From positions 1 through 64,000 of the forward strand of contig JAGQLS010000002.1 in the NCBI GenBank assembly GCA_020429045.1: a stretch of 64,000 nucleotides of DNA. Direction: 5' to 3'. Below the pieces are notes generated by a model. It was not told the origin of the DNA. It was given only the letters and a program-made list of their open reading frames with translations, and ran no database searches. The stretch is from Candidatus Woesebacteria bacterium. GTDB lineage: Bacteria > Patescibacteriota > Microgenomatia > UBA1406 > GWC2-37-13. Of the stretch, positions 1 through 64,000 are shown one piece after another (within the stretch, counting starts at the first letter, position 1; each line of letters begins with the position of its first letter). The position numbers and the translations under genes were made by a program.

Positions 1-1
1 A

Positions 2-346
2 TATCGATACCAAGTACTTGAAGGAAAAGTAGAGGTGGCAGTCAGAAACTATCTGTATACACTCTGTAGTCAAAAAGATCAGATGAACATTGAAGAGATT
101 AACATTCAATCAGATCATATTCATCTTATCTTATCTATTCCTCCCAAGTATGCACTATCACAGATCATGGGGTTTCTCAAAGGTAAAACAGCCATTAAGC
201 TGTTTAATGAGCAGAAAAACCTCACAACAAGATATTGGGGAAGACACATCTGGTCAAGAGGATATTGTGTCTCAACGGTAGGACTCAATGAACAACAGAT
301 AAGAAAATATGTAAAGTGGCAACAGAAGAAAGAACAAAAAGGATAA
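2..346 (+). CDS. tnpA: IS200/IS605-family Y1 transposase, 5'-truncated by the window edge
   Basis: The frame is open to the left edge, so the N-terminus lies outside the window. The protein shows the HUH-type pattern HIHLILSIPP followed by a GFLKGK segment, then WGRHIWSRGY, and a C-terminal helix IRKYVKWQ that should carry the catalytic tyrosine. This order is typical of the roughly 130-150 residue single-strand transposases of IS200/IS605. A GTG at 35 could be read as a start, but homology continues upstream of it, so it is not the true start. A palindrome lies about 55 bases after the stop, as expected for the right end of such an element. No TnpB or IscB accessory gene follows. The identification is based on motifs and is quite secure. 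Confidence 0.88.
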   Translation, partial: YRYQVLEGKVEVAVRNYLYTLCSQKDQMNIEEINIQSDHIHLILSIPPKYALSQIMGFLKGKTAIKLFNEQKNLTTRYWGRHIWSRGYCVSTVGLNEQQIRKYVKWQQKKEQKG

Positions 347-401
347 CCAGATTACAAATATTCCAAACAATTATTAATTGCCTTTCAGGCTGAACAACAT
401 G

Positions 402-420
402 CCACCACCTTTGGTGGTGG
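402..420 (+). repeat. Right-end hairpin of the IS200-type element
   Basis: A perfect 8-bp stem (CCACCACC / GGTGGTGG) with a TTT loop lies just downstream of the transposase. No T-tract follows, so it is not an intrinsic terminator. Subterminal hairpins of this kind are the recognition structures of TnpA in IS200/IS605 elements. Confidence 0.7.
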
Positions 421-431
421 TCAGTTGACTA

Positions 432-460
432 TTGAAATACTACACAAAATAAGGTATACT
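432..460 (+). promoter_or_regulatory. Sigma70-like promoter directly after the IS200 right end
   Basis: TTGAAA (432-437), a 17-bp spacer and TATACT (455-460). It lies 12 bases after the IS hairpin and points into the peptidase-like gene, so it may be partly supplied by the insertion. Confidence 0.5.
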
Positions 461-525
461 TCTCAAATGCTGAAATAATTAACCATGACAAAGGCTCGTA
501 TGAGGTCTTTAAATCTAAAGAGCTC

Positions 526-1287
526 TTGATTCCCTATTTTGATCTAAATCTAATTTTTCAAGGCATATTGGTTCCAGAAGGAAGTCTTCAAGAAGCGCCC
601 TATATAGGAGAAAACCCAGAAGCGCAATTTTCTATAGATCTCACCCTTCGAAAGCCCATCAACCGCCCTTCTAATGTTGTGGCATATGAAGGTAAGTGGT
701 ATTATCAGGCGGCTCATCCAACATGTACTGCATGGGCAGTAGCAAATGTTGGTCTTGTTCTCGGTAAGGAACCAGATATGGACAGCATTTGGTATTTATC
801 TCAAGCCGCAAAACACGAAGATAAGACAAAAGAAGGTCTACCTATCTATAAGGCTGTTAAATATATAAACCAACAAGACGCAATGCCATATGGGTTTTTA
901 GGATTTAATCAAGTGCCATCGTTTAAACCTTATAAATATTTACCAACAGCAAAATTTTATATTGATGAATTTGATGGACAAATAAAAGCAAGGATGCCTT
1001 TTCATAATAGTAAACCGCCAGTTGACTCTATTAAAGCACAACCTCACGAAAATGCATTATTGGATTCACTGGATAGTGGAAAACCGCTTATTATTTTAGT
1101 GAGATCTACAGACTATTCTGGAAGCGGTAGAAGTCATGCTTTATGTATTTCAGGATATAGAGTTGATGCAAATGGTTTTACTGATTTTCAAGTTGTTGAT
1201 TCAGCAAGAGGGATTATTTGGGTTCCACATGAAAGAATTATGGGTGCAAGGAACGAATTTTCTGATTATGTTGCAGAGTTGAAGTAA
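526..1287 (+). CDS. Papain-fold (C1/C39-like) peptidase-like protein
   Basis: The protein has about 253 residues. A likely nucleophile region reads HPTCTAWAVANVG (near residue 66), matching the Cys-helix start of papain-like folds. A later segment, SHALCISGYR, followed by VVDSARG, resembles the His and Asn/Asp elements of the same fold. No signal peptide or membrane segment is visible. No ATG is available in frame. TTG at 526 (after AAAGAG) is the best start, but the frame is open back to 436, immediately behind the IS200 right end, so the original 5' end may have been lost to the insertion. A promoter at 432-460 could drive it. The function is inferred from two motifs only; a transglutaminase-like or plain C39-like fold cannot be excluded. 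Confidence 0.5.
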   Translation: MIPYFDLNLIFQGILVPEGSLQEAPYIGENPEAQFSIDLTLRKPINRPSNVVAYEGKWYYQAAHPTCTAWAVANVGLVLGKEPDMDSIWYLSQAAKHEDKTKEGLPIYKAVKYINQQDAMPYGFLGFNQVPSFKPYKYLPTAKFYIDEFDGQIKARMPFHNSKPPVDSIKAQPHENALLDSLDSGKPLIILVRSTDYSGSGRSHALCISGYRVDANGFTDFQVVDSARGIIWVPHERIMGARNEFSDYVAELK

Positions 1288-1369
1288 GATCCTAGAAGAA
1301 CATTTCAGATGAATAATTGAGGATGAAGCCTATCAATAACATGTTGTTATTTATTGAAAAGGTTATTTT

Positions 1370-1714
1370 TTAACTAAATAAAGTCCGAACTTGGTGCACC
1401 CGCTGGAGCCCAGTAGCGCTTACTCGAACCGATCCATTTTCGATCAGTTCTTTTAAGTCTTCAGAGAGCTCATAATTAGCAATTTCTTCTCCTTTAACGC
1501 TAAACTTATTAAAGAATAAATGAAGATATTTTCTCTTGATTGAATAATGAGCCGATTTATAAGCCATTCCAAGATTTTCTGTAAGTGAGAGTATCTTTTC
1601 TAATACTTTTAATGAACCTGAATAATCTTTATTTACATTTTGTATTTCTTCTTCAATTTCTTTTAATCTCAATTCATACCGTTCATAGATTCGCTGGATA
1701 TGTCGAAGGGACGA
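1370..1714 (-). pseudogene. C-terminal remnant of a large serine recombinase
   Basis: The minus-strand frame encodes a coiled-coil segment followed by YSIKRKYLHLFFNKFSV. This is the pattern seen near the C-terminus of large serine recombinases and is related to the region of the intact copy at 10969-12642 that precedes its C-terminal tail. The catalytic domain, recombinase domain and zinc ribbon are all absent, and a stop closes the frame at 1715-1717. TTG at 1672 is a formal start, but the piece looks like a relic. It ends with a different tail from the other recombinase remnants in this window. Confidence 0.6.
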
Positions 1715-2056
1715 TCACGGATTCCTTTTGAAACTGGTAAAGTTACTATACACTCTCTTTCAGCTTTTGCAGTAGACGATGTAGAAATTACCAAAGGAAC
1801 AAAAGTACCGATTGTAATAAAAGTCTATATGAGTAACTCAGCAGGTATTTATTAGATTGAACAGCTCTTCAAAACTAAACTAGCGAACTCTGGCATCGAT
1901 GAATTTATAGATGTAGAAGCCTATGTAACAGGTGAAACAGACAAAAAACTTATTAAGGAGTTTAAGTTAAAAGGTAAGAATAAGAAAATAACCTTAAAAT
2001 GCCTTCTCTTGTTCTTCGAAAAAATACATATCCAATATATATTGAAAATGGAATAA
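1700..2056 (+). pseudogene. Unrecognised ORF interrupted by an in-frame TAG
   Basis: ATG at 1700 opens a 51-codon frame ending in TAG at 1853-1855. The same frame continues without another stop to TAA at 2054-2056, about 118 codons in all. The composition on both sides of the TAG looks protein-like (FETGKVTIHSL before it, EQLFKTKLANSGIDEF after it). I do not recognise the family. It overlaps the recombinase remnant on the other strand by a few bases. The simplest reading is a gene broken by one nonsense change; chance openness of an AT-rich stretch is possible. Confidence 0.3.
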
Positions 2057-2104
2057 TTCGTGCTATACTTTTACATTTATTATATAGAAAATAAATAATT
2101 ATAT

Positions 2105-2683
2105 ATGGAATCACAGCCATTTTCTTTTTCTAGAGTTATTCATCAAATGATGGAATTATCTCTTTCGGATCTAAGAAACCAAAGGAAGGAATTTTACTGC
2201 CATCTCATAAGACTTGTTGGATTACAAGAAAATACTGTCGAAGAAGAAATACGAACTCTTGCAAAACTATGTGCTCTAAAAAAACTATCTGAACTAAATG
2301 AAGATGAAAGAGAAAAATTTATTGAGTTAGTTTACTTCTTTTCAGCTACGCATCTTGAACCAAGCTCTCTCATTACATCTCTCGATAGCGATTTAACTAT
2401 ACAAGAAATTACTACTGGAAAACAGTTCGGTTGTTCATATAATAATCGAGAGGCTGTTCCCCATAAACAAATCCTTATTCGTTGGAGAAAAGATAGATTT
2501 AATATGGGCCTTTACAGTATTATAAATGGCAGCACAGAAGCTCTTTTAGTATCTATATCTACAAACGGTGATATAGTTGTTACTTCTGATCGTCAAGCAC
2601 AAGTTCAAGAGGTGGATGATATCTTAAATTCATTCATGGACTTCCATCATTTTGCACAACAGCATCCTACTACAAAAGAATGA
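2105..2683 (+). CDS. Hypothetical protein, about 192 residues
   Basis: Not recognised. The protein looks soluble, with no signal peptide or membrane segment. The N-terminal half is charged and helical (EEEIRTLAKLC, DEREKFIELV), and the C-terminal half looks like beta strands (LLVSISTNGDIVVTSDR). The ATG lies in an AT-rich stretch with no Shine-Dalgarno sequence. Its 3' end is followed 18 bases later by the rarA stump on the same strand. Its neighbours are broken mobile-element and host genes, so it may itself be a passenger gene. Confidence 0.55.
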   Translation: MESQPFSFSRVIHQMMELSLSDLRNQRKEFYCHLIRLVGLQENTVEEEIRTLAKLCALKKLSELNEDEREKFIELVYFFSATHLEPSSLITSLDSDLTIQEITTGKQFGCSYNNREAVPHKQILIRWRKDRFNMGLYSIINGSTEALLVSISTNGDIVVTSDRQAQVQEVDDILNSFMDFHHFAQQHPTTKE

Positions 2684-2701
2684 TTTGATACAATAATCTC
2701 A

Positions 2702-2848
2702 ATGGATAAACCATTAGCCGAACTACTCCGGCCCAAAACACTTCAGGAATTTGTAGGACAAGAGCATTTAATTGGAACAGGTAAGCCTATTCGACGAATG
2801 ATCGAAAATGCCTCACTCTCTTCTATGATTCTCTGGGGAGCCAATTAG
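2702..2848 (+). pseudogene. rarA: N-terminal stump of replication-associated recombination ATPase RarA/MgsA
   Basis: The 48 codons encode the conserved start of the clamp-loader-like AAA ATPase RarA: PLAELLRPKTLQEFVGQEH, then GTGKPIRRMIE and SSMILWGA. In intact RarA the next residues are the Walker A loop (PPGTGKT). Here the frame turns to N and a TAG stop exactly at that point, so the nucleotide-binding site and everything after it are missing. Full-length RarA has about 400-450 residues. The break at the motif boundary suggests a recombination or deletion endpoint rather than slow decay. Confidence 0.75.
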
Positions 2849-2865
2849 ATTTTTTAAGGTTCCAA

Positions 2866-3155
2866 ATGGATAAAAATTTAAATCAAGACTTATCGGTTTT
2901 TTTGAATGAAAAGGTGCAAGAAGCTCTTCAAAAATATCGGGCAGACTCAATTGAAAGAAGTAATAAAATCCAAATAGGATTTAGTTTTTTAGAAGAAAAG
3001 AGTCAGATCTTGATAATCACTTGAATTTACTTTCAGTAGGTATTTTGGCTTTTTTTACCGTAATTACTACTGAAACTAGCATTCTTCTTCAAGTTGGAAT
3101 TGTTGCATTCGCTTTGTCACTAATATTCGGGATTATCCGAATTTTCTTCGTTTAA
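2866..3155 (+). pseudogene. Frameshifted small two-helix membrane protein
   Basis: ATG at 2866 opens 52 codons (start MDKNLNQDLSVFLNEK) closed by TGA at 3022. Just before this, a second frame takes over (SDLDNHLNLLSVGILAFF) and runs to TAA at 3153-3155, giving two hydrophobic segments separated by a short turn. The two parts together would form one protein of about 95 residues with a helical cytosolic N-part and a C-terminal membrane hairpin. This fits a single-base indel near 2996-3010. The family is not recognised. The next gene has a similar layout (helical N-part, C-terminal membrane segment). Confidence 0.4.
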
Positions 3156-3178
3156 ATTTTCGATATGGACCATTATTA

Positions 3179-3448
3179 ATGTCTCAAAAAAGCGACTTAC
3201 AAATGTCACGTTTTTCACTTGACTCCATTTCTAACTTTTATAAAAATGATATAAAACTCGATTTAGATATGTTGAAGGTACATGAAAAGATTATTAAAGA
3301 AGCTAAGAACAAATATGATACTAACAACATAGTTATACAGTGGTTTTTGAAACGATTTGCTCTAAATGCAGAAAGGATAAAAATTATTCACTTGGCAAGT
3401 TTTATTATCGGAGTCATTACTTTGGTAATTTATGCATTTTCAAAATAA
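3179..3448 (+). CDS. Small hypothetical protein with a C-terminal membrane helix
   Basis: 89 residues. A charged helical N-terminal region (LDMLKVHEKIIKEAKNKYD) is followed by one membrane segment at about residues 68-87 (IHLASFIIGVITLVIYAFS). It begins 23 bases after the frameshifted two-helix membrane ORF and may have formed a pair with it. I do not recognise the family and infer no function. Confidence 0.45.
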   Translation: MSQKSDLQMSRFSLDSISNFYKNDIKLDLDMLKVHEKIIKEAKNKYDTNNIVIQWFLKRFALNAERIKIIHLASFIIGVITLVIYAFSK

Positions 3449-3491
3449 GTCTGAATTTTGCCCATCTGCAAGAATACTCTAGTTTGGAATG

Positions 3492-4202
3492 TTAAGACTT
3501 TCCAAACAGAACATTTACTACAGTTGTTTGAGGAATGTTTAAAGGTGGTAGCAGAAAATGTTGATGGGTTTCGATTTCTATAACTCTTCCATATCCATTC
3601 TGAGCATATTGTTTGAATGTCCATGTTTCTTGAAGAGCTTGTCCTGGAGACATATCTGCTTCTATCCCTCGAAAGAAAGTAGTATGATTATCAGAGTCTG
3701 GTTCCCATTCACCCATAATATATTCGATTTGATTTCTTCCATATAAGTCAAGAACCCAAGGAATAAATTTTTTCCCTCTCATGGCAAAGTATCTTTGATT
3801 ACCATTTTTTGTAATGAGATCATAACGCAACACATTTTTACCCGTCATATATGTATAGAATTGAGAATGAGGAACAGCTACTCTATACACTTCTGGTCTG
3901 TAAAGGTTTGCTTCGAGTTTAAAAAAATCTGAACCAGTTCCTGGTATTAATCTAACAGTTTCTGTAAAGGGAGCGCTTTCTGCTTTTGCTATTTGGAATA
4001 AATCATGGTTCTCACCATTTTGCACCTCAAATATAGCAACACTATTTACTGGAATAGCAGCAACTCTGCGTGGATCGAGATTGCATACGTCATCTATAAC
4101 TCTTAAACCATGAGGTCCATCATCACCTTGTTATATATTAAGAGATTCTGGTATTGGATAGAGAGATAATAATCTCCAGTTAACATTACGTCTTTTTTCC
4201 AT
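3492..4202 (-). pseudogene. Hypothetical protein interrupted by an in-frame TAA at codon 24
   Basis: On the minus strand an ATG at 4202-4200 starts MEKRRNVNWRLLSLYPIPES. Codon 24 (4133-4131) is TAA, and the same frame then continues for 212 codons to 3492 (DDGPHGLRVIDDV, FHGPs absent, ending VVNVLFGKS). A GTG at 4025 would give a 177-residue product, but coding character clearly extends upstream of it. A -10 hexamer (complement of 4210-4215) lies 7 bases before the ATG, supporting the upstream start. Either a nonsense mutation has broken the gene or the shorter form is still made. The family is not recognised. Confidence 0.5.
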
Positions 4203-4207
4203 AGAGA

Positions 4208-4240
4208 GTATTATATAATACCTATAGTATTATTTACAAT
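4208..4240. promoter_or_regulatory. Divergent promoter region with a perfect 14-bp palindrome
   Basis: GTATTATATAATAC (4208-4221) is a perfect palindrome that supplies a -10 hexamer for the minus-strand gene ending its leader at 4203. TACAAT (4235-4240) lies 7 bases before the plus-strand ATG at 4248. Both genes would have almost no leader. Confidence 0.45.
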
Positions 4241-4247
4241 CATACTT

Positions 4248-4835
4248 ATGACTAGTGAAAGTACTATTGTAGGATATTGGAGAGAATTAATTTCACAATT
4301 ATCGGATGAAGAGTTGATTGCCTATTCTAAAAATGGTCCTATAAGGAGAGTATTAGTTGAGGATATACTACCTCATCTAGCCTCACACCCTCAAGATGTA
4401 ATAGAAATTGGCGCATTATTTGCACCGTTAACATTAGAGTTGCCATGGCAAGTTTCAAGAGCTTTATTATTAGATCCAATATATAAAGTAAGAAAACCGC
4501 AGTTAAACTTGGATTTTTCAATTGAACTATCCGCATCCTATTTACCAGTAGGGTTAGAGCAAATATCGAACTGGTTGCAAAGACCTTCGCTAGTTGTACT
4601 AGAAAACGTACTTAATTATGTATCAAGAGATACAATTCAAAGATTGTTAGAAGATTCAAGAATTACTACAATAATTTTAGGAAATAATTCACAAGCTAGT
4701 TTCGGAGATATGCATCAAGAAAGACTGAGATCACCGATTGATATATTAGATTTATTAAGATCACAAAGATTTATAAATGAAGGAGAAATGTTTCAAACAG
4801 AAACTACACTAGCCGGGATTTTTGTAAGAAGATAA
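4248..4835 (+). CDS. Possible class I methyltransferase-fold protein
   Basis: 195 residues. DVIEIGALFAP (near residue 50) resembles the glycine-containing motif I of Rossmann-type SAM methyltransferases but has only one glycine. LLLDP follows, where an acidic residue after strand 2 is usual, and VVLENVLNYVSRDTIQRLL resembles the motif IV strand and helix. The match is weak, and the cofactor loop looks degenerate, so activity is doubtful. The ATG lies 7 bases after a -10-like TACAAT. The gene ends about 57 bases before the first junction of the cassette array and is the last gene to its left. Confidence 0.4.
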   Translation: MTSESTIVGYWRELISQLSDEELIAYSKNGPIRRVLVEDILPHLASHPQDVIEIGALFAPLTLELPWQVSRALLLDPIYKVRKPQLNLDFSIELSASYLPVGLEQISNWLQRPSLVVLENVLNYVSRDTIQRLLEDSRITTIILGNNSQASFGDMHQERLRSPIDILDLLRSQRFINEGEMFQTETTLAGIFVRR

Positions 4836-4857
4836 TTTATATATAGATATTTTTTTA

Positions 4858-5005
4858 CCCACTCCTCAATTCGAGTATCGTCCCATTGACGGAGCCAGAT
4901 GGGACGCTTAGGGTACAAAGCGTCCTTTTTTGTTGAATTGTCGGGAAATTTTCGATGTTCGAAAGTTTCTTTTTCCAAACCCTCCAAATTTTCCACTTTA
5001 GAACA
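4858..5005 (-). other. Left junction of the cassette array (attL-like), carrying a recombinase 3'-end fragment
   Basis: Bases 4892-5005 match 11065-11178 of the intact recombinase gene over 114 bp without gaps, with about 10 differences. The match starts at the GA dinucleotide 4892-4893. To the left of GA the sequence is different, although the minus-strand reading still keeps the spacing W-L-x-x-W-x7-W. I read this as X.Y, where X is the original chromosomal half-site and Y is the arm of the first cassette. CCAT lies 6-9 bases left of GA, as in the other three junctions. Confidence 0.7.
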
Positions 5006-5232
5006 CCGTGCCTGTCGGCGGCAGGCAGGAAAATGGTTACAGTGGCTCAGTGCTCGTGTTTGTCAGCAACTATAAATAGAAAGCTAAATAAAAATACCGG
5101 CAATCCGGCAAAAAGTAGTTGCTAATGCTTTCTATTATAGTTAACTATCATAGAAACCTACCAGATAGATCTAGTTGATAATATGTTTATTCCTTTGTAT
5201 TCTAAAGACATCAATTGGTAAGTAATGTTATT
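5006..5232. repeat. Non-coding lead-in of cassette A with a GC-rich palindromic repeat and an inverted repeat
   Basis: CCTGTCGGCGGCAGGCAGG (5011-5029) is a GC-rich partial palindrome in AT-rich DNA and is related to one at 22861-22877. Further on, GCAACTATAAATAGAAAGC (5066-5084) and GCTTTCTATTATAGTT (5127-5142) form an imperfect inverted repeat around a small CCGG-CAAT-CCGG element (5097-5108). The stretch may hold the promoter and operator of the HTH gene at 5233. No ORF was recognised. Confidence 0.4.
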
Positions 5233-5412
5233 ATGGAAAAACTCTTGAAACTCAAAGAAGCGGCGGAGATATTGAGCGTCCACCCCAACACCCTTCGACT
5301 TTGGGATCGCAAGGGTATTTTGGTGGCTGTGCGTATAGGTGAAAGGAAAATCAGACGCTATGAAATTTCAGCTATCAAGAGGTTCATTAAACAAAACAAT
5401 AATGAAAAATAA
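5233..5412 (+). CDS. MerR/excisionase-type helix-turn-helix protein
   Basis: 59 residues from ATG 5233; a TTG at 5215 in the same frame is less likely. The sequence LKLKEAAEILSVHPNTLRLW followed by DRKGILVAVRIGERKIRRYE is the classic single-domain winged HTH of the excisionase/MerR-like (HTH_17) family. The stop overlaps the methyltransferase start by 11 bases, so the two genes are translated together. Small HTH proteins in this position often control restriction-modification expression. Because it is also the first gene of a recombinase-built cassette, a role as directionality factor is an alternative. The family call is secure; the role is inferred. Confidence 0.75.
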   Translation: MEKLLKLKEAAEILSVHPNTLRLWDRKGILVAVRIGERKIRRYEISAIKRFIKQNNNEK

Positions 5413-6967
5413 TTTGACTTACAATACTAGTCCAAGCGAATATGCAGAGTCATTAGGCTCTGAGTTTGTTAGTCGCAAGTCAAAGAATGATATCTCATCC
5501 CTTGGTCAGTTTTTTACCCCAAAAGCCATAGCGGAAATGGTTGCCAATGATTTCGAAGAATGTTCAGCAAATGCAGTAAGAATTTTGGACCCTGGAGCAG
5601 GTAGTGGAATTCTTAGTTGTGCGCTTTGTGAAGCTATTGCTGGTTGGGATTCCAAACCCAAAAAAATTAAGCTATCTGCTTATGAAATAGATACTGAACT
5701 TGTTTCCGCGTTGAATGAAAGCCTAACTTATTTGAAAAAATGGCTGATCAAGCATGGTATTTCACTAGAGTTTGTTGTTCATCAAAAAGATTTTGTTCTG
5801 GAAAATGCTGAGGTACTTAACACATCACTTCAGCAGAGTTTGCTTGACTCGAAAAACTTTGAGGAATTTGACCTAATTGTTGCAAACCCACCATATTTTA
5901 AAATAGCAAAATCTGATCCTCGGGCAGTTGCTGCAACGCCGATCATTCACGGTCAGCCAAATATCTACGCCTTATTTATGGCTATTGCTGCTTATCTGCT
6001 GAAGGAGCGCGGACAGCTTGGTTTTATAACACCTCGTAGTTATGCCTCAGGATTATACTTTAAAAAGTTTCGTGAGAATTTCTTTGAGCAGATAATACCT
6101 CAGTCAATTCATATCTTCGAATCCAGAGATAAAGCTTTTGGAAAAGATGGTGTTTTACAAGAGAATGTGATCCTTCATGCACGGAAAGATAAGTCAATTG
6201 ATCGTGATAGCTTTGAAGTTGAAGTTTCTAGCTGTGATGGTTTATCAGATATAGCCAATTCAAAATCAATACTTATTCCACTAGAAGAGATCATCTCGTT
6301 AGAGAATGGTCATGTTTTACACATTCCCACCAAGGTTGAACAACGAGAAATTGTAAAGATTGTTAAATCTTGGAAATACAACTTGCATTCCCTCGGCTTT
6401 GAAGTTTCTACAGGTCCTATCGTAGCCTTTAGAGCTCGCGAGTTGCTCGATTCCGAAGATCTCGAGGATTCGAATGCTCCCTTGCTTTGGCTTCAAAATA
6501 TTAAGACCATGAAAGTATCTTGGCCTGTAAAATCGCGAAAACCTCAATATGTTAAGACTTCTCAGGAGGCTCAAAGACTCTTATTGCCAAACAATAATTA
6601 CGTTTTAATAAGAAGATTTAGTGCTAAGGAAGAGAAGAAAAGACTTGTTGCTGCTCCATTCATTTCTGAGGGTGGTAAATCAAAATTTGTTGGAATAGAA
6701 AATCACATTAACTACATTTACCGTAAAAATGGTAGTCTTTCAGATACTGAAGCTTTAGGTTTAGCAGCTGTTTTGAATAGTAGTTTGCTTGATGAGTACT
6801 TCCGAGTTTTTAGTGGTAACACACAAGTCAGTGCTACTGAGTTAAGAAACATTCCATTACCAGATCCAGACGTTATTGAAAGGATTGGCAAAACGATTAA
6901 AAATCGTACAATGGATCTTGTGGAAATTGATCAAAAAGTAACAAACTTAATAAGAGATTATGCCTAA
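5402..6967 (+). CDS. Type II N6-adenine DNA methyltransferase (PstI/Eco57I-like)
   Basis: About 521 residues from ATG 5402, overlapping the HTH gene. Motif I DPGAGSG is at residues 63-69 and the N6-adenine motif IV NPPY at 162-165. FFTP near residue 37 and the C-terminal target-recognition region (LWLQNIKTMKVSWP, later FRVFSGNTQVSATELR) fit the gamma-class, Eco57I/PstI-type enzymes. The gene downstream is a BsuBI/PstI-type endonuclease overlapping by 8 bases, so this enzyme should protect the cognate site by methylating adenine. In the characterised family the site is CTGCAG, but the specificity here is not proven. All key motifs are intact. Confidence 0.88.
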   Translation: MKNNLTYNTSPSEYAESLGSEFVSRKSKNDISSLGQFFTPKAIAEMVANDFEECSANAVRILDPGAGSGILSCALCEAIAGWDSKPKKIKLSAYEIDTELVSALNESLTYLKKWLIKHGISLEFVVHQKDFVLENAEVLNTSLQQSLLDSKNFEEFDLIVANPPYFKIAKSDPRAVAATPIIHGQPNIYALFMAIAAYLLKERGQLGFITPRSYASGLYFKKFRENFFEQIIPQSIHIFESRDKAFGKDGVLQENVILHARKDKSIDRDSFEVEVSSCDGLSDIANSKSILIPLEEIISLENGHVLHIPTKVEQREIVKIVKSWKYNLHSLGFEVSTGPIVAFRARELLDSEDLEDSNAPLLWLQNIKTMKVSWPVKSRKPQYVKTSQEAQRLLLPNNNYVLIRRFSAKEEKKRLVAAPFISEGGKSKFVGIENHINYIYRKNGSLSDTEALGLAAVLNSSLLDEYFRVFSGNTQVSATELRNIPLPDPDVIERIGKTIKNRTMDLVEIDQKVTNLIRDYA

Positions 6968-7916
6968 AAAAAGTCAAATCAATCAAAAAATTAATGAAGC
7001 TCAAGTCGTTTTGAAAGCTTTGGGACTTCCTCCTGCTCAACAAAACGATATGGCTGCTCTCACATTGCTTGCTCTAAGTGATTTAAGGCCTAGTTCTTCT
7101 TGGCAAGATGCTCAGAAACCCAGTTTGACAGTGTCAAAAGGAGTGATGGATTTTATTAGCCAAGAGTATAAGCGAGAATATGCACCTAATACCCGAGAAA
7201 CTGTGAGGAGACAAGTTTTGCACCAATTTGTTCAAGCATATGTGGCTCACTACAACCCAGACGATCCTACCTTACCAACGAATAGCCCGCGTGCTCACTA
7301 TGCTTTGACAGATGATGCATTGGCGGTTATCAAATCCTATGGTACATCTGGTTGGGAACTAATGCTAAAAAAATTTGAGTCACAACATGGGAAATTGGTA
7401 GAAACTTACAGGAAGAGAAGAAAACGAAATATGGTACCCATAACCATAGATGGTGGAGAAACACTTGAACTATCTCCAGGTAAACATAACGAAGTACAAG
7501 CTGCGGTCGTAGAAGAATTTGCACCAAGGTTTGCCCCAGGTTCTAAGCTCTTATATTTAGGAGATACTGCCAAGAAGAACCTTTATGTAAATGAAGAAGT
7601 ATTGGAAAAGCTAGGAATTCCTATTACAGAACACGACAAGTTGCCCGATATCGTTTTGTTTGATGAGAATAAGAGATGGCTTTACTTGATTGAGGTTGTT
7701 ACGTCACACGGACCAATGTCTCCCAAGAGAATGGTGGAGCTTGAAGAGATGCTTCAGAAATGTAGCGTTGGAAAAGTATATGTGACAGCTTTTCCTGATT
7801 TTTCAGAGTTTAGAAAACACACTTCCCATATCGCTTGGGAAACAGAAGTTTGGTTGGCAGAAATACCTGATCACATGATTCATTACAACGGTGACAGGTT
7901 TTACGGACCAAGATAA
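6960..7916 (+). CDS. BsuBI/PstI-family type II restriction endonuclease
   Basis: 318 residues, close to the family size. The C-terminal catalytic half contains DKLPDIVLFDENKRW (acidic residue at 230), LIEVVTSHGPMSPKR (Glu 245, His 250) and AFPDFSEFRKH, ending in AWETEVWLAEIPDHMIHYNGD. This run of motifs is characteristic of the BsuBI/PstI nucleases with a PD-(D/E)xK-like core. The N-terminal half (NTRETVRRQVLHQFVQA) matches the DNA-recognition region. It starts inside the methyltransferase stop region and is followed after a single base by the TrlF-like gene, forming one operon. The protein looks intact and active. Confidence 0.9.
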   Translation: MPKKSQINQKINEAQVVLKALGLPPAQQNDMAALTLLALSDLRPSSSWQDAQKPSLTVSKGVMDFISQEYKREYAPNTRETVRRQVLHQFVQAYVAHYNPDDPTLPTNSPRAHYALTDDALAVIKSYGTSGWELMLKKFESQHGKLVETYRKRRKRNMVPITIDGGETLELSPGKHNEVQAAVVEEFAPRFAPGSKLLYLGDTAKKNLYVNEEVLEKLGIPITEHDKLPDIVLFDENKRWLYLIEVVTSHGPMSPKRMVELEEMLQKCSVGKVYVTAFPDFSEFRKHTSHIAWETEVWLAEIPDHMIHYNGDRFYGPR

Positions 7917-7917
7917 T

Positions 7918-10896
7918 ATGCCAGATAATTTATACCCGAAAGGCTCAGAGTGGAGAAAGTGGGACCTGCATGTCCACACTCCCATGTCGATCATACAAAA
8001 TTATGGTGGTAATAATAATGCTGCCTGGGACGCTTTTATTCAAAAATTAGCATCTTTACCTCAAGAAATTAAAGTCATTGCTATTACTGATTATTTATTT
8101 TGTGATGGCTATGAACATTTGTTAACACGTAGGGATGAAATTCCTAATATTGATTTAATCATTCCCAATATAGAGTTCAGATTAAATACTTTTAGTGGTA
8201 CAGCCAACAATTCAAAACGGCATAACTTTCATGTTCTATTTGACTCTTCAATTGATGTTCAAGATATCAGAGACCAGCTTTTAAATGGACTTTCAACTGG
8301 ATACAAGATCCAGGATGGAACAGTGTGGCAACAAACGCCAACTACTCGCTCTTTGGAGGAACTTGGAAGACAAATAATGGCTGCTGCACCAGCAGATAAT
8401 TCCATACATAATAAATCTGATCTTGAAGTTGGTTTTGATAATATTACTTATAAACGGGAAGACATCGAGAAACTTCTAGAGAAAAATTGTTTCAAAGGTC
8501 GTTACATTACCGCTATTGGTTATTCTGAATGGGATCAATCAAGATGGGACCAATCAGCGGCTGAAAAACGAACACTAATAAATACAGCCCATTTTGCTCT
8601 TACAAGTTTGGATGACCCTTCTAAGATTGATGAGAATCGTAAAAACTTAGCAGAAAACAAACTCAACGACTTAGTCCTACATTCTTCCGATGCTCATTCA
8701 ATCGATCAGATAGGGAAAACGCTTCTTTGGATAAAAGCAGACCCCACGTTCGCTGGTTTAAAACAAGTTCTTAATGAGCCTTATGCACGAGTGTTTATAG
8801 GAGATACTCCCCCCAACCTCAAGCCTGAACATAAAGTTATTAAAAGCATATCAATTCCAGATTCTAAGGGATGGTTTAAAGATGGGTTTGAATTAGAGCT
8901 GAATCGAGACTTGATTACGATTATTGGTGGACGTGGATCAGGAAAGTCTGCATTAGTCGAAGCTATTGCTTATGGCTCAGGAAGTAAAGACGATAATGAA
9001 GAGGCGTTTTTAAAAAAGGCTTCAAAGCATAAGGATACGATAATAGGAACCCAAATTAATATTGAGTGGGGTGATGGTCAGAAAACTGATTTCAGAGTTG
9101 GCGATCTTATTACAGATCGCGGTCTTGTGCGATATCTTCCCCAAGGGGCTGTCGAAGAACTTTGCTCTCATCACAACAGTGCAAAACTACAATCACAAAT
9201 AGAGAACGTTATATTTCAGAAACTAGATGATACAGAGCGAATGGGCGCGTCAAACTTTAGTGAGCTTAAAAAGAGAATTTTAAGTAATTATCAGTATGAG
9301 AAAGAAGGGGTTGTTGAAAAACTTGGAGAGATTAACAGAAATCTGAGCAGTTTGATTGCCGTATTACAAAGTTTGCCCACAAAGAAAAAACAACTTGCAG
9401 AGAGAAAGGGTGAGCTCAAAAGATTAAACGATAGCCTTCCTAAATTGCCCGCAGAAGATAAAAAGGGTCAAGAAGAACTCGCGACATTACTTGAGATAAA
9501 GAAAAAGTTCCAAACTAAAATAGTCGCACTTCAGGGGAAATTAAGCAAAATAAGTGATGTAGAGACTAAGGTTAAGATATTCAAAACGAAAATTAGTGAG
9601 TTTAAGTCAGAAATAGGTTTATTGGTAGCAGATTTTGATGAAATCAAACCAGATGTTTTTGAGGTGAACTTTGACGAGGAAGCCATAAAAAAGTCTATTG
9701 ATGATGAAAAAATCAAAATAAGTACTCAACTTAAAACTCTGAGAGAAGGTAAGAAAGAAGACGTTGCAATTTTGTTGGAAATTGAGGAAAAAAGTCTAAC
9801 TTTTGACAATCTTCAAGATTTGAATAAAGGGATAGAAGATAAACAAAAAGAAACTAGGGCGTTTGAGACAATAAAATTGAAATATCAACAGCAAAAGAAA
9901 ACAATACTTTCGGTTGAAAGCTCCATTAAGGCTTTAGAAGGAGAAATTACTAGGATTAATACAGAGTCTACCTCTGAAAAACAGAGACTTGAAAAAGAAC
10001 GTCTCAGCGTATATGAGTCATATTTTGACCTTTTGAAAGAGGAAAAAGAAAAAATCGAAGAGTTGTATAAACCGTTACAAGACTCTTTAGCCTCGGGGAC
10101 CGATACTGACAGAAAATTGGTCTTTGAGGCTCAAATTAATTATCAACTCGAATCTCATAACAAAGCTGGCTTGGAGATTATTGATAGGTCTAGGAAGGGT
10201 AATTTCAGAGATTTGGAAGAATTAAGAAAAACTCTTGGTGATTTATGGGATGAATTTGCAAGAGAAGGCTTTAAGAACGATGTTTTAGAAACAAAACTTC
10301 AGAAGATTCTTGAAAAATTTTCAATCTTTGACGGCAAAGAAATATCCATTCTTGAGCAGTTAAGAGAGAATTATTCTTTGGAAGACTTTTTCAATTGGAT
10401 ATTTGACCCTACATATTTTGAGATTATTTCTTCACTAAAGTTTGATGATACGGATCTTTATGTGCTATCTCCTGGTCAAAAGGGAATTATTCTTTTGATT
10501 CTCTATTTAAAAATTGACGAAGATGATTATAGACCTTTAATTATTGATCAACCTGAAGAGAACTTAGACAATCTTTCAGTTTATAAAGATTTAATTGAGT
10601 ATTTTAGCGATAGGAAACAATATCGACAGATTATTATGGTTACCCATAATCCCAATCTTGTTGTAAACACGGACGCAGAACAAGTGGTGGTAGCTAATTA
10701 CAATGGTAAACGTGGCCCAAGACTTGAATATTGCTCTGGTTCGTTGGAAGACCAAGCTAAAAAGATACCTGATGTGGAAGTTGATGAATTTGAAAATGGG
10801 ATTATCGAACAAGTGTGTAACATTCTAGAGGGTGGCGAGCCTGCATTCTCGAAGCGGAAAAAGAAATATCAAATTTCAACTCGAAGTCAAATTTAA
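7918..10896 (+). CDS. TrlF-like protein: PHP domain fused to an SMC/ABC-type ATPase
   Basis: About 992 residues from ATG 7918, one base after the endonuclease stop. The N-terminal PHP-type metal site reads WDLHVHTP (about residues 13-20), with later metal-ligand candidates IAITDY and HSSDAHS. A Walker A GGRGSGKSA follows at about 337-345, then a long coiled coil (about 460-800), an ABC signature LSPGQKG, Walker B LIIDQPEENLDN (about 872-884) and an H-loop VTHNPN. This PHP plus SMC-like layout defines the TrlF group of large ATPases, often found next to restriction or defence genes. The likely role is ATP-gated nuclease or phosphoesterase action on invading nucleic acid; that role is inferred. 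Confidence 0.8.
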   Translation: MPDNLYPKGSEWRKWDLHVHTPMSIIQNYGGNNNAAWDAFIQKLASLPQEIKVIAITDYLFCDGYEHLLTRRDEIPNIDLIIPNIEFRLNTFSGTANNSKRHNFHVLFDSSIDVQDIRDQLLNGLSTGYKIQDGTVWQQTPTTRSLEELGRQIMAAAPADNSIHNKSDLEVGFDNITYKREDIEKLLEKNCFKGRYITAIGYSEWDQSRWDQSAAEKRTLINTAHFALTSLDDPSKIDENRKNLAENKLNDLVLHSSDAHSIDQIGKTLLWIKADPTFAGLKQVLNEPYARVFIGDTPPNLKPEHKVIKSISIPDSKGWFKDGFELELNRDLITIIGGRGSGKSALVEAIAYGSGSKDDNEEAFLKKASKHKDTIIGTQINIEWGDGQKTDFRVGDLITDRGLVRYLPQGAVEELCSHHNSAKLQSQIENVIFQKLDDTERMGASNFSELKKRILSNYQYEKEGVVEKLGEINRNLSSLIAVLQSLPTKKKQLAERKGELKRLNDSLPKLPAEDKKGQEELATLLEIKKKFQTKIVALQGKLSKISDVETKVKIFKTKISEFKSEIGLLVADFDEIKPDVFEVNFDEEAIKKSIDDEKIKISTQLKTLREGKKEDVAILLEIEEKSLTFDNLQDLNKGIEDKQKETRAFETIKLKYQQQKKTILSVESSIKALEGEITRINTESTSEKQRLEKERLSVYESYFDLLKEEKEKIEELYKPLQDSLASGTDTDRKLVFEAQINYQLESHNKAGLEIIDRSRKGNFRDLEELRKTLGDLWDEFAREGFKNDVLETKLQKILEKFSIFDGKEISILEQLRENYSLEDFFNWIFDPTYFEIISSLKFDDTDLYVLSPGQKGIILLILYLKIDEDDYRPLIIDQPEENLDNLSVYKDLIEYFSDRKQYRQIIMVTHNPNLVVNTDAEQVVVANYNGKRGPRLEYCSGSLEDQAKKIPDVEVDEFENGIIEQVCNILEGGEPAFSKRKKKYQISTRSQI

Positions 10897-10912
10897 ATTG
10901 TTTGGTTATAAG

Positions 10913-10941
10913 TGTTGACATCTCTTTTTTCAATGTCAACA
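10913..10941. terminator. Hairpin between the convergent trlF-like and recombinase genes
   Basis: Perfect 9-bp inverted repeat TGTTGACAT / ATGTCAACA with an 11-base T-rich loop. A third TTGACAT-like copy lies at 10955. It could be a weak bidirectional terminator or an operator; no clean T-tract follows the stem. Confidence 0.35.
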
Positions 10942-10968
10942 GAACCGTTAAATAGTTGACATTCGTCT

Positions 10969-12642
10969 TTAAGCTTGTAAAAACCTCCCCACTTCCTTCA
11001 CCGTCCACTCCGGATATTCCAGCTCGCTGACCCAATCAATTTTTCCGAATTCATACCATTTCTCGAGCCAGATGGGACGCTTAAGGCACAAAGCGTCCTT
11101 TTTTGTTGAAACATCGGGATTTTCGCGATGTTCGAAAGTTTCTTTTTCCAAACCCTTCAAATTTTCCACTTTAGAACAATTTGTCTGACTTACTGCCTCA
11201 GACAGTATCTTAAAGGCTCGGGAGTATTCCCAGCTGAGTTTGCCTTCATCTAAAATGAGTTTCTTGAAGACCAGCCTGATTAGGTCACGCTGTTCGTCCA
11301 ACATCTCCTTCTTTTTGGCGGAGAGGTAAATTTCTTTGGCACGTTGCGAGAGCTCGTAGAGGTTTATGCCGAGATTCAGGTAGCCAGTGCTGGCGGTGGA
11401 GTGCCTCTTTATGGTTTCGGTCAGTTCGTCTTTTTCCTTTGAATACTGTTTAAACTTGCGGTTGTAAAATTCCTGGGTGATTTTTTCATCGAGTTTGTCA
11501 TCGTATAACTTATCCATTCTCCTGGAAACTGCCTCGTAGCGGGTTTCTAACTCGCCCACAGTGCTGTTGTGGTACTCGACTTCGTCCCGATGGCTCTCTT
11601 TGAGCGCCTTCTTAAGCCACTCGGTGATTCTTTTATTCTTAATCCTCAGGTTTTCAAAGCCAGCTAAGAGTTGGTCCTCAGTGCCTGGTTCTTTGACCCA
11701 AGTCTCCTGATCACATTCGTTGTAGTGGTTGCAGTGGCCGTAGCGATGGCCACTGTGAAGCTCCCAGGTGATTAGCCCTTTGCAGGTAGCGCAGCGGATT
11801 AAGCCTTTGAATAAGTAGCTATGTTTCATATAGGTGGGTGTGGTTTTGCTTTTAAGTAACTTCTGAACTTTGTCGAATACTTCTTTGCTGATTAATGGTT
11901 CCTGTTTGCCTTCGTAAATTTCATCATTCCATCTAATCTTACCCATATAAAAAGGATCCCGCAGCAGGGAGTGAGTGCGGCTGACTGCCAATTTGTTACC
12001 CTGAGGCGATCTCATGCCTTCTTTGTACATGGTGTTGGCTAGTTTCTTGATGGAATAGTCGCCGGAGGCGTAGAGTTCAAACATCTTAATGACCAGCTTG
12101 GAAGCACTTTCATCGATGATGTGGATCTTATGGCCGGTTTCACCGACAGTTTTATAACCAAGAGGAGGTCTAGTGGGTAACCAGCCCTGAGCCAGTTTTT
12201 CTTTTTGTCCCTTCTTAACGTTCTCGGAAAGCAGGCGGACATAATACTCGGCTGTGGCTACCTTGACCCTCCACATAAACCATTCGTGGGAGCGGGAGGA
12301 ATTGTGCAGGACACAGGCTTCTTTGGCTAGATGGATCTGGTGGTTTTCGCTTTCGGTGATCCATTGGTCAATAGTGGGAACATCAGAGAAGTTTCTGGTC
12401 AAACGGTCGGTAGTTTCAACAATGATGGCGCAGATATTCTGCTTCCTGACATAGGCGATCATTTCCTCAAAGACCTTACGTTGGCTTTTGCCTGCAGCTG
12501 ACTCGGAGATGGCAAAGACTTTTTTAACTTCCAAGCCTTGTTTGTCGCCATATTCTCGCAGGAACTTCTCCTGCGCCGGGAGGGAGTAGCCCGTTTCTTC
12601 CTGTTCTTTGCTGGAGACTCGGCAGAATATGACGCTTTTCAT
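10969..12642 (-). CDS. Large serine recombinase (site-specific integrase)
   Basis: 557 residues. The N-terminal resolvase domain has IFCRVSSKEQ with the catalytic serine near residue 10, then the TTDRLTRNF segment. A Recombinase domain (LPTRPPLGYKTVG, SRTHSLLRDPFYMGKIRWN) follows, with a zinc ribbon CATC...CNHYNEC and a long coiled coil (about 370-440). This is the layout of phage-type serine integrases. The last 33 or so codons lie left of the putative crossover dinucleotide at 11065-11066, so the C-terminus is encoded by the end of the neighbouring cassette. It shares an ATGA overlap with the small gene upstream. The catalytic motifs are intact. Confidence 0.93.
   Translation of the reverse strand: MKSVIFCRVSSKEQEETGYSLPAQEKFLREYGDKQGLEVKKVFAISESAAGKSQRKVFEEMIAYVRKQNICAIIVETTDRLTRNFSDVPTIDQWITESENHQIHLAKEACVLHNSSRSHEWFMWRVKVATAEYYVRLLSENVKKGQKEKLAQGWLPTRPPLGYKTVGETGHKIHIIDESASKLVIKMFELYASGDYSIKKLANTMYKEGMRSPQGNKLAVSRTHSLLRDPFYMGKIRWNDEIYEGKQEPLISKEVFDKVQKLLKSKTTPTYMKHSYLFKGLIRCATCKGLITWELHSGHRYGHCNHYNECDQETWVKEPGTEDQLLAGFENLRIKNKRITEWLKKALKESHRDEVEYHNSTVGELETRYEAVSRRMDKLYDDKLDEKITQEFYNRKFKQYSKEKDELTETIKRHSTASTGYLNLGINLYELSQRAKEIYLSAKKKEMLDEQRDLIRLVFKKLILDEGKLSWEYSRAFKILSEAVSQTNCSKVENLKGLEKETFEHRENPDVSTKKDALCLKRPIWLEKWYEFGKIDWVSELEYPEWTVKEVGRFLQA
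10978..11178 (-). other. Second junction of the cassette array, inside the recombinase 3' end
   Basis: The left arm (10978-11066) matches 21464-21552 without gaps and with about 5 differences. The right arm (11065-11178) matches 4892-5005. The two matches meet exactly at GA (11065-11066). An imperfect dyad, CCAT at 11056-11059 and ATGG at 11072-11075, is centred on this GA. A 2-bp asymmetric core with flanking dyad arms is what serine integrases use. Confidence 0.7.
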
Positions 12643-13082
12643 AGGCAGAGCTTTTTCAACACAACAACATATAGGTAACTCGAGGGAATATCAAATTGAA
12701 TCAGGACATTCCGCATATATTGGGCTATATACGGAATCAGGAGGAATGTGCTCAAAACCACCGACATCTTGCCGTTACATTGCCGACATTTTTCTTGGCT
12801 AATCTTCTCCAAAACCACCGAAGTAGCGCCGAAGCGCTGCCGAAGTGTTTTCAGGCTAAGAGCTCTAAAATCCGGTGAACTTTCAGTGAAGTGTTGGTGA
12901 ACCTTTTCCGTCCTATTTCTGTCCACCTTTTGTACACCCTGTTTAGCCTGAAAGTCTTCAAAATTCGCCCTCATTTTGCCCACCTTCTGCCCACCCAAAA
13001 AAGTTGACCAAGTTTTGACCAGGAATTGACCAAGCTTCCTTATAAGTTGTTCTGTTGGTTTTACTATTGATTTGTCTTTCAT
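12639..13082 (-). CDS. Hypothetical protein upstream of the recombinase
   Basis: 147 residues on the minus strand, overlapping the recombinase start by 4 bases (ATGA). It is rich in basic residues (KVGKMRANFEDFQAKQ, VDRNRTEKVHQHF), with one possible Cys pair (KCRQC) and a hydrophobic patch near the C-terminus. I do not recognise a family. The strand and overlap fit a co-transcribed gene, but the sequence is unusual enough that it may only be a leader region open by chance. Confidence 0.35.
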   Translation of the reverse strand: MKDKSIVKPTEQLIRKLGQFLVKTWSTFLGGQKVGKMRANFEDFQAKQGVQKVDRNRTEKVHQHFTESSPDFRALSLKTLRQRFGATSVVLEKISQEKCRQCNGKMSVVLSTFLLIPYIAQYMRNVLIQFDIPSSYLYVVVLKKLCL

Positions 13083-13112
13083 AAACGGCGCCGTTTTTTG
13101 TTAAATTTTTTG

Positions 13113-13613
13113 TTAAAAACTCCTTCTAGTTTGTTTATCGTCTTTCCGTGACGCAGCCATGTTTAATGAATCCAAGGTTTTAGCCTTAAGTTCTTTGAGT
13201 GCTTCCATTTGTTGTCGCCTATATGTGATGGTGGTGTCATGCGGAGCGAAGATAGTAATGATGTTTTGGTTGAGCTGATAACCATTGCTGGCAAAGAGGA
13301 ATTTGCCTTTAACTTTGTCTTTCTTCTTTCGAAAGACTTTTATTAAGGGCTCACCTTTAAAACGAGCTTTTTCCAAGGAAGCGATTCTTCTACTCACGCT
13401 AGCCACACTATTTAAACCAAGAATTTGTTTGAGTTTATTTTGAGAGGGATAACATTCGCCCTTTTTGTTCATGAAGACTGCCAAAGCAGTAAAGGTGTGC
13501 CATTGGTCAGCCGTGATCTGTGCCAAAAGAAGGTCTTTGAAAATAGGATTTCTACAGATTTGGAGGTACAGATTGTCTGCTGGTGGTTGTTGTTTTGACA
13601 TCTTCATTTTCAT
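13113..13613 (-). CDS. Helix-turn-helix (HTH_36-like) protein
   Basis: 166 residues. The central region DQWHTFTALAVFMNKKGECY followed by PSQNKLKQILGLNSVASVSR is the winged HTH seen in replication-initiator-like and phage-type HTH_36 proteins. The C-terminal part is basic (MAASRKDDKQTRRSF). It lies in a minus-strand run with two small genes upstream and the recombinase downstream, so it probably belongs to the mobility module. Roles in replication of an excised circle or in control of the recombinase are both possible. Several ATG codons open the frame; the exact start is uncertain. Confidence 0.6.
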   Translation of the reverse strand: MKMKMSKQQPPADNLYLQICRNPIFKDLLLAQITADQWHTFTALAVFMNKKGECYPSQNKLKQILGLNSVASVSRRIASLEKARFKGEPLIKVFRKKKDKVKGKFLFASNGYQLNQNIITIFAPHDTTITYRRQQMEALKELKAKTLDSLNMAASRKDDKQTRRSF

Positions 13614-13628
13614 TTATGGACCAGCTCT

Positions 13629-13784
13629 TTAAGAGCTGTTTGATTTAGCTTCAATCTTCATGGCCGCTTCTGCAAACTGAACCAAAGTAGTTGCCACTTC
13701 CATGACTTCAGCTAAAGTCAGCTTGATCCCGTAATCTTCTTCAATAATTTTCTTCAGCTCGAGTAGTAATTGTTGGCTTACCAT
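13629..13784 (-). CDS. Small hypothetical protein, 51 residues
   Basis: ATG at 13784-13782 encodes MVSQQLLLELKKIIEEDYGI, then KLTLAEVMEVATTLVQFAEA, ending in TAA at 13631-13629. The protein is acidic and helical. Its start overlaps the end of the DUF5659 gene by 7 bases, indicating translational coupling in the same minus-strand operon. No family is recognised; it may be a small partner of the DUF5659 protein. Confidence 0.5.
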   Translation of the reverse strand: MVSQQLLLELKKIIEEDYGIKLTLAEVMEVATTLVQFAEAAMKIEAKSNSS

Positions 13785-14032
13785 GGTCGTTTTTCGGCAT
13801 AGAGCCTGGCTTTGACATCACGTAACTGGTTGAAAAAGACTTGTGGGGAAACCTTGAGTTGGTGGGTGAAGTAGGAGTCAACTAAGCTTTCCAATTCCGG
13901 GGACCGCTGAAACACAAAAACCGCTTTGCGCGGGTTGGTTCGATCAATATCTGCAATGGGAAAGTTAAGGGAAATGGTGGTAGCGAGGGCAAGGTCGCTG
14001 GTAAGGTAAGTGGCAGGTTTTGCTTGTGACAT
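13778..14032 (-). CDS. DUF5659-like small protein
   Basis: 84 residues. TSDLALATTISLNFPIADID, NPRKAVFVFQRSPELESLV and a C-terminal FFNQLRDVKARLYAEK match the usual pattern of DUF5659 proteins, short factors that accompany mobile elements in Patescibacteria and other bacteria. It leads the minus-strand mobility operon (DUF5659, 51-residue protein, HTH_36 protein, hypothetical, recombinase). The biochemical function is unknown. Confidence 0.6.
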   Translation of the reverse strand: MSQAKPATYLTSDLALATTISLNFPIADIDRTNPRKAVFVFQRSPELESLVDSYFTHQLKVSPQVFFNQLRDVKARLYAEKRPW

Positions 14033-14179
14033 AAAAATTCAAATTGGAATTAACTATGTCTAGCCTAGCCGGGACCATATGTTTATCTCAATAAACTTTG
14101 TGGTGATTTATGTTTACTTTTGAAAACAAATAGTACTTGCTGTATGAAAAACTACGAATTTCGACTAAAATACATCTAG
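14033..14179. promoter_or_regulatory. Divergent region between the mobility operon and the SDR operon
   Basis: TAAAAT (14166-14171) lies 8 bases before the plus-strand ATG at 14180 and fits a leaderless start. The minus-strand promoter was not resolved. Confidence 0.35.
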
Positions 14180-14917
14180 ATGAAAAAAACTGCGTTAGTA
14201 ACTGGAATCTCAAGAGGGATTGGAAATGCAATAGCCCGGCAATTGGTTACAGATGGGTATTTTGTTATTGGCACTTACAAATCTTCTCAAAAAGAAGCCG
14301 AATCTTTGAAAAACGAGGTTAAAGAAATTGAACTTTACCAGGTTGATTTCTCTGATCGACAGCAGACGCTAGATTTTGTAAAAGGCTTAAAAGATAGAAA
14401 GCTAGACGCCTTGGTTAACAACGCTGGGATTATTGAGTTTGAAGCGTTTGACAAGGTGTCTTATGACACCTGGGATCAGATTTTCGAAGTCAATCTGAAT
14501 ACTCCCTTTATTCTTTCCCATGGTTTGCGCAAGAACTTTAATGAAGGTTCAACAATTGTGAATATTGCAAGCACTGACGGGATGACCGGCGCGTTTGTAA
14601 GTATGTCCTACTCTGCAAGTAAAGCTGCTCTTATAAACCTTACTAAAAGTTTGGGGAATGTTTTCGGGAAGAATGGGATTAGAGTTGTAGCAATAGCCCC
14701 TGGTTGGGTTGGCAGTGGTATGGATTCACCAGCCATAAAGGAAGCGATGGAAAACAATCCACTAGGTAGAAATGCTGAAACTAAAGAGATTGCAAATGCC
14801 GTTTCGTTTGTATTATCACCCAAAGCAAGTTTTATTAATGGACAGACTATCGTGGTTGATGGTGGTTATACCAATGTTGATCCAATTTTGAAGAAAGAAG
14901 CAGAGGCAACCGAATAA
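14180..14917 (+). CDS. Short-chain dehydrogenase/reductase (FabG-like SDR)
   Basis: 245 residues, the classical SDR length. It has the NAD(P)-binding TGISRGIG near residue 8, NNAG near 78, a catalytic Ser in the NIASTDG region, YSASK near 150 and a PGWV segment. These residues make it an active-looking reductase of small carbonyl substrates. The exact substrate is not evident, since no acyl carrier or fatty-acid genes surround it. It is followed after a single base by a DMT permease and likely forms an operon with it. It is cargo of cassette B. Confidence 0.85.
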   Translation: MKKTALVTGISRGIGNAIARQLVTDGYFVIGTYKSSQKEAESLKNEVKEIELYQVDFSDRQQTLDFVKGLKDRKLDALVNNAGIIEFEAFDKVSYDTWDQIFEVNLNTPFILSHGLRKNFNEGSTIVNIASTDGMTGAFVSMSYSASKAALINLTKSLGNVFGKNGIRVVAIAPGWVGSGMDSPAIKEAMENNPLGRNAETKEIANAVSFVLSPKASFINGQTIVVDGGYTNVDPILKKEAEATE

Positions 14918-14918
14918 T

Positions 14919-15827
14919 ATGAATCAAACTAAAGGCTTTTTAGCTCTAGTATCTACTGCCGCTATATTGGGAACTTTTGGGGTTCTCATTCGGGAGTTGG
15001 CAAAAACATTCAGTGATCCTGGTCAGGTTTTTGCACGTTCGCTTTTCGCAACTCTGATTATTGCTTTGGTCGTCCTTTACAAGAAGATTAACCCCTTAGA
15101 TATAGGAAAGAAAAACTTGAAATATGTTCTTGCCTTTAGTGTTGTTTTTCCGCTATCCATCCTTTGCTTCACTGTCTCTGCAAACCTTATTAAAGTAACA
15201 AATAGCTTGTTTATGCTCTATGTTGGTAGTTTAGTATCAACAGCAATTTTTGGAAGAGTGTTATTTAAAGAAAAATTCACACTCAAACATATTGCCGCTT
15301 TGGTCTTAGTTTTTATTGGTTTAAGTTTCTTCGTCTACCCCTTTAGTGTTGAGTCAATAACTCTGGGGCTTGTGTTGGGATTGTTCTCGGGAATATTTGA
15401 AGGCTCAAGCCATACACTTCGTAAACTAATGAAAGATGTTAAAAGAGAAGTGGTTGTGTTTTATCAGAGTTTGTCTGGGGTGATTCTAGCTTCTGGACTG
15501 CTTTTGTTTAGCAATGAAGTTTTTATTAAGGAATTTCACTTAAGCGCAATCTTTGTGGCTTTGTTGTTTGGACTCCTTCTTGTTTCAATTGGTTATCTGC
15601 TCGTTTACGGGTTTGGAAACTTTGATGTAAATTGGGGAACAATTATTCTTGCAACGGAACTGTTTTTCGCAATAGTGATTAATTCGGTTTTCTTAAAGGA
15701 GTATCCTACTTCCTACGAATTAATTGGTGGGCTATTGATATTCTCTGGAACGGCAATCACTACCTTAAAGTTAAACAAGGGTAATAAAAAAGCCATGGAG
15801 AAAAAGAAAACAGCAGTATCTTCCTAA
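14919..15827 (+). CDS. DMT-superfamily (EamA) permease
   Basis: 302 residues with about ten hydrophobic segments arranged as two EamA repeats and a basic C-terminal tail (NKGNKKAMEKKK). Proteins of this kind move small metabolites across the cytoplasmic membrane. The start follows the SDR stop by one base, so a metabolite made or consumed by the SDR could be its substrate; that is inference. The 3' end overlaps the convergent XRE gene by 4 bases. Confidence 0.8.
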   Translation: MNQTKGFLALVSTAAILGTFGVLIRELAKTFSDPGQVFARSLFATLIIALVVLYKKINPLDIGKKNLKYVLAFSVVFPLSILCFTVSANLIKVTNSLFMLYVGSLVSTAIFGRVLFKEKFTLKHIAALVLVFIGLSFFVYPFSVESITLGLVLGLFSGIFEGSSHTLRKLMKDVKREVVVFYQSLSGVILASGLLLFSNEVFIKEFHLSAIFVALLFGLLLVSIGYLLVYGFGNFDVNWGTIILATELFFAIVINSVFLKEYPTSYELIGGLLIFSGTAITTLKLNKGNKKAMEKKKTAVSS

Positions 15828-16096
15828 AACTCAAATAAATCTCTGACTTTTACTTTCAAGCCTCTGGCGATTTTAATCAAATACCTAACTGAGGTATTTA
15901 CATAACCATTTTCAATCTTAGCAAGATACGAAACATTGCTAGCTGCTTTATAAGCCAGTTCTTCTTGGGTCATTCCTTTGCGTTCTCGAATCTTCTTGAT
16001 TGTGTCTCCTAGAAGTTCCCGCTCACGGAGAAATGGGTTGTCTTGAGCATATCCTCTCATGCTCAAATTGTTGCTATATTTGGAATGTATTACCAT
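15824..16096 (-). CDS. XRE-family HTH regulator
   Basis: 90 residues. The Cro/C1 HTH reads LGDTIKKIRERKGMTQEELA, then YLAKIENGYVNTSVRYLIKI. Nothing else is present beyond a short N-terminal extension. Its start codon sits on the edge of a perfect 14-bp palindrome (16096-16109), which makes autoregulation likely. It lies between the SDR/permease operon and the anchored-protein and STAND genes, so it may control the cargo of cassette B. Confidence 0.8.
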   Translation of the reverse strand: MVIHSKYSNNLSMRGYAQDNPFLRERELLGDTIKKIRERKGMTQEELAYKAASNVSYLAKIENGYVNTSVRYLIKIARGLKVKVRDLFEF

Positions 16097-16109
16097 TCTA
16101 TATATAGAA
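16096..16109. promoter_or_regulatory. Palindromic operator candidate at the XRE gene start
   Basis: TTCTATATATAGAA, a perfect palindrome touching the minus-strand ATG and lying in the promoter space between divergent genes. Confidence 0.5.
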
Positions 16110-16205
16110 AGATTGTGCTAAAATTAGCCTGGTAAGCAGTCGAATCTTGACTCCCTTTGCAAAGGAAGCTAACATCGGCAAACTTTGAAGCTGAAAGGCA
16201 AGCTT

Positions 16206-17054
16206 ATGAAGAAAAAATCAAATCGTTTTCCATTAATTCTGGGTATTGTCGCTATCTTGGGTTTGCTGGCTTGGGCTGGTTTAAGGATGCAGCATGGCGA
16301 CACTGTGGCTGAAACTAAGAAAGCTAATGAGATTGCTGAATTGGTGGCCACTATGGAAGCCAATCCAAATAAAGACTCCCAAGCTTATAAAGAAGCTCAA
16401 CAAAAGTTTTGTTTACTGACTGCCCGCTCTGCGCAGGAGCGTGAGCAAGCGGTGGTTAACATCCAGAAGTTTCTAGGATCCTCTGATATGCCTGTTGAGT
16501 TTTTATGTAGTCGTTTTAATGGCAAACCTGATGACAGTGGGACCGACTACACGAATCCTGCTTCAGAACATTACTCTGCTGGTGGATTTGGTTTTACTGT
16601 CGATCCCAATACCAACTACATTGTTGAAGTTGGCGAAGCTGAGCGTAGATGGGGTACTAATGACGATGATTCCCGTTGGTTTGATCCACAGCCTGAATAT
16701 GACAATACTCCCCGCTACACTACTGCCGAAGCCATCCGCCCGGTGGCAGAGCAATTCATGACAAAACATCAGGACATTCTTGGTGTTGATATCACTCAGA
16801 TGACCTACGAGTTTCAAGGTACTAAACCTGGCAACTTTTTTGTCAGGTGGGTAGATTATGAGGATCCTCACACAGAGGAATATGAGCAGTGTGGGGATGT
16901 GGGCCATGACCTGGAAACTGCCTATCAGCGTGCTGATGGTGTCTGGTGTGCTTCAATCAAAAATACCCGTTACCCAACTGTCAGCCTTACCATCACTCAA
17001 GGTGGCCAGGTGATTGTTTATGACAACGATGGCTGGGAGATAGAGAAACTATAA
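16206..17054 (+). CDS. Membrane-anchored hypothetical protein, possibly PepSY-like
   Basis: About 282 residues from ATG 16206, chosen because AAAGG precedes it at a good distance. A basic N-terminus (MKKKSNRF) and one hydrophobic segment (LILGIVAILGLLAWAGL) anchor the protein, with the rest outside the membrane. A Cys pair in the middle (residues near 74 and 106) and another late pair could form disulfides. The segment TTAEAIRPVAEQFMTKHQ, followed by a beta-rich stretch, faintly resembles PepSY-type domains. The function is unknown. Confidence 0.5.
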   Translation: MKKKSNRFPLILGIVAILGLLAWAGLRMQHGDTVAETKKANEIAELVATMEANPNKDSQAYKEAQQKFCLLTARSAQEREQAVVNIQKFLGSSDMPVEFLCSRFNGKPDDSGTDYTNPASEHYSAGGFGFTVDPNTNYIVEVGEAERRWGTNDDDSRWFDPQPEYDNTPRYTTAEAIRPVAEQFMTKHQDILGVDITQMTYEFQGTKPGNFFVRWVDYEDPHTEEYEQCGDVGHDLETAYQRADGVWCASIKNTRYPTVSLTITQGGQVIVYDNDGWEIEKL

Positions 17055-17112
17055 TCTTCCAACAGCTCCCCAAACAGGCGTTTTACTTATTCAGATTGGC
17101 TAACTATGCCAG

Positions 17113-17132
17113 GTGAGGCCGGAAAGCCTCAC
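17113..17132 (+). terminator. Stem-loop after the anchored-protein gene
   Basis: GTGAGGC / GCCTCAC, a perfect 7-bp stem with a CGGAAA loop, 58 bases after the stop. The downstream sequence has no T-tract, so it may stabilise the 3' end rather than terminate. Confidence 0.35.
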
Positions 17133-17201
17133 AAAAGCGGCCACAGGCGGTTACAAGCTGCAAACCCGGCTGATTGCCTTATGCTTTTGGTAAACTTCGA
17201 G

Positions 17202-17266
17202 TATAATTGAGATGAGGCTGATAGCTTGATGCGCCTCAACACCTGCCCTTAGTTGGGCTTTTTTTG
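17202..17266 (+). promoter_or_regulatory. Attenuator-like leader: promoter, hairpin and intrinsic terminator ahead of the STAND gene
   Basis: TATAAT (17202-17207) is followed by a hairpin TGAGGC / GCCTCA (17213-17218, 17233-17238) and then GCCC-TTAGTT-GGGC with seven T's (17245-17265). Transcription from this -10 would give an RNA of about 50 bases that stops before the big gene. No clear -35 is visible. It could be a small RNA or a leader where read-through switches on the STAND gene. Confidence 0.5.
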
Positions 17267-17309
17267 TATGAATTTAATACTCTGGGTAACCGGGATTTAT
17301 GTTAATTAT

Positions 17310-20300
17310 ATGAAGAAAAACAAATTTACTGATCAAACTTGGGCAACAAGTCATTTTGAGAAAGTTTCAAATAAGGCTGGACCTCGATACACACCAAAAC
17401 TAAATGTCGATTTACCCATAGCAGAAATATTTGATGGTATAAGTCGCACCGGGCGATTTTATAAATCTTTAAGAACTCACTACGGGAAATTAAGCCGAGA
17501 ATTTAACCGTGTCTCTTCAAAAAATGAGAATAAAGAGGTACAGAGTCTTTATAAAAATTTTAGAAAGGAAACACTCGATTTATTCAGCCTCTTAGAACAG
17601 CAGAAAGAATATTGTACTGATTTGATCCCTTGGAAAAAAATCAAAAATAGATCGAGTAAGGCCCTTAACATTTCTTGGGAATTATCAAGTAAGCTTAGGG
17701 AAGAAAAAGAGAGGTTAGAAAAGACAACCAAGTCTCAAGATTCTCAGAAAACTCCGTCACAAGATTTAGGTTCTGATATTCATTACCTTTATGAGTGTCA
17801 AAAAGAACTTAGATATTTTCAAGAGCTATCGACAAGTACAAAGGCGGGATTGGCTAATAACCCATTTTTGTTACTGACTGGGATAGCAGGAACAGGAAAA
17901 ACACATCTTCTTTGTGATGTCCTTAAAGGTCGTTTAACAGGAGAGGACATAAGTCCATCTGTTATGTGCTTTGGGGAGCATTTTAAGTCAGGGGAAGATT
18001 TACTTAATCAGATTTCACATCAGTCTGGAGTTAAACTGGATCAAAAGCACTTTCTAAAATGTTTGGACTTTTCTGCTAGAAAAAATAAAAGCAGAGCGCT
18101 GCTCATAGTTGATGCTTTAAATGAAACTAGAATAAATAATTTTTGGAAAACTCACCTTCCTGCTTTGATCTCAGAAGTGAAACGATATCCTAATATTGCA
18201 TTAGTTGTTAGTTGTAGGACTGGATTCGAAAAAGAAGTCATGACTGCGAAAACTTCTAAAGAGTTTGTAAAAGAAGATCATCCGGGCTTTCGCTTCAAAG
18301 AATGGGAGGCCATCAGTAAGTTCTTTCATGAATTCAAGCTACCCTTACCAGAAATCCCCCTTTTAACTCCAGAATTTCAAAATCCCTTATTTCTTCTTCT
18401 ATTTTGTAAGGCTTTTCAAAACAGAAAAAACAAAAATAAGAAGCAAGTTTTCAAAGGGCATGAAGGTGCTACGTATATTTTTGAATCTTTTGTAGATAGC
18501 GTATCTAAAAAAATAGCCAAGCAATTCAGTATTAGCAATAGCCCAGGAAGTAATATCTGGGATTGTATTATTGAAAAGGTTGCTGAGGAAATGGTTAATA
18601 GCAATGATGAAAGAATTTCAGAGGACCAATTATCAGAAATAATTGCTAAGGCTTATCCTCAGGTTAGTAAAAGTGATCTTATTCAGAGTTTGGAAAGGAA
18701 TCTACTAATTGTTAAAACTCCTAGATATTCTACAGAAAAGCAAAAGTATGAGGGTTATGATTTTAGGTTTCCTTTCCAAAAGTTTAGTGATCACTTAATA
18801 GGTAGATATCTTTTTAAAAACTACGAAGGTGAATTTAGCAAAAAAAATAAAAATTTAAATACTGCAAAAAAATTCTTCTCTAGACGTAGGAGGATCGGGA
18901 AGTTTTTGTTTAATTCCTGGAACAAAGGTATTGTAGAAGCACTATCTATTCAATGCCCGGAACAGTTAAGGGGTATAGAGTTTTTTGAAGTAGCTCCCTA
19001 TTTAAACGGGAAATCATTACTTCCTGAAGCTTTTGTTGAAAGTGTTATATGGCGTAGACCAGACGCCTTTTCTGGTGACTTAAAAAAAGTTAAAGAATTT
19101 GTCAATTCAGAAATAATAACAACAGAATCTGGGCACCATAGTTTTTTAAATGCGTTGCTCTCTGTTGCTCCTATCCCATCCCATCCTTTCAATTCGCTGT
19201 TTTTACACAGACATCTTTCTAGATTTTCTATGGCAGAACGCGATTCTTGGTGGTCAACTTTCTTGCATTATCAGAATGGTGAACAAGAAGCAGTGGACAG
19301 ATTAGTTGAGTGGAGTTGGTCCGATCAAAGCAAATCAAACATAAGTGATGATTCTATTTTACTCTGTTCGATCGCGTTGGCTTGGTTTTTAACCACTCCT
19401 AATAGGTTTTTGAGAGATAAAAGCACTAAAGCACTTGTAACTCTTTTGACTAATAGATTGAATGTTGTACTCAATTTGCTCAAAATATTTAAAGACGTTA
19501 ATGACCCATATGTTTCTGAACGTATTTATGCGGTGGCCTATGGTGTGGCGTTAAGATCTAGAAAGGAGAAGATGGAGCTCAAAGCACTGTCTATGTGGAT
19601 TTACAATAATCATTTTAAGAATGGAAATCCTCCTGTTCATATACTACAACGTGACTATACCAGAGGAGTGATACATGTAGCTTTAAATGAGGGTATTAAA
19701 TTAAAAATCAGTCAAAATAAAATTAACCCTCCATTTGGTAGTTCATGGCCAAAGAGAGTGCCTACTGAAAAGTACCTTAAGAAGAAATATTATCCGGAAA
19801 AATTTTTTAAGGATAAGAGTGAAAATCGTGGATTTTTAGATATATGGTCATCAGTGATGTATAGCTTTGGCTCATTAGCGGATTTTGGTAACTATGTTTT
19901 GGGCTCAGCTGTAAATCATTGGTCAGGAAGAAGACTTAACTCGCAAGAAGTTCATAGAAAATCAATTTATGAAAAGTTTAAAAAAAGCCTTACTAAAGAT
20001 CAATTAAAACTGTTGGAAATGGCAACTAATCCTTTCTATGGAATAGATTTTTCTAAAATTATGGATCATATAAAAATTGTTTCTTATGACAAACCAAAGG
20101 AAAAAGAAGAGCTTGAAAAGCAAGAGTTAGAAGAAAAGCAGGAAAGAGCAAAGACGATGAGTACGTTTCTAAAATCTTTGCCGGATAAGAGGAGAGCGTT
20201 TTTCAAGAAGGAAATAAAACCTTTTCTAGATGATAGGGGGAGCATAAACGATCCTTTAGAAAGATTTAATCCAGGGTTGGCTCAAAGATGGCTTTTCAAC

Positions 20301-21458
20301 AGGGTTGTACAACTTGGCTGGAGTTATGAGCTTCATGGTCAATTTGATAGTAATTTGAACTACCATCGAGCTGATAGATCTGACCATAAGCCTGAGAGAA
20401 TAGGTAAAAAATATCAGTGGATAGCTCTACATGAGCTTTTGGCAAGGATTGCTGATAACTTTGAGTTTAAAAAAGATAGCTGGTCTCATGAATCAGATGA
20501 ATATGAGGGTTCATGGCAAATAAGTGTTAGAGATATAGACCCATCCTGTATATTAAAGGATTTTCCCAATCATCCTACTGATGGAATTCCTTCATTTAAA
20601 ACCTTTAAAGTAGAGAGAATTTATGATGCTTGGAATAAGAAAGTCTCTGACATTGGTTGGCTAAAAAAGAAATCTGATTTACCAGATCCCAAGGACATAT
20701 TAGAGTTGACGGATAAAGATGGTGTCGTTTGGCTCTCACTTGAGGGTTTTACAGAATGGCAGGATGAAACACCACCTGAGGACGAAAAATACGATAAAGC
20801 GACAAGAACACTTTGGTATATGACAAAAAGCTATTTTCTAAAAAACAACGACACAAAAAAAGTCTTAAATTGGGCCTTTAAGCAAAGGTTTATGGGGAGA
20901 TGGATGCCTGAATCTCATGAGTTCTACAATATTTATCTTTCAGAATATCCCTGGGCTCCTGCTTTTCTAAATCAATATATCCCATACTACCATCACGACG
21001 GATGGACCAAAAATTCTCAAGGTGAAGAAAAAATACCATCAAAAGTACTAGTCACAGATGATGAGTATTTAAGCAGTGGATCATCGATTGATTGTTCTAC
21101 TGAAAATTCAATTCATGTAAAACTGCCAGCTAAATATATAGTGGGCGAAATGAAATTAACTCAGCCCTATGTCGATGGCAGGTTTTTTGACCCAAAAGGT
21201 GAACTTGTAGTTTTCTATCCCAGAGCTTTTGACTTAGAAGCACCTGGTCATGTTTTTATAAGGAAAGACAAACTCATTTCTTTCTTGAAGCAAAAAAACT
21301 TATCAATTTTTTGGACAGTAATAGGAGAGAAAAATATGATTGGGGGAGGTGGTGTCGGACAACCATTGGGTTGGTTAGAAGTAAATGGTGTTTATTTCTT
21401 GGAAAATAGTCATTTAACAGGGTCTTTAGGGGTATCATTTTCAAAATCTCAGAGCTAG
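17310..21458 (+). CDS. Very large STAND/NACHT-like P-loop NTPase, probable anti-phage protein
   Basis: 1383 residues from ATG 17310; earlier in-frame starts lie in or next to the terminator. Walker A GIAGTGKTH is at about 190-198 and Walker B LLIVDALNE at about 264-272, followed by SCRTGF (sensor-like), as in STAND NTPases. The N-terminal region RYTPKLNVDLPIAEIFDG and a long C-terminal alpha-helical part with a beta-rich end (DGRFFDPKGELVVFYPRAF) are features I associate with large bacterial AVAST-like proteins. No separate nuclease domain was recognised. The likely job is target recognition followed by an unknown effector step. Defence is inferred from architecture and from its place among restriction genes. 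Confidence 0.65.
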   Translation: MKKNKFTDQTWATSHFEKVSNKAGPRYTPKLNVDLPIAEIFDGISRTGRFYKSLRTHYGKLSREFNRVSSKNENKEVQSLYKNFRKETLDLFSLLEQQKEYCTDLIPWKKIKNRSSKALNISWELSSKLREEKERLEKTTKSQDSQKTPSQDLGSDIHYLYECQKELRYFQELSTSTKAGLANNPFLLLTGIAGTGKTHLLCDVLKGRLTGEDISPSVMCFGEHFKSGEDLLNQISHQSGVKLDQKHFLKCLDFSARKNKSRALLIVDALNETRINNFWKTHLPALISEVKRYPNIALVVSCRTGFEKEVMTAKTSKEFVKEDHPGFRFKEWEAISKFFHEFKLPLPEIPLLTPEFQNPLFLLLFCKAFQNRKNKNKKQVFKGHEGATYIFESFVDSVSKKIAKQFSISNSPGSNIWDCIIEKVAEEMVNSNDERISEDQLSEIIAKAYPQVSKSDLIQSLERNLLIVKTPRYSTEKQKYEGYDFRFPFQKFSDHLIGRYLFKNYEGEFSKKNKNLNTAKKFFSRRRRIGKFLFNSWNKGIVEALSIQCPEQLRGIEFFEVAPYLNGKSLLPEAFVESVIWRRPDAFSGDLKKVKEFVNSEIITTESGHHSFLNALLSVAPIPSHPFNSLFLHRHLSRFSMAERDSWWSTFLHYQNGEQEAVDRLVEWSWSDQSKSNISDDSILLCSIALAWFLTTPNRFLRDKSTKALVTLLTNRLNVVLNLLKIFKDVNDPYVSERIYAVAYGVALRSRKEKMELKALSMWIYNNHFKNGNPPVHILQRDYTRGVIHVALNEGIKLKISQNKINPPFGSSWPKRVPTEKYLKKKYYPEKFFKDKSENRGFLDIWSSVMYSFGSLADFGNYVLGSAVNHWSGRRLNSQEVHRKSIYEKFKKSLTKDQLKLLEMATNPFYGIDFSKIMDHIKIVSYDKPKEKEELEKQELEEKQERAKTMSTFLKSLPDKRRAFFKKEIKPFLDDRGSINDPLERFNPGLAQRWLFNRVVQLGWSYELHGQFDSNLNYHRADRSDHKPERIGKKYQWIALHELLARIADNFEFKKDSWSHESDEYEGSWQISVRDIDPSCILKDFPNHPTDGIPSFKTFKVERIYDAWNKKVSDIGWLKKKSDLPDPKDILELTDKDGVVWLSLEGFTEWQDETPPEDEKYDKATRTLWYMTKSYFLKNNDTKKVLNWAFKQRFMGRWMPESHEFYNIYLSEYPWAPAFLNQYIPYYHHDGWTKNSQGEEKIPSKVLVTDDEYLSSGSSIDCSTENSIHVKLPAKYIVGEMKLTQPYVDGRFFDPKGELVVFYPRAFDLEAPGHVFIRKDKLISFLKQKNLSIFWTVIGEKNMIGGGGVGQPLGWLEVNGVYFLENSHLTGSLGVSFSKSQS

Positions 21459-21463
21459 AAGGC

Positions 21464-21552
21464 TAAAAACCTCCCCGCTTCCTTTACTGTCCATTCCGGA
21501 TATTCCAGCTCGCTGACCCAGTCAATTTTTCCGAATTCATACCATTTCTCGA
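21464..21552 (-). other. Third junction of the cassette array, with recombinase C-terminal codons
   Basis: 89 bp match 10978-11066 without gaps at about 94% identity and stop matching at GA (21551-21552). On the minus strand they encode a C-terminus like that of the recombinase (KIDWVSELEYPEWTVKE). Right of GA the sequence is unrelated to the recombinase. This reads as the right arm of cassette B joined to the left arm of cassette C. Confidence 0.7.
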
Positions 21553-21610
21553 AGAGATCAACAGAAATCACCACAAAGTTACAATTACTGACATTCCCTA
21601 AATTAATCTC

Positions 21611-22105
21611 TTACAGCGCTTGCTTAAATTCTATCAACTGTTGATCAATAATTTGGCTAACAATCCACGGCTTCAAATTTTTAGGAATATGGAGAAAGGT
21701 ATACTGAGCGTTCAGTTTTCCTTGGTTTATCAACTGCATAATTTTCCAACTCACTAAATTGCAATGAGAGTTGCCTATAGCTTCTGCTAACTTCATTTGC
21801 GAGTTTTCGTAAAGAAACGAGTTGATTGTAACTTTTTGTTTTTCTTTACTATCAACATAATCATTACGGAATTGGTTGGTACAAACCGTTTCAATTCGAA
21901 TTTGGTCTTGATCCACTCCCGAATATGTCCCTAAGCTTAAAATATATGATGGCTGATCGTGAAGCAGCATTTCCAGATAGTGATCAATATTGTTAGGATA
22001 TACCAAGTAGCAACAATCTATTTGTTTGAGTTGATACAAAATACGACTGGTTCCACCACTTAGAGCAAAACCATAAATTTGATTAGGGAAAGAATTTTCA
22101 GACAT
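21611..22105 (-). CDS. Pyroglutamyl-peptidase-like protein (peptidase C15 fold)
   Basis: 164 residues, shorter than the usual roughly 210. The three catalytic positions of the C15 family can be placed: Glu in QIRIETVCTN, Cys in GNSHCNLVSW and His in FLHIPKN. The order and spacing fit pyrrolidone-carboxylate peptidase, which removes N-terminal pyroglutamate. The N-terminal GFGPFGG-type loop is weak here (YGFALSGGTS), so substrate choice may differ. It lies 8 bases downstream of the pRiA4b gene on the same strand in cassette C, an unusual place for a peptidase of this kind. Confidence 0.5.
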   Translation of the reverse strand: MSENSFPNQIYGFALSGGTSRILYQLKQIDCCYLVYPNNIDHYLEMLLHDQPSYILSLGTYSGVDQDQIRIETVCTNQFRNDYVDSKEKQKVTINSFLYENSQMKLAEAIGNSHCNLVSWKIMQLINQGKLNAQYTFLHIPKNLKPWIVSQIIDQQLIEFKQAL

Positions 22106-22113
22106 GATAAAAG

Positions 22114-22740
22114 CTAAACACTCATCGCTTTTCTAAATCTCTGCAGTTCGGTAGCTGGGTTTCTGAAAATAACATCTCTTGGGTCAAACGATTCCAAGTC
22201 TAAATCGTTAAAATCACCAACTCCTACCCAGTCCGCAATCTCTCGATGTTCTGGTTGTTTTTTGTCCTTCAAGACTTCAATCTTGTATTCATAGCCTCCG
22301 ATTCCACCGGAGTCTTCCCAAGGACAGGCCCGTTTGCCAGCGATGATTTGTGGATAAACCTCTTCGGGATTAAAAGGCAAAACTTTTTCTAAAGCAATTT
22401 TGTGTTCCCAATTGTCGCCAAAGTCGTAAACGTAAGTAAGTTTTGGTTGATCTTCTGACAAAAATTCATCTAATCTGATTTTAGATTCGTCAAGCGCTTC
22501 CTCGCCTTCACCCCAATCATCCTCAGGGTTTGGGATAGCTATGTGAGTTACATTTCTATCCCAAGCGGGACCAACAAAAAACTCATGTAGATGGTAGTCT
22601 TCCCAGCCAAAACTATCTTGGATAGCGATATGCAGTTTCCAAAAAGTGACATTAGATGGGATTAATAGTCGTCTCCAAACTGGAGACCTAATGTCTTGCA
22701 AAGTAACTTTGAGTTGGTAGACTTGAGGATTTATTGTCAT
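22114..22740 (-). CDS. Plasmid pRiA4b ORF-3 family protein
   Basis: 208 residues. YQLKVTLQDIRSPVWRRLLI, FGWEDYHLHEF, YDFGDNWEHKI and CPWEDSGGIGGYE are the signature segments of the pRiA4b ORF-3 family, in the right order and at normal length. The biochemical role is unknown; members are common on plasmids and in accessory regions. It is divergent from the AAA ATPase and upstream of the peptidase-like gene. Confidence 0.88.
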   Translation of the reverse strand: MTINPQVYQLKVTLQDIRSPVWRRLLIPSNVTFWKLHIAIQDSFGWEDYHLHEFFVGPAWDRNVTHIAIPNPEDDWGEGEEALDESKIRLDEFLSEDQPKLTYVYDFGDNWEHKIALEKVLPFNPEEVYPQIIAGKRACPWEDSGGIGGYEYKIEVLKDKKQPEHREIADWVGVGDFNDLDLESFDPRDVIFRNPATELQRFRKAMSV

Positions 22741-22805
22741 AAGTAGAGTATATCATCGGAAAATAGTTTTTGATTATACTGAAAACTATTCTCAAATTGT
22801 TTTCA

Positions 22806-22834
22806 TTGACAGTGAAAACTTTTTATATTATAGT
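22806..22834 (+). promoter_or_regulatory. Promoter of the AAA/DUF4143 ATPase
   Basis: TTGACA (22806-22811), a 17-bp spacer and TATAGT (22829-22834), 9 bases before the ATG at 22844. GAAAACT occurs in direct repeat around it (22781 and 22814 regions), a possible regulator site. Confidence 0.5.
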
Positions 22835-22843
22835 AGATGAGGT

Positions 22844-24154
22844 ATGAATGATCAAGCCTTGTCTGCCGACAGGCAGGTACAGACAAAAATCACCAAAAAT
22901 CTCTTAGCATCTGCCCTCAAAGAACAACATGAGGCTTTTGTAGCTCGTGATCTGGGAGTAGAAAGAGAAATTTTAGCAGAATTAAAAAAGGCTATTGCTG
23001 CTCCACAAGTGACAGTTATCACTGGTCTCAGGCGAGTTGGTAAATCAACTTTGCTTGCTCAAGTAGCCAAGAAGTATCTCAAAAATGACTTTTACTTTGT
23101 TAATTTTGAAGATGAACGATTGTTAAACTTCCAAGTTAGTGATTTTGATGTACTTCATGAGACCCTGATAAGTCTGTTTGGTGAGAAGAAGACATTTTTG
23201 TTTGACGAAATTCAAAATGTACCTGAGTGGGAAAGGTTTGTGCGTCGCCTACATGATCAGGGATATAAATTTATTGTTACTGGCTACAACGCATCACTCC
23301 TGAGCCAGGAATTGGGAACTAGACTTACTGGTCGTTCTATACGAGTAGAATTGTTTCCATTTTCGTTTAGAGAATACTTAGACTTCCGTAAAGTCAAAAC
23401 TCTTGACCTGAGTGTCTTAACTACCAGGCAAAAAGGCAACTTACGCAAACTTGCCAATGAATACATTACTTTTGGTGGTATTCCAGATGCACTCAAATAT
23501 CCAGAGCTAGGCGTTCATAAGGCGTTGTATGATGATGTTTTGTATCGCGATATTGCTACCAGGTACAAGCTGAAGAATGTTAAAAGCTTAAAAGAACTGT
23601 CATTTTACCTAGTAAGTAATACTGCCAGCCTTGTGTCTTACAACAAACTTAAAGATCTGCTCAAATTAGGAAGCGTAAATACTGTTATTAACTATGTTGA
23701 TTATTTGGAAAATAGTTGGTTATTTTTTGTAGTGAATAAATATGCCCACTCTGTCAAAGAACAGCAAATTGCTGCCAAAAAAACGTACGGTATTGATACG
23801 GGATTGATTAGATCGGTGGGTTTTTCTTTTTCCGAGAACAAAGGCAAGTTAATGGAAAATGAGGTTTTCCTACAACTGCGGAGAAAGTATCAGGATGTGT
23901 ATTACTATAAGACGACTGAAGACTACGAAGTTGATTTTTTTATACCGAAAGAAGGATCTCTCATCCAAGTAGCTCAGCATTTTGATTCGATAGAAACCAA
24001 AGAAAGGGAATTGAGGGCGTTGGTGAGTGCAGCCAGTGAACAGAATAAAACTAAAAAATTGCTTATCATTACCGAAAGTGAGAAAGCTGAATTTGAAAAG
24101 GAAGGCGTACAAATTCAAGCCGTTCCTCTGTATGAGTGGCTATTACGAGTTTAG
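22844..24154 (+). CDS. AAA-family ATPase with C-terminal DUF4143 domain
   Basis: 436 residues. The P-loop ITGLRRVGKST (near residue 60), Walker B FLFDEIQNV (near 125), a GYNAS sensor and the LFPFSFREYL segment are those of the ATPase family that ends in DUF4143. The C-terminal nuclease-like fold shows YYKTTEDYEVDFFI (E-V-D-F pattern). Proteins of this kind are frequent in accessory regions, and their role is poorly known. Oddly, residues 5-12 (ALSADRQV) are encoded by a GC-rich palindromic repeat (about 22860-22878) that looks inserted into the reading frame; a start after it is possible. Confidence 0.85.
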   Translation: MNDQALSADRQVQTKITKNLLASALKEQHEAFVARDLGVEREILAELKKAIAAPQVTVITGLRRVGKSTLLAQVAKKYLKNDFYFVNFEDERLLNFQVSDFDVLHETLISLFGEKKTFLFDEIQNVPEWERFVRRLHDQGYKFIVTGYNASLLSQELGTRLTGRSIRVELFPFSFREYLDFRKVKTLDLSVLTTRQKGNLRKLANEYITFGGIPDALKYPELGVHKALYDDVLYRDIATRYKLKNVKSLKELSFYLVSNTASLVSYNKLKDLLKLGSVNTVINYVDYLENSWLFFVVNKYAHSVKEQQIAAKKTYGIDTGLIRSVGFSFSENKGKLMENEVFLQLRRKYQDVYYYKTTEDYEVDFFIPKEGSLIQVAQHFDSIETKERELRALVSAASEQNKTKKLLIITESEKAEFEKEGVQIQAVPLYEWLLRV

Positions 24155-24265
24155 AAATCGATTCACTTCTTTGGTTGTAAATTCTGGGTATTCTAAGTAA
24201 GTCAGCCAGTCAATGTTTCGGAAAGTCTCCCATCGCTTGAGCCAAAACACTAGATACGAACTCAT
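24143..24265 (-). other. Fourth junction of the array (attR-like), carrying a recombinase-type C-terminal arm
   Basis: The minus strand encodes a 40-residue frame whose C-terminal part (WLKRWETFRNIDWLTYLEYP, then EFTTKEVNRFL) is clearly homologous to the recombinase tail. Homology ends at GA (24239-24240) next to the shared GCCA. Right of GA the sequence belongs to a different context (BrnT-like fragment on the plus strand). This reads as the right arm of cassette C joined to the original chromosomal half-site U. Confidence 0.65.
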
Positions 24266-24390
24266 TTTTTGACGACAACAAAGCAATATTTAAAGATTGG
24301 AGACACTCAACAACACTCGAACAAAGGATAACCATGCTTGGAAAGACAAAGAAAGTTAAATTCGTCTCCTTTGTCAAGACCTATCAATAA
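24241..24390 (+). pseudogene. BrnT-type toxin fragment
   Basis: The plus-strand frame runs from the junction (after TGA at 24238-24240) to TAA at 24388-24390. It encodes SFFDDNKAIFKDWRHSTTLE and then RITMLGKT, which fit the middle of BrnT (DUF497) ribonuclease toxins. The N-terminal WD motif region and the C-terminal SARxA region are missing. The left cut coincides with the array junction. The antitoxin-type gene follows at 24408, as expected for BrnT-BrnA order. Confidence 0.5.
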
Positions 24391-24407
24391 AAATGAGGTT
24401 CCACTGT

Positions 24408-24674
24408 ATGAAAAAGCAACTGAAAGTACCGAAGTTTAAAAACGAAAACGAGGAGGCAGATTTCTGGGCAAACGTTGATCTATCTGAGTATCTTGATCCG
24501 TCTGATTTTGAAAAGGCCAATTTTCCGAATCTTAAGCCATCATTGCGGCCGATATCAATTCGTATTCCGAATTATTTAATCAATCGCGTCAAGGAGAAAG
24601 CAAACGAGCTGAATATACCTTATCAATCGTTGATTAAACAATATATTCATAAAGGCGCCATGTCAGCAAGGTAG
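24408..24674 (+). CDS. CopG/BrnA-type antitoxin
   Basis: 88 residues from ATG 24408; a second ATG at 24393 would add five residues. KNENEEADFWANVDLSEYLD and the C-terminal ribbon-helix-helix segment SIRIPNYLINRVKEKANELN, then IPYQSLIKQYIHKG, match the CopG-type antitoxins that pair with BrnT. It directly follows a truncated BrnT fragment, so it is probably an orphan antitoxin that may still bind its operator. Confidence 0.75.
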   Translation: MKKQLKVPKFKNENEEADFWANVDLSEYLDPSDFEKANFPNLKPSLRPISIRIPNYLINRVKEKANELNIPYQSLIKQYIHKGAMSAR

Positions 24675-24721
24675 GTCAACTCATACGTTCGAGATTCGCC
24701 TAACCTTGCGAGGCAAAAGTA

Positions 24722-24727
24722 TATAAT
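24722..24727 (+). promoter_or_regulatory. -10 element of the small membrane protein gene
   Basis: TATAAT ending 6 bases before the ATG at 24734. No strong -35 is visible. The spacing implies a leaderless mRNA. Confidence 0.4.
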
Positions 24728-24733
24728 AAATAT

Positions 24734-25039
24734 ATGTCCAAAAATCCAATTATCAACGCATTTAGTGCTTCAGCCTATATTTTGGTTGTCGCTAGCATTT
24801 TCAACTTAGTCGCTAGGACTCAAGGGAACAAACCAGACACATTTTTTGCACCAGTTGCATTCTTATCACTATTCACCCTCTCTGCCGCAATCATGGCATA
24901 CTTATTTTTTTACCAACCCTTTAATCTTTTTATAAATGGAAAGAAAAAGGAAGCAACAACTTTGTGCCTTCAATCTATCGGCGCTTTCGGAGTTATTACT
25001 ACAGCAATCTGGATCTTTATTATTGCCGGTATAATCTAG
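24734..25039 (+). CDS. Small integral membrane protein, three helices
   Basis: 101 residues with three hydrophobic segments (about 10-27, 39-60 and 78-100) and a short basic loop (NGKKKEA) between the second and third. This places it in the cytoplasmic membrane. I do not recognise a named family; similar three-helix proteins are common in Patescibacteria. It stands alone between the antitoxin and Fic genes. Confidence 0.5.
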   Translation: MSKNPIINAFSASAYILVVASIFNLVARTQGNKPDTFFAPVAFLSLFTLSAAIMAYLFFYQPFNLFINGKKKEATTLCLQSIGAFGVITTAIWIFIIAGII

Positions 25040-25102
25040 TAGCTTTGCAATAAAATCATAGACCTGTTTACATAAGCGATTCGGACTACTGATTTTTTTT
25101 CT

Positions 25103-25156
25103 TGACTTTTCGTCTCAAAATGATACGATAAATATATATGAATGAGACGATAAATC
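25103..25156 (+). promoter_or_regulatory. Promoter and operator-like repeats of the Fic gene
   Basis: TTGACT (25103-25108), a 16-bp spacer and TACGAT (25125-25130), 7 bases before the ATG. An inverted repeat TCGTCTCA / TGAGACGA (25111-25118, 25144-25151) and a direct repeat ACGATAAAT (25126-25134, 25148-25156) flank the start, suggesting autoregulation by the N-terminal HTH. Confidence 0.5.
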
Positions 25157-26202
25157 TGACACCAAGACAATCATATATTTTGAACATTATTACATTTCAT
25201 GACGGTATTTCGCGTGATGGAGTGTCTAAGCAATTGGAAACAAGATATAAGTTATCTAAAGCCACGCTCATTCGTGAGCTAAACTATTTAATCAAGAATA
25301 ACCTTATTCTTTCGGAAGGTAATGCTCGCAGCACTACATATTATACTGCAACAAAAAATCCACTCCTCAGGTTTATTGACCTTAATATATATTTTCAAGA
25401 CGAACCTGATGATCGCATATCAGCTCACAAAAGTTATAACAACGACCTTTACTTTTACATGCAAAATTTGTTGTTGGCCCAAGAACAAAAGACTATTCAA
25501 GAAATTCACCGTCCTTTCAGCAAAACAACAAAACATTTACCCCCTGATGTCGTTCGAAAAGAACTCGAAAGATTCGTTATTGAGCTGAGCTGGAAATCTT
25601 CAAAAATTGAAGGGAATACATACAGTTTGCTTGATACAGAAACCCTCATTCGCAAGAATATTAAGGCCCCTGGTCATTCTGATCAAGAGGCAGTGATGAT
25701 TCTTAACCACAAGCAGGCATTTGATTACATTCTTAAACATAAAATGGACTTCAGAAAACTTTCATTTTCTCACATAAGACAATTACACAATATACTGATA
25801 AAAGATCTTGCTATCACATTGGGCATCCGCAAACACGCTGTTGGCATTACAGGTACGGTCTACAAACCACTCGATAATCAGCATCAACTCTTCGAAGCGG
25901 TTGAAAGAACATTGCAAATTATTAATATCGGTTCAGACCCTGTCGAAAAAGCGCTTATCGCTCATGCTATGATTCCGTATATTCAACCATTTACTGATGG
26001 TAATAAAAGAACAGGACGCATGTTGACAAACGCAATACTACTTGCTTATGATTATTTTCCACTTTCATACAGAAGTGTTGAGGAAGACGAATTTAAAAAA
26101 GCTCTTATTTTATTCTACGAACAAAACAGTCTCTACCATGTAAAACGGCTTTTTATTGAACAGCTCGTCTTTGCCTATGAGACATATTTTGTTGGCAAAT
26201 AA
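25138..26202 (+). CDS. HTH-Fic fusion protein with a Gln in place of the motif His
   Basis: 354 residues. An N-terminal winged HTH (KATLIRELNYLIKNNLILSE) is followed by a Fic domain. The inhibitory-helix motif SSKIEGN (class II type, near residue 157) is present. The core motif reads IQPFTDGNKRTGRM, so the anion-binding GN-R-GR part is conserved but the catalytic His of HPFxxGN is Gln (CAA at 25984-25986). Fic enzymes transfer AMP or other phosphate groups to proteins and need that His, so this copy may be inactive or altered. It may serve mainly as a regulator. The family call is secure. Confidence 0.85.
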   Translation: MNETINLTPRQSYILNIITFHDGISRDGVSKQLETRYKLSKATLIRELNYLIKNNLILSEGNARSTTYYTATKNPLLRFIDLNIYFQDEPDDRISAHKSYNNDLYFYMQNLLLAQEQKTIQEIHRPFSKTTKHLPPDVVRKELERFVIELSWKSSKIEGNTYSLLDTETLIRKNIKAPGHSDQEAVMILNHKQAFDYILKHKMDFRKLSFSHIRQLHNILIKDLAITLGIRKHAVGITGTVYKPLDNQHQLFEAVERTLQIINIGSDPVEKALIAHAMIPYIQPFTDGNKRTGRMLTNAILLAYDYFPLSYRSVEEDEFKKALILFYEQNSLYHVKRLFIEQLVFAYETYFVGK

Positions 26203-26387
26203 TTCTAAGCTTTGCACAGTCGCTGGAGTCGCGATCTTAATCCCTAAAATTTTGTTAATCTGCATTGGGCATTGCAATATTGCTTAGAAAAACGACTATA
26301 ATTTACCAGCACAGTTTTTTTATCAGTGCGCTTAACTCTTCATTATTTCTTACATGAACTATTTTTTTATCTGTATGGCTTATTTGA
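26203..26387. other. Intergenic stretch after the Fic gene
   Basis: Contains an isolated TATAAT (26297-26302) with TTGCAA 19 bases upstream, followed by T-rich sequence. No ORF or clear terminator was recognised. Confidence 0.2.
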
Positions 26388-26840
26388 CTAGAGCTCTGAA
26401 ACTTCCTCCACTCGAAAAACTGTTATCTTCTTAATCAAACCATAAGGAATTGGCTTATCTAGGGGAAACTGGATTGTCCCTTTGGAAGTTTTATAGTCTG
26501 TCAACTGAACTTTAAAAGCAGCCACCCCTGATGATGTAGGGAAAAGACCAATGTGTTTTTTGAAGCCCGCATAGTGAATTAAATGTTTCCCGTTTAGGTC
26601 AAAAGTGGGAATGGCATAGCTGATGGTTTCGGAAGCATTGGGAGCTTGGTTTCTAATTGTTTTTCTGATTTTTTGCAGTATTTCTTGAACTTGAGGCGGA
26701 AAGCCAGCAATGTATTTATCTATCGATTCTGCTCCATCAGCCTTTTGATTATATTTTCCAGGCCAACAAGTCGGGCAAATCGGATGATCTTTATCCTTTT
26801 GAAATTCATGTCCTCGGCTACAAACAGTAAGTTTACTCAT
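26388..26840 (-). CDS. DUF1801 (YdhG-like) protein with N-terminal zinc ribbon
   Basis: 150 residues. An N-terminal CSRGHEF...CPTCW motif could bind zinc. The rest is a DUF1801 domain: SIDKYIAGFPPQVQEILQKI, ISYAIPTFDLNGKHLIHYAG, HIGLFPTSSGV and FPLDKPIPYGLIKKI. YdhG/Fra-type proteins are proposed iron-binding or protein-interaction modules, with limited experimental support. Its start overlaps the end of the YdeI-like gene by 4 bases, and the two are co-transcribed. Confidence 0.8.
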   Translation of the reverse strand: MSKLTVCSRGHEFQKDKDHPICPTCWPGKYNQKADGAESIDKYIAGFPPQVQEILQKIRKTIRNQAPNASETISYAIPTFDLNGKHLIHYAGFKKHIGLFPTSSGVAAFKVQLTDYKTSKGTIQFPLDKPIPYGLIKKITVFRVEEVSEL

Positions 26841-27118
26841 ATTTGTTTAAACCACTTTTTAGCCTTTGGTCTGCGATGCGGGCACCCAGGCCAGCAACAT
26901 GGTCGGCGTTTACCTTTCAAGAGGTCTTCTTGTAATCTTTGGAGGTGTTCTTCCCTGGTTTCGGTCTTTTTAACAATGGTCACCCAACAAATCCACTCAT
27001 TGCGAGCCAGAGGAGTGAGACTGTCCCATTTTTCCTGAACATCAGGATGAGAAGATAAAACCTTCTCAAGATCTTCTGGAATTTTATGTAGTGATCCTGC
27101 AACAACTTTATCTGCCAT
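26837..27118 (-). CDS. YdeI/OmdA-family small protein
   Basis: 93 residues. KIPEDLEKVLSSHPDVQEKW, ARNEWICWVTIVKKTETREE and the following RLQEDLLKGKR are the typical C-terminal domain of YdeI/OmpD-associated proteins. A Cys/His-rich end (CCWPGCPHRRPKAKKW) is added here and could hold a metal. YdeI members are linked to resistance against peptides; no function can be assigned from sequence alone. It is the first gene of a two-gene unit with the DUF1801 gene. Confidence 0.75.
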   Translation of the reverse strand: MADKVVAGSLHKIPEDLEKVLSSHPDVQEKWDSLTPLARNEWICWVTIVKKTETREEHLQRLQEDLLKGKRRPCCWPGCPHRRPKAKKWFKQI

Positions 27119-27227
27119 TAACGAATTGTAACACGCTCTTTATCAAAGAAGCGCCCTTTAGATTGAGGAAGATATCAAGGCTCCTTCTCCAGGGCTAATA
27201 ATTATTAAAAAGTGTGCGTTATGTGCT

Positions 27228-27698
27228 TCAATTCAAAACCACAATCGCCGCATTCAAAACACTGGCAAAGCTAACCCACAGTAGATATGGGACAAGCAGA
27301 TAAAACGCCAGCTTTGATAAGGGGTAGAATTTCTTCATGGTCATCACGATCAGTGCCCACAGGACGACAATCACCAAAAGCGCTATAAGCGGTGATCTAA
27401 ACCCAAAGAAAATCGGTGATCAGATAAAGTTCAAGCCTAGCTGGGCCAAAAAGTAACGAGCGGCCATCCTGACCTTCTTTTTCTTCCAATTTTGTTTCCA
27501 AATCAAATAAAAAGCTACTCCCATTAGTAAATACAGCGTGGTCCAAACCGGTCCAAAGATCCAGTTGGGTGGGGCAAACGATGGTTTGTTTAAAGCGGCA
27601 TACCAAGTAGGAATTGAGGAAACCGTAAATACGCTCCCCAGAATCCCGACAAGCTCACAACCGACAATGGAAATAATAAGTTTGGGCAAGTTTTTCAT
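27228..27698 (-). pseudogene. tspO: TspO/MBR-family membrane protein interrupted by TGA at a conserved Trp
   Basis: The minus-strand frame of 157 codons encodes a complete TspO: KLIISIVGCELVGILGS, TWYAALNKPSFAPPNWIFGP, VWTTLYLLMGVAFYLIW, then LNFI-stop-SPIFFG and YLLWVSFASVLNAAIVVLN. The only stop inside is TGA at 27422-27420, where the family usually has Trp (LNFxWSPxFF). TspO is a five-helix tetrapyrrole-binding membrane protein linked to oxidative stress. Because TGA ends many intact genes in this window, it is best read as a TGG-to-TGA nonsense mutation, leaving a product of 92 residues with about three helices. Confidence 0.8.
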
Positions 27699-27709
27699 CG
27701 GTCTTTAGT

Positions 27710-27805
27710 ATGAAACAAGATGAGCAAAAGAGCAAGCAATATTACTACAAAGATGTCGATGTATATTCTGTGAAATCAGAGGTCGTCAAAGTAATCAATA
27801 TATGA
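27710..27805 (+). CDS. Possible 31-residue peptide gene
   Basis: ATG 27710 to TGA 27805 encodes a charged peptide (MKQDEQKSKQYYYKDVDVYS, then VKSEVVKVINI) between the divergent-facing TspO start and the cytochrome b5 gene end. There is no homology and no ribosome site; it may be a gene remnant or chance. Confidence 0.2.
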   Translation: MKQDEQKSKQYYYKDVDVYSVKSEVVKVINI

Positions 27806-27830
27806 CAGCTTTCAATTACTTACCCGCGTC

Positions 27831-28232
27831 TCATTTTAAGAACCCGATCTCATAGTCTGAAAGCAGGCTTCGAGCATAATCGGAGTGGGGAGGCTTAGTT
27901 GCGTACGTCTGGCTTGCGTCTGTGCCGCAGTCTTTGATCATGGCGCCACCACCTGGGTGCTCGCCTGAACTGATGTAAGGAGTGAAATCGTACACAACCC
28001 CGTCAATTGCTTGCCAACAATCATCTTTAGCATTGTGAAGAGCAACTTCTTCTAGTGTATATTCTGCCTGTTGAGATATTACCGTGTCTTTTTGCATCTG
28101 AGTCGCCTCTTGAGATTGTTTATGGTTTGAAACATAAAAACCGCCGAGGGCGAATCCTACGACAAAGAGGGCGATAAGCAAAACGATGTGGTGTGGATCA
28201 AATGTCATGGAAAGCTGTTTTTTCTTAGCCAT
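27831..28232 (-). CDS. Membrane-anchored cytochrome b5-like heme protein
   Basis: 133 residues. A basic N-terminus and one membrane helix (IVLLIALFVVGFALGGFYV) are followed by a cytochrome b5 domain: YTLEEVALHNAKDDCWQAID, VVYDFTPYI and the heme-ligand motif EHPGGG, with the second His in PPHSDYA. Two Cys near the heme (DDCW and KDCGTD) may form a disulfide. The domain probably sits outside the cytoplasmic membrane and transfers electrons. A paralogue is at 48059-48466 next to an iron permease. Confidence 0.85.
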   Translation of the reverse strand: MAKKKQLSMTFDPHHIVLLIALFVVGFALGGFYVSNHKQSQEATQMQKDTVISQQAEYTLEEVALHNAKDDCWQAIDGVVYDFTPYISSGEHPGGGAMIKDCGTDASQTYATKPPHSDYARSLLSDYEIGFLK

Positions 28233-28282
28233 AGTTTGATGGTAGCAATATTTATAATGGGAGTCAATAACGTCACGATGGA

Positions 28283-28522
28283 TTATTCATACCCAGGTAT
28301 TGAGTCAAATTCATTTTTCTTCATGGCCATCCATTCTTGCATAGCTTGTGGATCTTGCATCTTTTCTTTCATATGCTGCATTGCCGTCATATGCGCCGCA
28401 TCACCTTGTTCGTACATCTCTTTTCCGTGTTGTTTGCTGATTTCAGCGATTTCTTCAAATGTTTCTGCATGAAACTGTATATCACACGCTCCACCGAGTT
28501 GTGCACATGTCATTGTTTTCAT
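28283..28522 (-). CDS. DUF1059-like small protein
   Basis: 79 residues. The start MKTMTCAQLGGACDIQFHAE followed by TFEEIAEISKQHGKEMYEQG matches DUF1059-type small proteins with two Cys and several His. The C-terminal part is Met- and His-rich (AAHMTAMQHMKEKMQD) and could bind metal. A GGAGG-like sequence (complement of CCTCC at 28530-28534) precedes the start. The function is unknown. Confidence 0.65.
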   Translation of the reverse strand: MKTMTCAQLGGACDIQFHAETFEEIAEISKQHGKEMYEQGDAAHMTAMQHMKEKMQDPQAMQEWMAMKKNEFDSIPGYE

Positions 28523-28569
28523 AGATTGTAACCTCCTTTCAAAAATATTGTACTATACATAGTAAATCC

Positions 28570-28944
28570 ATGAATGTATAAAAAGTCGTTCGTGCGCTCA
28601 AAAAAACATATCCGGGCAAGAATTTCATTTTACTCCCACAAGACTCTCCAAGCGAAATATTGTGTGAAATCGACCCCACGTGCGAGTATGAGGATTATAG
28701 CGTTGCGATTTCTGTTATCGACGGTTCTGTCCCTCACATGCATCACAAAACTACCGAAATCTATACCGTTTTGAAAGGAGAGATAGAGCTTACGATCGAA
28801 GGTACAAAACATAATCTCGCAGTTGGCGATACGTTTGTTATTCGCCCAGGAAAGGTACACTATGTTGTTGGTGATGAGTCATGGATAGAGTGTCGTTCTG
28901 AGCCAGGATGGACTCTTGAAGACCGCAAAATGAATAGCCTATAA
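28570..28944 (+). CDS. Cupin-domain protein with an in-frame TAA at codon 4
   Basis: The cupin barrel is clear: SVPHMHHKTTEIYTVLKGEI (metal ligands H, H, E), then LAVGDTFVIRPGKVHYV (His). Homology extends upstream through PGKNFILLPQDSPSEILCEI to residues encoded from 28582. The frame is closed there by TAA (28579-28581), only three codons after an in-frame ATG at 28570. TTG at 28660 would give 94 residues with the core intact. Either codon 4 is a recent CAA-to-TAA change or a non-standard start is used. The role is probably binding of a small sugar or acid; it is unassigned. Confidence 0.65.
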
Positions 28945-28946
28945 TA

Positions 28947-28975
28947 TTGAAAATCCTACTATCATGCTTTATAAT
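28947..28975 (+). promoter_or_regulatory. Strong leaderless promoter
   Basis: TTGAAA, a 17-bp spacer and TATAAT, ending 7 bases before the ATG at 28983. It is the best promoter match in the window. Confidence 0.7.
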
Positions 28976-28982
28976 ATGATTC

Positions 28983-29756
28983 ATGTCTGAGATGGTAATG
29001 TATGGAGACACAATTTTATCAAAACCGCTGAATTTAGAATTATCAGATTTATTGAAAGTACACCCGTCATTATTGAGTAGAGGCGGTTTTCCAATTTGTT
29101 CAAGTGCTGCTGTGAATCTTGTATTTTCACTTCTTGCGGGTTATCGCTCAGATATAGTCACCAAATCGTTTTTAGACAGGAACCAAGAGATTCCAGATGT
29201 TTTATCAAAACCATACGAAATACTTAATGGCGTAGATTTGTATGTTGAAGCAAACCTGCCGCAAGTTTCGTCAAATCAAAGAATACTTTTAAAACATGCT
29301 TGTGGTTCTAAAGGCAATGGCATAGTGATGGATGGACCTTATGCAGGATTATTTGTTGCTTTTTTTGAAGATTCTCGAAAATCAGCAAAAGTAGTTAGGT
29401 TATTTAACGATTCACCTGTTGTTTTGAAAGAAGGTAAAATTGCGTATATTTTTAATTGCGATTATGGCGTAGTAGATATTAATACTGTAAATTTGGTGTA
29501 CAACCAATTAAAATATGAATATACTCAATTATTTTTTGAACTGGTCCGCAAACAAAATACAGGAATAAAAGAAGATAAAATTAATATGATGTTGACATAT
29601 GGATGTCAAACGCCACACCAATTATTTTTATCGGTTGGATCAAAATCTATTATTACGCTTTCAATGATGCTGGAGTATCTTTTCAAGAATCTTCATTTGG
29701 AAGTCAACATTAACGAATGGTCCTTCACGAAGGCGAGGATGATGGGATCAACATAA
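28983..29756 (+). CDS. Hypothetical protein, about 257 residues
   Basis: Not recognised. The protein has no signal peptide and no clear membrane helix. It contains alternating beta-like stretches (GKIAYIFNCDYGVVDINTVN) and helical ends. A segment ILLKHACGSKGNGIVMDGPY has a glycine-rich loop but no standard nucleotide motif. It has its own strong promoter and stands alone before the convergent VOC gene. Confidence 0.5.
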   Translation: MSEMVMYGDTILSKPLNLELSDLLKVHPSLLSRGGFPICSSAAVNLVFSLLAGYRSDIVTKSFLDRNQEIPDVLSKPYEILNGVDLYVEANLPQVSSNQRILLKHACGSKGNGIVMDGPYAGLFVAFFEDSRKSAKVVRLFNDSPVVLKEGKIAYIFNCDYGVVDINTVNLVYNQLKYEYTQLFFELVRKQNTGIKEDKINMMLTYGCQTPHQLFLSVGSKSIITLSMMLEYLFKNLHLEVNINEWSFTKARMMGST

Positions 29757-29776
29757 AAATACAGAATATCACCTCA

Positions 29777-30577
29777 TTATTCCACCCATTCTTCTGGGGC
29801 GACGGACATCTCCATAAGCATGCATGACGCATCTGTTGGATCGGCGATCATAGTGATTTTTCCAACAGACATTTCTTTGGGTCCCATGTGCACGGTTCCT
29901 CCCATCTCTTTAACCATTGCAACAGATTTTTCGACATCTTCCACGGTGAAGTAGACAACCCACATTGGAACAGCACCTTTCATATCATCGGTTATTTCCA
30001 TCATGCCGCCGTTCATGCGACCTTTGTTTTTAATTGTCACATACCCACTCTTTGCATCCACATCATAGGTCCATCCAAACAAGGCTGAGTAAAATTTCTT
30101 TGCAGCATCAAGGTCTTTTGTGTAGAGTTCATTCCAACAAAACGAGCCAACAGTGTTTACTATTTTTGAGCCAATATGTTTTTTGGGCTGCCAGAGAAAG
30201 AGCGTGGCGCCGGTTGGGTCCATAACACCTGCCATGCGCCCGGAGTCGAAGACATCGATAGCCGGCATGACAATTTTTCCGCCCAACTCTTCTGCTTTTT
30301 TGGCAGCTTCGTCGACATTTTCTACGGTTACATAGCTGTTCCACATCGAAGACATGCCGCTTTTCATCATCTCGGGCGGCATAGGCGATCCGCCGGCGAC
30401 ATCTTTGCCATCAAGATAAAACATGGTGTAATCTGGCATACCTTCGCCGGTTGGCATGTCGGTACTTGTCCACCCAAGGAGTTTGGTCATGAATTTTTTG
30501 GTTTTTGCCATGTCGGTTGAAGCAACATCTACCCACGAAAAGGTGCCCGCGGGATATTTGGTTACGGTGTAGTTCAT
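29777..30577 (-). CDS. Two-domain VOC (glyoxalase/bleomycin-resistance fold) protein
   Basis: 266 residues forming two similar halves. The first has FSWVDVASTDMAKTKKFMTK and MAGVMDPTGATLFLWQP, the second has CWNELYTKDLDAAKKFYSAL and ITMIADPTDASCMLMEM. This duplicated VOC layout is common in small-molecule-binding proteins annotated as glyoxalase family. The usual metal residues are only partly present, so catalysis is uncertain. Confidence 0.85.
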   Translation of the reverse strand: MNYTVTKYPAGTFSWVDVASTDMAKTKKFMTKLLGWTSTDMPTGEGMPDYTMFYLDGKDVAGGSPMPPEMMKSGMSSMWNSYVTVENVDEAAKKAEELGGKIVMPAIDVFDSGRMAGVMDPTGATLFLWQPKKHIGSKIVNTVGSFCWNELYTKDLDAAKKFYSALFGWTYDVDAKSGYVTIKNKGRMNGGMMEITDDMKGAVPMWVVYFTVEDVEKSVAMVKEMGGTVHMGPKEMSVGKITMIADPTDASCMLMEMSVAPEEWVE

Positions 30578-30659
30578 AAATAATAAGAAATAATAATGAT
30601 TTTATGATACCAGATGATTATTCATATGAAAAATAGTGTTGTCGTATTCATAACATCTA

Positions 30660-32489
30660 TTATGCGCTTTGTCGTGCTACTATCCGCCGGGCATTTTGAG
30701 TCAAATATCGTTTACGAAGACGAAGGTGTTGCGGAGTTACTTCAAGGAGCTCGTCTTGTCCGATGAAATCAAGATATTGTTCCAGACTTAGTTTGGTGGG
30801 CGGCTCTAAGATCGTTTTTGTTCCTTCCCCAGACGAGCGGTTATTGGTCAGTTTTTTTGCCCTGCATACATTTATTTCGATGTTGCTTTCACTTGAACTT
30901 ATCCCGACAACCATTCCTTCGTATACTTTTTCTCCTGGGCCATAAAAAAGCGTTCCGCGGATTTGCGCGTTTGCCAAACCATATGTCAATGTTTGTCCTG
31001 TATGTGTAGAGATAAGGACGCCGTTGCGAATATTTTCCTGTGCGGGTTGTACTTTTTCATAACCAAGAAGATACGTATGTATCATCGCGGTCCCGCGAGT
31101 GTTAGTAAGAAGTATGCTGCGAATCCCCATAAGATTGTTACTCGATACTTTGTAGACAAAACGCATTGTTGTACCGCGCACTGCATGCATATCAATAAGT
31201 TGTGCCTTACGTCTGCCGAATTCTTCTGAAATCGCCCCAACAAATTCTTTATCGACATCTATAGTTACCTCTTCAAACGGTTCACATTTTTGTCCATAAA
31301 TAGTTTTGTAAATGACCTGTGGTTTAGATACTTCAAGTTCAAAACCTTCACGACGCATGGTTTCTATAAGTACCGCAAGATGAAGTTCACCGCGACCACT
31401 GACAATAAAATTATTTTCAGTAGGATTTTCTTCAATCTGCAGGCCCAGATTTGTTTCGAGTTCTTTTTCAAGTCGGACTTTGATCTGTCGAGAGGTTACC
31501 AGATCCCCCTCGTGGCCGGTAAAGGGACTGGTATTTGCTCCAATGCCGATTCGAATAGTTGGTTCTGTCACTTCGATTGCTGGTAAGGGATCAGGATGAT
31601 CCGGATCAGTAGCTGTTTGTCCGATTTTTAGATCTGGTATGCCAGCAAGCGTTGCGATATCACCAGCTTCAATAGTATCAACCTCTTGTCTACCAAGCCC
31701 ATAATTTATGTATAGTTTTGTGGCGGTATATGTTCCAATAACGCTTTTTTGGTCAACAAGAGAAATGCGGTCACCTTTGTGCAGGGTGCCCTGCGAAATT
31801 TTACCAATACCTAGTCTGCCGACATAGTTGTCATAGTCAAGTGTAGAAAAAAGCAATTTTAAAGGTTTGTCTTGATTTTTATGACTGTTTGGAACTTCTT
31901 CGATAATAGTTTCAAAAAGAGGAGTAATGTCGCCTGGTAAATCGGCAGAATAGGCGGAAGGTAATGTTTTGTATGCTTTACCGTCACGTCCTACACCATA
32001 TAACGTTTGGAAATCAAGCGCGTGATCTTCGCGCGCAACATCTAAAAACAAATTTTCGATTTCTCGTTGAACTTCTTGAGGTCGTGCATCCTTTTTGTCA
32101 ATTTTGTTGATAAATAAAATAATTTTGAGCTGTTTTTTGAGCGCTTCCTTGAGAACAAAACGCGTTTGGGGGAGGGGCCCTTCTGCAGCATCGACCAAAA
32201 GAAGCGCCCCGCTTGCCATATTGAGAATGCGTTCCACTTCACTTCCGAAGTCGGCGTGGCCCGGAGTATCAATAATGTTTATCTTAGTATTTTTGTACCG
32301 CACTGCAGTATTTTTTGACAGGATAGTGATTCCTTTTTCTCGCTCTAGAGCATTTGTGTCCATCAGAAGAACTTGAGATGTCTCTTTTTGATTATCACGG
32401 AAAATATGTGATTGCTTCAGAATGGCATCAACGAGCGTAGTTTTTCCGTGGTCGACATGGGCGATAATAGCAACATTTCGAATATCCAT
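30660..32489 (-). CDS. typA: Ribosome-associated GTPase TypA/BipA
   Basis: About 609 residues, normal for the family. G1 AHVDHGKTT, switch region REKGITILSKN, G3 DTPGHADFG and G4 NKIDKKDA define the translational GTPase domain; domains II, III and V and the TypA-specific C-terminal domain follow (VSGRGELHLAVLIETMRREG). It binds the 70S ribosome and helps assembly and stress translation. ATG 32489 is preferred over 32495 because a TATACT -10 element would then lie 9 bases upstream. Confidence 0.95.
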   Translation of the reverse strand: MDIRNVAIIAHVDHGKTTLVDAILKQSHIFRDNQKETSQVLLMDTNALEREKGITILSKNTAVRYKNTKINIIDTPGHADFGSEVERILNMASGALLLVDAAEGPLPQTRFVLKEALKKQLKIILFINKIDKKDARPQEVQREIENLFLDVAREDHALDFQTLYGVGRDGKAYKTLPSAYSADLPGDITPLFETIIEEVPNSHKNQDKPLKLLFSTLDYDNYVGRLGIGKISQGTLHKGDRISLVDQKSVIGTYTATKLYINYGLGRQEVDTIEAGDIATLAGIPDLKIGQTATDPDHPDPLPAIEVTEPTIRIGIGANTSPFTGHEGDLVTSRQIKVRLEKELETNLGLQIEENPTENNFIVSGRGELHLAVLIETMRREGFELEVSKPQVIYKTIYGQKCEPFEEVTIDVDKEFVGAISEEFGRRKAQLIDMHAVRGTTMRFVYKVSSNNLMGIRSILLTNTRGTAMIHTYLLGYEKVQPAQENIRNGVLISTHTGQTLTYGLANAQIRGTLFYGPGEKVYEGMVVGISSSESNIEINVCRAKKLTNNRSSGEGTKTILEPPTKLSLEQYLDFIGQDELLEVTPQHLRLRKRYLTQNARRIVARQSA

Positions 32490-32633
32490 AAGCATAGTAG
32501 TATATCAAAAAGTATCAGAATATGATTAGGAGAATGAACGAGGTTTTTTATCGAATATTTTTTCCAAACTTTTTTCGACCAAAAGCCAGTGTATCGTCAC
32601 TGCAAAACGCAAAAGTAGTAATACTATTTGATC

Positions 32634-32677
32634 TTGACAAAAGCAAATGGGCATTATATATTCAAACTATTGAATAT
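32634..32677 (+). promoter_or_regulatory. Promoter with overlapping ArsR/SmtB-type operator
   Basis: TTGACA (32634-32639), a 17-bp spacer and TATATT (32657-32662). A perfect inverted repeat ATATTCAA-ACTA-TTGAATAT (32658-32677) covers the -10, the expected transcription start and the first bases of the ATG at 32676. The sequence resembles known ArsR/SmtB operators, so the regulator encoded downstream probably controls itself and the operon. Confidence 0.75.
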
Positions 32678-33173
32678 GTATCACCTTATTTTCTTTTCCC
32701 ATAATCAGCTTCTCAAAGCCTTAGCAAATCCCAAAAGGCTAGAGATCATACATCTGCTGCGTGATCAAGAACTGACAGTAAACGAAATGCAGCATATGCT
32801 TGGTTTGCCACAGGCCAATTTGAGTCAACATCTTATGGTGCTACGAAAGTACGACATCGTGAGCACCCGCAAAGAAGGGAAAGAAATTTATTATAAATTG
32901 GCGCATAAAAACTTCATCAAAGCAAGCGATTTGTTGCGGGAAGTGCTTATTGAAAGACATAAAGACGACGATTTGGCAGACGGTTTCTCTCAAAAAATGT
33001 CCGATTTGGTTCCTTTGGTGCATGACCCGGTTTGTGGAATGCGCATCAGTCCAAAGACTGCCGGCTATGCATTGACAAAAGCAAAACAAACCTATTATTT
33101 TTGCGCATCGGGGTGTTATGAAAAATTTAAACAACACCCCGAACACTTTATACATTCAACACAGACAATATGA
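32676..33173 (+). CDS. ArsR-family regulator fused to a YHS metal-binding domain
   Basis: 165 residues from ATG 32676, which sits directly behind the promoter. The winged HTH reads LLKALANPKRLEIIHLLRDQ, LTVNEMQHMLGLPQANLSQH and VSTRKEGKEIYYKL. A C-terminal YHS/TRASH-type domain follows: DPVCGMRISPKTAGYAL, then YYFCASGCYEKFKQHPEHF. YHS domains bind copper or other soft metals, so the fusion looks like a metal sensor. The stop overlaps the DUF1573 gene start (ATGA). The operon ends in a copper-type ATPase, which supports a copper-responsive repressor. Confidence 0.88.
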   Translation: MYHLIFFSHNQLLKALANPKRLEIIHLLRDQELTVNEMQHMLGLPQANLSQHLMVLRKYDIVSTRKEGKEIYYKLAHKNFIKASDLLREVLIERHKDDDLADGFSQKMSDLVPLVHDPVCGMRISPKTAGYALTKAKQTYYFCASGCYEKFKQHPEHFIHSTQTI

Positions 33174-33670
33174 ACACAAAAATCATCGTCGCAGGCATTG
33201 TGGCAATCGTTATTATTTTAACCGGCAGTTATCTACTTATTGGTACTGTAGACACCAACTCACATATAGAGCGTTCTATCAATGCCAAAGCAACCATCGA
33301 TCAAACCGATTACGATTGGGGTGTTATAGGTATACATGACGGTATCGTACAGGCGACCTTTCCCATAAAAAATGGTGGCACAGAGCCGTTAAAGCTTTTT
33401 AATGTCCAGACTTCGTGTATGTGCACAACCGCACAACTCAAGGTGGAAGATGTCGTTTCGCCGGAATTTGGCATGCACACCAAGTCGTCGTATGTTACCG
33501 AAGTGCCTCCGGGCAAAACAGCGCAGTTGGTTGTCACGTTTGATCCGGCGTTTCATGGGCCAAGTGGTATCGGCCCGATCACGAGGCAAATCATGGTAGA
33601 AACCAACGACAAGGCCAATCCTCGTTTGGCCTTTACTGCCGAAGCGAATGTTGTCTCGCAGGGCCAATAA
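33170..33670 (+). CDS. Membrane-anchored DUF1573 protein
   Basis: 166 residues. An N-terminal helix (IIVAGIVAIVIILTGSYLLI) anchors it and the rest is extracytoplasmic. The DUF1573 (Ig-like) core is visible: YDWGVIGIHDGIVQATFPIK, NGGTEPLKLFNVQTSCMCTT and TFDPAFHGPSGIGPITRQIM. The Cys pair SCMC could bind a metal or be a redox site. It overlaps the regulator gene by 4 bases and is the second gene of the metal operon. Confidence 0.82.
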   Translation: MNTKIIVAGIVAIVIILTGSYLLIGTVDTNSHIERSINAKATIDQTDYDWGVIGIHDGIVQATFPIKNGGTEPLKLFNVQTSCMCTTAQLKVEDVVSPEFGMHTKSSYVTEVPPGKTAQLVVTFDPAFHGPSGIGPITRQIMVETNDKANPRLAFTAEANVVSQGQ

Positions 33671-33722
33671 TATGCGGCACCGATTATTAATTATATTTTT
33701 CATTATTCATTGTTAAATAAAT

Positions 33723-34688
33723 ATGAGCGCATCCACAACCATCCAAAAAATAATTAGCAAGGTTCCCCACATTAGTTGGAAAAAAGATAAACCGTTTTTC
33801 ATCAGAATATTCATTGGAGCGCTTCTTTTTATCGCCACCGTTATCGTTACAACCGCGGTGACCTACTATTTCACTATTCGCGCCAACGAAGAAGCGATCA
33901 AAGCCTTTAATAAAGGAGGCATAACCGTCGAGCAACTCACACAAGAAGTAATTCCCGACACTGGCTATACAGTAGATCTTGCATGGAATGATGTTGGGAA
34001 AAAGCTGGTGGCGTCTGGAGCTATAGATCTTCAGAAATATCAGACAAACTATACCCAAGAGCAGTATAAAGATTTGTTGACCTATGTTACCGAATCCAAG
34101 AGGAAAGAAATTACGATTACGCCACGAAATGCTTATTTTTGGGTTAATACACTATGGGCGCTTGGATTGGTACAGAAGTCAGATGTACTTGGACAAGGAA
34201 TCATGACAAAAGAGTACCCAGACCAAATTGGCAATTTCGCTTCGACCGCAGGATGGACGCTTGGAACAAAAGACGCTATGTCCCTTTATAATTCAACAAA
34301 CATAGTTGATTTATCCCCGGAAGAAAATCAAAGAGTAAGCGACATCACTGGACATATTTATCGCCCATGTTGCGGCAATTCTGCAGCATTTCCAGATTGC
34401 AATCATGGTATGGCCATTCTCGGATTGGTAGAGCTCATGGTTGACCAGGGGTTTTCAGACGAAGCTATTTATGATGCTGCGCTGGCCTTCAATTCGTATT
34501 GGTTTCCACAGACATACATAGATCTTGCGTATTATTTTGAAACCAAACAAGATACGATATGGAACAAGGTTGACCCCAAAACAGTGTTGGGTTTGGCATA
34601 TAGCTCTGCTCAAGGGTATTCTCAGATCAAACAAGAAATCGGTACGATTCCAGGACTCAATAGTGTAGGAGGCAGTTGTGGAGCATAA
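33723..34688 (+). CDS. Membrane-anchored Cys-containing protein of the metal operon
   Basis: 321 residues with one N-terminal membrane helix (FIRIFIGALLFIATVIVTTA). The large outer part holds a distinctive cluster YRPCCGNSAAFPDCNHGMAI (three Cys, one His), then a C-terminal SCG. Such a cluster could bind copper or form a redox centre. I do not recognise a named family. The gene lies between DUF1573 and a Met-rich exported protein on the same strand, within about 50 bases of its upstream neighbour. Confidence 0.6.
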   Translation: MSASTTIQKIISKVPHISWKKDKPFFIRIFIGALLFIATVIVTTAVTYYFTIRANEEAIKAFNKGGITVEQLTQEVIPDTGYTVDLAWNDVGKKLVASGAIDLQKYQTNYTQEQYKDLLTYVTESKRKEITITPRNAYFWVNTLWALGLVQKSDVLGQGIMTKEYPDQIGNFASTAGWTLGTKDAMSLYNSTNIVDLSPEENQRVSDITGHIYRPCCGNSAAFPDCNHGMAILGLVELMVDQGFSDEAIYDAALAFNSYWFPQTYIDLAYYFETKQDTIWNKVDPKTVLGLAYSSAQGYSQIKQEIGTIPGLNSVGGSCGA

Positions 34689-34766
34689 ACTGCATTTATT
34701 TACACAAGCTATTGTGAACAAATCATATCATCATTTTTTCATAGTTACAAATTTTCTATCGTTACT

Positions 34767-35342
34767 ATGCATAAATTAACACCGTTCATATTCGTTTTGT
34801 TTATTGGTTATTTCATGTTTGTCCAACCACAGTCATCGCATGCACAAATGGGTAGTATGATGGGTCAAACCCAAAAACAATCAGAAGGATCGACACAGCA
34901 ACACGAAGAGCATCAAACACTTGATCAAGTGCTTCCTATTCTGTTGGAAAGATACGGCGTAAGTTCGATAAAAGATATAGATTGCAACCAGATTACAGAT
35001 CAGGATTTTGCTATGGCGGGCGACGCTGTTATGGAAGATATTCATCCAGGAGAAGCCCACGAACAAATGGATACCATGATGGGCGGCGAAGGCTCTTCTT
35101 CGCTTGAGACCATGCACATCCAGATGGGTAAAAATTATTTAGGCTGTGAAGACTTTTCCACCAATATAGGCATGATGAGCAGAGGGGTTGGTGTGAGTAT
35201 GCCTATGATGCAGGGTTATCTGGGTCAGATTGGCTGGACAGGCAATCTAACCTCTTTTTTGTTGATTATTGATAGCCTATTATTTCCGGTGTTATTGATT
35301 GTCCTCATACGGTACTTTTGGAGGCGCGCAGATAAAAAATAG
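34767..35342 (+). CDS. Exported Met/His-rich protein with a C-terminal membrane helix
   Basis: 191 residues. It has a signal sequence (FIFVLFIGYFMFVQPQSSHA) and then a Met-, Gln- and His-rich stretch (QMGSMMGQTQKQ, QHEEHQ). Two Cys occur in the body (DIDCNQI and GCEDF), and a terminal membrane helix is near residues 165-185 (SFLLIIDSLLFPVLLIVLI). Met-rich exported segments are a hallmark of copper-handling proteins. The position just before the CcdA-CopB fusion supports a copper-binding role, but this is inference. Confidence 0.6.
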   Translation: MHKLTPFIFVLFIGYFMFVQPQSSHAQMGSMMGQTQKQSEGSTQQHEEHQTLDQVLPILLERYGVSSIKDIDCNQITDQDFAMAGDAVMEDIHPGEAHEQMDTMMGGEGSSSLETMHIQMGKNYLGCEDFSTNIGMMSRGVGVSMPMMQGYLGQIGWTGNLTSFLLIIDSLLFPVLLIVLIRYFWRRADKK

Positions 35343-35399
35343 TCCGGGTGTTTTGTCATACATCTTAAATAGTTTTTTTTAAAATTTACTGAATGTATT

Positions 35400-38300
35400 A
35401 TGGAAACAAATGTTATATATCACATATCGCTTATTGCGGCGTATATTGCTGGCATGGTAGCTTTGTTTGCTCCCTGTTGTATTTCGTACCTTTTTCCTGC
35501 TTATTTGGGAAATATATTTAGGGAACGGAAACAAGTTTTGTTTATGACATTTGTTTATTCCCTGGGCATTTTTGTCATTATGATGCCGGTCGTCTTGGGG
35601 GCAAACGCGCTACAAAAATTTTTCTTTCGTCTGCACGACCAGACATATTTTTTTGGCGCTATATTTATGTTTATTGTTGCTGGTCTATCGCTTTTGGGTA
35701 TTCGGATGCCGCTTCCTCATATAGTCTCGGTACGTGGCAGAGGCAAAACAGATGTTGTTTCCACATTTGTATTGGGAATATTTTCTGGCATCACGAGCGC
35801 TTGTTGCGCACCGGTGCTTATCGGCGTGCTCGCTTTGAGTTCGCTTACGCCGTCGGTTTTTCAGGCTCTTGGTGTGGGTGCGGCGTATGTGTTTGGCATG
35901 GTGACGCCACTTTACATTGCCTCGGCAATTATTCATAAAAAAAATATCTTGCAAAAACCGTTTTTACGCAAGGTGTTGACAACCATAACCATAGGGAAAA
36001 ATATTTTCCCCATCTTTCTATCAAACGTGATAGCGTTTTTCGTATTTGCACTGACTGCAACGATCATGTTGCTACTTACAGCAACGGGAGGATTGGGCAT
36101 GTCAGTTGCGGAAAGCGCAGTAGCGAAACAGATCAATCGCATTGCTTTAGAAGGCACGGCGATTGTTAATACACTGCCAGGCTTAGATGTGATATTTGCT
36201 ATCATGGGCATATACCTCATTATGAAATTTTTACGGACAGTATTTGAAAAACAAAAATCAAATCAACAACACGATCGTAAGTACGTTTGTCCGATGCACG
36301 CTAACGTTGTATCCGATGTTCCAGGCACATGCCCCAAGTGTGGCGGCATGAAGCTTGTTCCTGTTGGGATTGGAGGCACGTCTCATAACAAGGAGCATGG
36401 CGACCATAAACATCACGACCATGCAGGCCACGATCACGCGAGCATGATGGTCAGTCCTCAAGCCGCTGCGGACTTTCTCAAACGCTTTTACATCGTAACT
36501 GTGCTTTTGGTGCCCCTTATCGCGTTTGGCCCTGGCGCAGCGTTTTTTGGTATGACTGATTTTGCACTGCGACCATATATCCAACTTACTATCGCCAGCG
36601 TCATCTTCTACTTTGCTTTAGTTTTTTTTGAACACGCAAAACACGAAATAGCTGCCAAACAGTACGGCATGATGACGCTTGTATCGCTTGCTGTCGGAGC
36701 AGGATTTGGTTTCTCTGTTCTTTCTACATTTGTGCCAGGCCTTTCTGGAGAATTTTACCTTGAAATCTCAACACTCATTTGGATTTTACTTTTCGGGCAT
36801 TATTTAGAAGCGAAATCTTCAACTGCGGCAGGCAACGCGTTGCAAGAAGTGGCACAATTGTTGCCAAAACAGGCTCATTTGCTTTATCAAGGCGACTTCA
36901 AAGACGTACCGGTTGAGCAGCTTGTCGAAAACGATATAGTGTTGGTTAAACCAGGCGAAAAAGTGCCAGCAGACGGCACCATAGAAAAAGGTTCTGCGCA
37001 TATGGACGAATCACTCATAAGCGGAGAGTCAAAGCCTCTAAGTAAAAAGAAGGGAGATACGGTGATTGCCGGTTCAATCTGTCTTGATGGTTCTTTGCAA
37101 ATTAGACTCCGCCACGTTGGTGGCGATTCGACGATCGGACACATACAGCGTTTGATAGCAGATGCGCAAAAAACCAAACCAACGGCCCAGAAAATTGCAG
37201 ACAAGGCAGCACGCATACTGACATTCACCGCACTTGGTGGGGCAATCCTCGCGATCACATTCTGGACAGGAATAGTACACAAGCCGTTTTCTTTTTCCTT
37301 CACGCTTGCCATCACTGCGCTTGTCATCGCCTGCCCGCACGCTTTGGGTTTGGCGATACCTACGGTTTCAACCATCGCAACGTCGCTTGCCGTCAAAAAC
37401 GGTGTGTTTCTCAAAGATCTTGAGAAAATTGAAATCATCAAACAGATCCGTTGGGTTGTATTTGATAAAACTGGCACTTTGACAAAAGGTGTGTTTGGGG
37501 TAAACGACATTAGTACGCTTCACACAATGAAGAAAAAAGAGATTATGAGTATTGCCGCTTCATTGGAACAGCATTCGTCTCATATCATTGGTGCGTCAAT
37601 CGTTGCCTATGTTCGTGACAAAAAAGTTAGGTTGCACGATGTTAGAAAGTTTAAAAGTCTTGCAGGCAAAGGAGTGGAGGGGTTCATCAATGGGCGAAAA
37701 TATACCATAGCCAACAAAGTCTACATGCAGGGACAAAATGTGTATTCTCCTGAGGCGGAAAAACAATTTGCGCGCTATGCCCAAGAAGGCAAGACTGTCG
37801 TGTTTTTGTCAGACGAGAAGAACGTGCTTGGTATTATCGCCTTGTCCGACGAGATAAAACCCGAATCGAAACGGGCGATTCAACGGTTGCACAAGCTGAG
37901 GATCAAAGTCGCCATGCTGACCGGAGACAATACCCAAGTCGCGACTCAAGTTTCCCAGAAACTAGGGATCGATAGTTTTTTTGCCGAGGTGTTACCAGAA
38001 GAAAAATATACACATATTAAAAAATTACAAAAAGGTGGAAATCGCGTCATGATGGTCGGCGATGGCGTGAACGATGCACCCGGGCTCACCCAAGCCGACG
38101 TAGGGGTGGCGATTGGTGCCGGCACCGATGTTGCCGTAGAAGCAGGAGACGTGGTGCTCACACGCAACAACCCCGAAGATGTGGTGCGTCTTATTATTCT
38201 TTCACGAAAAGTTTACAAGAAAATGTTTGAAAATCTTGTCTGGGCTACTGCCTACAATCTCATTGCTATACCTGCAGCAATCGGCGCATTCGCTCGCTGG

Positions 38301-38402
38301 GGCTTTTTCTTAAAGCCTCAAATCGGCGCGATACTCATGGCTCTATCTTCTGTCATTGTCGTTGCAAATGCGCTTGCGCTTAAGAAAGAAGAAATTTACT
38401 AG
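35400..38402 (+). CDS. Fusion of a CcdA-like thiol transporter with a CopB-type P1B ATPase
   Basis: 1000 residues in one open frame. Residues 1-285 form a CcdA/DsbD-like membrane domain with the reactive pairs FAPCCIS and SACCAPVL. A heavy-metal binding module follows (YVCPMH...GTCPKCGGMKL, near 293-318), then a His-rich linker (HKHHDHAGHDHASMM). From about 355 it is a P1B ATPase: actuator SGES (near 540), membrane CPHALGLA (near 644), phosphorylation DKTGTLT (near 690) and hinge GDGVNDAP (near 888). CPH is the CopB-type copper/silver export signature. CcdA domains pass electrons across the membrane, so the fusion may couple thiol reduction to metal export. I know of no standard protein with this order. 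Confidence 0.85.
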   Translation: METNVIYHISLIAAYIAGMVALFAPCCISYLFPAYLGNIFRERKQVLFMTFVYSLGIFVIMMPVVLGANALQKFFFRLHDQTYFFGAIFMFIVAGLSLLGIRMPLPHIVSVRGRGKTDVVSTFVLGIFSGITSACCAPVLIGVLALSSLTPSVFQALGVGAAYVFGMVTPLYIASAIIHKKNILQKPFLRKVLTTITIGKNIFPIFLSNVIAFFVFALTATIMLLLTATGGLGMSVAESAVAKQINRIALEGTAIVNTLPGLDVIFAIMGIYLIMKFLRTVFEKQKSNQQHDRKYVCPMHANVVSDVPGTCPKCGGMKLVPVGIGGTSHNKEHGDHKHHDHAGHDHASMMVSPQAAADFLKRFYIVTVLLVPLIAFGPGAAFFGMTDFALRPYIQLTIASVIFYFALVFFEHAKHEIAAKQYGMMTLVSLAVGAGFGFSVLSTFVPGLSGEFYLEISTLIWILLFGHYLEAKSSTAAGNALQEVAQLLPKQAHLLYQGDFKDVPVEQLVENDIVLVKPGEKVPADGTIEKGSAHMDESLISGESKPLSKKKGDTVIAGSICLDGSLQIRLRHVGGDSTIGHIQRLIADAQKTKPTAQKIADKAARILTFTALGGAILAITFWTGIVHKPFSFSFTLAITALVIACPHALGLAIPTVSTIATSLAVKNGVFLKDLEKIEIIKQIRWVVFDKTGTLTKGVFGVNDISTLHTMKKKEIMSIAASLEQHSSHIIGASIVAYVRDKKVRLHDVRKFKSLAGKGVEGFINGRKYTIANKVYMQGQNVYSPEAEKQFARYAQEGKTVVFLSDEKNVLGIIALSDEIKPESKRAIQRLHKLRIKVAMLTGDNTQVATQVSQKLGIDSFFAEVLPEEKYTHIKKLQKGGNRVMMVGDGVNDAPGLTQADVGVAIGAGTDVAVEAGDVVLTRNNPEDVVRLIILSRKVYKKMFENLVWATAYNLIAIPAAIGAFARWGFFLKPQIGAILMALSSVIVVANALALKKEEIY

Positions 38403-38423
38403 TTGTTGTGTAGGTTCTAAAAC

Positions 38424-39491
38424 GAAGTGCACCACTTTAAGGTAAAATATTTGCCTTAAGGAGGTGATTTCATTGGCAAAATACAAACACTTATCTATCG
38501 AAGAACGAGAAAGAATGTATGCTTGGAAAGAAAAAGGATGGTCATTAAGAACAATTGCTAAAAAACTAAATAGAAGTCATTCGACATTATCGCGTGAATT
38601 AAAACGTAACCAGAGATACGGTAAAGGTTATCTACCATGTTATGCTCAAAGACGTTACGAACGAATAGGAGCTAAACAAAGATACCAAGCGCCTCTTAAA
38701 GGACCTGAAATACTACTGTATGTACGTAATCATTTAAGACCTCCACATCTTTGGACACCCGAAACAATATCTGGGAGATTACGGAAAGAAACAAAAGGAA
38801 GGTTAACAATAACACCCGAATGTATATATCAATACATATACTCTAAAAAAACAGGAAGAGATAAACTGTGGAAATATTTACCATGCAGTAGAAAAAAAAG
38901 AATGGTTAAAAAAGGTCGTAAAGTTAAACGTACTGGTAAAGTACCAAACGCTGTTAGTATAAGTAAAAGACCTAAGTATGTCGAGAGAAGAAAACAAGCG
39001 GGACATTGGGAGACAGACAATATGGAAGGTTCAAAAACTTCCAAAGCTGCCCTATCTGTCACAAGAGAACGTGTAACTAGATATACAAACCTCAAGAAAA
39101 TGAAAAATCAAACTAAAATGGTTAAAAAACTACGGCTGTAGTAGAAGATTTGAGTAAGTTACCAAAAAATATACTAAGATCAATAACACAAGATAATGGT
39201 AAAGAAAATTATGGACATGAAAAAACAGGTGAGTATTTAGGAACTAAAATGTATTTTTGTCACGCGTATACAAGCTGTGAAAAGGGTGGTGTAGAACGTG
39301 CAATAAAAGATATTAGAAGATTCATACCTAAAGGTATCACGCTAACGAAAATTTCTAATACTAAAATTGAGTATGTAGAATGGTGGTTAAATAACAAACC
39401 CATGAAATGTTTGAATTGGTCAACACCTTATGAGAAAGTGCAAGAAGTATTAAGTAAGTTAAATTAACATTTTACCCAAGTGGTGCACTTC
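38424..39491 (+). mobile_element. IS30-family insertion sequence
   Basis: Terminal inverted repeats GAAGTGCACCACTTtaaGG (from 38424) and its partner ending at 39491 (complement GAAGTGCACCACTTgGG) enclose one transposase gene. The length is about 1.07 kb, as usual for IS30. It sits 21 bases after the stop of the CcdA-CopB fusion. A target duplication could not be assigned. Confidence 0.85.
38473..39467 (+). CDS. IS30 transposase split by a -1 frameshift at A6
   Basis: A strong AAGGAGG at 38458-38464 points to TTG 38473 as start, giving AKYKHLSIEERERMYAWKEK. The N-terminal HTH (SLRTIAKKLNRSHSTLSREL) and the first catalytic Asp (HWETDNMEG) are in frame 0, which ends at TAG 39139-39141. The rest (SITQDNGKENYGHE with the second Asp, then the GVERAIKDIRRF region with Glu) is in the -1 frame to 39467. 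The switch point is AAAAAA at 39124-39129; a one-base slip back joins both parts exactly. It may be programmed slippage or a decayed copy. Confidence 0.8.
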
Positions 39492-39542
39492 CACGTTGAA
39501 TGTACATTGAGATAAATTGAGGATATTTTTATCCTATAACAT

Positions 39543-39570
39543 TTGAATTATACATTTAATTGCTTATACT
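39543..39570 (+). promoter_or_regulatory. Promoter of the glycosidase-like gene
   Basis: TTGAAT (39543-39548), a 16-bp spacer and TATACT (39565-39570), 8 bases before ATG 39579. Confidence 0.5.
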
Positions 39571-39578
39571 ATATGAAA

Positions 39579-41084
39579 ATGGAAAAACGAATGGATCAGC
39601 AACCACCCCAATTAAACTCTATGATGCAATTAACGCGAAGGAATTTCCTTAGATTATTCTTTGGCGCAGGAACTTACGAGCTGATGAGAAGACGTTTGAG
39701 AATGCAAGCAACAGATACGGTCTTTTTACCATCCATGCCCGGAAAAGAATTTATCTTAAATTTTGGTGACAGTTTAGTTAATCTTTTTGGGGGGATAAAT
39801 TTTCTTAGTTTAAAGTCTGCTAATTTGCCAAATCTTGACAATGCATATGAGCAATTTCAAACCCTTAACCAAACACTGCGCGATCAGATTATAGATGTAT
39901 GCCCTATTCTTACAAGCGATTTTGCACCTCCATTTGCTATATTTGCTATGGCAGCGGGGCTGTTGCAGGATCTTCCACAATACTATTGGTCGCAAAATAT
40001 TCAAGCAGGTATAAACAGAAATCACGGTGAAGGACAAGCAGACATTATTTTTGTTCGACCAATAAATGTTGGATATCTTCCAGGACATGAAATGCGAATA
40101 GAACCTGCTCGAGCGATGCTCAACGATAAGGGTGAATGGGTTGCGTCCACGATCGAATACAATAGCCCAACAATAAATCAGGCGATAGATAAATTTGTTG
40201 ATTTTACTTATAATTTAGGAATTTCAAATTTTGGTTCATTTAAAGGAAGGACGATATGTTTATTTAACGAACCTGATCTTTGGCTTTTTAAGGAAGGGAG
40301 GCCCATCGATTTTATGGGACAAAATGGTGTATTTAATGTAGAAGAAAACATACGGAAGAATATCGCCCCTGGAAAAGAAAGCAATGAAGATGCAATCCAC
40401 CCAATTGTCGCTGCAAAAGTTTATCTTAAATGGTTAAGAAAGTTAAAAGAAAACGGACAGAACGCAACAATTTTATTTGGTGGAACTTTGGCACCCGATC
40501 GTGGCCATTATACATCGCAACAGACATGGGCGAGTAAAGAGTGGTTAACTACTGCCTTAGAATACATCAAAGAGCACATCAATGATCCAGAATATGAAGG
40601 GATTACCATAGATGATGTGAATTTTCATTTTCATGGTTATGGTTGGGATTTTGGTAATGTAACTCAAACAGAAGAGATTATAGAAGGGTACACTCGTTTT
40701 ATTATAGAAAAAGGTTTTGGAAAGATCGTCGACCGTAAGGGTTTGATTCTTTCTGAGCTTGGTAATTTAACTGCACATTCTGAACAAGAAAATTTTTATT
40801 ACATTTCTCAAATGTGGAGTTATTTACTTTATCGCGCCCATGATCTTGGCATACAAGCAGCTGTGCATTTTATTCCGTGGGAGGAAGGTATCAATAATGA
40901 GGAAGTTAATCCAGACACACACTTATATCATATAGATCTTGATACGCGTGAAGTGACATTGACTCCTGCAGGATGGTGGTATTATGCAGCAGCTTTTTAT
41001 ACACTCTATCAGGAAAACCCAAACACTCTTCATAAACTAGATGGGCTTATTAAGAGATTTGGTTCTGGTGGACCATTTACTTGA
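39579..41084 (+). CDS. Exported glycoside-hydrolase-like (clan A TIM-barrel) protein
   Basis: About 501 residues from ATG 39579. A twin-arginine-like start LTRRNFLRLFFGAG suggests Tat export or a membrane anchor, although the hydrophobic stretch is short. LFNEPDLW (near 230) matches the Asn-Glu acid/base strand of clan A glycosidases, and ILSELGNL (near 391) could hold the nucleophile Glu. HFHGYGWDF between them fits a substrate-binding strand. The substrate is unknown, and assignment to a particular GH family is not possible from sight. It directly follows the IS30 element and has its own promoter. Confidence 0.6.
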   Translation: MEKRMDQQPPQLNSMMQLTRRNFLRLFFGAGTYELMRRRLRMQATDTVFLPSMPGKEFILNFGDSLVNLFGGINFLSLKSANLPNLDNAYEQFQTLNQTLRDQIIDVCPILTSDFAPPFAIFAMAAGLLQDLPQYYWSQNIQAGINRNHGEGQADIIFVRPINVGYLPGHEMRIEPARAMLNDKGEWVASTIEYNSPTINQAIDKFVDFTYNLGISNFGSFKGRTICLFNEPDLWLFKEGRPIDFMGQNGVFNVEENIRKNIAPGKESNEDAIHPIVAAKVYLKWLRKLKENGQNATILFGGTLAPDRGHYTSQQTWASKEWLTTALEYIKEHINDPEYEGITIDDVNFHFHGYGWDFGNVTQTEEIIEGYTRFIIEKGFGKIVDRKGLILSELGNLTAHSEQENFYYISQMWSYLLYRAHDLGIQAAVHFIPWEEGINNEEVNPDTHLYHIDLDTREVTLTPAGWWYYAAAFYTLYQENPNTLHKLDGLIKRFGSGGPFT

Positions 41085-41099
41085 GAAGGGATATAAAAT

Positions 41100-41120
41100 T
41101 CGTTTTTTATAATAAAACGA
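41100..41120. terminator. Bidirectional hairpin between convergent genes
   Basis: TCGTTTT / AAAACGA stem with a 7-base AT loop, between the glycosidase-like gene and doxX. No ORF was recognised from here to 41195. Confidence 0.35.
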
Positions 41121-41195
41121 CACCAATATTTTGAAAAAAATGAGAAGAATAAGATTGTTTTGGTTTTAATATTTCGAATAAATAATCCGTTTTGT

Positions 41196-41654
41196 TCATC
41201 CAAGGAGGAAGCGAAACACGTTGAAGTGTTTTTTTATCATCGTCCCGCGTTCGAGATATGAATCTAAGCCTAATAATCTTCCTGCTCCTTGCGAAGCAAG
41301 CATCACAAACGACAAGCAATAAATGATATGTTCAGAAACAAGGCCGTGTTCTGGCGGGAATGCAGAGAAATAAAATAGCGCCATCATAAGCACGCCCATC
41401 GCCGAGGCAAATCGTACACATACTCCCAAAAGAAGGGCTGCGCCTATCCCGATCTCTCCGTAGATTACCAAGAAGTCGACGAGCGGGTTCCCAGCCATTT
41501 GTGCAAAAAAATGTACGAATGGGCCAGAAGTAGCGTGCAAAAGATACGATTCTGCTGAAAAGTTGCTGGTGAATTTGGAGATGCCCGATGATAGGAAAAG
41601 TATTCCGAGAAACACGCGGAGCAATACTAAGGTAATTTTTTTATGATTATACAT
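41196..41654 (-). CDS. DoxX-family membrane protein
   Basis: 152 residues with four hydrophobic segments. LLRVFLGILFLSSGISKF at the N-terminus, GNPLVDFLVIYGEIGIGAAL and FASAMGVLMMALFYFSAFP match DoxX/DoxD-type proteins of the membrane thiol and oxidative-stress system. TATACT lies 6 bases before the ATG (minus strand), a leaderless arrangement. The C-terminal tail (DSYLERGTMIKKHFNVFRF) is longer than in many members. Confidence 0.82.
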   Translation of the reverse strand: MYNHKKITLVLLRVFLGILFLSSGISKFTSNFSAESYLLHATSGPFVHFFAQMAGNPLVDFLVIYGEIGIGAALLLGVCVRFASAMGVLMMALFYFSAFPPEHGLVSEHIIYCLSFVMLASQGAGRLLGLDSYLERGTMIKKHFNVFRFLLG

Positions 41655-41777
41655 TGTATTAGTATATCACTTCTGTGTAAACCAAAGAGTTCTGCTAAAA
41701 AGAATTTTTTTGTATACATCTTATATGTGTAGTCTATCACATATCTATTTGTCTATTTTTTATACTGTAATAGTATT
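41655..41777. promoter_or_regulatory. Divergent promoter region doxX / beta-helix gene
   Basis: The minus-strand -10 TATACT lies at about 41661-41666 (complement). A plus-strand TATACT is at 41761-41766, 11 bases before the ATG at 41778. The rest is T-rich with no ORF. Confidence 0.4.
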
Positions 41778-44660
41778 ATGATACGTATGCGTAGCACATT
41801 CGTTCAATTCATCTGTTTTTTATGTTTTTTCTTTCTCATACCTTCGTTTGTCAACGCTGCGACGATCTATGTCGATAGTTCAACAGGAAACGACAGCACC
41901 GGTGATGGCTCATCGGGCACACCATACAAAACATTTCATAAGGGCTATACTTCATCAAGCGCTGGTGACACAATCGACCTTACTGGTACTTTCACCTGGG
42001 CCGATGCTGACGAAACCGGCGATACTTCGACAAGCGGTTATACTATCGGGAAAAACTTGACTATCCAAGGTCAAACGGCAGATACAACGATTTTGCAGGC
42101 TGCAAGCTCAGACAACACAGCAGACAGAAGAATCTTTAGCATCTCATCTGGTGTTACCGCAACCATCAACGATCTCACGATGCGCTATGGAAAAGTAACA
42201 GGGTCAACCGACGAAGGAGGTGCAGTTTATAATCTGGGAACCGTGACCGCCAATCGTGTTTCGGTTTATAATAACCGCGTACCATCGGGTTACGGCGGTG
42301 GAGGATTTGCAAACCGCGACACCATGACGATAAACGATAGTACGATTTATGACAACGTGGTGAATTACATGGGCGGTGGCGTGCTTAACAGTTATTACGT
42401 GGTCGACGGAGGATATTTGACCATCACAAACTCGACTATTTTTAGCAATGACGTAACCGCCGTCACTGCTTATACCGAAGGAGGCGGTGTACATTTTCGT
42501 CAAGGAAATGGAACAATCACCAATAGCACAATTGCTTACAATAGCGCTTGTGGCGTAGGTGGTGTCGGCATGGATGATAATACCGGCACCGTGATAATAA
42601 AAAATTCTATCCTTGTGAGTAACGTACAAATAGTCCATGCATATTGTAGCAACGGAGTATACCCAAAAGACTTTGGATACCGGCAAAGTGGCTACGGCAA
42701 CGTGACAGACAATGGATACAATATTGTCGGCGCAACTCAACACTATACATTTACAGGCACCGGCGATTGGACCGACGCCAATCGCGATGGTACATTTGTG
42801 TTACAGACTGTTGGTACAACAGGCTCACTGTATCTTAACTCTTCACTTGCCGACAATGGTTCTATCAACAAAACCCAAACCCTTGCCCTCACCGACGAGA
42901 GCAGTATCGCAGTTGACAACGGCGCAACCGGTACGAATGGTTCAGTTTCGGTTCCGACGCTTGATCAGCGGGGACTTGCGAGAGTCAGTGATACCGATAT
43001 CGGCGCGTACGAGTATGGTGCAACCGCCGATTCAACCCCACCGACGATTTCCACACTTTCTCCTACCGATGGTGAAACGGCAATAGCCGTAGATGCAAAC
43101 CTTGTCGTGACCTTTGACGAGGCAGTTGCGGTGCAAAGCGGCAATCTAACCATTTTTACTGCAAGCGACGATGCCCAAGTCGAGGCCATCGACGTCACGA
43201 GCGGACAGGTTACCGGCACAGGCTCAACCACGATCACCATCAACCCGTCTTCTGATCTGACAGCAGAAACAGCCTATTATGTTAAAATCGACGCCACAGC
43301 ATTTGACGACACTGCAGGCAATAGTTTTGCTGGAATATCAGATACAACAACATGGAACTTCACCACGGTCGATGTGACCGCACCGACAATATCTTCGGTT
43401 TCAAGCATGCCGAGCTCTACTTCAGCGGTTATAACTTGGACAACAAACGAGAGTGCTTCTTCCCAGGTTCAGTATGGCTTAGTCACAAGTTATGGCTATC
43501 AGACCACAGAAGCAGATACATCGCCTCGTGTTACGAGCCATAGTGTAACGGTCAGTTCACTTCTTGCGTGCAGACGTTATTACTACCGCGTGAAGTCGAC
43601 TGACGCGGAATCAAATCAAGCAAGCTCTTCACAATCAACTTTCACGACAACCGGCTGCGATGTTGCGCCGATCCAAAACGGTTCCGAACAAAATATTACG
43701 CGAGTATCCGGAGGAGAATTTCAATTAACAAACAGTAACTCAGTAGCGAAGTTAACTGTCCCAACAGGTTTTGCAAGCGAAGATGCCGACTTTCAAATTA
43801 ACAAATTGAGCACCACTGGTTTACCCGCTGCCCCATCGGGCACCGCGCTTGTTGATAGTAACGTGTTTGATTTGTCCGCCGTCACTTCAAGTAACACCGA
43901 CCTCACGAGTTTCCTAAAATCATTGACGTTCACTGTAACGTATGGTTCAGATACAGAAACTTCTTTTCAGGAAAGTACACTCGATGTCTACAAGTACAAT
44001 ACGGGTATTGCAGCATGGGAAAAGAAAAACTGCACGCTCGATGTTGCGACCAACTCATTGACATGCTCATTGACATCGTTTTCAACCTATGCTGTATACG
44101 GAGATCCGGTGAGCAGCTCTTCTTCGAGTGGAAGCTCAAGCGGTTCGTCAAGTAGCCCAACCATCGGTTGTTCCGATCTTGCGCCGCCGATCATTCCCGA
44201 TTTGTTTCAAATTGATACCACGCAAACAACCGCAACTGTCTATTTTTCTCCATCGACGAATATGGATTGGTATTTCATCAGTTTTTCTACGCAAACACAC
44301 GCCGAGGAGCATGGAGCTTTTGTTAAACTTGGGCACGATGGTGTACAGAATTTCACGGTGACCTATTTGAGCCCTGGCACCCAGTATTTTTTTAAAGTAC
44401 GCGCCCAGCAAGGATGTATGCCAGGTGTATGGTCGCAGATTATTCCCGCAACTACAAAACCGTTGCAGCCGACAGTTACTGTGACCGCAACGCCACAACC
44501 TATCATCAAAGGCGAACACGATACAAAACATGAGAAACCAGAGCAAAAAATAGAAGTGAAAAAGGAACCAAGGGTTATTATCATAACCCCAACACCGCAA
44601 CCGACAACATTGCAATCGTTTTTTGAGAAAGCACTCTATTATATTTTGATGAAGGAATGA
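41778..44660 (+). CDS. Large secreted beta-helix surface protein with Ig-like and fibronectin-like domains
   Basis: 960 residues. A signal peptide (FVQFICFLCFFFLIPSFVNA) is followed by a right-handed parallel beta-helix domain (about 25-410) with repeated short turns such as NSTIFSNDV and NSTIAYNSA. Next come an SbsA-type Ig domain (TISTLSPTDGETAIAVDANL, about 420-520), a fibronectin III-like domain (ISSVSSMPSSTSAVITW, about 525-620), a further beta region, a Ser-rich linker (SSSSSGSSSGSSSS), another fibronectin III-like domain and a charged C-terminal part. It is probably an adhesin or polysaccharide-binding surface protein. The stop overlaps the next gene by 4 bases. Confidence 0.82.
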   Translation: MIRMRSTFVQFICFLCFFFLIPSFVNAATIYVDSSTGNDSTGDGSSGTPYKTFHKGYTSSSAGDTIDLTGTFTWADADETGDTSTSGYTIGKNLTIQGQTADTTILQAASSDNTADRRIFSISSGVTATINDLTMRYGKVTGSTDEGGAVYNLGTVTANRVSVYNNRVPSGYGGGGFANRDTMTINDSTIYDNVVNYMGGGVLNSYYVVDGGYLTITNSTIFSNDVTAVTAYTEGGGVHFRQGNGTITNSTIAYNSACGVGGVGMDDNTGTVIIKNSILVSNVQIVHAYCSNGVYPKDFGYRQSGYGNVTDNGYNIVGATQHYTFTGTGDWTDANRDGTFVLQTVGTTGSLYLNSSLADNGSINKTQTLALTDESSIAVDNGATGTNGSVSVPTLDQRGLARVSDTDIGAYEYGATADSTPPTISTLSPTDGETAIAVDANLVVTFDEAVAVQSGNLTIFTASDDAQVEAIDVTSGQVTGTGSTTITINPSSDLTAETAYYVKIDATAFDDTAGNSFAGISDTTTWNFTTVDVTAPTISSVSSMPSSTSAVITWTTNESASSQVQYGLVTSYGYQTTEADTSPRVTSHSVTVSSLLACRRYYYRVKSTDAESNQASSSQSTFTTTGCDVAPIQNGSEQNITRVSGGEFQLTNSNSVAKLTVPTGFASEDADFQINKLSTTGLPAAPSGTALVDSNVFDLSAVTSSNTDLTSFLKSLTFTVTYGSDTETSFQESTLDVYKYNTGIAAWEKKNCTLDVATNSLTCSLTSFSTYAVYGDPVSSSSSSGSSSGSSSSPTIGCSDLAPPIIPDLFQIDTTQTTATVYFSPSTNMDWYFISFSTQTHAEEHGAFVKLGHDGVQNFTVTYLSPGTQYFFKVRAQQGCMPGVWSQIIPATTKPLQPTVTVTATPQPIIKGEHDTKHEKPEQKIEVKKEPRVIIITPTPQPTTLQSFFEKALYYILMKE

Positions 44661-46105
44661 GTATCCCAAACAAATGTATGAAAAAGAAATATTTAATTTT
44701 TATTTTTCTCTTCATTCTCGTTTTTGCGTTGGCGTTTACAAATAAAATCTCATGGGAGGCAGCCTCACAAAACCCGATAGGAGGGTTTATTACTGAGTTA
44801 TTACACACAAGTAATCCGCAATCAACCATTACATCTTCGTCTTCTGTAAAAATGACACCCATACAACTTTCAAAGGGTACTATTGTGTTTGATTACAAAA
44901 ATATCGTCTACGCAATAGATCACGAAGGAGCTCATTTTGTGGAATTGGCTCAAAATTTTGGAGAGTCAAATATGAAAATAGGCAGATATCACCTCTCGCC
45001 TGATGGTACCAAAGCAGTATACAATTTGTATGAAAACAACAAATCGAGCGATCCACGAAGTGGACTTTGGCTTATTGATCTTACAACGCGCAAGAAAACG
45101 CAGCTTCTTTCAGCAGAATATTTATTTAATTATGGCGTTGATGTTAACTGGTCCCCGACGGGGAAATATCTTTCATTTGCGAACACTGAATATATGCAAG
45201 ACCGTAGTCGTCGTTACAGGGTGAGGATTATAGATGCTGAAACCGGAAAGGAAATATGGGATACGTACAGCGTGAATCAAGATACAGATTGGCAAGATGG
45301 GTACCGCGGCAAAATGTCAAATGTATATTTTTTAACCGATGATAGGATTAGTTATGTTAAAAATGGCAACCTCATTGTAGAAAATATCGATGGCACTGAT
45401 CGCACCGTGTTAGACACAGAAGTTTCGGTAGAGTTTGTGGGCGACCGCGGACCAAACCGTCACGCAATCGTATGGTCGCCTTCGTTGCGGTTTGTAAGAT
45501 ATATCAAATATTATTCGCTTGATAGCAAACGTTTTGGCTTTAGCAGTGGAGAATTTGAAACAGTCATTGACACAAAAACCGGCAAAAAAGATTTTCTGGT
45601 TGGCGCAGCAAAAGATGGGTATACCTTTGCAGAACCAGGATTATTCAAGGAATATGCAAAAGAAATGGGTATTGCAGCAGCCAAACCCTACGTTTACCTT
45701 TATACTGGTGACAAGCTCGGTATCGTGAGTTATGCTGACCTTACCAATGGCAAATTTGTCCTTAATGAGTTTGGGGAGTACTCCAGAAACGAAAATTTTC
45801 TCTACCCTAAGATATTTGTAGATGCATATACTGCATTTGGTTTTTATCAGTATTATGGTTCGGAAGAACATGGCCACTTTATGACATATCCTGTTCTCAT
45901 CGATATGCAAACACCCAAGATGCACAACTGCAATATAGCTTTTGACGACTCGATTTTTAATTATGTCATCAATTTACCTGGCTTTATTGGCATTACAGGT
46001 AGAAGAGAAGAGGAAAATGTTATTCTCAATTTACAAACGTGCATGTTGCAACAAAATCTTCCTCAAGAGTTTATTTACGGAAAAATTGCATATGTTATTA
46101 ATTAG
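44657..46105 (+). CDS. Membrane-anchored TolB-like beta-propeller protein
   Basis: 482 residues (ATG 44657; ATG 44678 is also possible). One N-terminal membrane helix (YLIFIFLFILVFALAF) precedes a beta-propeller with blade motifs such as HLSPDGTKAVYNLYENN, NWSPTGKYLSFANTEY and SGLWLIDLTTRKKTQLL. This is the WD40/TolB pattern. It overlaps the beta-helix gene by 4 bases, so the two surface proteins are co-expressed and may interact outside the cell. The ligand is unknown. Confidence 0.72.
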   Translation: MSIPNKCMKKKYLIFIFLFILVFALAFTNKISWEAASQNPIGGFITELLHTSNPQSTITSSSSVKMTPIQLSKGTIVFDYKNIVYAIDHEGAHFVELAQNFGESNMKIGRYHLSPDGTKAVYNLYENNKSSDPRSGLWLIDLTTRKKTQLLSAEYLFNYGVDVNWSPTGKYLSFANTEYMQDRSRRYRVRIIDAETGKEIWDTYSVNQDTDWQDGYRGKMSNVYFLTDDRISYVKNGNLIVENIDGTDRTVLDTEVSVEFVGDRGPNRHAIVWSPSLRFVRYIKYYSLDSKRFGFSSGEFETVIDTKTGKKDFLVGAAKDGYTFAEPGLFKEYAKEMGIAAAKPYVYLYTGDKLGIVSYADLTNGKFVLNEFGEYSRNENFLYPKIFVDAYTAFGFYQYYGSEEHGHFMTYPVLIDMQTPKMHNCNIAFDDSIFNYVINLPGFIGITGRREEENVILNLQTCMLQQNLPQEFIYGKIAYVIN

Positions 46106-46115
46106 TCGCTATAAT
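46086..46115 (+). promoter_or_regulatory. msrA promoter
   Basis: TTGCAT (46086-46091), an 18-bp spacer and TATAAT (46110-46115), 5 bases before the ATG at 46121. Confidence 0.5.
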
Positions 46116-46120
46116 ATTGC

Positions 46121-46708
46121 ATGAGTAAGCAGCGCCAACCAGCACAAACATCAAGTAGCTTGTATTACGAAACAGCAACATTTGCTGGAGGGTGTTTTTG
46201 GTGTCTCGAGTCCATCGTGCAAGAAACCAAAGGCGTGATAGATGCAGTAGACGGCTATGCGGGCGGTAAAGAAACCCATCCAACCTATGAAGATGTGTAC
46301 TTGGAACGGACTGGACATCGTGAGAGCGTGCAAGTTACTTTCGACTCCAAAGTTATTTCCTATCAAGAGCTTCTTGCTATTTTTTGGCAAAATATCAACC
46401 CAACCGACGCTGGAGGACAATTTTTCGACCGTGGACATTCGTATACCACTGCCATTTTCTATCATAACGCACAACAGAAAAAAATAGCTGAGCAGTCAAA
46501 AAAAGATCTTGAAACATCGGGACGGTTTGACAAACCAATTGTGACCGAAATTTTGCCATACACAACCTTTTACAAAGCTGAAGAGTATCACCAAGATTAT
46601 TACAAAAAAAGCGCTCTGCATTACAATGCATACAAGAAAGCAAGCGGGCGTGAAGCATTTAAAAAACGCATATGGGAGGAAATCAAAAAACGCAACCAAC
46701 ATACGTGA
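46121..46708 (+). CDS. msrA: Peptide methionine-S-sulfoxide reductase MsrA
   Basis: 195 residues. [14 protein letters not shown] holds the catalytic Cys, and [26 protein letters not shown] and EEYHQDYY are family signatures. It reduces the S-epimer of methionine sulfoxide in proteins. The N-terminus has about 15 extra hydrophilic residues and no export signal, so it acts in the cytoplasm. The msrB gene starts inside its 3' end, so both enzymes are made together. Confidence 0.95.
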
Positions 46709-47139
46709 AACCCTCAGACGAGGAGCTTCGGGCAAAGCTCACCGACATGCAGTACAACGTGACGCAAAACAATGGCACTGAGCCGCCCTTTCACAACGAA
46801 TATTACGACAACGAGAAGGAAGGTATTTATGTCGACATCGTGTCTGGTGAGCCACTTTTTAGCTCAAAAGATAAATACGACGCTGGGTGCGGGTGGCCAA
46901 GCTTCACCAAGCCGATCGATACAGCGCATATTGTCGAGCGTGCCGATCGCTCGTGGATTATGGAGCGCACAGAAGTACGCAGCAAAATAGCGCATTCTCA
47001 TCTGGGACACGTGTTTGACGATGGGCCGCCGAAACAAGGAGGACTACGTTACTGTGTGAATTCTGCTGCGCTTCGTTTTATTCCCAAAGAAAAACTGGAA
47101 GAAGAGGGATACGGTGCCTATCGTTCGCTGTTTTCATAA
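46672..47139 (+). CDS. msrB: Peptide methionine-R-sulfoxide reductase MsrB
   Basis: 155 residues. [35 protein letters not shown] and the catalytic [11 protein letters not shown] are present. The four-Cys zinc site of many MsrB enzymes is absent, placing it in the zinc-free group; the Cys in GCGWPSF may resolve the sulfenic acid. It overlaps msrA by 37 bases. The first residues (about 1-8) overlap the msrA coding end, and a slightly later start cannot be excluded. Confidence 0.94.
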
Positions 47140-47160
47140 CATGCGTTTAGAGATTCTGGG

Positions 47161-47189
47161 TTGACATATCGGCATGTCCTATTTATCAT
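47161..47189 (+). promoter_or_regulatory. Promoter of the iron permease gene
   Basis: TTGACA (47161-47166), a 17-bp spacer and TATCAT (47184-47189), 6 bases before the ATG at 47196; leaderless. Confidence 0.6.
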
Positions 47190-47195
47190 AACACT

Positions 47196-48035
47196 ATGAT
47201 TCCATCGCTTCTTATTACCATTCGCGAAGTTATCGAAGCCGCCCTCATTGTCGCTACCATTCTTGGCATTTTGGTAAAACTCAAACAGCACGCCGCCATC
47301 AAGACAGTATGGTTGGCAACCGGAGCAGCGACGCTTACCAGTATTTTTTTACTGGGTTTCGGAAGTGTTTTCGGATTAAAAATGCAGGAAATCTATTCGG
47401 GCACTGTCGAACAAGCAACAGAAGGAACACTCATGATTGTGTCGGCCCTCTTTATCACGTGGGCCGTTTTTTTTCTGCACAAGCAGTTTGCCCAATATAA
47501 AGTCGGCCTACTTTCAAAAGTGAGAGACACCATTCAAAAGCATTCACAAAATGGATTGTTTATATTGGTATTTACTGCTGTATTTCGTGAAGGATTTGAG
47601 GTCGTTCTTTTTCTCTCGACTGTGTACTTTTCTTCAGATCCGGCAAACATTTTCTTAGGTTTTATCCTTGGCGCAGGTATAGGCCTTGCGGTTTCATTTT
47701 CATTGTTTTCCGCGACCTTGCGACTTCCGGTATATCAAGCTTTCCGTACAACAAGCATTCTGCTCATTTTGTTTGCGGCAGGGCTCCTTGCACGTGGCAT
47801 CCATGAATTTGCAGAAGTCGGGTTGGTGCCAGAAATCGGATCCGTGCACCTTTCGTTTTTACCAAAAGGCGCAAGCTTTGCCGGAGAAATAACCAAAGCC
47901 CTTTTCGGGCTAACACAACATATGGACTACGTGCAGTTATCGGCATACATCGCTTATATTCTCGTTATGGTTTGGTACGTTTTTATGAAAGAGAGGCTTT
48001 CCTTTTCCTCAACAGAGGCTAAGCACTCTTCATAA
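47196..48035 (+). CDS. FTR1-family high-affinity iron permease
   Basis: 279 residues with seven hydrophobic segments. Two REXXE iron-binding motifs are present: REVIE at residues 10-14 and REGFE near 131. This is the layout of FTR1/EfeU permeases, which import iron after redox conversion. A membrane-anchored cytochrome b5 gene follows within 25 bases, which could supply or accept the electron. Other EfeUOB parts (EfeO, EfeB) are missing. Confidence 0.88.
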   Translation: MIPSLLITIREVIEAALIVATILGILVKLKQHAAIKTVWLATGAATLTSIFLLGFGSVFGLKMQEIYSGTVEQATEGTLMIVSALFITWAVFFLHKQFAQYKVGLLSKVRDTIQKHSQNGLFILVFTAVFREGFEVVLFLSTVYFSSDPANIFLGFILGAGIGLAVSFSLFSATLRLPVYQAFRTTSILLILFAAGLLARGIHEFAEVGLVPEIGSVHLSFLPKGASFAGEITKALFGLTQHMDYVQLSAYIAYILVMVWYVFMKERLSFSSTEAKHSS

Positions 48036-48058
48036 ACCATTATTATTTGTTGTCGCTT

Positions 48059-48466
48059 ATGAACAAATACATTATCGTTGTCCTTGTCGTTATTATTATT
48101 GCTATTGGTGCTTATGCTTTTTTAAGCTCAAGTTCAGGAGCACCTGCGCCGACGAGCATAACAATGAACGGTGTCCCAACAGTAGCTCAAAACGCCTCTC
48201 AAAATAGTGACGCAAGTTATACACTATCTCAAGTTGCCCAGCACAACTCAGCAAACGATTGTTGGTTTGTGATAAGCGGGAAAGTGTACGACGTGACGAG
48301 CTATATTGCACAAGGCATGCATCCTGGAGGGCCATCTATACTCGAAGGGTGCGGCACAGATGCGACCGCCATGTTTGAAGGACAAGCTGGTCCAAGAGGA
48401 GAACCACATTCACAACAAGCCCACGCCGAGTTGGTCAACTTTGAAGTAGGGACATTGATGCAATAA
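48059..48466 (+). CDS. Membrane-anchored cytochrome b5-like heme protein (second copy)
   Basis: 135 residues from ATG 48059. A membrane helix (YIIVVLVVIIIAIGAYAFL) and a Ser/Ala/Thr-rich spacer precede the cytochrome b5 domain: YTLSQVAQHNSANDCWFVIS, KVYDVTSYI and the heme motif MHPGGPSILEGCGTDA, with the second His near EPHSQQAH. It is paralogous to 27831-28232, with the same Cys pair around the heme. Directly downstream of FTR1, it probably takes part in iron redox chemistry at the outer membrane face. Confidence 0.86.
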   Translation: MNKYIIVVLVVIIIAIGAYAFLSSSSGAPAPTSITMNGVPTVAQNASQNSDASYTLSQVAQHNSANDCWFVISGKVYDVTSYIAQGMHPGGPSILEGCGTDATAMFEGQAGPRGEPHSQQAHAELVNFEVGTLMQ

Positions 48467-48527
48467 ATTCGTTCTGGTTTAGTGAGCTTAATTGGCACCA
48501 AAACATATCATACAAGCGCCGAAAGTA

Positions 48528-49349
48528 TTAGTGTGTAGATTGTATCGTTTGACAGGCTTGCGTGCCAGCCTTTTCTATTTTTTGTTCAGTTTCGTGTGAG
48601 TGCCCAGCTTGTAAGATGATACAAAACATTAAAATTACACCAAAAAGAAAGGAGAATGCTTGGCGAATGCTTTCGTGTTTTTTTGCCTTGTGATGGAGCT
48701 CGGGGATGAGGTCGGCACAGGCTATATATATGAAAATTCCAGCAGAAAAAGCCAGGGTAAATGGGGAAATAGTTTCAAATCGTTCCAGCGCAATAAAGCC
48801 AACCACTCCACCCATGATGGCAGTAAGCGCAGAAATAAAGTTGTAGAGAAGTGCTTTGTTTTTGTCAAAACCCGAATGGATGAGGACAAAATAATCTGCA
48901 ATTTCTTGAGGTAGTTCGTGTGCAGCTATAGCGATTGTCGTTGTTATACCAAGTGGTACGCTCACCAAAAATGTTGCTGCGATAACAAAACCGTCGATAA
49001 AATTGTGAAGCGCGTCGCCAAACAATACGAGAAATGCAGACGGTTTTATCGAATGCGTATCCTCGTGGTGGTGATGGTACCAGAGGAGAAAGCGCTCCAT
49101 GAGAAAAGAAACAATAACCCCGATCAGAGTCATTCCCAATATCATATGGATGTCACTACTTTCGAGCGCTTCGGGTAGCGTTGAAGCAAGGGCCGTTGTC
49201 AACATCACGCCGGCTGCGAAACTCACCAACACATCAAGTGAGTCCAACGTCTTTTTACTGCGGGAGGAAAACAAAATACCAACAAGCGAAATGAAACTTA
49301 TTATAGTGTTTGCCGCGATAGTAAAAAGGATCGGGGTTGTTATTGACAT
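48528..49349 (-). CDS. ZIP-family divalent metal transporter
   Basis: 273 residues with eight hydrophobic segments. The metal-site helices carry GDALHNFIDGFVIA and IAAHELPQEIADY, and a His-rich loop (WYHHHHEDTHS) lies between helices 3 and 4. ZIP proteins bring zinc, iron or manganese into the cytoplasm. It overlaps the end of the fur-type gene by 10 bases and is transcribed with it, so the regulator probably controls metal uptake through this permease. Confidence 0.9.
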   Translation of the reverse strand: MSITTPILFTIAANTIISFISLVGILFSSRSKKTLDSLDVLVSFAAGVMLTTALASTLPEALESSDIHMILGMTLIGVIVSFLMERFLLWYHHHHEDTHSIKPSAFLVLFGDALHNFIDGFVIAATFLVSVPLGITTTIAIAAHELPQEIADYFVLIHSGFDKNKALLYNFISALTAIMGGVVGFIALERFETISPFTLAFSAGIFIYIACADLIPELHHKAKKHESIRQAFSFLFGVILMFCIILQAGHSHETEQKIEKAGTQACQTIQSTH

Positions 49350-49747
49350 TGTTTACATGCGCCATAAAATGTTAACGAATGGTCTTCAATTTTATATGAG
49401 GACCGTTTTTGTGCTTCACTGATGAGCATTTTTTCTTTGTTTAGGCTGACGCCTTCGATTTTACCGCACGAGTTACACACAACATGATGATGATGGTTGC
49501 GGTCCGCTGGTTCATAGTAGGCAACGCCGCCTGCAAGAAACAGTTGTTTCAAGATATGTTTTTTAATGAGAAAATTGATTTCACGATAGACGGTCGATTT
49601 GTTCACTTCCTGGTTGCTTTGTTTAAGAAATGCTATGATATCGAGAGCAGAAAGCGGCATACTATTTTGATCAAACATAAAAAGTATCGCTTTTCTGGCA
49701 TTCGTCATGCGGAAACCTTGTTTTCTGAGCGTTGAGATAGTATGCAT
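49340..49747 (-). CDS. Fur-family metal-responsive regulator
   Basis: 135 residues from ATG 49747, placed behind the promoter; the frame upstream to 49801 would span the -10 element and is rejected. LRKQGFRMTNARKAILFMF and NQEVNKSTVYREINFLIKKH form the winged HTH. HHHHVVCNSCGKIE and the final CKQCQ form the structural zinc sites. This fits Fur/Zur-type regulators. Downstream it overlaps the ZIP gene. A perfect palindrome between -10 and ATG is a likely own operator. Confidence 0.9.
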   Translation of the reverse strand: MHTISTLRKQGFRMTNARKAILFMFDQNSMPLSALDIIAFLKQSNQEVNKSTVYREINFLIKKHILKQLFLAGGVAYYEPADRNHHHHVVCNSCGKIEGVSLNKEKMLISEAQKRSSYKIEDHSLTFYGACKQCQ

Positions 49748-49752
49748 AGTTT

Positions 49753-49802
49753 TTGCAACTGAGTTGCAATAAGTATAATTCTTTATGGAGATCATTGTCA
49801 AG
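49753..49802 (-). promoter_or_regulatory. fur-zip promoter with a 17-bp palindromic operator
   Basis: On the minus strand TTGACA (complement of 49797-49802) is followed, after an 18-bp spacer, by TATACT (complement of 49773-49778). TTGCAACT-G-AGTTGCAA (49753-49769), a perfect palindrome, covers the expected start of transcription. It differs from the GATAAT-type Fur box, so the site may be lineage-specific. Confidence 0.6.
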
Positions 49803-49825
49803 CGTTTTATTATGGCGCGTTGTAT

Positions 49826-50476
49826 CTATGACGACAATTCGATTGCATCATTTGATGAGTAGTGTCCGACAGCTTTTCGGACAAGGCTTTTCATATAGCC
49901 ACCTGTTTCGAGTTTTTCGCCAATGTCCCGTGCAAGCGATCGAATATATACCCCAGACTGGCATACAACGTTCAGTGTAAGAAAAGGATACTCATATTTC
50001 AAAACATCAATCTTCTCAATCACCACACGTTTGGGTTTAAGAGTAAAATTCTCTCCACGTCGCGCACGCTTGTACGCAGGTTCTCCATCAATTTTCACTG
50101 CAGAGTATCGAGGAGGCACCTGCTGTATGTGCCCGACAAATGATTGTACATAACTATCAACGTGTTCTTGCGTCGGCGGTACAGCCTCTGGCACAGGCTT
50201 TATAACCCCTTCACCATCATCGGTTTCTGATATTTTCCCAAGCTCAATCACTGTTATATATGTTTTGCGCGTTCCTTTGAGAATCGTTTGCAGTTTTTTT
50301 GTATATTCTTTGCCAATTGCAATAACCAAGACGCCTTCGGCTAGTGGGTCAAGCGTACCACCATGGCCGATTTTTTCGTGGGGAAACTTCCTTTTGAGCA
50401 AACGAATGACATCGTATGAAGACATACCCTTGGGTTTATAGAATGGATAGATCCCCGTTTCATTTGGTAACCCCAT
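49826..50476 (-). CDS. truB: tRNA pseudouridine-55 synthase TruB
   Basis: 216 residues from ATG 50476. GIYPFYKPKGMSSYDVIRLL, the catalytic segment GHGGTLDPLAEGVLVIAIGK (Asp), KTYITVIELGKISETDD, and later PPRYSAVKIDGEPAYKRAR and SGVYIRSLARDIGE are TruB signatures. It isomerises U55 in the T loop of tRNA. It is shorter than the E. coli enzyme and lacks a PUA domain. The frame is open far upstream, but that part is unrelated. A -10 (TATACT) lies 7 bases before this ATG. A second TruB is at 56642-57490. Confidence 0.93.
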   Translation of the reverse strand: MGLPNETGIYPFYKPKGMSSYDVIRLLKRKFPHEKIGHGGTLDPLAEGVLVIAIGKEYTKKLQTILKGTRKTYITVIELGKISETDDGEGVIKPVPEAVPPTQEHVDSYVQSFVGHIQQVPPRYSAVKIDGEPAYKRARRGENFTLKPKRVVIEKIDVLKYEYPFLTLNVVCQSGVYIRSLARDIGEKLETGGYMKSLVRKAVGHYSSNDAIELSS

Positions 50477-50488
50477 ACTGTATAGTAT

Positions 50489-51145
50489 ATGATAGAAACA
50501 CCTATGCAGCTCCCATTTTTTAACCAACTTTTTACACAAGCAATAAAGCACAAGCGAATCATCATTACTCTTTTTTGGTTTGGTTATGCGGTGATATTTT
50601 TTATGGTGCTGCTTGGCGTGTTTTGGGTTTTGAACAATACACAATTTGGACTCATGAAAATAATGGGTGATAAGGCAGGAGACACTGCCGCTGTACTGTT
50701 TCTGGTTACGATCTCTCCAGGCATTGCCAAACGGCTTGCCATAAAACACAAATCACTTGACCTTGTCATGGTATTTCGTCGCCAGTTTGGCCTTTTGATG
50801 TTTAGTTTTGCCTTTTTGCACTATTCATATGTACGATTTTTACCTATTGCCCTTGGGAAGTATCCGATCCCTCAGGTGGTCCCAACGTTTGAGCTCATGG
50901 GAATTCTCACATTGTACCCTATGGTAGTTTTGGCTTTTACTTCCAACAATTTGAGCGTTAAACACCTCGGCCCCTGGTGGAAACGTATCCACTCGTTTGT
51001 ATATATCGCCGTGTGGCTGCTTTTTTTTCACGTTATGCTCAATAAAATTGGGATTCTTAGTCTGCTACTTGGCGTGTTTGCCGTTTTGGAAGTGTATTCG
51101 TTGTACTATGCCTTTCAAAGCAAACCACGCACTGTTCAACCTTGA
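50489..51145 (+). CDS. Ferric-reductase-like / MsrQ-like heme membrane protein
   Basis: About 218 residues (ATG 50489; ATG 50504 is an alternative) with six hydrophobic segments. RRQFGLLMFSFAFLHYSYVR and LGPWWKRIHSFVYIAVWLLF, then FHVML, carry the paired His typical of ferric-reductase transmembrane heme domains; MsrQ belongs here. It would carry electrons across the membrane by two hemes. MsrP is not seen nearby, but MsrA/MsrB, two cytochrome b5 proteins and an iron permease are. It is divergent from truB with start codons only 12 bases apart. Confidence 0.72.
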   Translation: MIETPMQLPFFNQLFTQAIKHKRIIITLFWFGYAVIFFMVLLGVFWVLNNTQFGLMKIMGDKAGDTAAVLFLVTISPGIAKRLAIKHKSLDLVMVFRRQFGLLMFSFAFLHYSYVRFLPIALGKYPIPQVVPTFELMGILTLYPMVVLAFTSNNLSVKHLGPWWKRIHSFVYIAVWLLFFHVMLNKIGILSLLLGVFAVLEVYSLYYAFQSKPRTVQP

Positions 51146-51166
51146 TAATCGCATTGATTTACAGCC

Positions 51167-52588
51167 ATGAAGAACACTCATACGTTTTCACTTCCCACAA
51201 TTTTCGTCATCTTTGGCATAACCGGCGATCTTGTAAAAAAGAAAATCCTCAAGTCACTCTACGATCTATATCTCAAACAGCTCCTTCCTGAAAAATTTTT
51301 GATCTATGGATTTTCCCGAAGACGGTATGACGACGAACAACTTCGTGCGTATCTTTTGGAGATTATGAATAGGCGCATATTCAAAGAACCTAAACAATAC
51401 AACGCGTTTTTGTCACACATCCATTACGTGCAGGGAAATTTTCTCACCATCAGTGCATACGAAGATTTGGCTCTCAAACTTGGTCGTGTAGACAAAGATT
51501 GGACATTTTGTTCAAATAAGTTATTTTATCTTGCCGTGCCGCCGGTTGTATATCCGCAACTTATTAACAATCTCCATCTTTCCGGTCTGACCAAACCGTG
51601 CAGCCCCGAGGAAGGGTGGACGCGCGTCATTCTCGAGAAGCCGTTTGGCACGGATTTCGAAAGCGCGAAAGCTCTCGACATGCAACTTGCCAAACTGTTT
51701 AAAGAAGAGCAAATTTATCGGGTCGATCATTATTTAGCAAAAGAAACCGTGCGAAACATCCTTGCATTTCGGTTCGGCAATAGCTTTTTGCAACCTGCAT
51801 GGAACAAACACTATATCCATAGTATTTCAGTCAGACTGTACGAGAAGGATTTAGTCGGTAGCCGTGGAGGATTTTATGACAAAGTGGGTGCGTTGCGCGA
51901 TGTGGGGCAAAACCACATGCTCCAACTGTTGGCATTTTTTCTCATGGATCAGCCAAAAACGTTTACTCCGGAAGAAATCAAAAAAGAGCGAAGCAAGGCA
52001 CTTTCATCACTAAAACTTTTTTCAGCGCAAGAAGTGAAAGACAATGCATTTCGCGGACAGTATGACGGTTACACAAACGAAGACGGTGTAGCTGCACATT
52101 CGACCATAGAGACATATTTTAAGATCAGGGCTTACAGTACGTGCCCGGATTTTGTAGGAGTTCCTCTCATCCTTGAAAGCGGTAAAGGTATGCACCAAAA
52201 CCGCACAGAAGTCGTAGTAGAATTCAAACGACCGAGTTCGAATTTGTTTGATGTGGATAAACAGCAAAATAATACGTTGCATTATCTCATCAAGCCTCAC
52301 GAAAAAATATCATTAGACTTTTTGGCAAAGCGGCCAGGGTTTTCATACATGCTCGATTCCCACGAGTTGTCTTTCGACTACCACGAGCGTCATCGTCACG
52401 AGGAATTTGTTGATGATTACGAAGCATTGCTGTACGATATTATTCGGGGAGACCAAACGCTTTTTGTCTCAACAGGAGAAATTCTCAATCAATGGAAGTT
52501 TATAGAACCGTTTGTCGAAACGTGGAACAAGATGGGGATCAAGGATTTACAAAAATACCTGCCAGGAAACTTTGAAGGAATCGAATAA
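51167..52588 (+). CDS. zwf: Glucose-6-phosphate dehydrogenase
   Basis: 473 residues. FVIFGITGDLVKKKILKSLY is the NADP-binding start (G-x-T-G-D-L), RVILEKPFGTDFESA and RVDHYLAKETVRNILAFRFG carry the conserved catalytic region with DHYL. It oxidises glucose 6-phosphate to the lactone, making NADPH. The gnd gene follows 56 bases later, so the oxidative pentose-phosphate steps are adjacent. NADPH would feed the thiol and sulfoxide repair enzymes encoded nearby. No lactonase gene is seen. Confidence 0.95.
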   Translation: MKNTHTFSLPTIFVIFGITGDLVKKKILKSLYDLYLKQLLPEKFLIYGFSRRRYDDEQLRAYLLEIMNRRIFKEPKQYNAFLSHIHYVQGNFLTISAYEDLALKLGRVDKDWTFCSNKLFYLAVPPVVYPQLINNLHLSGLTKPCSPEEGWTRVILEKPFGTDFESAKALDMQLAKLFKEEQIYRVDHYLAKETVRNILAFRFGNSFLQPAWNKHYIHSISVRLYEKDLVGSRGGFYDKVGALRDVGQNHMLQLLAFFLMDQPKTFTPEEIKKERSKALSSLKLFSAQEVKDNAFRGQYDGYTNEDGVAAHSTIETYFKIRAYSTCPDFVGVPLILESGKGMHQNRTEVVVEFKRPSSNLFDVDKQQNNTLHYLIKPHEKISLDFLAKRPGFSYMLDSHELSFDYHERHRHEEFVDDYEALLYDIIRGDQTLFVSTGEILNQWKFIEPFVETWNKMGIKDLQKYLPGNFEGIE

Positions 52589-52644
52589 TAATTGTCATTT
52601 TCGATTAGAAGACAATTTTTACCTATCATTTATCATCTAGACAT

Positions 52645-53562
52645 ATGCAAAAAGAAATCGGTATCGTAGGTCTCGGGAAAATGGGCGCAGGCATCGCTCT
52701 CCAACTTCAAAAAAAAGGGTGGCGCGTGATTGGAAAAAATCGTTCTCCCGAAAAAACACGTGAACTTGCCAAAGAAGGCATCATTGCGACATTTGACACA
52801 AAAGAATTTGTGCAAGCATTTACTCATTCGCCGCGCGTGGTGTGGCTTATGGTGCCCGCAGGTCAAGCGGTCGATGACGCATTGTTTGGGCAAGGGGGTC
52901 TCGTTAATCATCTTGAGCGCGGCGATATCTTAATCGACGCTGGCAACTCGCATTACACCAAGACACAAAAGCGGTACGAACAGGTCGAGCAACACGGTAT
53001 CCGTTTTATCGACTGCGGTGTCTCTGGTGGGCCCTCGGGAGCTCGTCACGGCGCGTGTTGTATGATCGGCGGCAGCGTCGAAACCTTTTCATATCTTGAG
53101 CCGCTTTTCCAAACCGTGTGCGTAGACAAAGGCTATGCACATTTCTCAGGCAACGGCGCTGGACATTTTGTCAAAATGGTACACAACGGCATAGAGTACG
53201 GTATGATGCAGGCTCTTGGCGAAGGTTTTGGCGTTATGAAAGAGTCACCGTTTAAGCTCAATCTAACCGACGTTGCGCAAGTATATAATCATGGGAGTGT
53301 TATCACGTCGCGACTCATGGGTTGGCTCCATGAGGCTTATCGTGACTGGGGAGAAGATTTGGCCCCGATTTCTGGCACAATCGGCCACAGCGGTGAGGGT
53401 GAGTGGACAATACAAGCCGCAGGAGAAATGAATATCGAAGTTCCCGTTATCAAACAAGCGTTTGATTATCGCTTACAATCTAATGGAAAGCCAAACTATA
53501 TTGGCAAAGTTGTTTCTGCCTTGCGTGGTAAATTCGGCGGCCACCCAGTCAAGAAAGAGTAA
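52645..53562 (+). CDS. gnd: 6-phosphogluconate dehydrogenase (decarboxylating), short form
   Basis: 305 residues, typical of the short GndA/YqeC-like class. GIVGLGKMGAGIALQLQKKG is the nucleotide-binding start, and LIDAGNSHYTKTQKR, IDCGVSGGPSGARHGACCMI, GAGHFVKMVHNGIEYGMMQA hold substrate and catalytic residues (K and N of the KMVHNGIEY motif). It converts 6-phosphogluconate to ribulose 5-phosphate. TATCAT lies 8 bases before the ATG, so it may also be transcribed on its own. Confidence 0.94.
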   Translation: MQKEIGIVGLGKMGAGIALQLQKKGWRVIGKNRSPEKTRELAKEGIIATFDTKEFVQAFTHSPRVVWLMVPAGQAVDDALFGQGGLVNHLERGDILIDAGNSHYTKTQKRYEQVEQHGIRFIDCGVSGGPSGARHGACCMIGGSVETFSYLEPLFQTVCVDKGYAHFSGNGAGHFVKMVHNGIEYGMMQALGEGFGVMKESPFKLNLTDVAQVYNHGSVITSRLMGWLHEAYRDWGEDLAPISGTIGHSGEGEWTIQAAGEMNIEVPVIKQAFDYRLQSNGKPNYIGKVVSALRGKFGGHPVKKE

Positions 53563-53583
53563 AATATAAAACGTAAGTATGAT

Positions 53584-53612
53584 TTGACAAACGTAATACA
53601 AATATGTATTAT
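53584..53612 (+). promoter_or_regulatory. vapBC promoter with internal operator
   Basis: TTGACA (53584-53589), a 17-bp spacer and TATTAT (53607-53612), 8 bases before the ATG. TAATAC-AAATAT-GTATTA (53594-53611) is an inverted repeat lying between and on the promoter elements, as expected for antitoxin autorepression. Confidence 0.6.
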
Positions 53613-53620
53613 GTAAGAAT

Positions 53621-53905
53621 ATGCAACAAATAACAACCACAATTTCCACCAAAGGCCAAGTGACCATTCCTTCGTATGTGAGGGAATCGCTGCACATCAA
53701 AACCGGGGAAAAAATACTTGTTCAAAGCGCCAATCCCAGGACAAAAGAAATTGTTTTGAAAGTTCTCACTTCGCAACAAAATATCGAATCCCTCTACGGA
53801 GTCTTAGCCTCTCACAACAAGAAAACAAACCAGTACGTACCTCTAAAAACAGTTCGATCAAAAGTTGGTAAAAAATTAGGTCAAAGATATGCAGTCAAAA
53901 AGTAA
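53621..53905 (+). CDS. vapB: AbrB/MazE-type (SpoVT-AbrB) antitoxin
   Basis: 94 residues. TTTISTKGQVTIPSYVRESL followed by HIKTGEKILVQ is the swapped-hairpin AbrB DNA-binding domain. The C-terminal part is a flexible toxin-binding tail (QYVPLKTVRSKVGKK). It overlaps the PIN toxin gene by 17 bases. It should repress its own promoter and neutralise the toxin. Confidence 0.85.
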   Translation: MQQITTTISTKGQVTIPSYVRESLHIKTGEKILVQSANPRTKEIVLKVLTSQQNIESLYGVLASHNKKTNQYVPLKTVRSKVGKKLGQRYAVKK

Positions 53906-54284
53906 AGCGATTATTGTCGACGCCAATATAGTTTTGCGTTTTTTGTTAAACGATCACCCGCAATTGTCACAAAAGGCAAAAGCAATTATTACAAAAAGCA
54001 CTATTTTTATCGACGAGACCGTTATTGCAGAAGTAATCTGGGTTTTAGAATCGTTTTACGAGCTTAAGAAAACAGACATAGTCAAGAATATGAGCATATT
54101 CATTTCATTTAAACACATCGAAAGTGAAAACAAGGAGCGCATCATGCAAGCACTCAATTACTATTCTTTGTACAATATTTCATATATCGACGCATGGCTA
54201 CTAGCTTTACGGAAAGACAAGAAAACAACACTGGCTACATTTGATAAAACGTTACAAACATTGGCCCAGAAAAAAAAGATATGA
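53889..54284 (+). CDS. vapC: PIN-domain ribonuclease toxin (VapC-type)
   Basis: 131 residues. AIIVDANIVLRFLLND (first Asp), ETVIAEVIWVLESFY (Glu), ISYIDAWLLALRKD (Asp) and LATFDKTLQTLA (Asp) give the four acidic residues of an active PIN nuclease. VapC toxins cut tRNA or rRNA. It follows its antitoxin with overlap and itself overlaps the cyclase-family gene by 4 bases, so that gene is in the same transcript. Confidence 0.87.
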   Translation: MQSKSKAIIVDANIVLRFLLNDHPQLSQKAKAIITKSTIFIDETVIAEVIWVLESFYELKKTDIVKNMSIFISFKHIESENKERIMQALNYYSLYNISYIDAWLLALRKDKKTTLATFDKTLQTLAQKKKI

Positions 54285-54907
54285 CGGATTATGCAACAAT
54301 CATCGACATTTCCTTGCCCCTTCATCCCGGGACTATCGTTTACCCGAGCAATCCTGCTATTGAAATAGAAAAAGAAACAAGCGCAAGTGGCAATACTATT
54401 TCAAAAATCACCTTCGGCTCCCACACCGGCACGCACATCGATGCACCTCGCCATTCGTCGGTAGATGGTATTCCGCTCGACCAGATTCCTTTGTCAACAT
54501 TTGTCGGCATGTGTAGAGTCATTGATTGTACATCGGAGCAAACGTTTATCTCACAATCGTTCCTTGAATCACAAAACATTCAAACCAAAGAGCGCATCTT
54601 ATTGAAAACTTCCAATTCCACCAGAGGATTTGAAACGTTTTATGACGATTATGTGTTTCTTTCGCCAGAAGGGGCACGCTACTTGGCAGAAAAAGGAGTA
54701 CAACTGGTTGGCATTGATTATCTTTCGATAAAACAACGAGGATCAAAAGACAACCGTCCGCACACGGAGCTGTTGAGCAAAAATATCCCGATTGTCGAAG
54801 GTATAGACTTACGTAAAGTTGATGCAGGAGATTATTTCCTTGTTATCCTTCCTTTGTATTTTACCGACATTGATGGCGCACCCGCACGTGCTATTTTGTT
54901 GAAATAG
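54281..54907 (+). CDS. Cyclase-family (kynurenine-formamidase-like) hydrolase
   Basis: 208 residues. DISLPLHPGTIVYPSNPAIE, SHTGTHIDAPRH (metal site) and GIDYLSIKQRGSKDNRPHTE are the signatures of the cyclase/KynB family, metal-dependent amidases or esterases. No tryptophan degradation genes are near, so the substrate is open. Its translation is coupled to vapC, which is unusual for a metabolic enzyme. Confidence 0.85.
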   Translation: MTDYATIIDISLPLHPGTIVYPSNPAIEIEKETSASGNTISKITFGSHTGTHIDAPRHSSVDGIPLDQIPLSTFVGMCRVIDCTSEQTFISQSFLESQNIQTKERILLKTSNSTRGFETFYDDYVFLSPEGARYLAEKGVQLVGIDYLSIKQRGSKDNRPHTELLSKNIPIVEGIDLRKVDAGDYFLVILPLYFTDIDGAPARAILLK

Positions 54908-54909
54908 TC

Positions 54910-55497
54910 CTATTCAATCACCTTTAGCACATTCCACCAGGCTTTGATGTAGTCTGCGCGCTTGTTTTGGTACTTGAGATAATAGGCATGCTCCCATACG
55001 TCAAGCCCGATCAGGGGTTTGTGACCTTCAAGATATGGGCTATCCTGGTTGGCAGTAGAATATATCTCGAGTTCGCCATTGTTGTCTACAAGCCATGCCC
55101 AGCCGCTACCAAACCTGCTCAGTGCTGCTTGTGTAAATTCGTCTTTAAACGAATCAATTGAGCCAAAGGTAGATTTAATATCTTCTTGAAGCTCTTCATT
55201 AATTTCCTTTTCCGGACCCATAATGGACCAAAAAAGGGTATGATTGAGGTGTCCACCGCCATTGTTTTTAAACGAAATGTCGTCGACATTTGGTTCGCCC
55301 ATGGAGTGAAATTGTTCCATCAATCCTTCAAGCGTTGCATCTTTGGGCATTTTATCTCCGTACTTTTCAAGCACAGCATTCAATTTATCCACGTATCCTT
55401 GATGATGTTTGTCGTGGTGAATGCGCATGGTCTCCTCGTCAATATACGGTTCAAGCGCATTGTATTCATACGGTAAATCAGGAAGAGTAATAGTCAT
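54910..55497 (-). CDS. sod: Superoxide dismutase, Fe/Mn type
   Basis: 195 residues from ATG 55497. LPDLPYEYNALEPYIDEETM, MRIHHDKHHQGYVDKLN (metal His), NNGGGHLNHTLFWSIMGP and GLDVWEHAYYLKYQNKRADY (DVWEHAYY metal motif) are all present. It turns superoxide into oxygen and peroxide. No signal peptide is seen, so it is cytoplasmic. The 3' ends of this gene and the cyclase gene are 2 bases apart, converging. Confidence 0.95.
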   Translation of the reverse strand: MTITLPDLPYEYNALEPYIDEETMRIHHDKHHQGYVDKLNAVLEKYGDKMPKDATLEGLMEQFHSMGEPNVDDISFKNNGGGHLNHTLFWSIMGPEKEINEELQEDIKSTFGSIDSFKDEFTQAALSRFGSGWAWLVDNNGELEIYSTANQDSPYLEGHKPLIGLDVWEHAYYLKYQNKRADYIKAWWNVLKVIE

Positions 55498-55624
55498 AAT
55501 GGTAAATCCAATTTGTAAATTATTTTCATTGTACAGCAATTGACGAAGATATGAAAATCATATGGACATAGACCAAGACAATTCATCAAGGAACGTAAAA
55601 CGGATGATGGTATACTATACCCAT

Positions 55625-56686
55625 ATGACAAAACTCATTATCCGTATACTGAGCACATGTTTATTTTTTATTTTTGTTACTTCTGTTTTTGCCCAAACTC
55701 CAACAACCGCTCCGACCATCAGCCCAAGAGAAAAAATCAATATTAGTACCGACGGGCTTGTAGCCACTCAAACACAAACAGGAAACGATCTATTCATCGG
55801 CGGTACGTTCAATAAGTTGGCTATAGAAAATGGCACACCGGTCCAGCGAAGAAATCTAGCAGAAGTCTTTGTCGACACAGAAATAGTTGGCGATTGGCAA
55901 CCGCAGCCTGATAATACAGTCGAAGCTTTGGCTCTCTATCAAAAAACTTTAATCGTTGGGGGGAAATTTACCAATATATCGGCAACGCAGCAACCGTATC
56001 TTGCTTTTTTCGATATTGATAAAAAATTTCTTCTGAAGAAAGACCTTGCCCCCGATGCTCCGGTACTTGCACTTGCGCTTGATGGTGATTTGCTCTACGT
56101 TGGCGGAGAATTTAAAAATGTAAACGGTGCATCACACCAGTATGTGTTTGCGTACGATCTAGCCGGCAACACAATTACATCGTGGGATCCGCACGTCAAT
56201 GCTCCTGTCGAAGGGATTGTCATTGAAGAGGGTGTAATAAAGCTGATTACTGTTGGTGCTGCTGCTGACAGCGGAAGCAAAAACATCATTGTTGAAAAAG
56301 CAGGAGCAGCAGAAAAAACAGATGGGAAAACTCCTCAACCAACAACAGAAGATGATCCTTTAAGTATTTCTGTCGGTCAGTTGGGTTTTAAAATTCCTAC
56401 GCTTTCTGACGTTTTGACATTTGCAGTGCGCGCATTTTTTGCGGTATCTGGGCTGATTGCTATGTTTTATCTATTACTTGGGGCAATAGCCTGGATCACA
56501 AGCGGAGGCGATAAAGATAAAATCCAGGCAGCGCGGGATAAAATTCAGGCAGCGCTTATTGGTGTCGTCATGACAGTGGTGGTTTTAGGGTTGACGTGGA
56601 CTATGGAGCAAGTTGTTTTTAACAGGAGAATTTGTTTTGGGTTATCTTGTCCTCTTACTATTCCTTCTATTCTTGAGCCTACCTAA
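55625..56686 (+). CDS. Exported beta-propeller-like protein with a VirB2/TrbC-like membrane pair
   Basis: 353 residues from ATG 55625, 8 bases after TATACT. A signal peptide (LIIRILSTCLFFIFVTSVFA) precedes repeats such as GNDLFIGGTFNKLA and DGDLLYVGGEFKNVNG, which look like delta-60/propeller blades. At the C-terminus two hydrophobic segments flank ITSGGDKDKIQAARDKIQAA, the pattern of small pilin-like TrbC/VirB2 membrane proteins common in Patescibacteria. The fusion suggests a surface module held in the membrane by a pilin-type tail. Its 3' end overlaps the convergent truB-like gene by 45 bases. Confidence 0.65.
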   Translation: MTKLIIRILSTCLFFIFVTSVFAQTPTTAPTISPREKINISTDGLVATQTQTGNDLFIGGTFNKLAIENGTPVQRRNLAEVFVDTEIVGDWQPQPDNTVEALALYQKTLIVGGKFTNISATQQPYLAFFDIDKKFLLKKDLAPDAPVLALALDGDLLYVGGEFKNVNGASHQYVFAYDLAGNTITSWDPHVNAPVEGIVIEEGVIKLITVGAAADSGSKNIIVEKAGAAEKTDGKTPQPTTEDDPLSISVGQLGFKIPTLSDVLTFAVRAFFAVSGLIAMFYLLLGAIAWITSGGDKDKIQAARDKIQAALIGVVMTVVVLGLTWTMEQVVFNRRICFGLSCPLTIPSILEPT

Positions 56687-57490
56687 TGGCTGTTTATCTT
56701 TGAACAAATCTATCATATCGAGTTTTTCGCCTTTTCGTACAAGATCTTTTAATGAATATTTTCCGATATTTGTTCGTGTTATTGCATATGCTGTCAGCGG
56801 CAGTTGGATGTGGCTACCGATATCGTGTACGAGTTGGCGCACATATGTACCGCTTGAGCACGAGATTGCACACGCGACGAGTAGATGGTTTGTACTATCT
56901 TGATGTTGCGCAAAATAGTTTTCCCACCCAGCATGGATGAGTTTTTGTCGAAAATCTCCCTGCACGTTTTCTATAGATGTAAGAATGTAATTTTTGAGCT
57001 TGGTTGCCGCAACAACATTCATATGACTCAACGAGAGCGTGTGTATTTCGATTTTTTTCGAAGGAAGCGTAACAGTGTCTATTTTTCCCTCACGCGCCCA
57101 GTAAAAAAGTGGCTTTCCATCGACTCTGCGCGATGAATAAGGAGGATACTGCTGGATATGTTTTCCTACAAAACGAGGAAGCTCTGCCGCTATTTTTTTC
57201 TGTACTTGTTTAAAGTTTGCGATCCGTTTCGATTGAGTAATCAACCCAAGCAAATCATACGAATCAGTGGCAATCCCGCACAACATGGTGAAAACATATC
57301 TCTTTTTGAGCCGTTCATATGTTTTGCGTTTTTTATTTTCCTCATCAACAAGAAGCAAGAGCAGTCCTTCAGCCATGGGGTCCAACCTTCCTGCGTAGCC
57401 AATTTTTGCATCATGATATTGAGGGAGCGATTGTATCTTTTGAACGATCTGGTAGGGTGTTTCGCCCGGTGGTTTGTAAACAAGGAGCAT
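56642..57490 (-). CDS. Second TruB-like pseudouridine synthase
   Basis: 282 residues. LLVYKPPGETPYQIVQKIQS, the catalytic GYAGRLDPMAEGLLLLLVD (Asp), RYVFTMLCGIATDSYDLLGL, PPYSSRRVDGKPLFYWAREG and SGTYVRQLVHDIGSHIQL follow the TruB order. It differs from the copy at 49826-50476 in the usual GHGGTLDP motif (GYAGRLDP) and carries a longer middle region. It may modify another RNA or position. Its 3' end overlaps the opposite gene by 45 bases. Confidence 0.87.
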   Translation of the reverse strand: MLLVYKPPGETPYQIVQKIQSLPQYHDAKIGYAGRLDPMAEGLLLLLVDEENKKRKTYERLKKRYVFTMLCGIATDSYDLLGLITQSKRIANFKQVQKKIAAELPRFVGKHIQQYPPYSSRRVDGKPLFYWAREGKIDTVTLPSKKIEIHTLSLSHMNVVAATKLKNYILTSIENVQGDFRQKLIHAGWENYFAQHQDSTNHLLVACAISCSSGTYVRQLVHDIGSHIQLPLTAYAITRTNIGKYSLKDLVRKGEKLDMIDLFKDKQPLGRLKNRRNSKRTR

Positions 57491-57577
57491 AGTGTATTAC
57501 GAATGATAAACCTGCGCATGGGTGCCTATGCCGATAAGAAAAATGTCACAAGAGGTCATGATATATTTTTTTATGCA
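57491..57577. other. Short gap upstream of the second truB-like gene
   Basis: AT-rich stretch of 87 bases between two minus-strand genes; it probably holds the truB2 promoter, but no clear -35/-10 pair was found. Confidence 0.2.
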
Positions 57578-58444
57578 TTAGAAAGATTTTATGAGTACTG
57601 CAGCCAAAAATGCAAGCACTCCAGCAAATAATTTTCGTTTGAGATTGGTATGTTCTTTGAAAAATATGACACCAAAAATGACCGACACAACAACTTGTCC
57701 TGTCAAAAGAATCACTACAACACCTCTATCGGGCGCAAAACGGTAGGCAGCAAAAGAGAAAATAAAATAGAGGAGGCTTGTCCCGCTTGCGAAAAAACTC
57801 CGCATCACCGCATATCGTAACTGAGGGATTATTTTTTTTATATCTTTGGCAACAGTTTTAAAGTAGAGCACAAGAGTAATGAGCGAACTTCCGCAGTAGG
57901 CAAGCACAAGGTACGTACCAGTACTCACTGACGACGATACACCCGCACTCGCCACCTGGAATACAGAAAATAGCAAAGCAGATAGAATAATCCATAATAC
58001 GCTCGAGTTCATTGTTAGCCTTTTTTCATTATATTGAATCAACACGATGGCATACAACATGAGCTCTACCCCAAGTAATTGCGTGAAAGAGAAATGACTA
58101 CTGAGAAAAAGAATCGAGAGAATTACTCCCCAAACAACGATTGACGAAAAAGCAATTTGAGTAGTTCCCGCATCAAGATTTTTTTGACCTTTGAAATAGA
58201 TAATGTTTCCAAACGCAAGCGACAATACGACAAGAAGAATAGAGAGAGCATTGTTTCCGGCATTTTGTATCGAAATTCCCCCAAAAAAAGGAGAAAGAAA
58301 TAAACTAAGTAACCCAGCAGAAGCCGTGACCAAAAAGGATTGTGTTATGGCAGAAACATGGATATCCTTGCTGAGCAGTCTTGTTGCAAGACTGTATGTT
58401 GCACGGGATACAATCGCACACAGTGTAAAAACAAACCAGTTCAT
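57578..58444 (-). CDS. EamA/DMT-type permease
   Basis: 288 residues with about ten hydrophobic segments in two halves. WFVFTLCAIVSRATYSLATR at the N-terminus and VILLTGQVVVSVIFGVIFFK near the C-terminus fit the EamA repeats. It probably exports or imports a small metabolite. It ends a minus-strand run with the HAD hydrolase and the kinase-like gene upstream, with gaps of only 5 and 6 bases, so the three form an operon. Confidence 0.82.
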   Translation of the reverse strand: MNWFVFTLCAIVSRATYSLATRLLSKDIHVSAITQSFLVTASAGLLSLFLSPFFGGISIQNAGNNALSILLVVLSLAFGNIIYFKGQKNLDAGTTQIAFSSIVVWGVILSILFLSSHFSFTQLLGVELMLYAIVLIQYNEKRLTMNSSVLWIILSALLFSVFQVASAGVSSSVSTGTYLVLAYCGSSLITLVLYFKTVAKDIKKIIPQLRYAVMRSFFASGTSLLYFIFSFAAYRFAPDRGVVVILLTGQVVVSVIFGVIFFKEHTNLKRKLFAGVLAFLAAVLIKSF

Positions 58445-58449
58445 AGTTG

Positions 58450-59058
58450 TTATGATATTAATTTTCTAATTTCCTCTTCGCATTGCTTGGCTTCTGTAAA
58501 CAAAATGCCGTTAAAACCTAGCGCTTGGGCAGCTTCCACGTTCTTTTTTCCGTCGTCGATAAAAATACATGTATTTGCCGGCACGCCGAGGAGCTCGAGC
58601 GTTTTTGCAAACTGCGCTCTTTCTGGCTTTTTGAGACCAGTTTCACACGAAGTTATGATCGGCTCAAACAAATCTGCAAGATGGAACCGCTCTTTTTTAT
58701 ATGCGATTATTTCTTTGTGAGTGTTAGAAAGTATGGAGAGTTTGAATCCTTGTTTTTTGAGTTTACGCGCAAGGTCAAGCATACCAGGAATTTCTTTTTG
58801 GTAGTCGCGCGAAAGCTTAATAGCAAAGGCTGGGTCGGTATCTATCGCCTGAGCATTGGTCAATAGTTTTTTCCAATAGTCTTTTTCAGACATGTGTCCG
58901 CGCGAAAGTTGATCGTTAAACAGTTTCCGCGACTTGGTGTAGTCGTCGGGCGTGATTTGGTAGTGATTATAAAATGCTTGATCTTTCTCATTTGAATCGA
59001 TGAGCCAGTCATTGGTCATGAGTACGTTGCCTTGGTCAAAGACGATGTGGGTGATCAT
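58450..59058 (-). CDS. HAD-family hydrolase (YihX-like)
   Basis: 202 residues. Motif I is FDQGNVL, so the second Asp usual in HAD phosphatases is replaced by Gly after Gln, as in the YihX-like subfamily. Motif II is LSILSNTH, motif III Lys in GLKKPERAQF and motif IV IFIDDGKKN. A helical cap lies between motifs I and II. The substrate is probably a sugar phosphate or similar. It is in one transcript with the APH-like and EamA genes. Confidence 0.85.
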   Translation of the reverse strand: MITHIVFDQGNVLMTNDWLIDSNEKDQAFYNHYQITPDDYTKSRKLFNDQLSRGHMSEKDYWKKLLTNAQAIDTDPAFAIKLSRDYQKEIPGMLDLARKLKKQGFKLSILSNTHKEIIAYKKERFHLADLFEPIITSCETGLKKPERAQFAKTLELLGVPANTCIFIDDGKKNVEAAQALGFNGILFTEAKQCEEEIRKLIS

Positions 59059-59064
59059 ATATTT

Positions 59065-60162
59065 TTAAATATTGTAATAGTGAAATACTTCTTCCAAAAC
59101 CGTCATACCATGCTTAATCAGCGTTTGTAAAAAGGGCGCTGAATCGACTTTCGATCGTTTAAATCTAAGATGTAATTTAGAGATAAGATAGCGAAGTCGA
59201 TACAACGCCAGTTTCTCATCAAAGTGCGTTGGGAGAGCGCTTATCGTACGGTACCCTTCAATAAATGGTTTCATACGAGTATCGTCATAGAAGAGGCTGA
59301 ACTGCGCAAAATCCATGACAGGGTCTCCGGCGCAACATTCGTCCCAATCGACAATGCCGGTTATGCGCGTACCATCTGAAAGTACGTTCCAGTCGGCTAC
59401 ATCGTTGTGTACCAGCGACGACGTTTGCAGTTGCAACAGCTGTTCGTTATTTTTACATATTTTTCGTATGGCGTCTTCTTGTTTTTGAGAAAAGAGCCCC
59501 TCGCTGACAAGGAAACGAAGATCATCATCGAGCGCGGCATAAAAGTGATCGCGCATGGTAGGATACTGTCCGACGAGCTCTCCTTTGGTTTTGGCAATAT
59601 CGTTGCGCATAAATCCAAAGTCTGTCGGGTGTACATTGTGAAATTTGGCACATTGTGCTCCAAGATCTTTCATAAGCGTGGTAATTATTGCTGGTTCAAG
59701 AGGAAGCATATGTTTTATTGCAGTTCCTGGGAGACACTCCAAAAGCATGAAGTCAAAGGCAAATCGTTTTCTCGTATCGTCAATATAGTAAGTAGAAAAA
59801 CTCGCCGCTCCTTTTTTACGAGCATTTGCTGCGGCGGTTTTTTCAACCCAAAAATAGCCGTTTTTGACCTGTGGCGGGTGTACGCGTGCTATGACCTCCA
59901 GGCCATTTTGCAGTGTTGCTTTGACAACGTTATTTATGTTCCCAAGTTGAATGGGACCGCTCATTTCGACCACTTGTGCGTCTTTTTCAGATAGTCCATA
60001 CTGTTGCATGCCATACGCTATAGCCTGCTTAACCAATGTTTTCGAAAAGTCTTTTCTTCTTGTCAAAAAAAGCTGTTTATTTTCCTGAGGAGAAATGTTG
60101 CGGTTGGTTTGCCAATAAAACATGTTTGTTCTATCTGAAAGATCAAACAAGGTTTTTTTCAT
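59065..60162 (-). CDS. Aminoglycoside-phosphotransferase-like small-molecule kinase
   Basis: 365 residues. NNVVKATLQNGLEVIARVHP is the nucleotide-binding start, LVHNDVADWNVLSDG (catalytic Asp) and GIVDWDECCAGDPVMDFAQF (metal Asp) are the APH/choline-kinase signatures. It phosphorylates an unknown alcohol-containing metabolite; nothing shows that it acts on antibiotics. Its promoter shares a symmetric -10 sequence with the divergent VIT1 gene (ATTATATAAT at 60169-60178), with both ATG codons 6 bases away. Confidence 0.85.
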   Translation of the reverse strand: MKKTLFDLSDRTNMFYWQTNRNISPQENKQLFLTRRKDFSKTLVKQAIAYGMQQYGLSEKDAQVVEMSGPIQLGNINNVVKATLQNGLEVIARVHPPQVKNGYFWVEKTAAANARKKGAASFSTYYIDDTRKRFAFDFMLLECLPGTAIKHMLPLEPAIITTLMKDLGAQCAKFHNVHPTDFGFMRNDIAKTKGELVGQYPTMRDHFYAALDDDLRFLVSEGLFSQKQEDAIRKICKNNEQLLQLQTSSLVHNDVADWNVLSDGTRITGIVDWDECCAGDPVMDFAQFSLFYDDTRMKPFIEGYRTISALPTHFDEKLALYRLRYLISKLHLRFKRSKVDSAPFLQTLIKHGMTVLEEVFHYYNI

Positions 60163-60168
60163 ATGCCT

Positions 60169-60178
60169 ATTATATAAT
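60169..60178. promoter_or_regulatory. Shared symmetric -10 element of two divergent leaderless genes
   Basis: ATTATATAAT is a palindrome holding TATAAT on the plus strand (60173-60178) and on the minus strand (60174-60169). The plus ATG (60185) and the minus ATG (60162) are each 6 bases away, so the same DNA can only serve one direction at a time. Confidence 0.6.
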
Positions 60179-60184
60179 GAACTG

Positions 60185-60934
60185 ATGGCAAATCAATTTA
60201 CCAAGAGAGATCTCAAAGAACACCTTTCAGCAGAGCACAATGTCTCGCCACTTTCTGAATATTTGCAAGAGCTCGTACTCGGCGGTGTTGACGGCATCGT
60301 GACCACTTTTGCTGTAGTTGCTGGTTTTACAGGCGCTCAATCATCCGAACATGTGGCTGGCATGAGTTATTTAACCGTGCTTTTGTTTGGTCTGGCAAAT
60401 TTGTTTGGGGATGCCGCTTCCATGGGATTGGGCAACTTCCTCTCGATCCGCGCAGAACAGGACAGATATGCCAAAGAACGCGACCACGAGGTGCACGAGA
60501 TACATCATAACCCAGAGCTAGAAGTCAAGGAATCTATGTTATTGCTGCAAGAGAAAGGGTTTACCAAACAGCAGGCAACGAAGCTGGTGAATGTATACAA
60601 AGATAATCCGGAGTTTTGGGCAGATTTCATGATGCAGTATGAGCTTGAGATCAATGACCCTAGGGGAATGAGTCCACTTTTTATTGGATTGGCAACGTTT
60701 GGTTCATTTATGATTTTTGGTTTTGTACCTTTACTTCCTTACATCTTGTTGAAAGACCAACCCAATGCATTTATCTTTGCTCTTACGGCAACAGCGTCAG
60801 CTCTTTTTGTTCTTGGCGTCATTCGATGGCGTATCACCAAAATCAATGCGAAGCGATCAATCCTAGAAACGCTCATATTGGGCACCATAGCAGCATCGAT
60901 TGCATATATTGTTGGAGTATTTTTTCGAGGATGA
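60185..60934 (+). CDS. VIT1/CCC1-family iron/manganese transporter
   Basis: 249 residues from ATG 60185. LVLGGVDGIVTTFAVVAGFT at the first helix, LFGDAASMGLGNFLSIRAEQ at the second, a helical metal-binding loop with many Glu and His (DHEVHEIHHNPELEVKESML) and three C-terminal helices match the VIT family. It moves Fe2+ or Mn2+ out of the cytoplasm. Together with FTR1, ZIP and Fur it completes a set of iron/metal uptake, export and control genes. Confidence 0.9.
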   Translation: MANQFTKRDLKEHLSAEHNVSPLSEYLQELVLGGVDGIVTTFAVVAGFTGAQSSEHVAGMSYLTVLLFGLANLFGDAASMGLGNFLSIRAEQDRYAKERDHEVHEIHHNPELEVKESMLLLQEKGFTKQQATKLVNVYKDNPEFWADFMMQYELEINDPRGMSPLFIGLATFGSFMIFGFVPLLPYILLKDQPNAFIFALTATASALFVLGVIRWRITKINAKRSILETLILGTIAASIAYIVGVFFRG

Positions 60935-60945
60935 AATAGAATCGA

Positions 60946-61107
60946 TCATACGCCACCAAGTGTCAGGCGAGCCATGTAGAGTACTGCTCCAATGATGATG
61001 ATCAACACCACCATAAAAAACATATTGGTGAAATGATACTCGCCATCGATATTGATCGAAAGTCGGTTCATGTCCTTTTTGGACTTTTTTGATTGAGAAC
61101 GTGCCAT
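60946..61107 (-). CDS. Small single-helix membrane protein, 53 residues
   Basis: ATG at 61107-61105 encodes a basic start (ARSQSKKSKKDMNRLSINID) followed by one membrane helix (MFFMVVLIIIIGAVLYMARL), ending in TGA at 60948-60946. It lies between the convergent VIT1 gene and the divergent FAD enzyme. It is not recognised; the clean cytosolic-basic then helix layout supports a real small protein. Confidence 0.5.
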   Translation of the reverse strand: MARSQSKKSKKDMNRLSINIDGEYHFTNMFFMVVLIIIIGAVLYMARLTLGGV

Positions 61108-61182
61108 ATATCCATATTAGAGAAGGGAAATTTTTTTGTCAACATTCATTTCAAAATTACTAATCACTACAATAGAAACAGT

Positions 61183-62472
61183 ATGCGTATCGGCATCATC
61201 GGCGCAGGGTTTACCGGCCTTACCAGCGCGTGGGAATTGCTCAAATGTGGTCACACAGTGACTATTTTTGAGCAACATAGTATTCCCGGCGGGTTGGCCA
61301 TGGGGTTTAAAGAACCTTCATGGCAGTGGTCGTTGGAAAAACATTATCACCATATTTTTTCTTCAGATCGCGATATTTTAACTCTTGCTGACGAAATAGG
61401 TCATCCGTTTTATTATTATCGTCCCAACACGTCTTCGTTTATTGCAGGCGAAAGTATCCAGCTTGACTCTCCAACAAAGTTGCTCACATTTCCTCAGTTA
61501 TCTATTGCCGAGCGGTTGAGGATGTCTGCTGTACTTGGATACCTCAAATACGTTTCGCGATGGCAAGATCTTGAGGCGTACACCGCTCACGACTGGCTCA
61601 TCAAGCGCATGGGCGCGCACGGTTACCGGCTTTTGTGGGAGCCGCTTCTTAAATCAAAATTCGGTTCACACTTTCGCGATATTTCTCTTGCGTGGTTTTG
61701 GGCGCGTATTAAGGCTCGCACTGCGCGACTTGGGTATCCTGAGGGTGGTTTTCAATCATTTGCCTATCGTCTTGCCCAGGCAGTCGAACAGAAAGGCGCG
61801 ACAATTGTCTACGACGCGACCGTGCAAAAAATAAACCAGAACGGAAACGGTGCGTTTGTCGTTGATCGTGGCGACGGCACTTCAGCGGCAAAAGGTGCGA
61901 CTTTTGACCGTATGCTCATCACGACACCAAACAGTGTAATTGCCCATCTTGTTCCCGCATTACCACAAGAATACAAAAAAAACCTTATGTCTTTTGAAGG
62001 GATAGGGGCAATCAATATGGTGCTTGAACTTTCACAATCATTTCTTCCCAATGATGTTTATTGGCTCAACATCTGCGATGAATCATATCCGTTCCTCGCT
62101 CTTGTCGAACACACGCATTTCATAGACAAGAAATATTACAACCACCACCATTTGCTATATATCGGCAATTATCTAGACCGCTCCCACCGATATTTTTCCA
62201 TGTCAAAACAAGCCATTTTGAAGGAGTACCACCCCTATCTTGCAAAAATCAATCCACACTATGCTTCTTCAATCATTTCCTCGCACATCTTCAAGGTGCC
62301 GTTTGCCCAACCCATCGTCACTACAAATTATTCACAAAAAGTGCTTCCGTTTAAAACGCCGATCAAGGGTCTTTTTATTTCAAATATGCAGCAGATTTAC
62401 CCGTGGGATCGTGGCACGAATTACGCGGTGCAATGGGGGAGAAAGTTGGCGCGAGCCTGTATAAAACAGTAA
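61183..62472 (+). CDS. FAD-dependent amine-oxidase/protoporphyrinogen-oxidase-like protein
   Basis: 429 residues from ATG 61183, with TACAAT 9 bases upstream. MRIGIIGAGFTGLTSAWELL is the FAD-binding GxGxxG motif, with IFEQHSIPGGLA just after it. The C-terminal segment KGLFISNMQQIYPWDRGTNY is typical of flavoenzymes of the NAD(P)/FAD-dependent oxidoreductase family related to UDP-galactopyranose mutase and protoporphyrinogen oxidase. The exact reaction is unknown; genes of this kind in related bacteria often sit with cell-envelope polysaccharide genes. Confidence 0.82.
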   Translation: MRIGIIGAGFTGLTSAWELLKCGHTVTIFEQHSIPGGLAMGFKEPSWQWSLEKHYHHIFSSDRDILTLADEIGHPFYYYRPNTSSFIAGESIQLDSPTKLLTFPQLSIAERLRMSAVLGYLKYVSRWQDLEAYTAHDWLIKRMGAHGYRLLWEPLLKSKFGSHFRDISLAWFWARIKARTARLGYPEGGFQSFAYRLAQAVEQKGATIVYDATVQKINQNGNGAFVVDRGDGTSAAKGATFDRMLITTPNSVIAHLVPALPQEYKKNLMSFEGIGAINMVLELSQSFLPNDVYWLNICDESYPFLALVEHTHFIDKKYYNHHHLLYIGNYLDRSHRYFSMSKQAILKEYHPYLAKINPHYASSIISSHIFKVPFAQPIVTTNYSQKVLPFKTPIKGLFISNMQQIYPWDRGTNYAVQWGRKLARACIKQ

Positions 62473-62475
62473 ATA

Positions 62476-63831
62476 TTATGCGCTTGCTTGCCATGTATCA
62501 GTATATTGCACAAGATTCATCTTGTTTTTGAGACCAGCAGTATTCATGTATCGTACCAACCCAAACACTGGGCGTTCAAACCAAGGTCGGTCGTGCACTC
62601 CGCCAATGCTCCACATGATGCCGACATAACCATTGGGGTCGTATCCATCCAATTCGTACGTATCGTTTAAGGTGATTGCAGCTTGTATGGCGTCCTCCGG
62701 CGTTTTTGTCCACTCCAATATCTTTTTTGCCCAATACATACGCATGTAGCCGTGCATCTTGCCTGTTTTTATCATTTGCATTTGGGCAGCGTTCCAGGCG
62801 GCATCGTGTGTTTGTGCTCGTTCAAATTGTTCTAAAGAATAGACATAGGTTCGCTTGTCTTTACGGTGTTTGTTGAGTGTCTTTTGAGCCCAAGATCGTA
62901 ATCCCGTAAACGAATCGTAGTGTTTGTTATACAAGCAAAAATTATCAGCAAGCTCTTTGCGTACGATGATTTCTTCGCAGAAACTATCGACACTTTTTCT
63001 ATTTTTTACAGTTTTATGTTTTTGTACTTCAAGCGCAGCACGAATACTTGCAATTTGGCCAAAGTGCAGATATGGACTCAAATCAGAAAGTATATTGGCA
63101 TTTGGGTCGTTTCTTTTTTTGGCGTAACCAGAGAGACGTTTTTGTATAAAGGCATTGAGTGTTTTTTGCGCTTGCATTTCTCCTGGTAAAAAAGGCGGTG
63201 CATAAAAGACTGGGCGTTTGGCATGTATTGATCGTTTCAATTCCTCCCAATCGTTTTTGGGGATCGTGTCGGAAAAGGGGAAGGGGTGTTTAACAACTTG
63301 TTTTGGTTCAAGAAGCCACTCGTGCATCACCTTGTCGAGTTTCCGGCGCAACGTGTGTGCAGCCCATTCTTCTTTTTGTGAAGCGATCCATGCGGGTACA
63401 ATATTGTGCGTATCAACTTCAAAACACGGACATGTGGCACGTGCAGTTATGGTTTTTTTCAAGGCTCGTGCTTCGCGAAGTGGCGAGAAATCGAAAAAGA
63501 GAGCACTCGGATTAAACGTTTTCTTTACTGTGCGAAAATTGTTTTCTGCGTCACCCTGCATGACAATCATGCCGATGTGATGCTTTCCAAGTTCTTGTTC
63601 AACTTCTTTCAGCCCTTCGATCATAAACGCGAATTGCTGATACAACCGAGGCCCGAGTGCTCTGTAGAGATTAAAAAACACAAGCAATGGGAGTTTGCGT
63701 TTTTTTGCATATTCCTGTGCGGCAACGAGTGCATGATTGTCTCGCACGCGTTGATCCCGTGACATCCAGTACACTACGCTTTCGCCTGCGTGTTCATCTC
63801 GTTTTTGAAGTATTCTGACTCGGCTATGCAT
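62476..63831 (-). CDS. phr: Class II CPD photolyase
   Basis: 451 residues. VVYWMSRDQRVRDNHALVAA opens the photolyase domain. FCEEIIVRKELADNFCLYN, HDAAWNAAQMQMIKTGKMHG, YMRMYWAKKILEWTKTPEDA and NDTYELDGYDPNGYVGIMWS followed by GGVHDRPWFERPVFGLVRYM are the class II signatures around the FAD site. It repairs UV-made pyrimidine dimers with blue light, suggesting exposure to light. It converges on the FAD gene with a 3-base gap. Confidence 0.93.
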   Translation of the reverse strand: MHSRVRILQKRDEHAGESVVYWMSRDQRVRDNHALVAAQEYAKKRKLPLLVFFNLYRALGPRLYQQFAFMIEGLKEVEQELGKHHIGMIVMQGDAENNFRTVKKTFNPSALFFDFSPLREARALKKTITARATCPCFEVDTHNIVPAWIASQKEEWAAHTLRRKLDKVMHEWLLEPKQVVKHPFPFSDTIPKNDWEELKRSIHAKRPVFYAPPFLPGEMQAQKTLNAFIQKRLSGYAKKRNDPNANILSDLSPYLHFGQIASIRAALEVQKHKTVKNRKSVDSFCEEIIVRKELADNFCLYNKHYDSFTGLRSWAQKTLNKHRKDKRTYVYSLEQFERAQTHDAAWNAAQMQMIKTGKMHGYMRMYWAKKILEWTKTPEDAIQAAITLNDTYELDGYDPNGYVGIMWSIGGVHDRPWFERPVFGLVRYMNTAGLKNKMNLVQYTDTWQASA

Positions 63832-63836
63832 AGGTG

Positions 63837-64000
63837 TTACAATGTTCTATCAAGATTGTAGGTTATGAGTTCGCGCAATAGTGTTTTGTGTTGTTTTGCG
63901 ATGTTCATCTGTTCAATCATTGTTTCTGCTTCTTGGGCGTGTTTTTGCATGATGTGATTTCCTTCTTCGACAACACCATATTCGGTTAACCGTTCCTTTA
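63837..64000 (-). CDS. C-terminal end of a gene cut by the window edge, possibly a polyprenyl synthetase
   Basis: The minus-strand frame is open to the right edge and ends at TAA 63839-63837. The last 53 residues are helical (HAQEAETMIEQMNIAKQHKT, then LLRELITYNLDRTL). The pattern A-x3-I/L...LLxxLxxYxxxR resembles the end of trans-isoprenyl diphosphate synthases, but this short piece cannot prove it. It would be just upstream of the photolyase in the same direction. Confidence 0.35.
   Translation of the reverse strand, partial: KERLTEYGVVEEGNHIMQKHAQEAETMIEQMNIAKQHKTLLRELITYNLDRTL

What the first reader, a model, noticed from the sequence alone, without database searches (positions are those of the whole stretch)
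5233..10896. Restriction-modification cassette with a coupled PHP-ATPase
An HTH protein, a PstI-type methyltransferase, a PstI/BsuBI nuclease and a TrlF-like PHP-SMC ATPase are packed with overlaps or a one-base gap. The tight linkage of a TrlF-like protein to a simple type II system suggests joint defence, for example the ATPase acting on cut or unmodified DNA.
Basis: partly seen in the sequence, partly recalled or inferred. Interest (0 to 1): 0.55.

Follow-up and report, generated by a model that had tools for sequence, protein, structure and literature searches.

The report
Mobile restriction cassette with partner ATPase-nuclease
A tiny-genome bacterium carries a compact package of a DNA-cutting restriction system plus a large ATPase with a built-in nuclease domain, bounded by the recombination sites of a mobile element whose integrase gene appears to lose its own tail when the element inserts next to a tRNA gene.

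Summary
In detail: 5233-10896 holds an HTH protein, a PstI-type methyltransferase, a BsuBI/PstI nuclease and a TrlF ATPase, tightly packed, motifs intact. The specific pairing is not recurrent: TrlF follows BsuBI/PstI genes in 1 of 4 Patescibacteria with that nuclease and 0 of 5 plasmid loci read. The general pairing is: in 11 of 17 Patescibacteria with full TrlF it belongs to an R-M operon, of differing kinds (PstI, CfrBI, DpnII-like, HpaII, EcoO109I, EcoRI-MTase/HNH, type I, type III); the closest TrlFs (66-72% identical) follow type III systems. TrlF thus looks like a swappable R-M companion; its model is a PHP domain fused to an SMC/Rad50-like head. The cassette is also a discrete module (4892-11065) bounded by junctions of a large serine recombinase. 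That gene crosses the junction: in relatives its core runs into a tRNA 3' end, while its ~30-codon tail lies alone 10-19 kb away and still evolves as coding sequence. This resembles archaeal 'suicidal' integrases but is bacterial and of the serine family. Mechanism and mobility are inferred, not shown.

The parts
5233..5412 (+). small HTH protein (HTH_17/MerR type, 59 aa), possible controller or excisionase-like protein
   Evidence: PF12728 1.8e-9, PF00376 7.6e-9; ORF frame
5402..6967 (+). PstI-type N6-adenine DNA methyltransferase (521 aa)
   Evidence: Eco57I 4.3e-16, PDLC03227 1.7e-123, motifs DPGAGSG and NPPY
6960..7916 (+). BsuBI/PstI-family restriction endonuclease (318 aa)
   Evidence: PF06616 4.5e-62, PF17728 2.3e-47; PD and E245/HGP residues invariant in 6 aligned sequences
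7918..10896 (+). TrlF-family PHP-domain/SMC-like ATPase (992 aa)
   Evidence: NF045780 599 bits; motifs; model and fold matches
4878..5014 (-). left copy of the 137-nt repeat: displaced 3' end of a recombinase gene, left boundary of the cassette (break at 4892)
   Evidence: 90 of 100 nt identical upstream of the core end, 39 of 100 downstream
11051..11187 (-). right copy of the 137-nt repeat inside the recombinase gene; right boundary of the cassette at 11065 (core TGGCTC)
11065..12642 (-). large serine recombinase, core part (about codons 1-526)
   Evidence: Resolvase 2.7e-20, Recombinase 6.7e-16, CcrB-like 108.9 bits (below cut-off)
10969..11064 (-). recombinase tail (about 30 codons), here joined to the core
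21464..21550 (-). detached recombinase tail (97% aa identity), far end of the recombinase module
24146..24244 (-). second detached, more diverged tail (58% aa identity)
4826..4891 (-). probable strongly diverged tail next to the left repeat (uncertain)
   Evidence: match to residues 51-114 of the query, 58% including the core part; not found by the tail-only search

Best explanation
The cassette is a mobile defence module. A PstI-type system marks host DNA (probably CTGCAG, inferred from the family) and cuts unmarked incoming DNA. The co-transcribed TrlF adds a second layer: its SMC/Rad50-like head loads on DNA ends or stalled DNA produced by restriction, and its PHP domain cleaves nucleic acid there, making restriction irreversible. 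TrlF does not need PstI as such; it is a swappable companion that docks behind whatever R-M system a mobile element carries. The module (4892-11065) has no recombinase of its own but has the element's two recombination ends, so it was probably placed in tandem beside a full element by that element's serine recombinase. Shown: gene identities, intact motifs, fold class, module boundaries with sharp breaks, recurrence of TrlF behind different R-M kinds. Inferred: nuclease activity and target, co-transcription, coupling to restriction, mobility.
For: Genes and motifs. Recurrence: of 17 Patescibacteria with over-cut-off TrlF (5 of 96 genomes, 13 of 379, G000 counted once) 11 have TrlF in an R-M operon: G000 PstI, G004 CfrBI, G016 MTase/DpnII-like, G005 and G428 EcoRI-MTase plus GmrSD/HNH, G055 and G118 and G272 type III, G418 type I, G209 HpaII, G432 EcoO109I. 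TrlFs 66% and 72% identical to this one follow type III Mod and Res genes. In 80 TrlF loci, 30 of 93 operonic neighbour genes were R-M-like against 8 of 141 nearest non-operonic genes (Fisher p 1e-7). Fold: the PHP half (residues 11-298) matches endonuclease Q (Z 15.0), the PHP phosphoesterase 2anu (Z 14.6) and RNase AM (Z 13.2); the rest matches SMC, RecN and Rad50 heads. Boundaries. A second genome, G321, has a TrlF/MTase module flanked by two 384-nt, 78% identical direct repeats of a related recombinase 3' end, the outer one running into a tRNA-like 3' part.
Against: Outside Patescibacteria most TrlF genes are not next to R-M by my count (14 of 78 loci are; my profiles lacked type II nucleases and C5 methyltransferases, so this is a lower bound). 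3 of 17 Patescibacterial TrlFs have no R-M gene nearby and 3 have one only divergent or about 1 kb off. I found no report of a defence or nuclease activity of TrlF; the one named operon (Photorhabdus trlR-trlF-trlG) concerns temperature restriction, and no mutations arose in trlF (PMC7554251, passages). The empty-site test gave no full-length empty site.
Confidence: 0.48

Rival explanations
1. TrlF is a guard of the R-M system, like PrrC, RloC or the PARIS ATPase AriA: silent while restriction works and unleashed (PHP domain, perhaps on RNA or tRNA) when a phage inhibits restriction or DNA is broken.
For: PrrC is silenced by a linked type I R-M enzyme and activated by a phage anti-restriction factor; RloC is an ABC-ATPase tRNase activated by DNA breaks (PMC2610378 abstract, PMC3874168 abstract and one section). 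The TrlF profile and model match AriA among others. The PHP domain also matches RNase AM. Swappable partners fit a guard of restriction in general.
Against: PrrC is linked to type I systems; here R-M kinds are mixed. No PrrC/RloC model was among the nine PADLOC families that hit TrlF. How one guard would sense eight unrelated R-M enzymes is unclear, unless it senses DNA breaks or a common inhibitor.
Confidence: 0.27
2. R-M and TrlF are independent defence genes that merely travel in the same defence cargo; the tight spacing only reflects compact genomes and shared expression.
For: 64 of 78 non-Patescibacterial TrlF loci had no operonic R-M gene by my profiles; neighbouring modules carry other defence genes, e.g. 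an Avs2-like protein at 17253-21455. G339 has PstI R-M and TrlF at separate loci.
Against: Operonic order with TrlF last (or between Mod and Res in G118) recurs with unrelated R-M systems; enrichment over nearby control genes.
Confidence: 0.2
3. TrlF protects the host or the element from its own restriction system, for example by repairing or clearing breaks made when methylation lags, so it is a maintenance factor rather than a weapon.
For: SMC/Rad50/RecN-like heads are typical of break repair (role recalled); a maintenance role also explains swappable partners.
Against: Solitary TrlF genes are common; the PHP motifs are intact, and a PHP-ATPase relative (Ppl) is named anti-phage in NCBIfam.
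Confidence: 0.05

Closest known systems
BsuBI/PstI type II restriction-modification systems
   Same: methyltransferase and nuclease families, adjacency and motifs
   Different: followed by TrlF and preceded by an HTH; no other BsuBI/PstI locus read here has TrlF behind it
TrlF family ATPases (NF045780)
   Same: full-length match far above cut-off; PHP plus SMC-like head
   Different: the name comes from Photorhabdus temperature restriction locus F, where no defence role was shown; here it ends an R-M operon
PrrC / RloC anticodon nucleases
   Same: ABC-ATPase effectors linked to, or interplaying with, R-M systems and DNA breaks
   Different: TrlF has an N-terminal PHP domain and its R-M partners are of many types
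SbcCD / Mre11-Rad50
   Same: Rad50/SMC-like head coupled to a phosphoesterase-type domain
   Different: the domain is PHP and in the same chain; the SbcCD comparison is recalled
SCC and Enterococcus cassette chromosome (Ccr serine recombinases)
   Same: large serine recombinase, direct-repeat att sites, variable cargo, multiple att sites in islands (PMC6222049 abstract and one section)
   Different: recombinase below Ccr cut-offs; the target is tRNA 3' ends, not rlmH (recalled for SCC); the att site lies inside the recombinase gene
SSV-type suicidal integrases of archaea
   Same: att site inside the integrase gene, gene split on integration (PMC8371274 passages); insertion at tRNA genes (recalled)
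   Different: those are tyrosine recombinases and were described as exclusively archaeal; here a bacterial serine recombinase loses only its last ~30 codons

Membership tests
BsuBI/PstI type II R-M | BsuBI/PstI nuclease domains (PF06616, PF17728) over gathering score | tested here: met
   208.5 and 160.8 bits against 27
BsuBI/PstI type II R-M | adjacent N6-adenine methyltransferase with motifs I and IV | tested here: met
BsuBI/PstI type II R-M | recognition and methylation of CTGCAG | not testable with these tools
   no methylation data; CTGCAG not depleted in the window
TrlF family | NF045780 over curated cut-off | tested here: met
   599.3 bits against 350, residues 17-994 of the 1001-aa reading
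TrlF family | PHP metal-site motifs plus intact ABC ATPase motifs | tested here: met
Ppl anti-phage protein | NF042955 over curated cut-off | tested here: not met
   116.7 bits against 1000
PrrC/RloC | anticodon-nuclease domain and, for PrrC, linkage to a type I R-M system | tested here: inconclusive
   no PrrC/RloC model among the 9 PADLOC hits; the linked system here is type II; nuclease triad not tested
SCC (CcrA/B/C) | Ccr recombinase over curated cut-off | tested here: not met
   CcrB 108.9 bits against 900
self-splitting (suicidal) integrase elements | att site inside the integrase gene, gene parts at the two ends of the integrated element | tested here: met
   core at tRNA 3' end, tail 10-19 kb away on the same strand; excision itself not shown
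self-splitting (suicidal) integrase elements | tyrosine recombinase family | tested here: not met
   Resolvase and Recombinase (serine) domains

The most novel reading that the evidence does not exclude
Patescibacteria have a serine-recombinase counterpart of archaeal suicidal integrases. The element's attP lies inside its recombinase gene; inserting at a tRNA 3' end (core TGGCTC, the complement of GAGCCA) swaps the last ~30 codons for tRNA-encoded read-through and leaves the tail at the other end, so the protein's C-terminus reports integration state and could set recombination direction. Non-autonomous modules keep only the two ends and pile up in tandem as a cassette array of defence genes; R-M plus a swappable companion, TrlF, is one such cargo.
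Probability: 0.55. Interest if true: 0.8.

Novelty: new variant of a known kind. Interest (0 to 1): 0.64.

Why it matters
If TrlF is a general companion of R-M systems, one of the oldest known defences has an unrecognised second enzyme that is swapped between type I, II and III systems, and this is directly testable in laboratory strains. The module boundaries point to a vehicle for defence genes in Patescibacteria, a large group for which my paper searches listed little on mobile elements, and to an integrase whose C-terminus changes with integration, a possible answer to how direction is controlled there.

Tried and rejected
Rejected: a specific TrlF-PstI partnership. Rejected: the repeat as a transposon or chance repeat; its two copies part at the same nucleotide as tRNA-joined relatives. 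Rejected: tail conservation as a plain DNA site; in 25 detached tails third codon positions vary more (entropy 1.17 against 0.69 and 0.59; column permutation p 5e-5) and 2 of 25 contain a stop (rows dropped: the broken copies in L240 and, for the entropy, L230 and the 3 joined tails).

Inconclusive: empty-site search with joined flanks of the G660 element in 42 genomes of its family; apart from the two flanks in G660 itself only the tRNA and short pieces of either flank matched. CTGCAG avoidance: none. Whether the left boundary at 4892 faces a diverged tail or chromosome is unresolved. ARAGORN finds a tRNA right behind the recombinase core in 7 of 12 cores checked; in 4 more (L231, L234, L237, L240) I read a T-arm-like sequence by eye, and L228 is unclear. 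Paper searches for TrlF with R-M and for self-splitting serine integrases or such elements in Patescibacteria listed nothing on either; I saw only the listed top rows, and the library lacks most subscription papers and all preprints. In one search the loose threshold rang in all 14 control genomes, so only over-cut-off matches were counted. Two fragmentary TrlF matches (G256, G445) were not examined.

Full report
What is there. Genes 5233-5412, 5402-6967, 6960-7916 and 7918-10896 encode an HTH_17/MerR protein, an Eco57I-class N6-adenine methyltransferase of the PstI kind, a BsuBI/PstI nuclease and a TrlF ATPase. All catalytic motifs looked for are present. The spacing (11-nt overlap, 8-nt overlap, 1-nt gap) suggests one transcript; that is inference.

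TrlF behind R-M genes. In 96 relatives TrlF passes its cut-off in 5 genomes; in a phylum sample in 13 of 379; together 17 genomes. In 11 of 17 TrlF belongs to an R-M operon: G000 (PstI), G004 (N6/N4 MTase and CfrBI nuclease), G016 (MTase and a weak DpnII match), G005 and G428 (EcoRI-type MTase and GmrSD/HNH nuclease), G055 (type III Mod), G118 (Mod, TrlF, Res), G272 (Mod, Res), G418 (HsdM, HsdS, HsdR), G209 (C5 MTase, HpaII nuclease, a 188-aa protein, TrlF), G432 (MTase and EcoO109I nuclease); gene maps are, families. Three more have an R-M-like gene nearby but divergent or about 1 kb off (G430, G321, G279; in G321 the methyltransferases were judged by motif only), and three have none (G289, G339, G465). 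A truncated TrlF in G013 also follows a type III Res-like gene; a broken TrlF in G519 lies in what reads as a type I locus (by motif and order only).

Outside the phylum. A genome-contig scan with a TrlF alignment gave 553 relatives, of which the best 80 were kept. The two closest, 66% and 72% identical (L081 Omnitrophota, L082 Paceibacterota), follow type III Mod and Res genes. With local profiles, 16 of 80 loci have an R-M-like gene in the same operon (14 of 78 without the two Patescibacteria L082 and L101); 30 of 93 operonic neighbours were R-M-like against 8 of 141 nearest non-operonic genes (Fisher p 1e-7; 11 of 17 against 14 of 78, p 3e-4, same call). L081's upstream genes lie 166 bp off, beyond my 150-bp limit, and were added by hand before the count of 93. 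The criteria differ: Patescibacteria were judged by Pfam/PADLOC, the 80 loci by six local profiles without type II nucleases or C5 methyltransferases, so the second contrast overstates the difference. A Pfam tally of the 93 neighbours gives ResIII 11, N6_N4_Mtase 7, N6_Mtase 6, Methylase_S 6, YhcG 5.

What TrlF looks like. AlphaFold (68 sequences, mean pLDDT 86.5, pTM 0.72) shows an N-terminal PHP domain and an SMC-type head with a long coiled coil. VIA-align: residues 11-298 match endonuclease Q (Z 15.0, rmsd 3.5, 214 aligned), 2anu (Z 14.6) and RNase AM (Z 13.2); residues 303-972 match SMC heads (1w1w Z 15.2, rmsd 3.5, 238 aligned), RecN and Rad50. A profile search of PDB sequences finds SMC6, Rad50, AriA and retron PtuA. 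A shared fold does not show function.

The cassette as a module. A 137-nt direct repeat, 85% identical, brackets the cassette. The right copy is inside a large serine recombinase gene on the - strand (10969-12642); the left copy is a displaced end of such a gene. Counting from the end of the core TGGCTC, the copies agree at 90 of 100 nt on the recombinase side and 39 of 100 on the other. In relatives the recombinase core ends at this core sequence and runs into a tRNA 3' end: tRNA-Asn in L057, L058, L233, L235, L238 and tRNA-Gln in L061, L227, T-arm-like by eye in four more. L057 breaks about 33 codons earlier than the others. TGGCTC is the complement of GAGCCA, a tRNA 3' terminus.

The missing tail. 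Searching 372 class genomes with the last 123 codons splits the matches at the same point: core-end matches (query residues 1-94) and separate tail matches (about 88-122). Core and tail lie on the same strand, tail upstream, in seven loci sets: window (10.5 kb), L231, L232/L233, L234, L235, L236/L237, L238. The window's detached tail at 21464-21550 is 97% identical in protein and shares 29 exact nt with the joined one, with similarity only downstream of the break (20, 19, 19, 17 of 20 against 5 of 20 upstream). Detached tails evolve as coding sequence. The simplest reading: the tail is the other end of the element, joined to the core only in the excised circle or in tandem arrays. In the window, L056 and L062 core and tail are joined and are followed by defence-like cargo: the R-M/TrlF cassette, a RhuM-like protein (PADLOC PDC-S05), and a type IIG R-M with a helicase. 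Recombinases that split their own gene have been described as exclusively archaeal tyrosine integrases (PMC8371274, passages).

An independent replicate. In G321 (L186) a TrlF gene, a Hypoth_Ymh protein and methyltransferase-like genes lie between two direct repeats of a related recombinase 3' end (384 nt, 78% identical), the inner facing the TrlF 3' end and the outer running into a tRNA-like 3' part that ARAGORN does not call. In G428 (L190) a serine recombinase also faces the TrlF 3' end, 20 bp away.

Reading. R-M and TrlF form one mobile defence cargo; TrlF most likely adds an end-directed nuclease step to restriction, with a PrrC/RloC/PARIS-like guard role as main rival. Neither is shown. 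The PARIS comparison rests on AriA matches; that AriA senses an anti-restriction protein is recalled.

Noticed in passing
window 17253-21455 (+): Avs2-like STAND NTPase (PADLOC PDLC02164, 1335 bits) inside the recombinase module; it aligns from profile position 165, and no nuclease-like N-terminus is readable upstream.
   Followed up: partly
window 21464-21550 and 24146-24244 (-): Two detached recombinase tails delimit a 2.7-kb module with a PADLOC PDC-S01 ATPase (22844-24151).
   Followed up: partly
window 10913-10962 and L062 about 190-242: Downstream of the joined tail three copies of a TGTCAAC/GTTGACA motif are conserved between the window and L062; possible binding site or terminator (read by eye).
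   Followed up: no
window 1370-1672 (-): Remnant of another recombinase family's C-terminus, 42% identical to one that precedes a tail in L231: probably a further module boundary.
   Followed up: partly
L225, L226, L229: Runs of 3-4 tails on one contig, spaced about 0.1-5 kb apart with varied genes between, in G726 and G691: possible long cassette arrays.
   Followed up: partly
L059, L060, L063, L064, L065: More distant serine recombinases of the phylum also end next to tRNA genes (Ser in L059, L060, L065; Trp in L063, L064), suggesting tRNA targeting is general for this group.
   Followed up: partly
L118 246-1130 and 2316-5288: A TrlF gene in a Crocinitomicaceae contig lies two genes behind a KwaB-like (Kiwa) gene.
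   Followed up: no
window 1-64000: ARAGORN finds no tRNA gene in the whole 64 kb.
   Followed up: no

Follow-up and report, generated by a model that had tools for sequence, protein, structure and literature searches.

A large serine recombinase whose gene carries the attachment site in its 3' end, and a C-terminal tail that integration at tRNA genes would exchange

The window, a 64,000-nucleotide stretch of a Candidatus Woesebacteria genome whose position 1 is the start of contig C22, holds a tandem array of elements A, B and C (Table 1). The cargo of element A, spread over 5339-10896, consists of a BsuBI/PstI-type restriction-modification pair and a 1001-aa AAA/SMC-like ATPase, which weakly resembles several defence ATPases and scores best against the PADLOC model Ppl. 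Element B carries a full-length Avs2 gene (17253-21458), which at its 3' end runs over the stop codon of the P' tail arm on the opposite strand. A search for tRNA genes within the window returned none. The genome's tRNA-Asn is found on another contig, C54, at a distance of 188 bp from the contig end, and carries an intron of ~249 nt; it is labelled Thr by ARAGORN, and its exons match tRNA-Asn at 97%. Judging from the two contig ends, C54 and C22 seem to be adjacent and split inside an IS200-like transposase gene, since the end of C54 and the first bases of the window resemble two halves of one such gene beside tRNA-Asn; the array therefore probably abuts tRNA-Asn. At the same place (C54 end, L180:3600-4464, and window 1-400), a GIY-YIG-like ORF is flanked on either side by a copy of the tRNA-Asn 5' end.

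Table 1. Features of the tandem array, in window coordinates
Feature	Position	Strand	Details
Decayed P' arm of a further element	4817..4891	-	RQWDDTRIEEW...; between window 1 and 4893, tRNA-Asn side
Remnant of element A recombinase 3' end	4892..5014	-	with P half-site (QARCSKVENLEGLEKETFEHRKFPDNSTKKDALYPKRPIWL)
Element A	4893..11066		6.2 kb; BsuBI/PstI-type restriction-modification, AAA/SMC-like ATPase; recombinase present as 3' remnant only
Large serine recombinase gene of element B, as read in the array	10969..12642	-	557 aa; ORF and translation
P' arm of element A, now the C-terminal tail of the element B recombinase	10969..11064	-	31 codons plus stop
Crossover dinucleotide	11065..11066	GA on +, TC on recombinase strand	inside Leu526 codon
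P half-site of element B	11067..11110		inside recombinase gene
Element B	11067..21552		10.5 kb; recombinase, small ORF, HTH_36 gene, SDR, EamA transporter, Avs2 antiviral STAND
147-aa ORF overlapping the recombinase start, and gene of a 166-aa HTH_36 protein	12639..13613	-	just upstream of recombinase; candidate accessory/RDF/replication genes
Element B's own P' arm	21455..21552	-	tail in free circle: EKWYEFGKIDWVSELEYPEWTVKEAGRFLAF, then stop
Element C	21553..24240		2.7 kb; recombinase gone; 164-aa ORF, PRiA4_ORF3-like, AAA_14/DUF4143 ATPase
P' arm of element C	24146..24240	-	KRWETFRNIDWLTYLEYPEFTTKEVNRFLNS, then stop; distal array end

The element B protein is a large serine recombinase (LSR). 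It matches PF00239 (E=2.7e-20) and PF07508 (E=6.7e-16) in Pfam, and its layout runs from the Resolvase and Recombinase domains through zinc-ribbon cysteines, a long coiled coil and a disordered linker to a helical tail. R8-V9-S10 is invariant in the alignment and supplies the catalytic Ser10, while C284, C287, C304 and C310 of the zinc ribbon are conserved; the resolvase domain with its nucleophilic serine, the Recombinase domain, the zinc ribbon and the coiled coil together place the protein among LSRs. In the AlphaFold model the coiled coil comprises helices 352-384 and 390-444, residues 491-527 are predicted to be a disordered linker, and the tail is modelled as helices 525-534, 537-540 and 544-556 with modest confidence (pLDDT 65-75; overall pTM 0.35). 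Foldseek matched the model to the LSR-att complexes of Bxb1, phiC31 and LI (E down to 1.5e-19), the TM-scores being low because domain placement is uncertain. The order of the small ORF and the HTH_36 gene is also found at one related locus, L035; a conserved RDF among these upstream genes was discarded as a candidate, as both are present in few close relatives only.

The crossover site can be read from two families of repeats. An arm of 89 bp at the 3' end of the recombinase gene (10978-11066) is repeated at 21464-21552 with 94% identity and, more diverged, at 24152-24240 (61% in DNA, 56-58% in protein), and the recombinase-side arm 11065-11178 is repeated at 4892-5005 with 91% identity. The sole overlap of the two families is the GA at 11065-11066. 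This dinucleotide is the core, for beyond the repeats it is supported by the breakpoint of homologues, the symmetry of attP and the covariation of the dinucleotide with tRNA isotype, which together rule out a core elsewhere. A first-pass annotation of this DNA had placed the crossover here, within the recombinase gene, about 33 codons before the stop; the position holds, as the repeat families meet and relatives diverge at that codon, whereas the distance from Leu526 to the stop is 31 residues. It had also proposed that the last residues of the integrated recombinase come from the neighbouring cassette and those of the free circle from the element's own right arm, and both proposals are borne out: the element A arm at 10969-11064 is the tail of the element B recombinase, and joining the right arm of element B (21464-21552) in silico to its recombinase gives an uninterrupted protein of 557 aa, which differs from the integrated form at three residues near the end (V->A, Q->A, A->F). 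Both arms encode the motif W-x-x-F-x-K-I-D-W...EYPEWTVKE in the same frame, the translations agreeing with what had been claimed. The predicted junction of the circle would read ...TGGCTC/GAGAAATGG... in frame.

To place this arrangement in a wider context, we scanned 84,980 species genomes and obtained 63 close loci, mostly from Patescibacteria; a few are on contigs labelled Micrarchaeota, Bacteroidetes, Simkania, Methanoperedens and Vampirovibrionales, among others, some of which may be misbinned. A comparison of recombinase tails across homologues, as the first-pass annotation had suggested, shows that in most full-length cases similarity breaks off at residue 526 or 528 of the query, also where the proteins are 95-96% identical. 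Past ...RPIWL most relatives' ORFs read PGLDSNQQP-stop, RE-stop-DSNLQP or similar, which is the antisense of a tRNA 3' half. With ARAGORN (introns allowed) and Rfam, a tRNA on the opposite strand was found to overlap the ORF 3' end at 49 of the 63 close loci and at 26 of 33 loci of more distant LSRs, which share roughly 25-33% identity, and sense-strand overlap at the ORF end occurred at none of these 63 and 33 loci. The targets are chiefly tRNA-Asn, some intron-bearing, with Gln, Asp, Ser, Thr, Gly and others also represented, the ARAGORN isotypes of intron-containing tRNAs being less certain. Introns of ~160-600 nt lie in the anticodon loop of several target tRNAs (L070, L073, L093, L096, L106, L107, L112, L114, L117 and L119), where the element still sits at the end of the 3' exon.

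Distant patescibacterial serine recombinases (L007-L034 and L059-L068, 25-33% identity) also end antisense within tRNA genes of many isotypes, and tRNA targeting may therefore be general for patescibacterial serine integrases. The Rfam LOOT RNA (RF03000) is found near two recombinase loci (L024:114-231 and L109:3405-3519). A viral or plasmid origin was rejected: there was one viral_contigs match, and plasmids and phages gave remote LSRs only, at no more than about 30% identity among the matches listed.

The other end of the element was located by searching with an arm profile, which placed the tail arm upstream of the recombinase, on the same strand and 6-11 kb away; tail arms without a recombinase were found at other places as well. 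Twelve two-ended elements have an intact recombinase (L078, L082, L089, L093, L115, L117, L118, L119, L120, L124, L127 and L128), with L106 (frameshift) and L123 (tRNA not adjacent) left out of the attP count. When their two ends were rejoined in silico, which is how all attP sequences were reconstructed, every one of the 12 gave an open, in-frame tail of 30-33 aa, and the core dinucleotides were identical at both ends in all 12. In the integrated state the tails are 2-13 aa in 10 of the 12, and two tRNA-Ser cases are longer (30 and 86 aa). The expectation that the frame is kept at junctions elsewhere thus holds for the rebuilt attP in 12/12, whereas integrated tails are mostly of 2-13 aa. Contigs were also checked for terminal overlaps that would mark them as circular, and there were none; a displaced original tRNA terminator was seen at attR in 2 of 12 elements, near background. 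At L119:718-2395 three consecutive P' arms lie within 1.7 kb, representing very short cassettes or solo sites stacked next to a single element, and the attR flank at L118:1460-1534 holds a piece of ~20 nt identical to part of tRNA-Asn, perhaps the remnant of another integration.

The core dinucleotide tracks the isotype of the tRNA (TC at tRNA-Asn, TG at tRNA-Gln and GG at tRNA-Ser), being the same in attL and in the far arm. When 54 attL junctions and 25 arms were compared, GATGGGACGA proved common to P and P', in inverted orientation on the two sides of the core. In the same set the motif TTCGAAC occupies +17-23 of the P' arms, and +12-18 is its position in the tRNA, of whose T-arm it is the antisense; the window's own arm has the variant TTCGGAA, shifted by about one base. 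For LI integrase a shift of the zinc-ribbon domain (ZD) by 5 bp is reported, with bp 16-24 in attP and bp 11-19 in attB (Rutherford et al. 2013, PMC3783163). The zinc-ribbon motif here is likewise 5 bp farther from the core in attP than in attB. Several kinds of information overlap in the P half: the TGGCTC ahead of the crossover encodes Trp-Leu and is the antisense of the tRNA end GAGCCA, and in the window the + strand of the P half-site gives GCCA followed by a hairpin (11074-11099) and U tract that resemble an intrinsic terminator. By folding, a terminator-like hairpin with a U tract is present on the antisense strand of the P half at 39 of 53 loci, against 33 of 159 controls; by a stem rule it is present at 33 of 53 loci with 23 distinct stems, against 136 of 1060 (antisense recombinase body) and 92 of 1060 controls. 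The disordered stretch 491-527 of the model would let the protein tolerate the constraints of tRNA end and terminator.

The detached arm evolves as coding sequence, as the first-pass annotation had supposed. Its distal codons (10-28) show an excess of third-position changes over 25 arms (permutation, p=2.5e-4 with all pairs included and p<=5e-5 with only those at least 55% identical), a test biased towards coding-like arms because most arms were found by protein profile. The excess is weaker in the proximal, DNA-binding part of the arm, and the closest pairs have pN/pS of 0.05-0.59. In the pair 11064/21550, for which DNA identity was the sole search criterion, 4 changes are synonymous and 1 is nonsynonymous. 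This constraint is best explained by a need of the excised circle for the arm.

We envision the following cycle for these elements. The attP of the LSR is part of the recombinase gene itself, close to its 3' end, and in the excised circle the recombinase would read through attP into a tail of 30-33 aa. Integration takes as its target the 3' end of an oppositely oriented tRNA gene, usually one for tRNA-Asn; the P half would remain on the recombinase gene and rebuild the tRNA end GAGCCA, mostly with a terminator hairpin after it, while the tail would be swapped for antisense tRNA, normally 2-13 codons, and the true tail would stay behind as the arm at the far end. Since attB is the antisense of a tRNA 3' end, integration would usually remove the tail and leave a short, meaningless one. 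In side-by-side insertion each recombinase would acquire its neighbour's arm and with it a near-normal tail, and it is because the window is a tandem array that the element B recombinase retains a neighbour's tail; by its sequence the window is the less common case, the usual target being a tRNA gene. Two claims of the first-pass annotation hold in part on this account: the target site doubles as coding sequence for tandem insertions like those of the window, not in general, where it is a tRNA 3' end, and integration does swap the C-terminus, although in most relatives one coding tail is not exchanged for another. A coding attB as the general target was rejected, most relatives sitting at tRNA genes.

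At the level of sequence, the comparisons establish the anatomy, the core, the tRNA target, the loss of the tail, its in-frame restoration and the coding constraint on the arm. We infer further that through the tail the enzyme depends on the state of the element, being complete in the circle and cut short at the tRNA, which would help to fix the direction of the reaction, and that a tandem insertion would re-arm the resident enzyme. Tail-less integrated enzymes may nevertheless be fully active, as Mx8 shows that an exchange of the tail does not have to inactivate an integrase. We give the explanation as a whole (an att-in-gene LSR array, insertion at tRNA genes, tail swap and a state-dependent enzyme) a probability of about 0.85. 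We hold at even odds the broader proposal of a widespread, mostly patescibacterial group of serine integrases that target tRNA genes through the T-arm motif, carry attP in the gene, combine codons, half-site, tRNA end and mostly a terminator in one stretch, and use the tailed and tail-less forms as a directionality toggle that tandem insertion can reset.

Whether the tail has a function is the point at which another reading has most to say. The tail could be functionless, attP merely overlapping the gene end and the arm being coding-like since the circle needs any open frame; at most loci the integrated enzymes lose the tail, yet the lineage persists, and where the recombinase is broken or missing (L106 and the arm at window 4891) the half-site is kept and the distal coding part has decayed, element C being an exception with its recombinase gone and an arm that still looks coding. 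We consider this unlikely, as a random open frame would not keep motifs and length, whereas the W..F..DW..YPE motifs and the length of 30-33 aa are kept across recombinases only about 45% identical, and the third-position excess and low pN/pS fall in distal codons beyond the roughly 25-bp half-site.

Somewhat more doubtful still is a switch that works through RNA or expression, in which the integrated mRNA would end in antisense tRNA against convergent tRNA transcription and the swap would silence the gene rather than change the isoform. That every tRNA overlap is antisense and none sense, and that the P half bears the tRNA terminator at most loci, fits such a switch, but the same terminators would shield the recombinase from read-through, and the conservation of the tail at the protein level would be left unexplained. 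That the repeats arose when cassettes recombined homologously or were duplicated in tandem, and not by site-specific recombination at the core, is largely refuted and highly improbable: although the window's arms, 91-94% identical, would be sufficient for homologous exchange, independent single-copy tRNA insertions in dozens of genomes share the same breakpoint dinucleotide, and the cores covary with tRNA isotype.

On the preferred reading of a tail exchanged at a tRNA gene, the tail would be a possible built-in state sensor for serine integrases, whose directionality has until now been explained by separate RDF proteins. The T-arm TTCGAAC and the isotype-specific core dinucleotide amount to a simple recognition logic, which hints at how targets are selected and how the enzymes could be redirected for genome engineering. 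Patescibacteria, with their small genomes, may gather defence cargo (Avs2, restriction-modification) beside tRNA in this way.

The LI/A118, Bxb1 and phiC31 integrases have the same domain order, Ser10, zinc ribbon, coiled coil and zinc-ribbon-motif spacing; unlike them, the present LSR has attP in its gene, tRNA targets and, apparently, a state-dependent C-terminus. SCC-type cassettes share with the present elements a serine recombinase, a tandem arrangement and defence or resistance cargo, but the target of SCC is a protein-coding gene, and the SCC recombinase gene does not contain the att site. Nor is the array an integron with attC sites, as a serine recombinase and P'/P half-sites stand in place of the IntI tyrosine recombinase and folded attC. 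SSV-type archaeal virus integrases likewise have attP inside the integrase gene and a tRNA target; they are tyrosine enzymes whose gene is split near the N-terminal part, whereas only the last 30 codons are exchanged here. As in islands of the Islander/TIGER type, the element is inserted at a tRNA 3' end, which it restores from its own sequence (TGGCTC being the antisense of GAGCCA). Such islands are expected to have tyrosine integrases, whereas Pfam finds serine recombinase domains here, and unlike theirs the present attB and attP share few bp and the 5-bp LSR spacing in place of a long block of identity. According to the Islander work (PMC4383910), no serine recombinase was known to use a tRNA gene as its target; dozens of serine integrases do so here.

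Mx8 and Mx9 likewise have attP inside the integrase gene, with a C-terminus that changes on integration. Mx8 Int is a tyrosine recombinase and the present enzyme, by Pfam, a serine recombinase; here, unlike in Mx8, a conserved helical tail is lost and the partner is an antisense tRNA gene. In Mx8, attP lies in the int coding sequence and integration creates a new 3' end with altered C-terminus and specificity, described as a switch (PMC6070905), and Islander cites Mx8 and SSV as integrases extending across attP (PMC4383910). Mx8 is the functional precedent for a tail that would alter activity by state. In the literature searched, with subscription papers mostly outside it, a serine integrase with attP in its own gene or with a tRNA target was unreported; within that literature the LSR form of att-in-integrase plus tRNA targeting is new for a serine recombinase, its precedent being the tyrosine integrase of phage Mx8.
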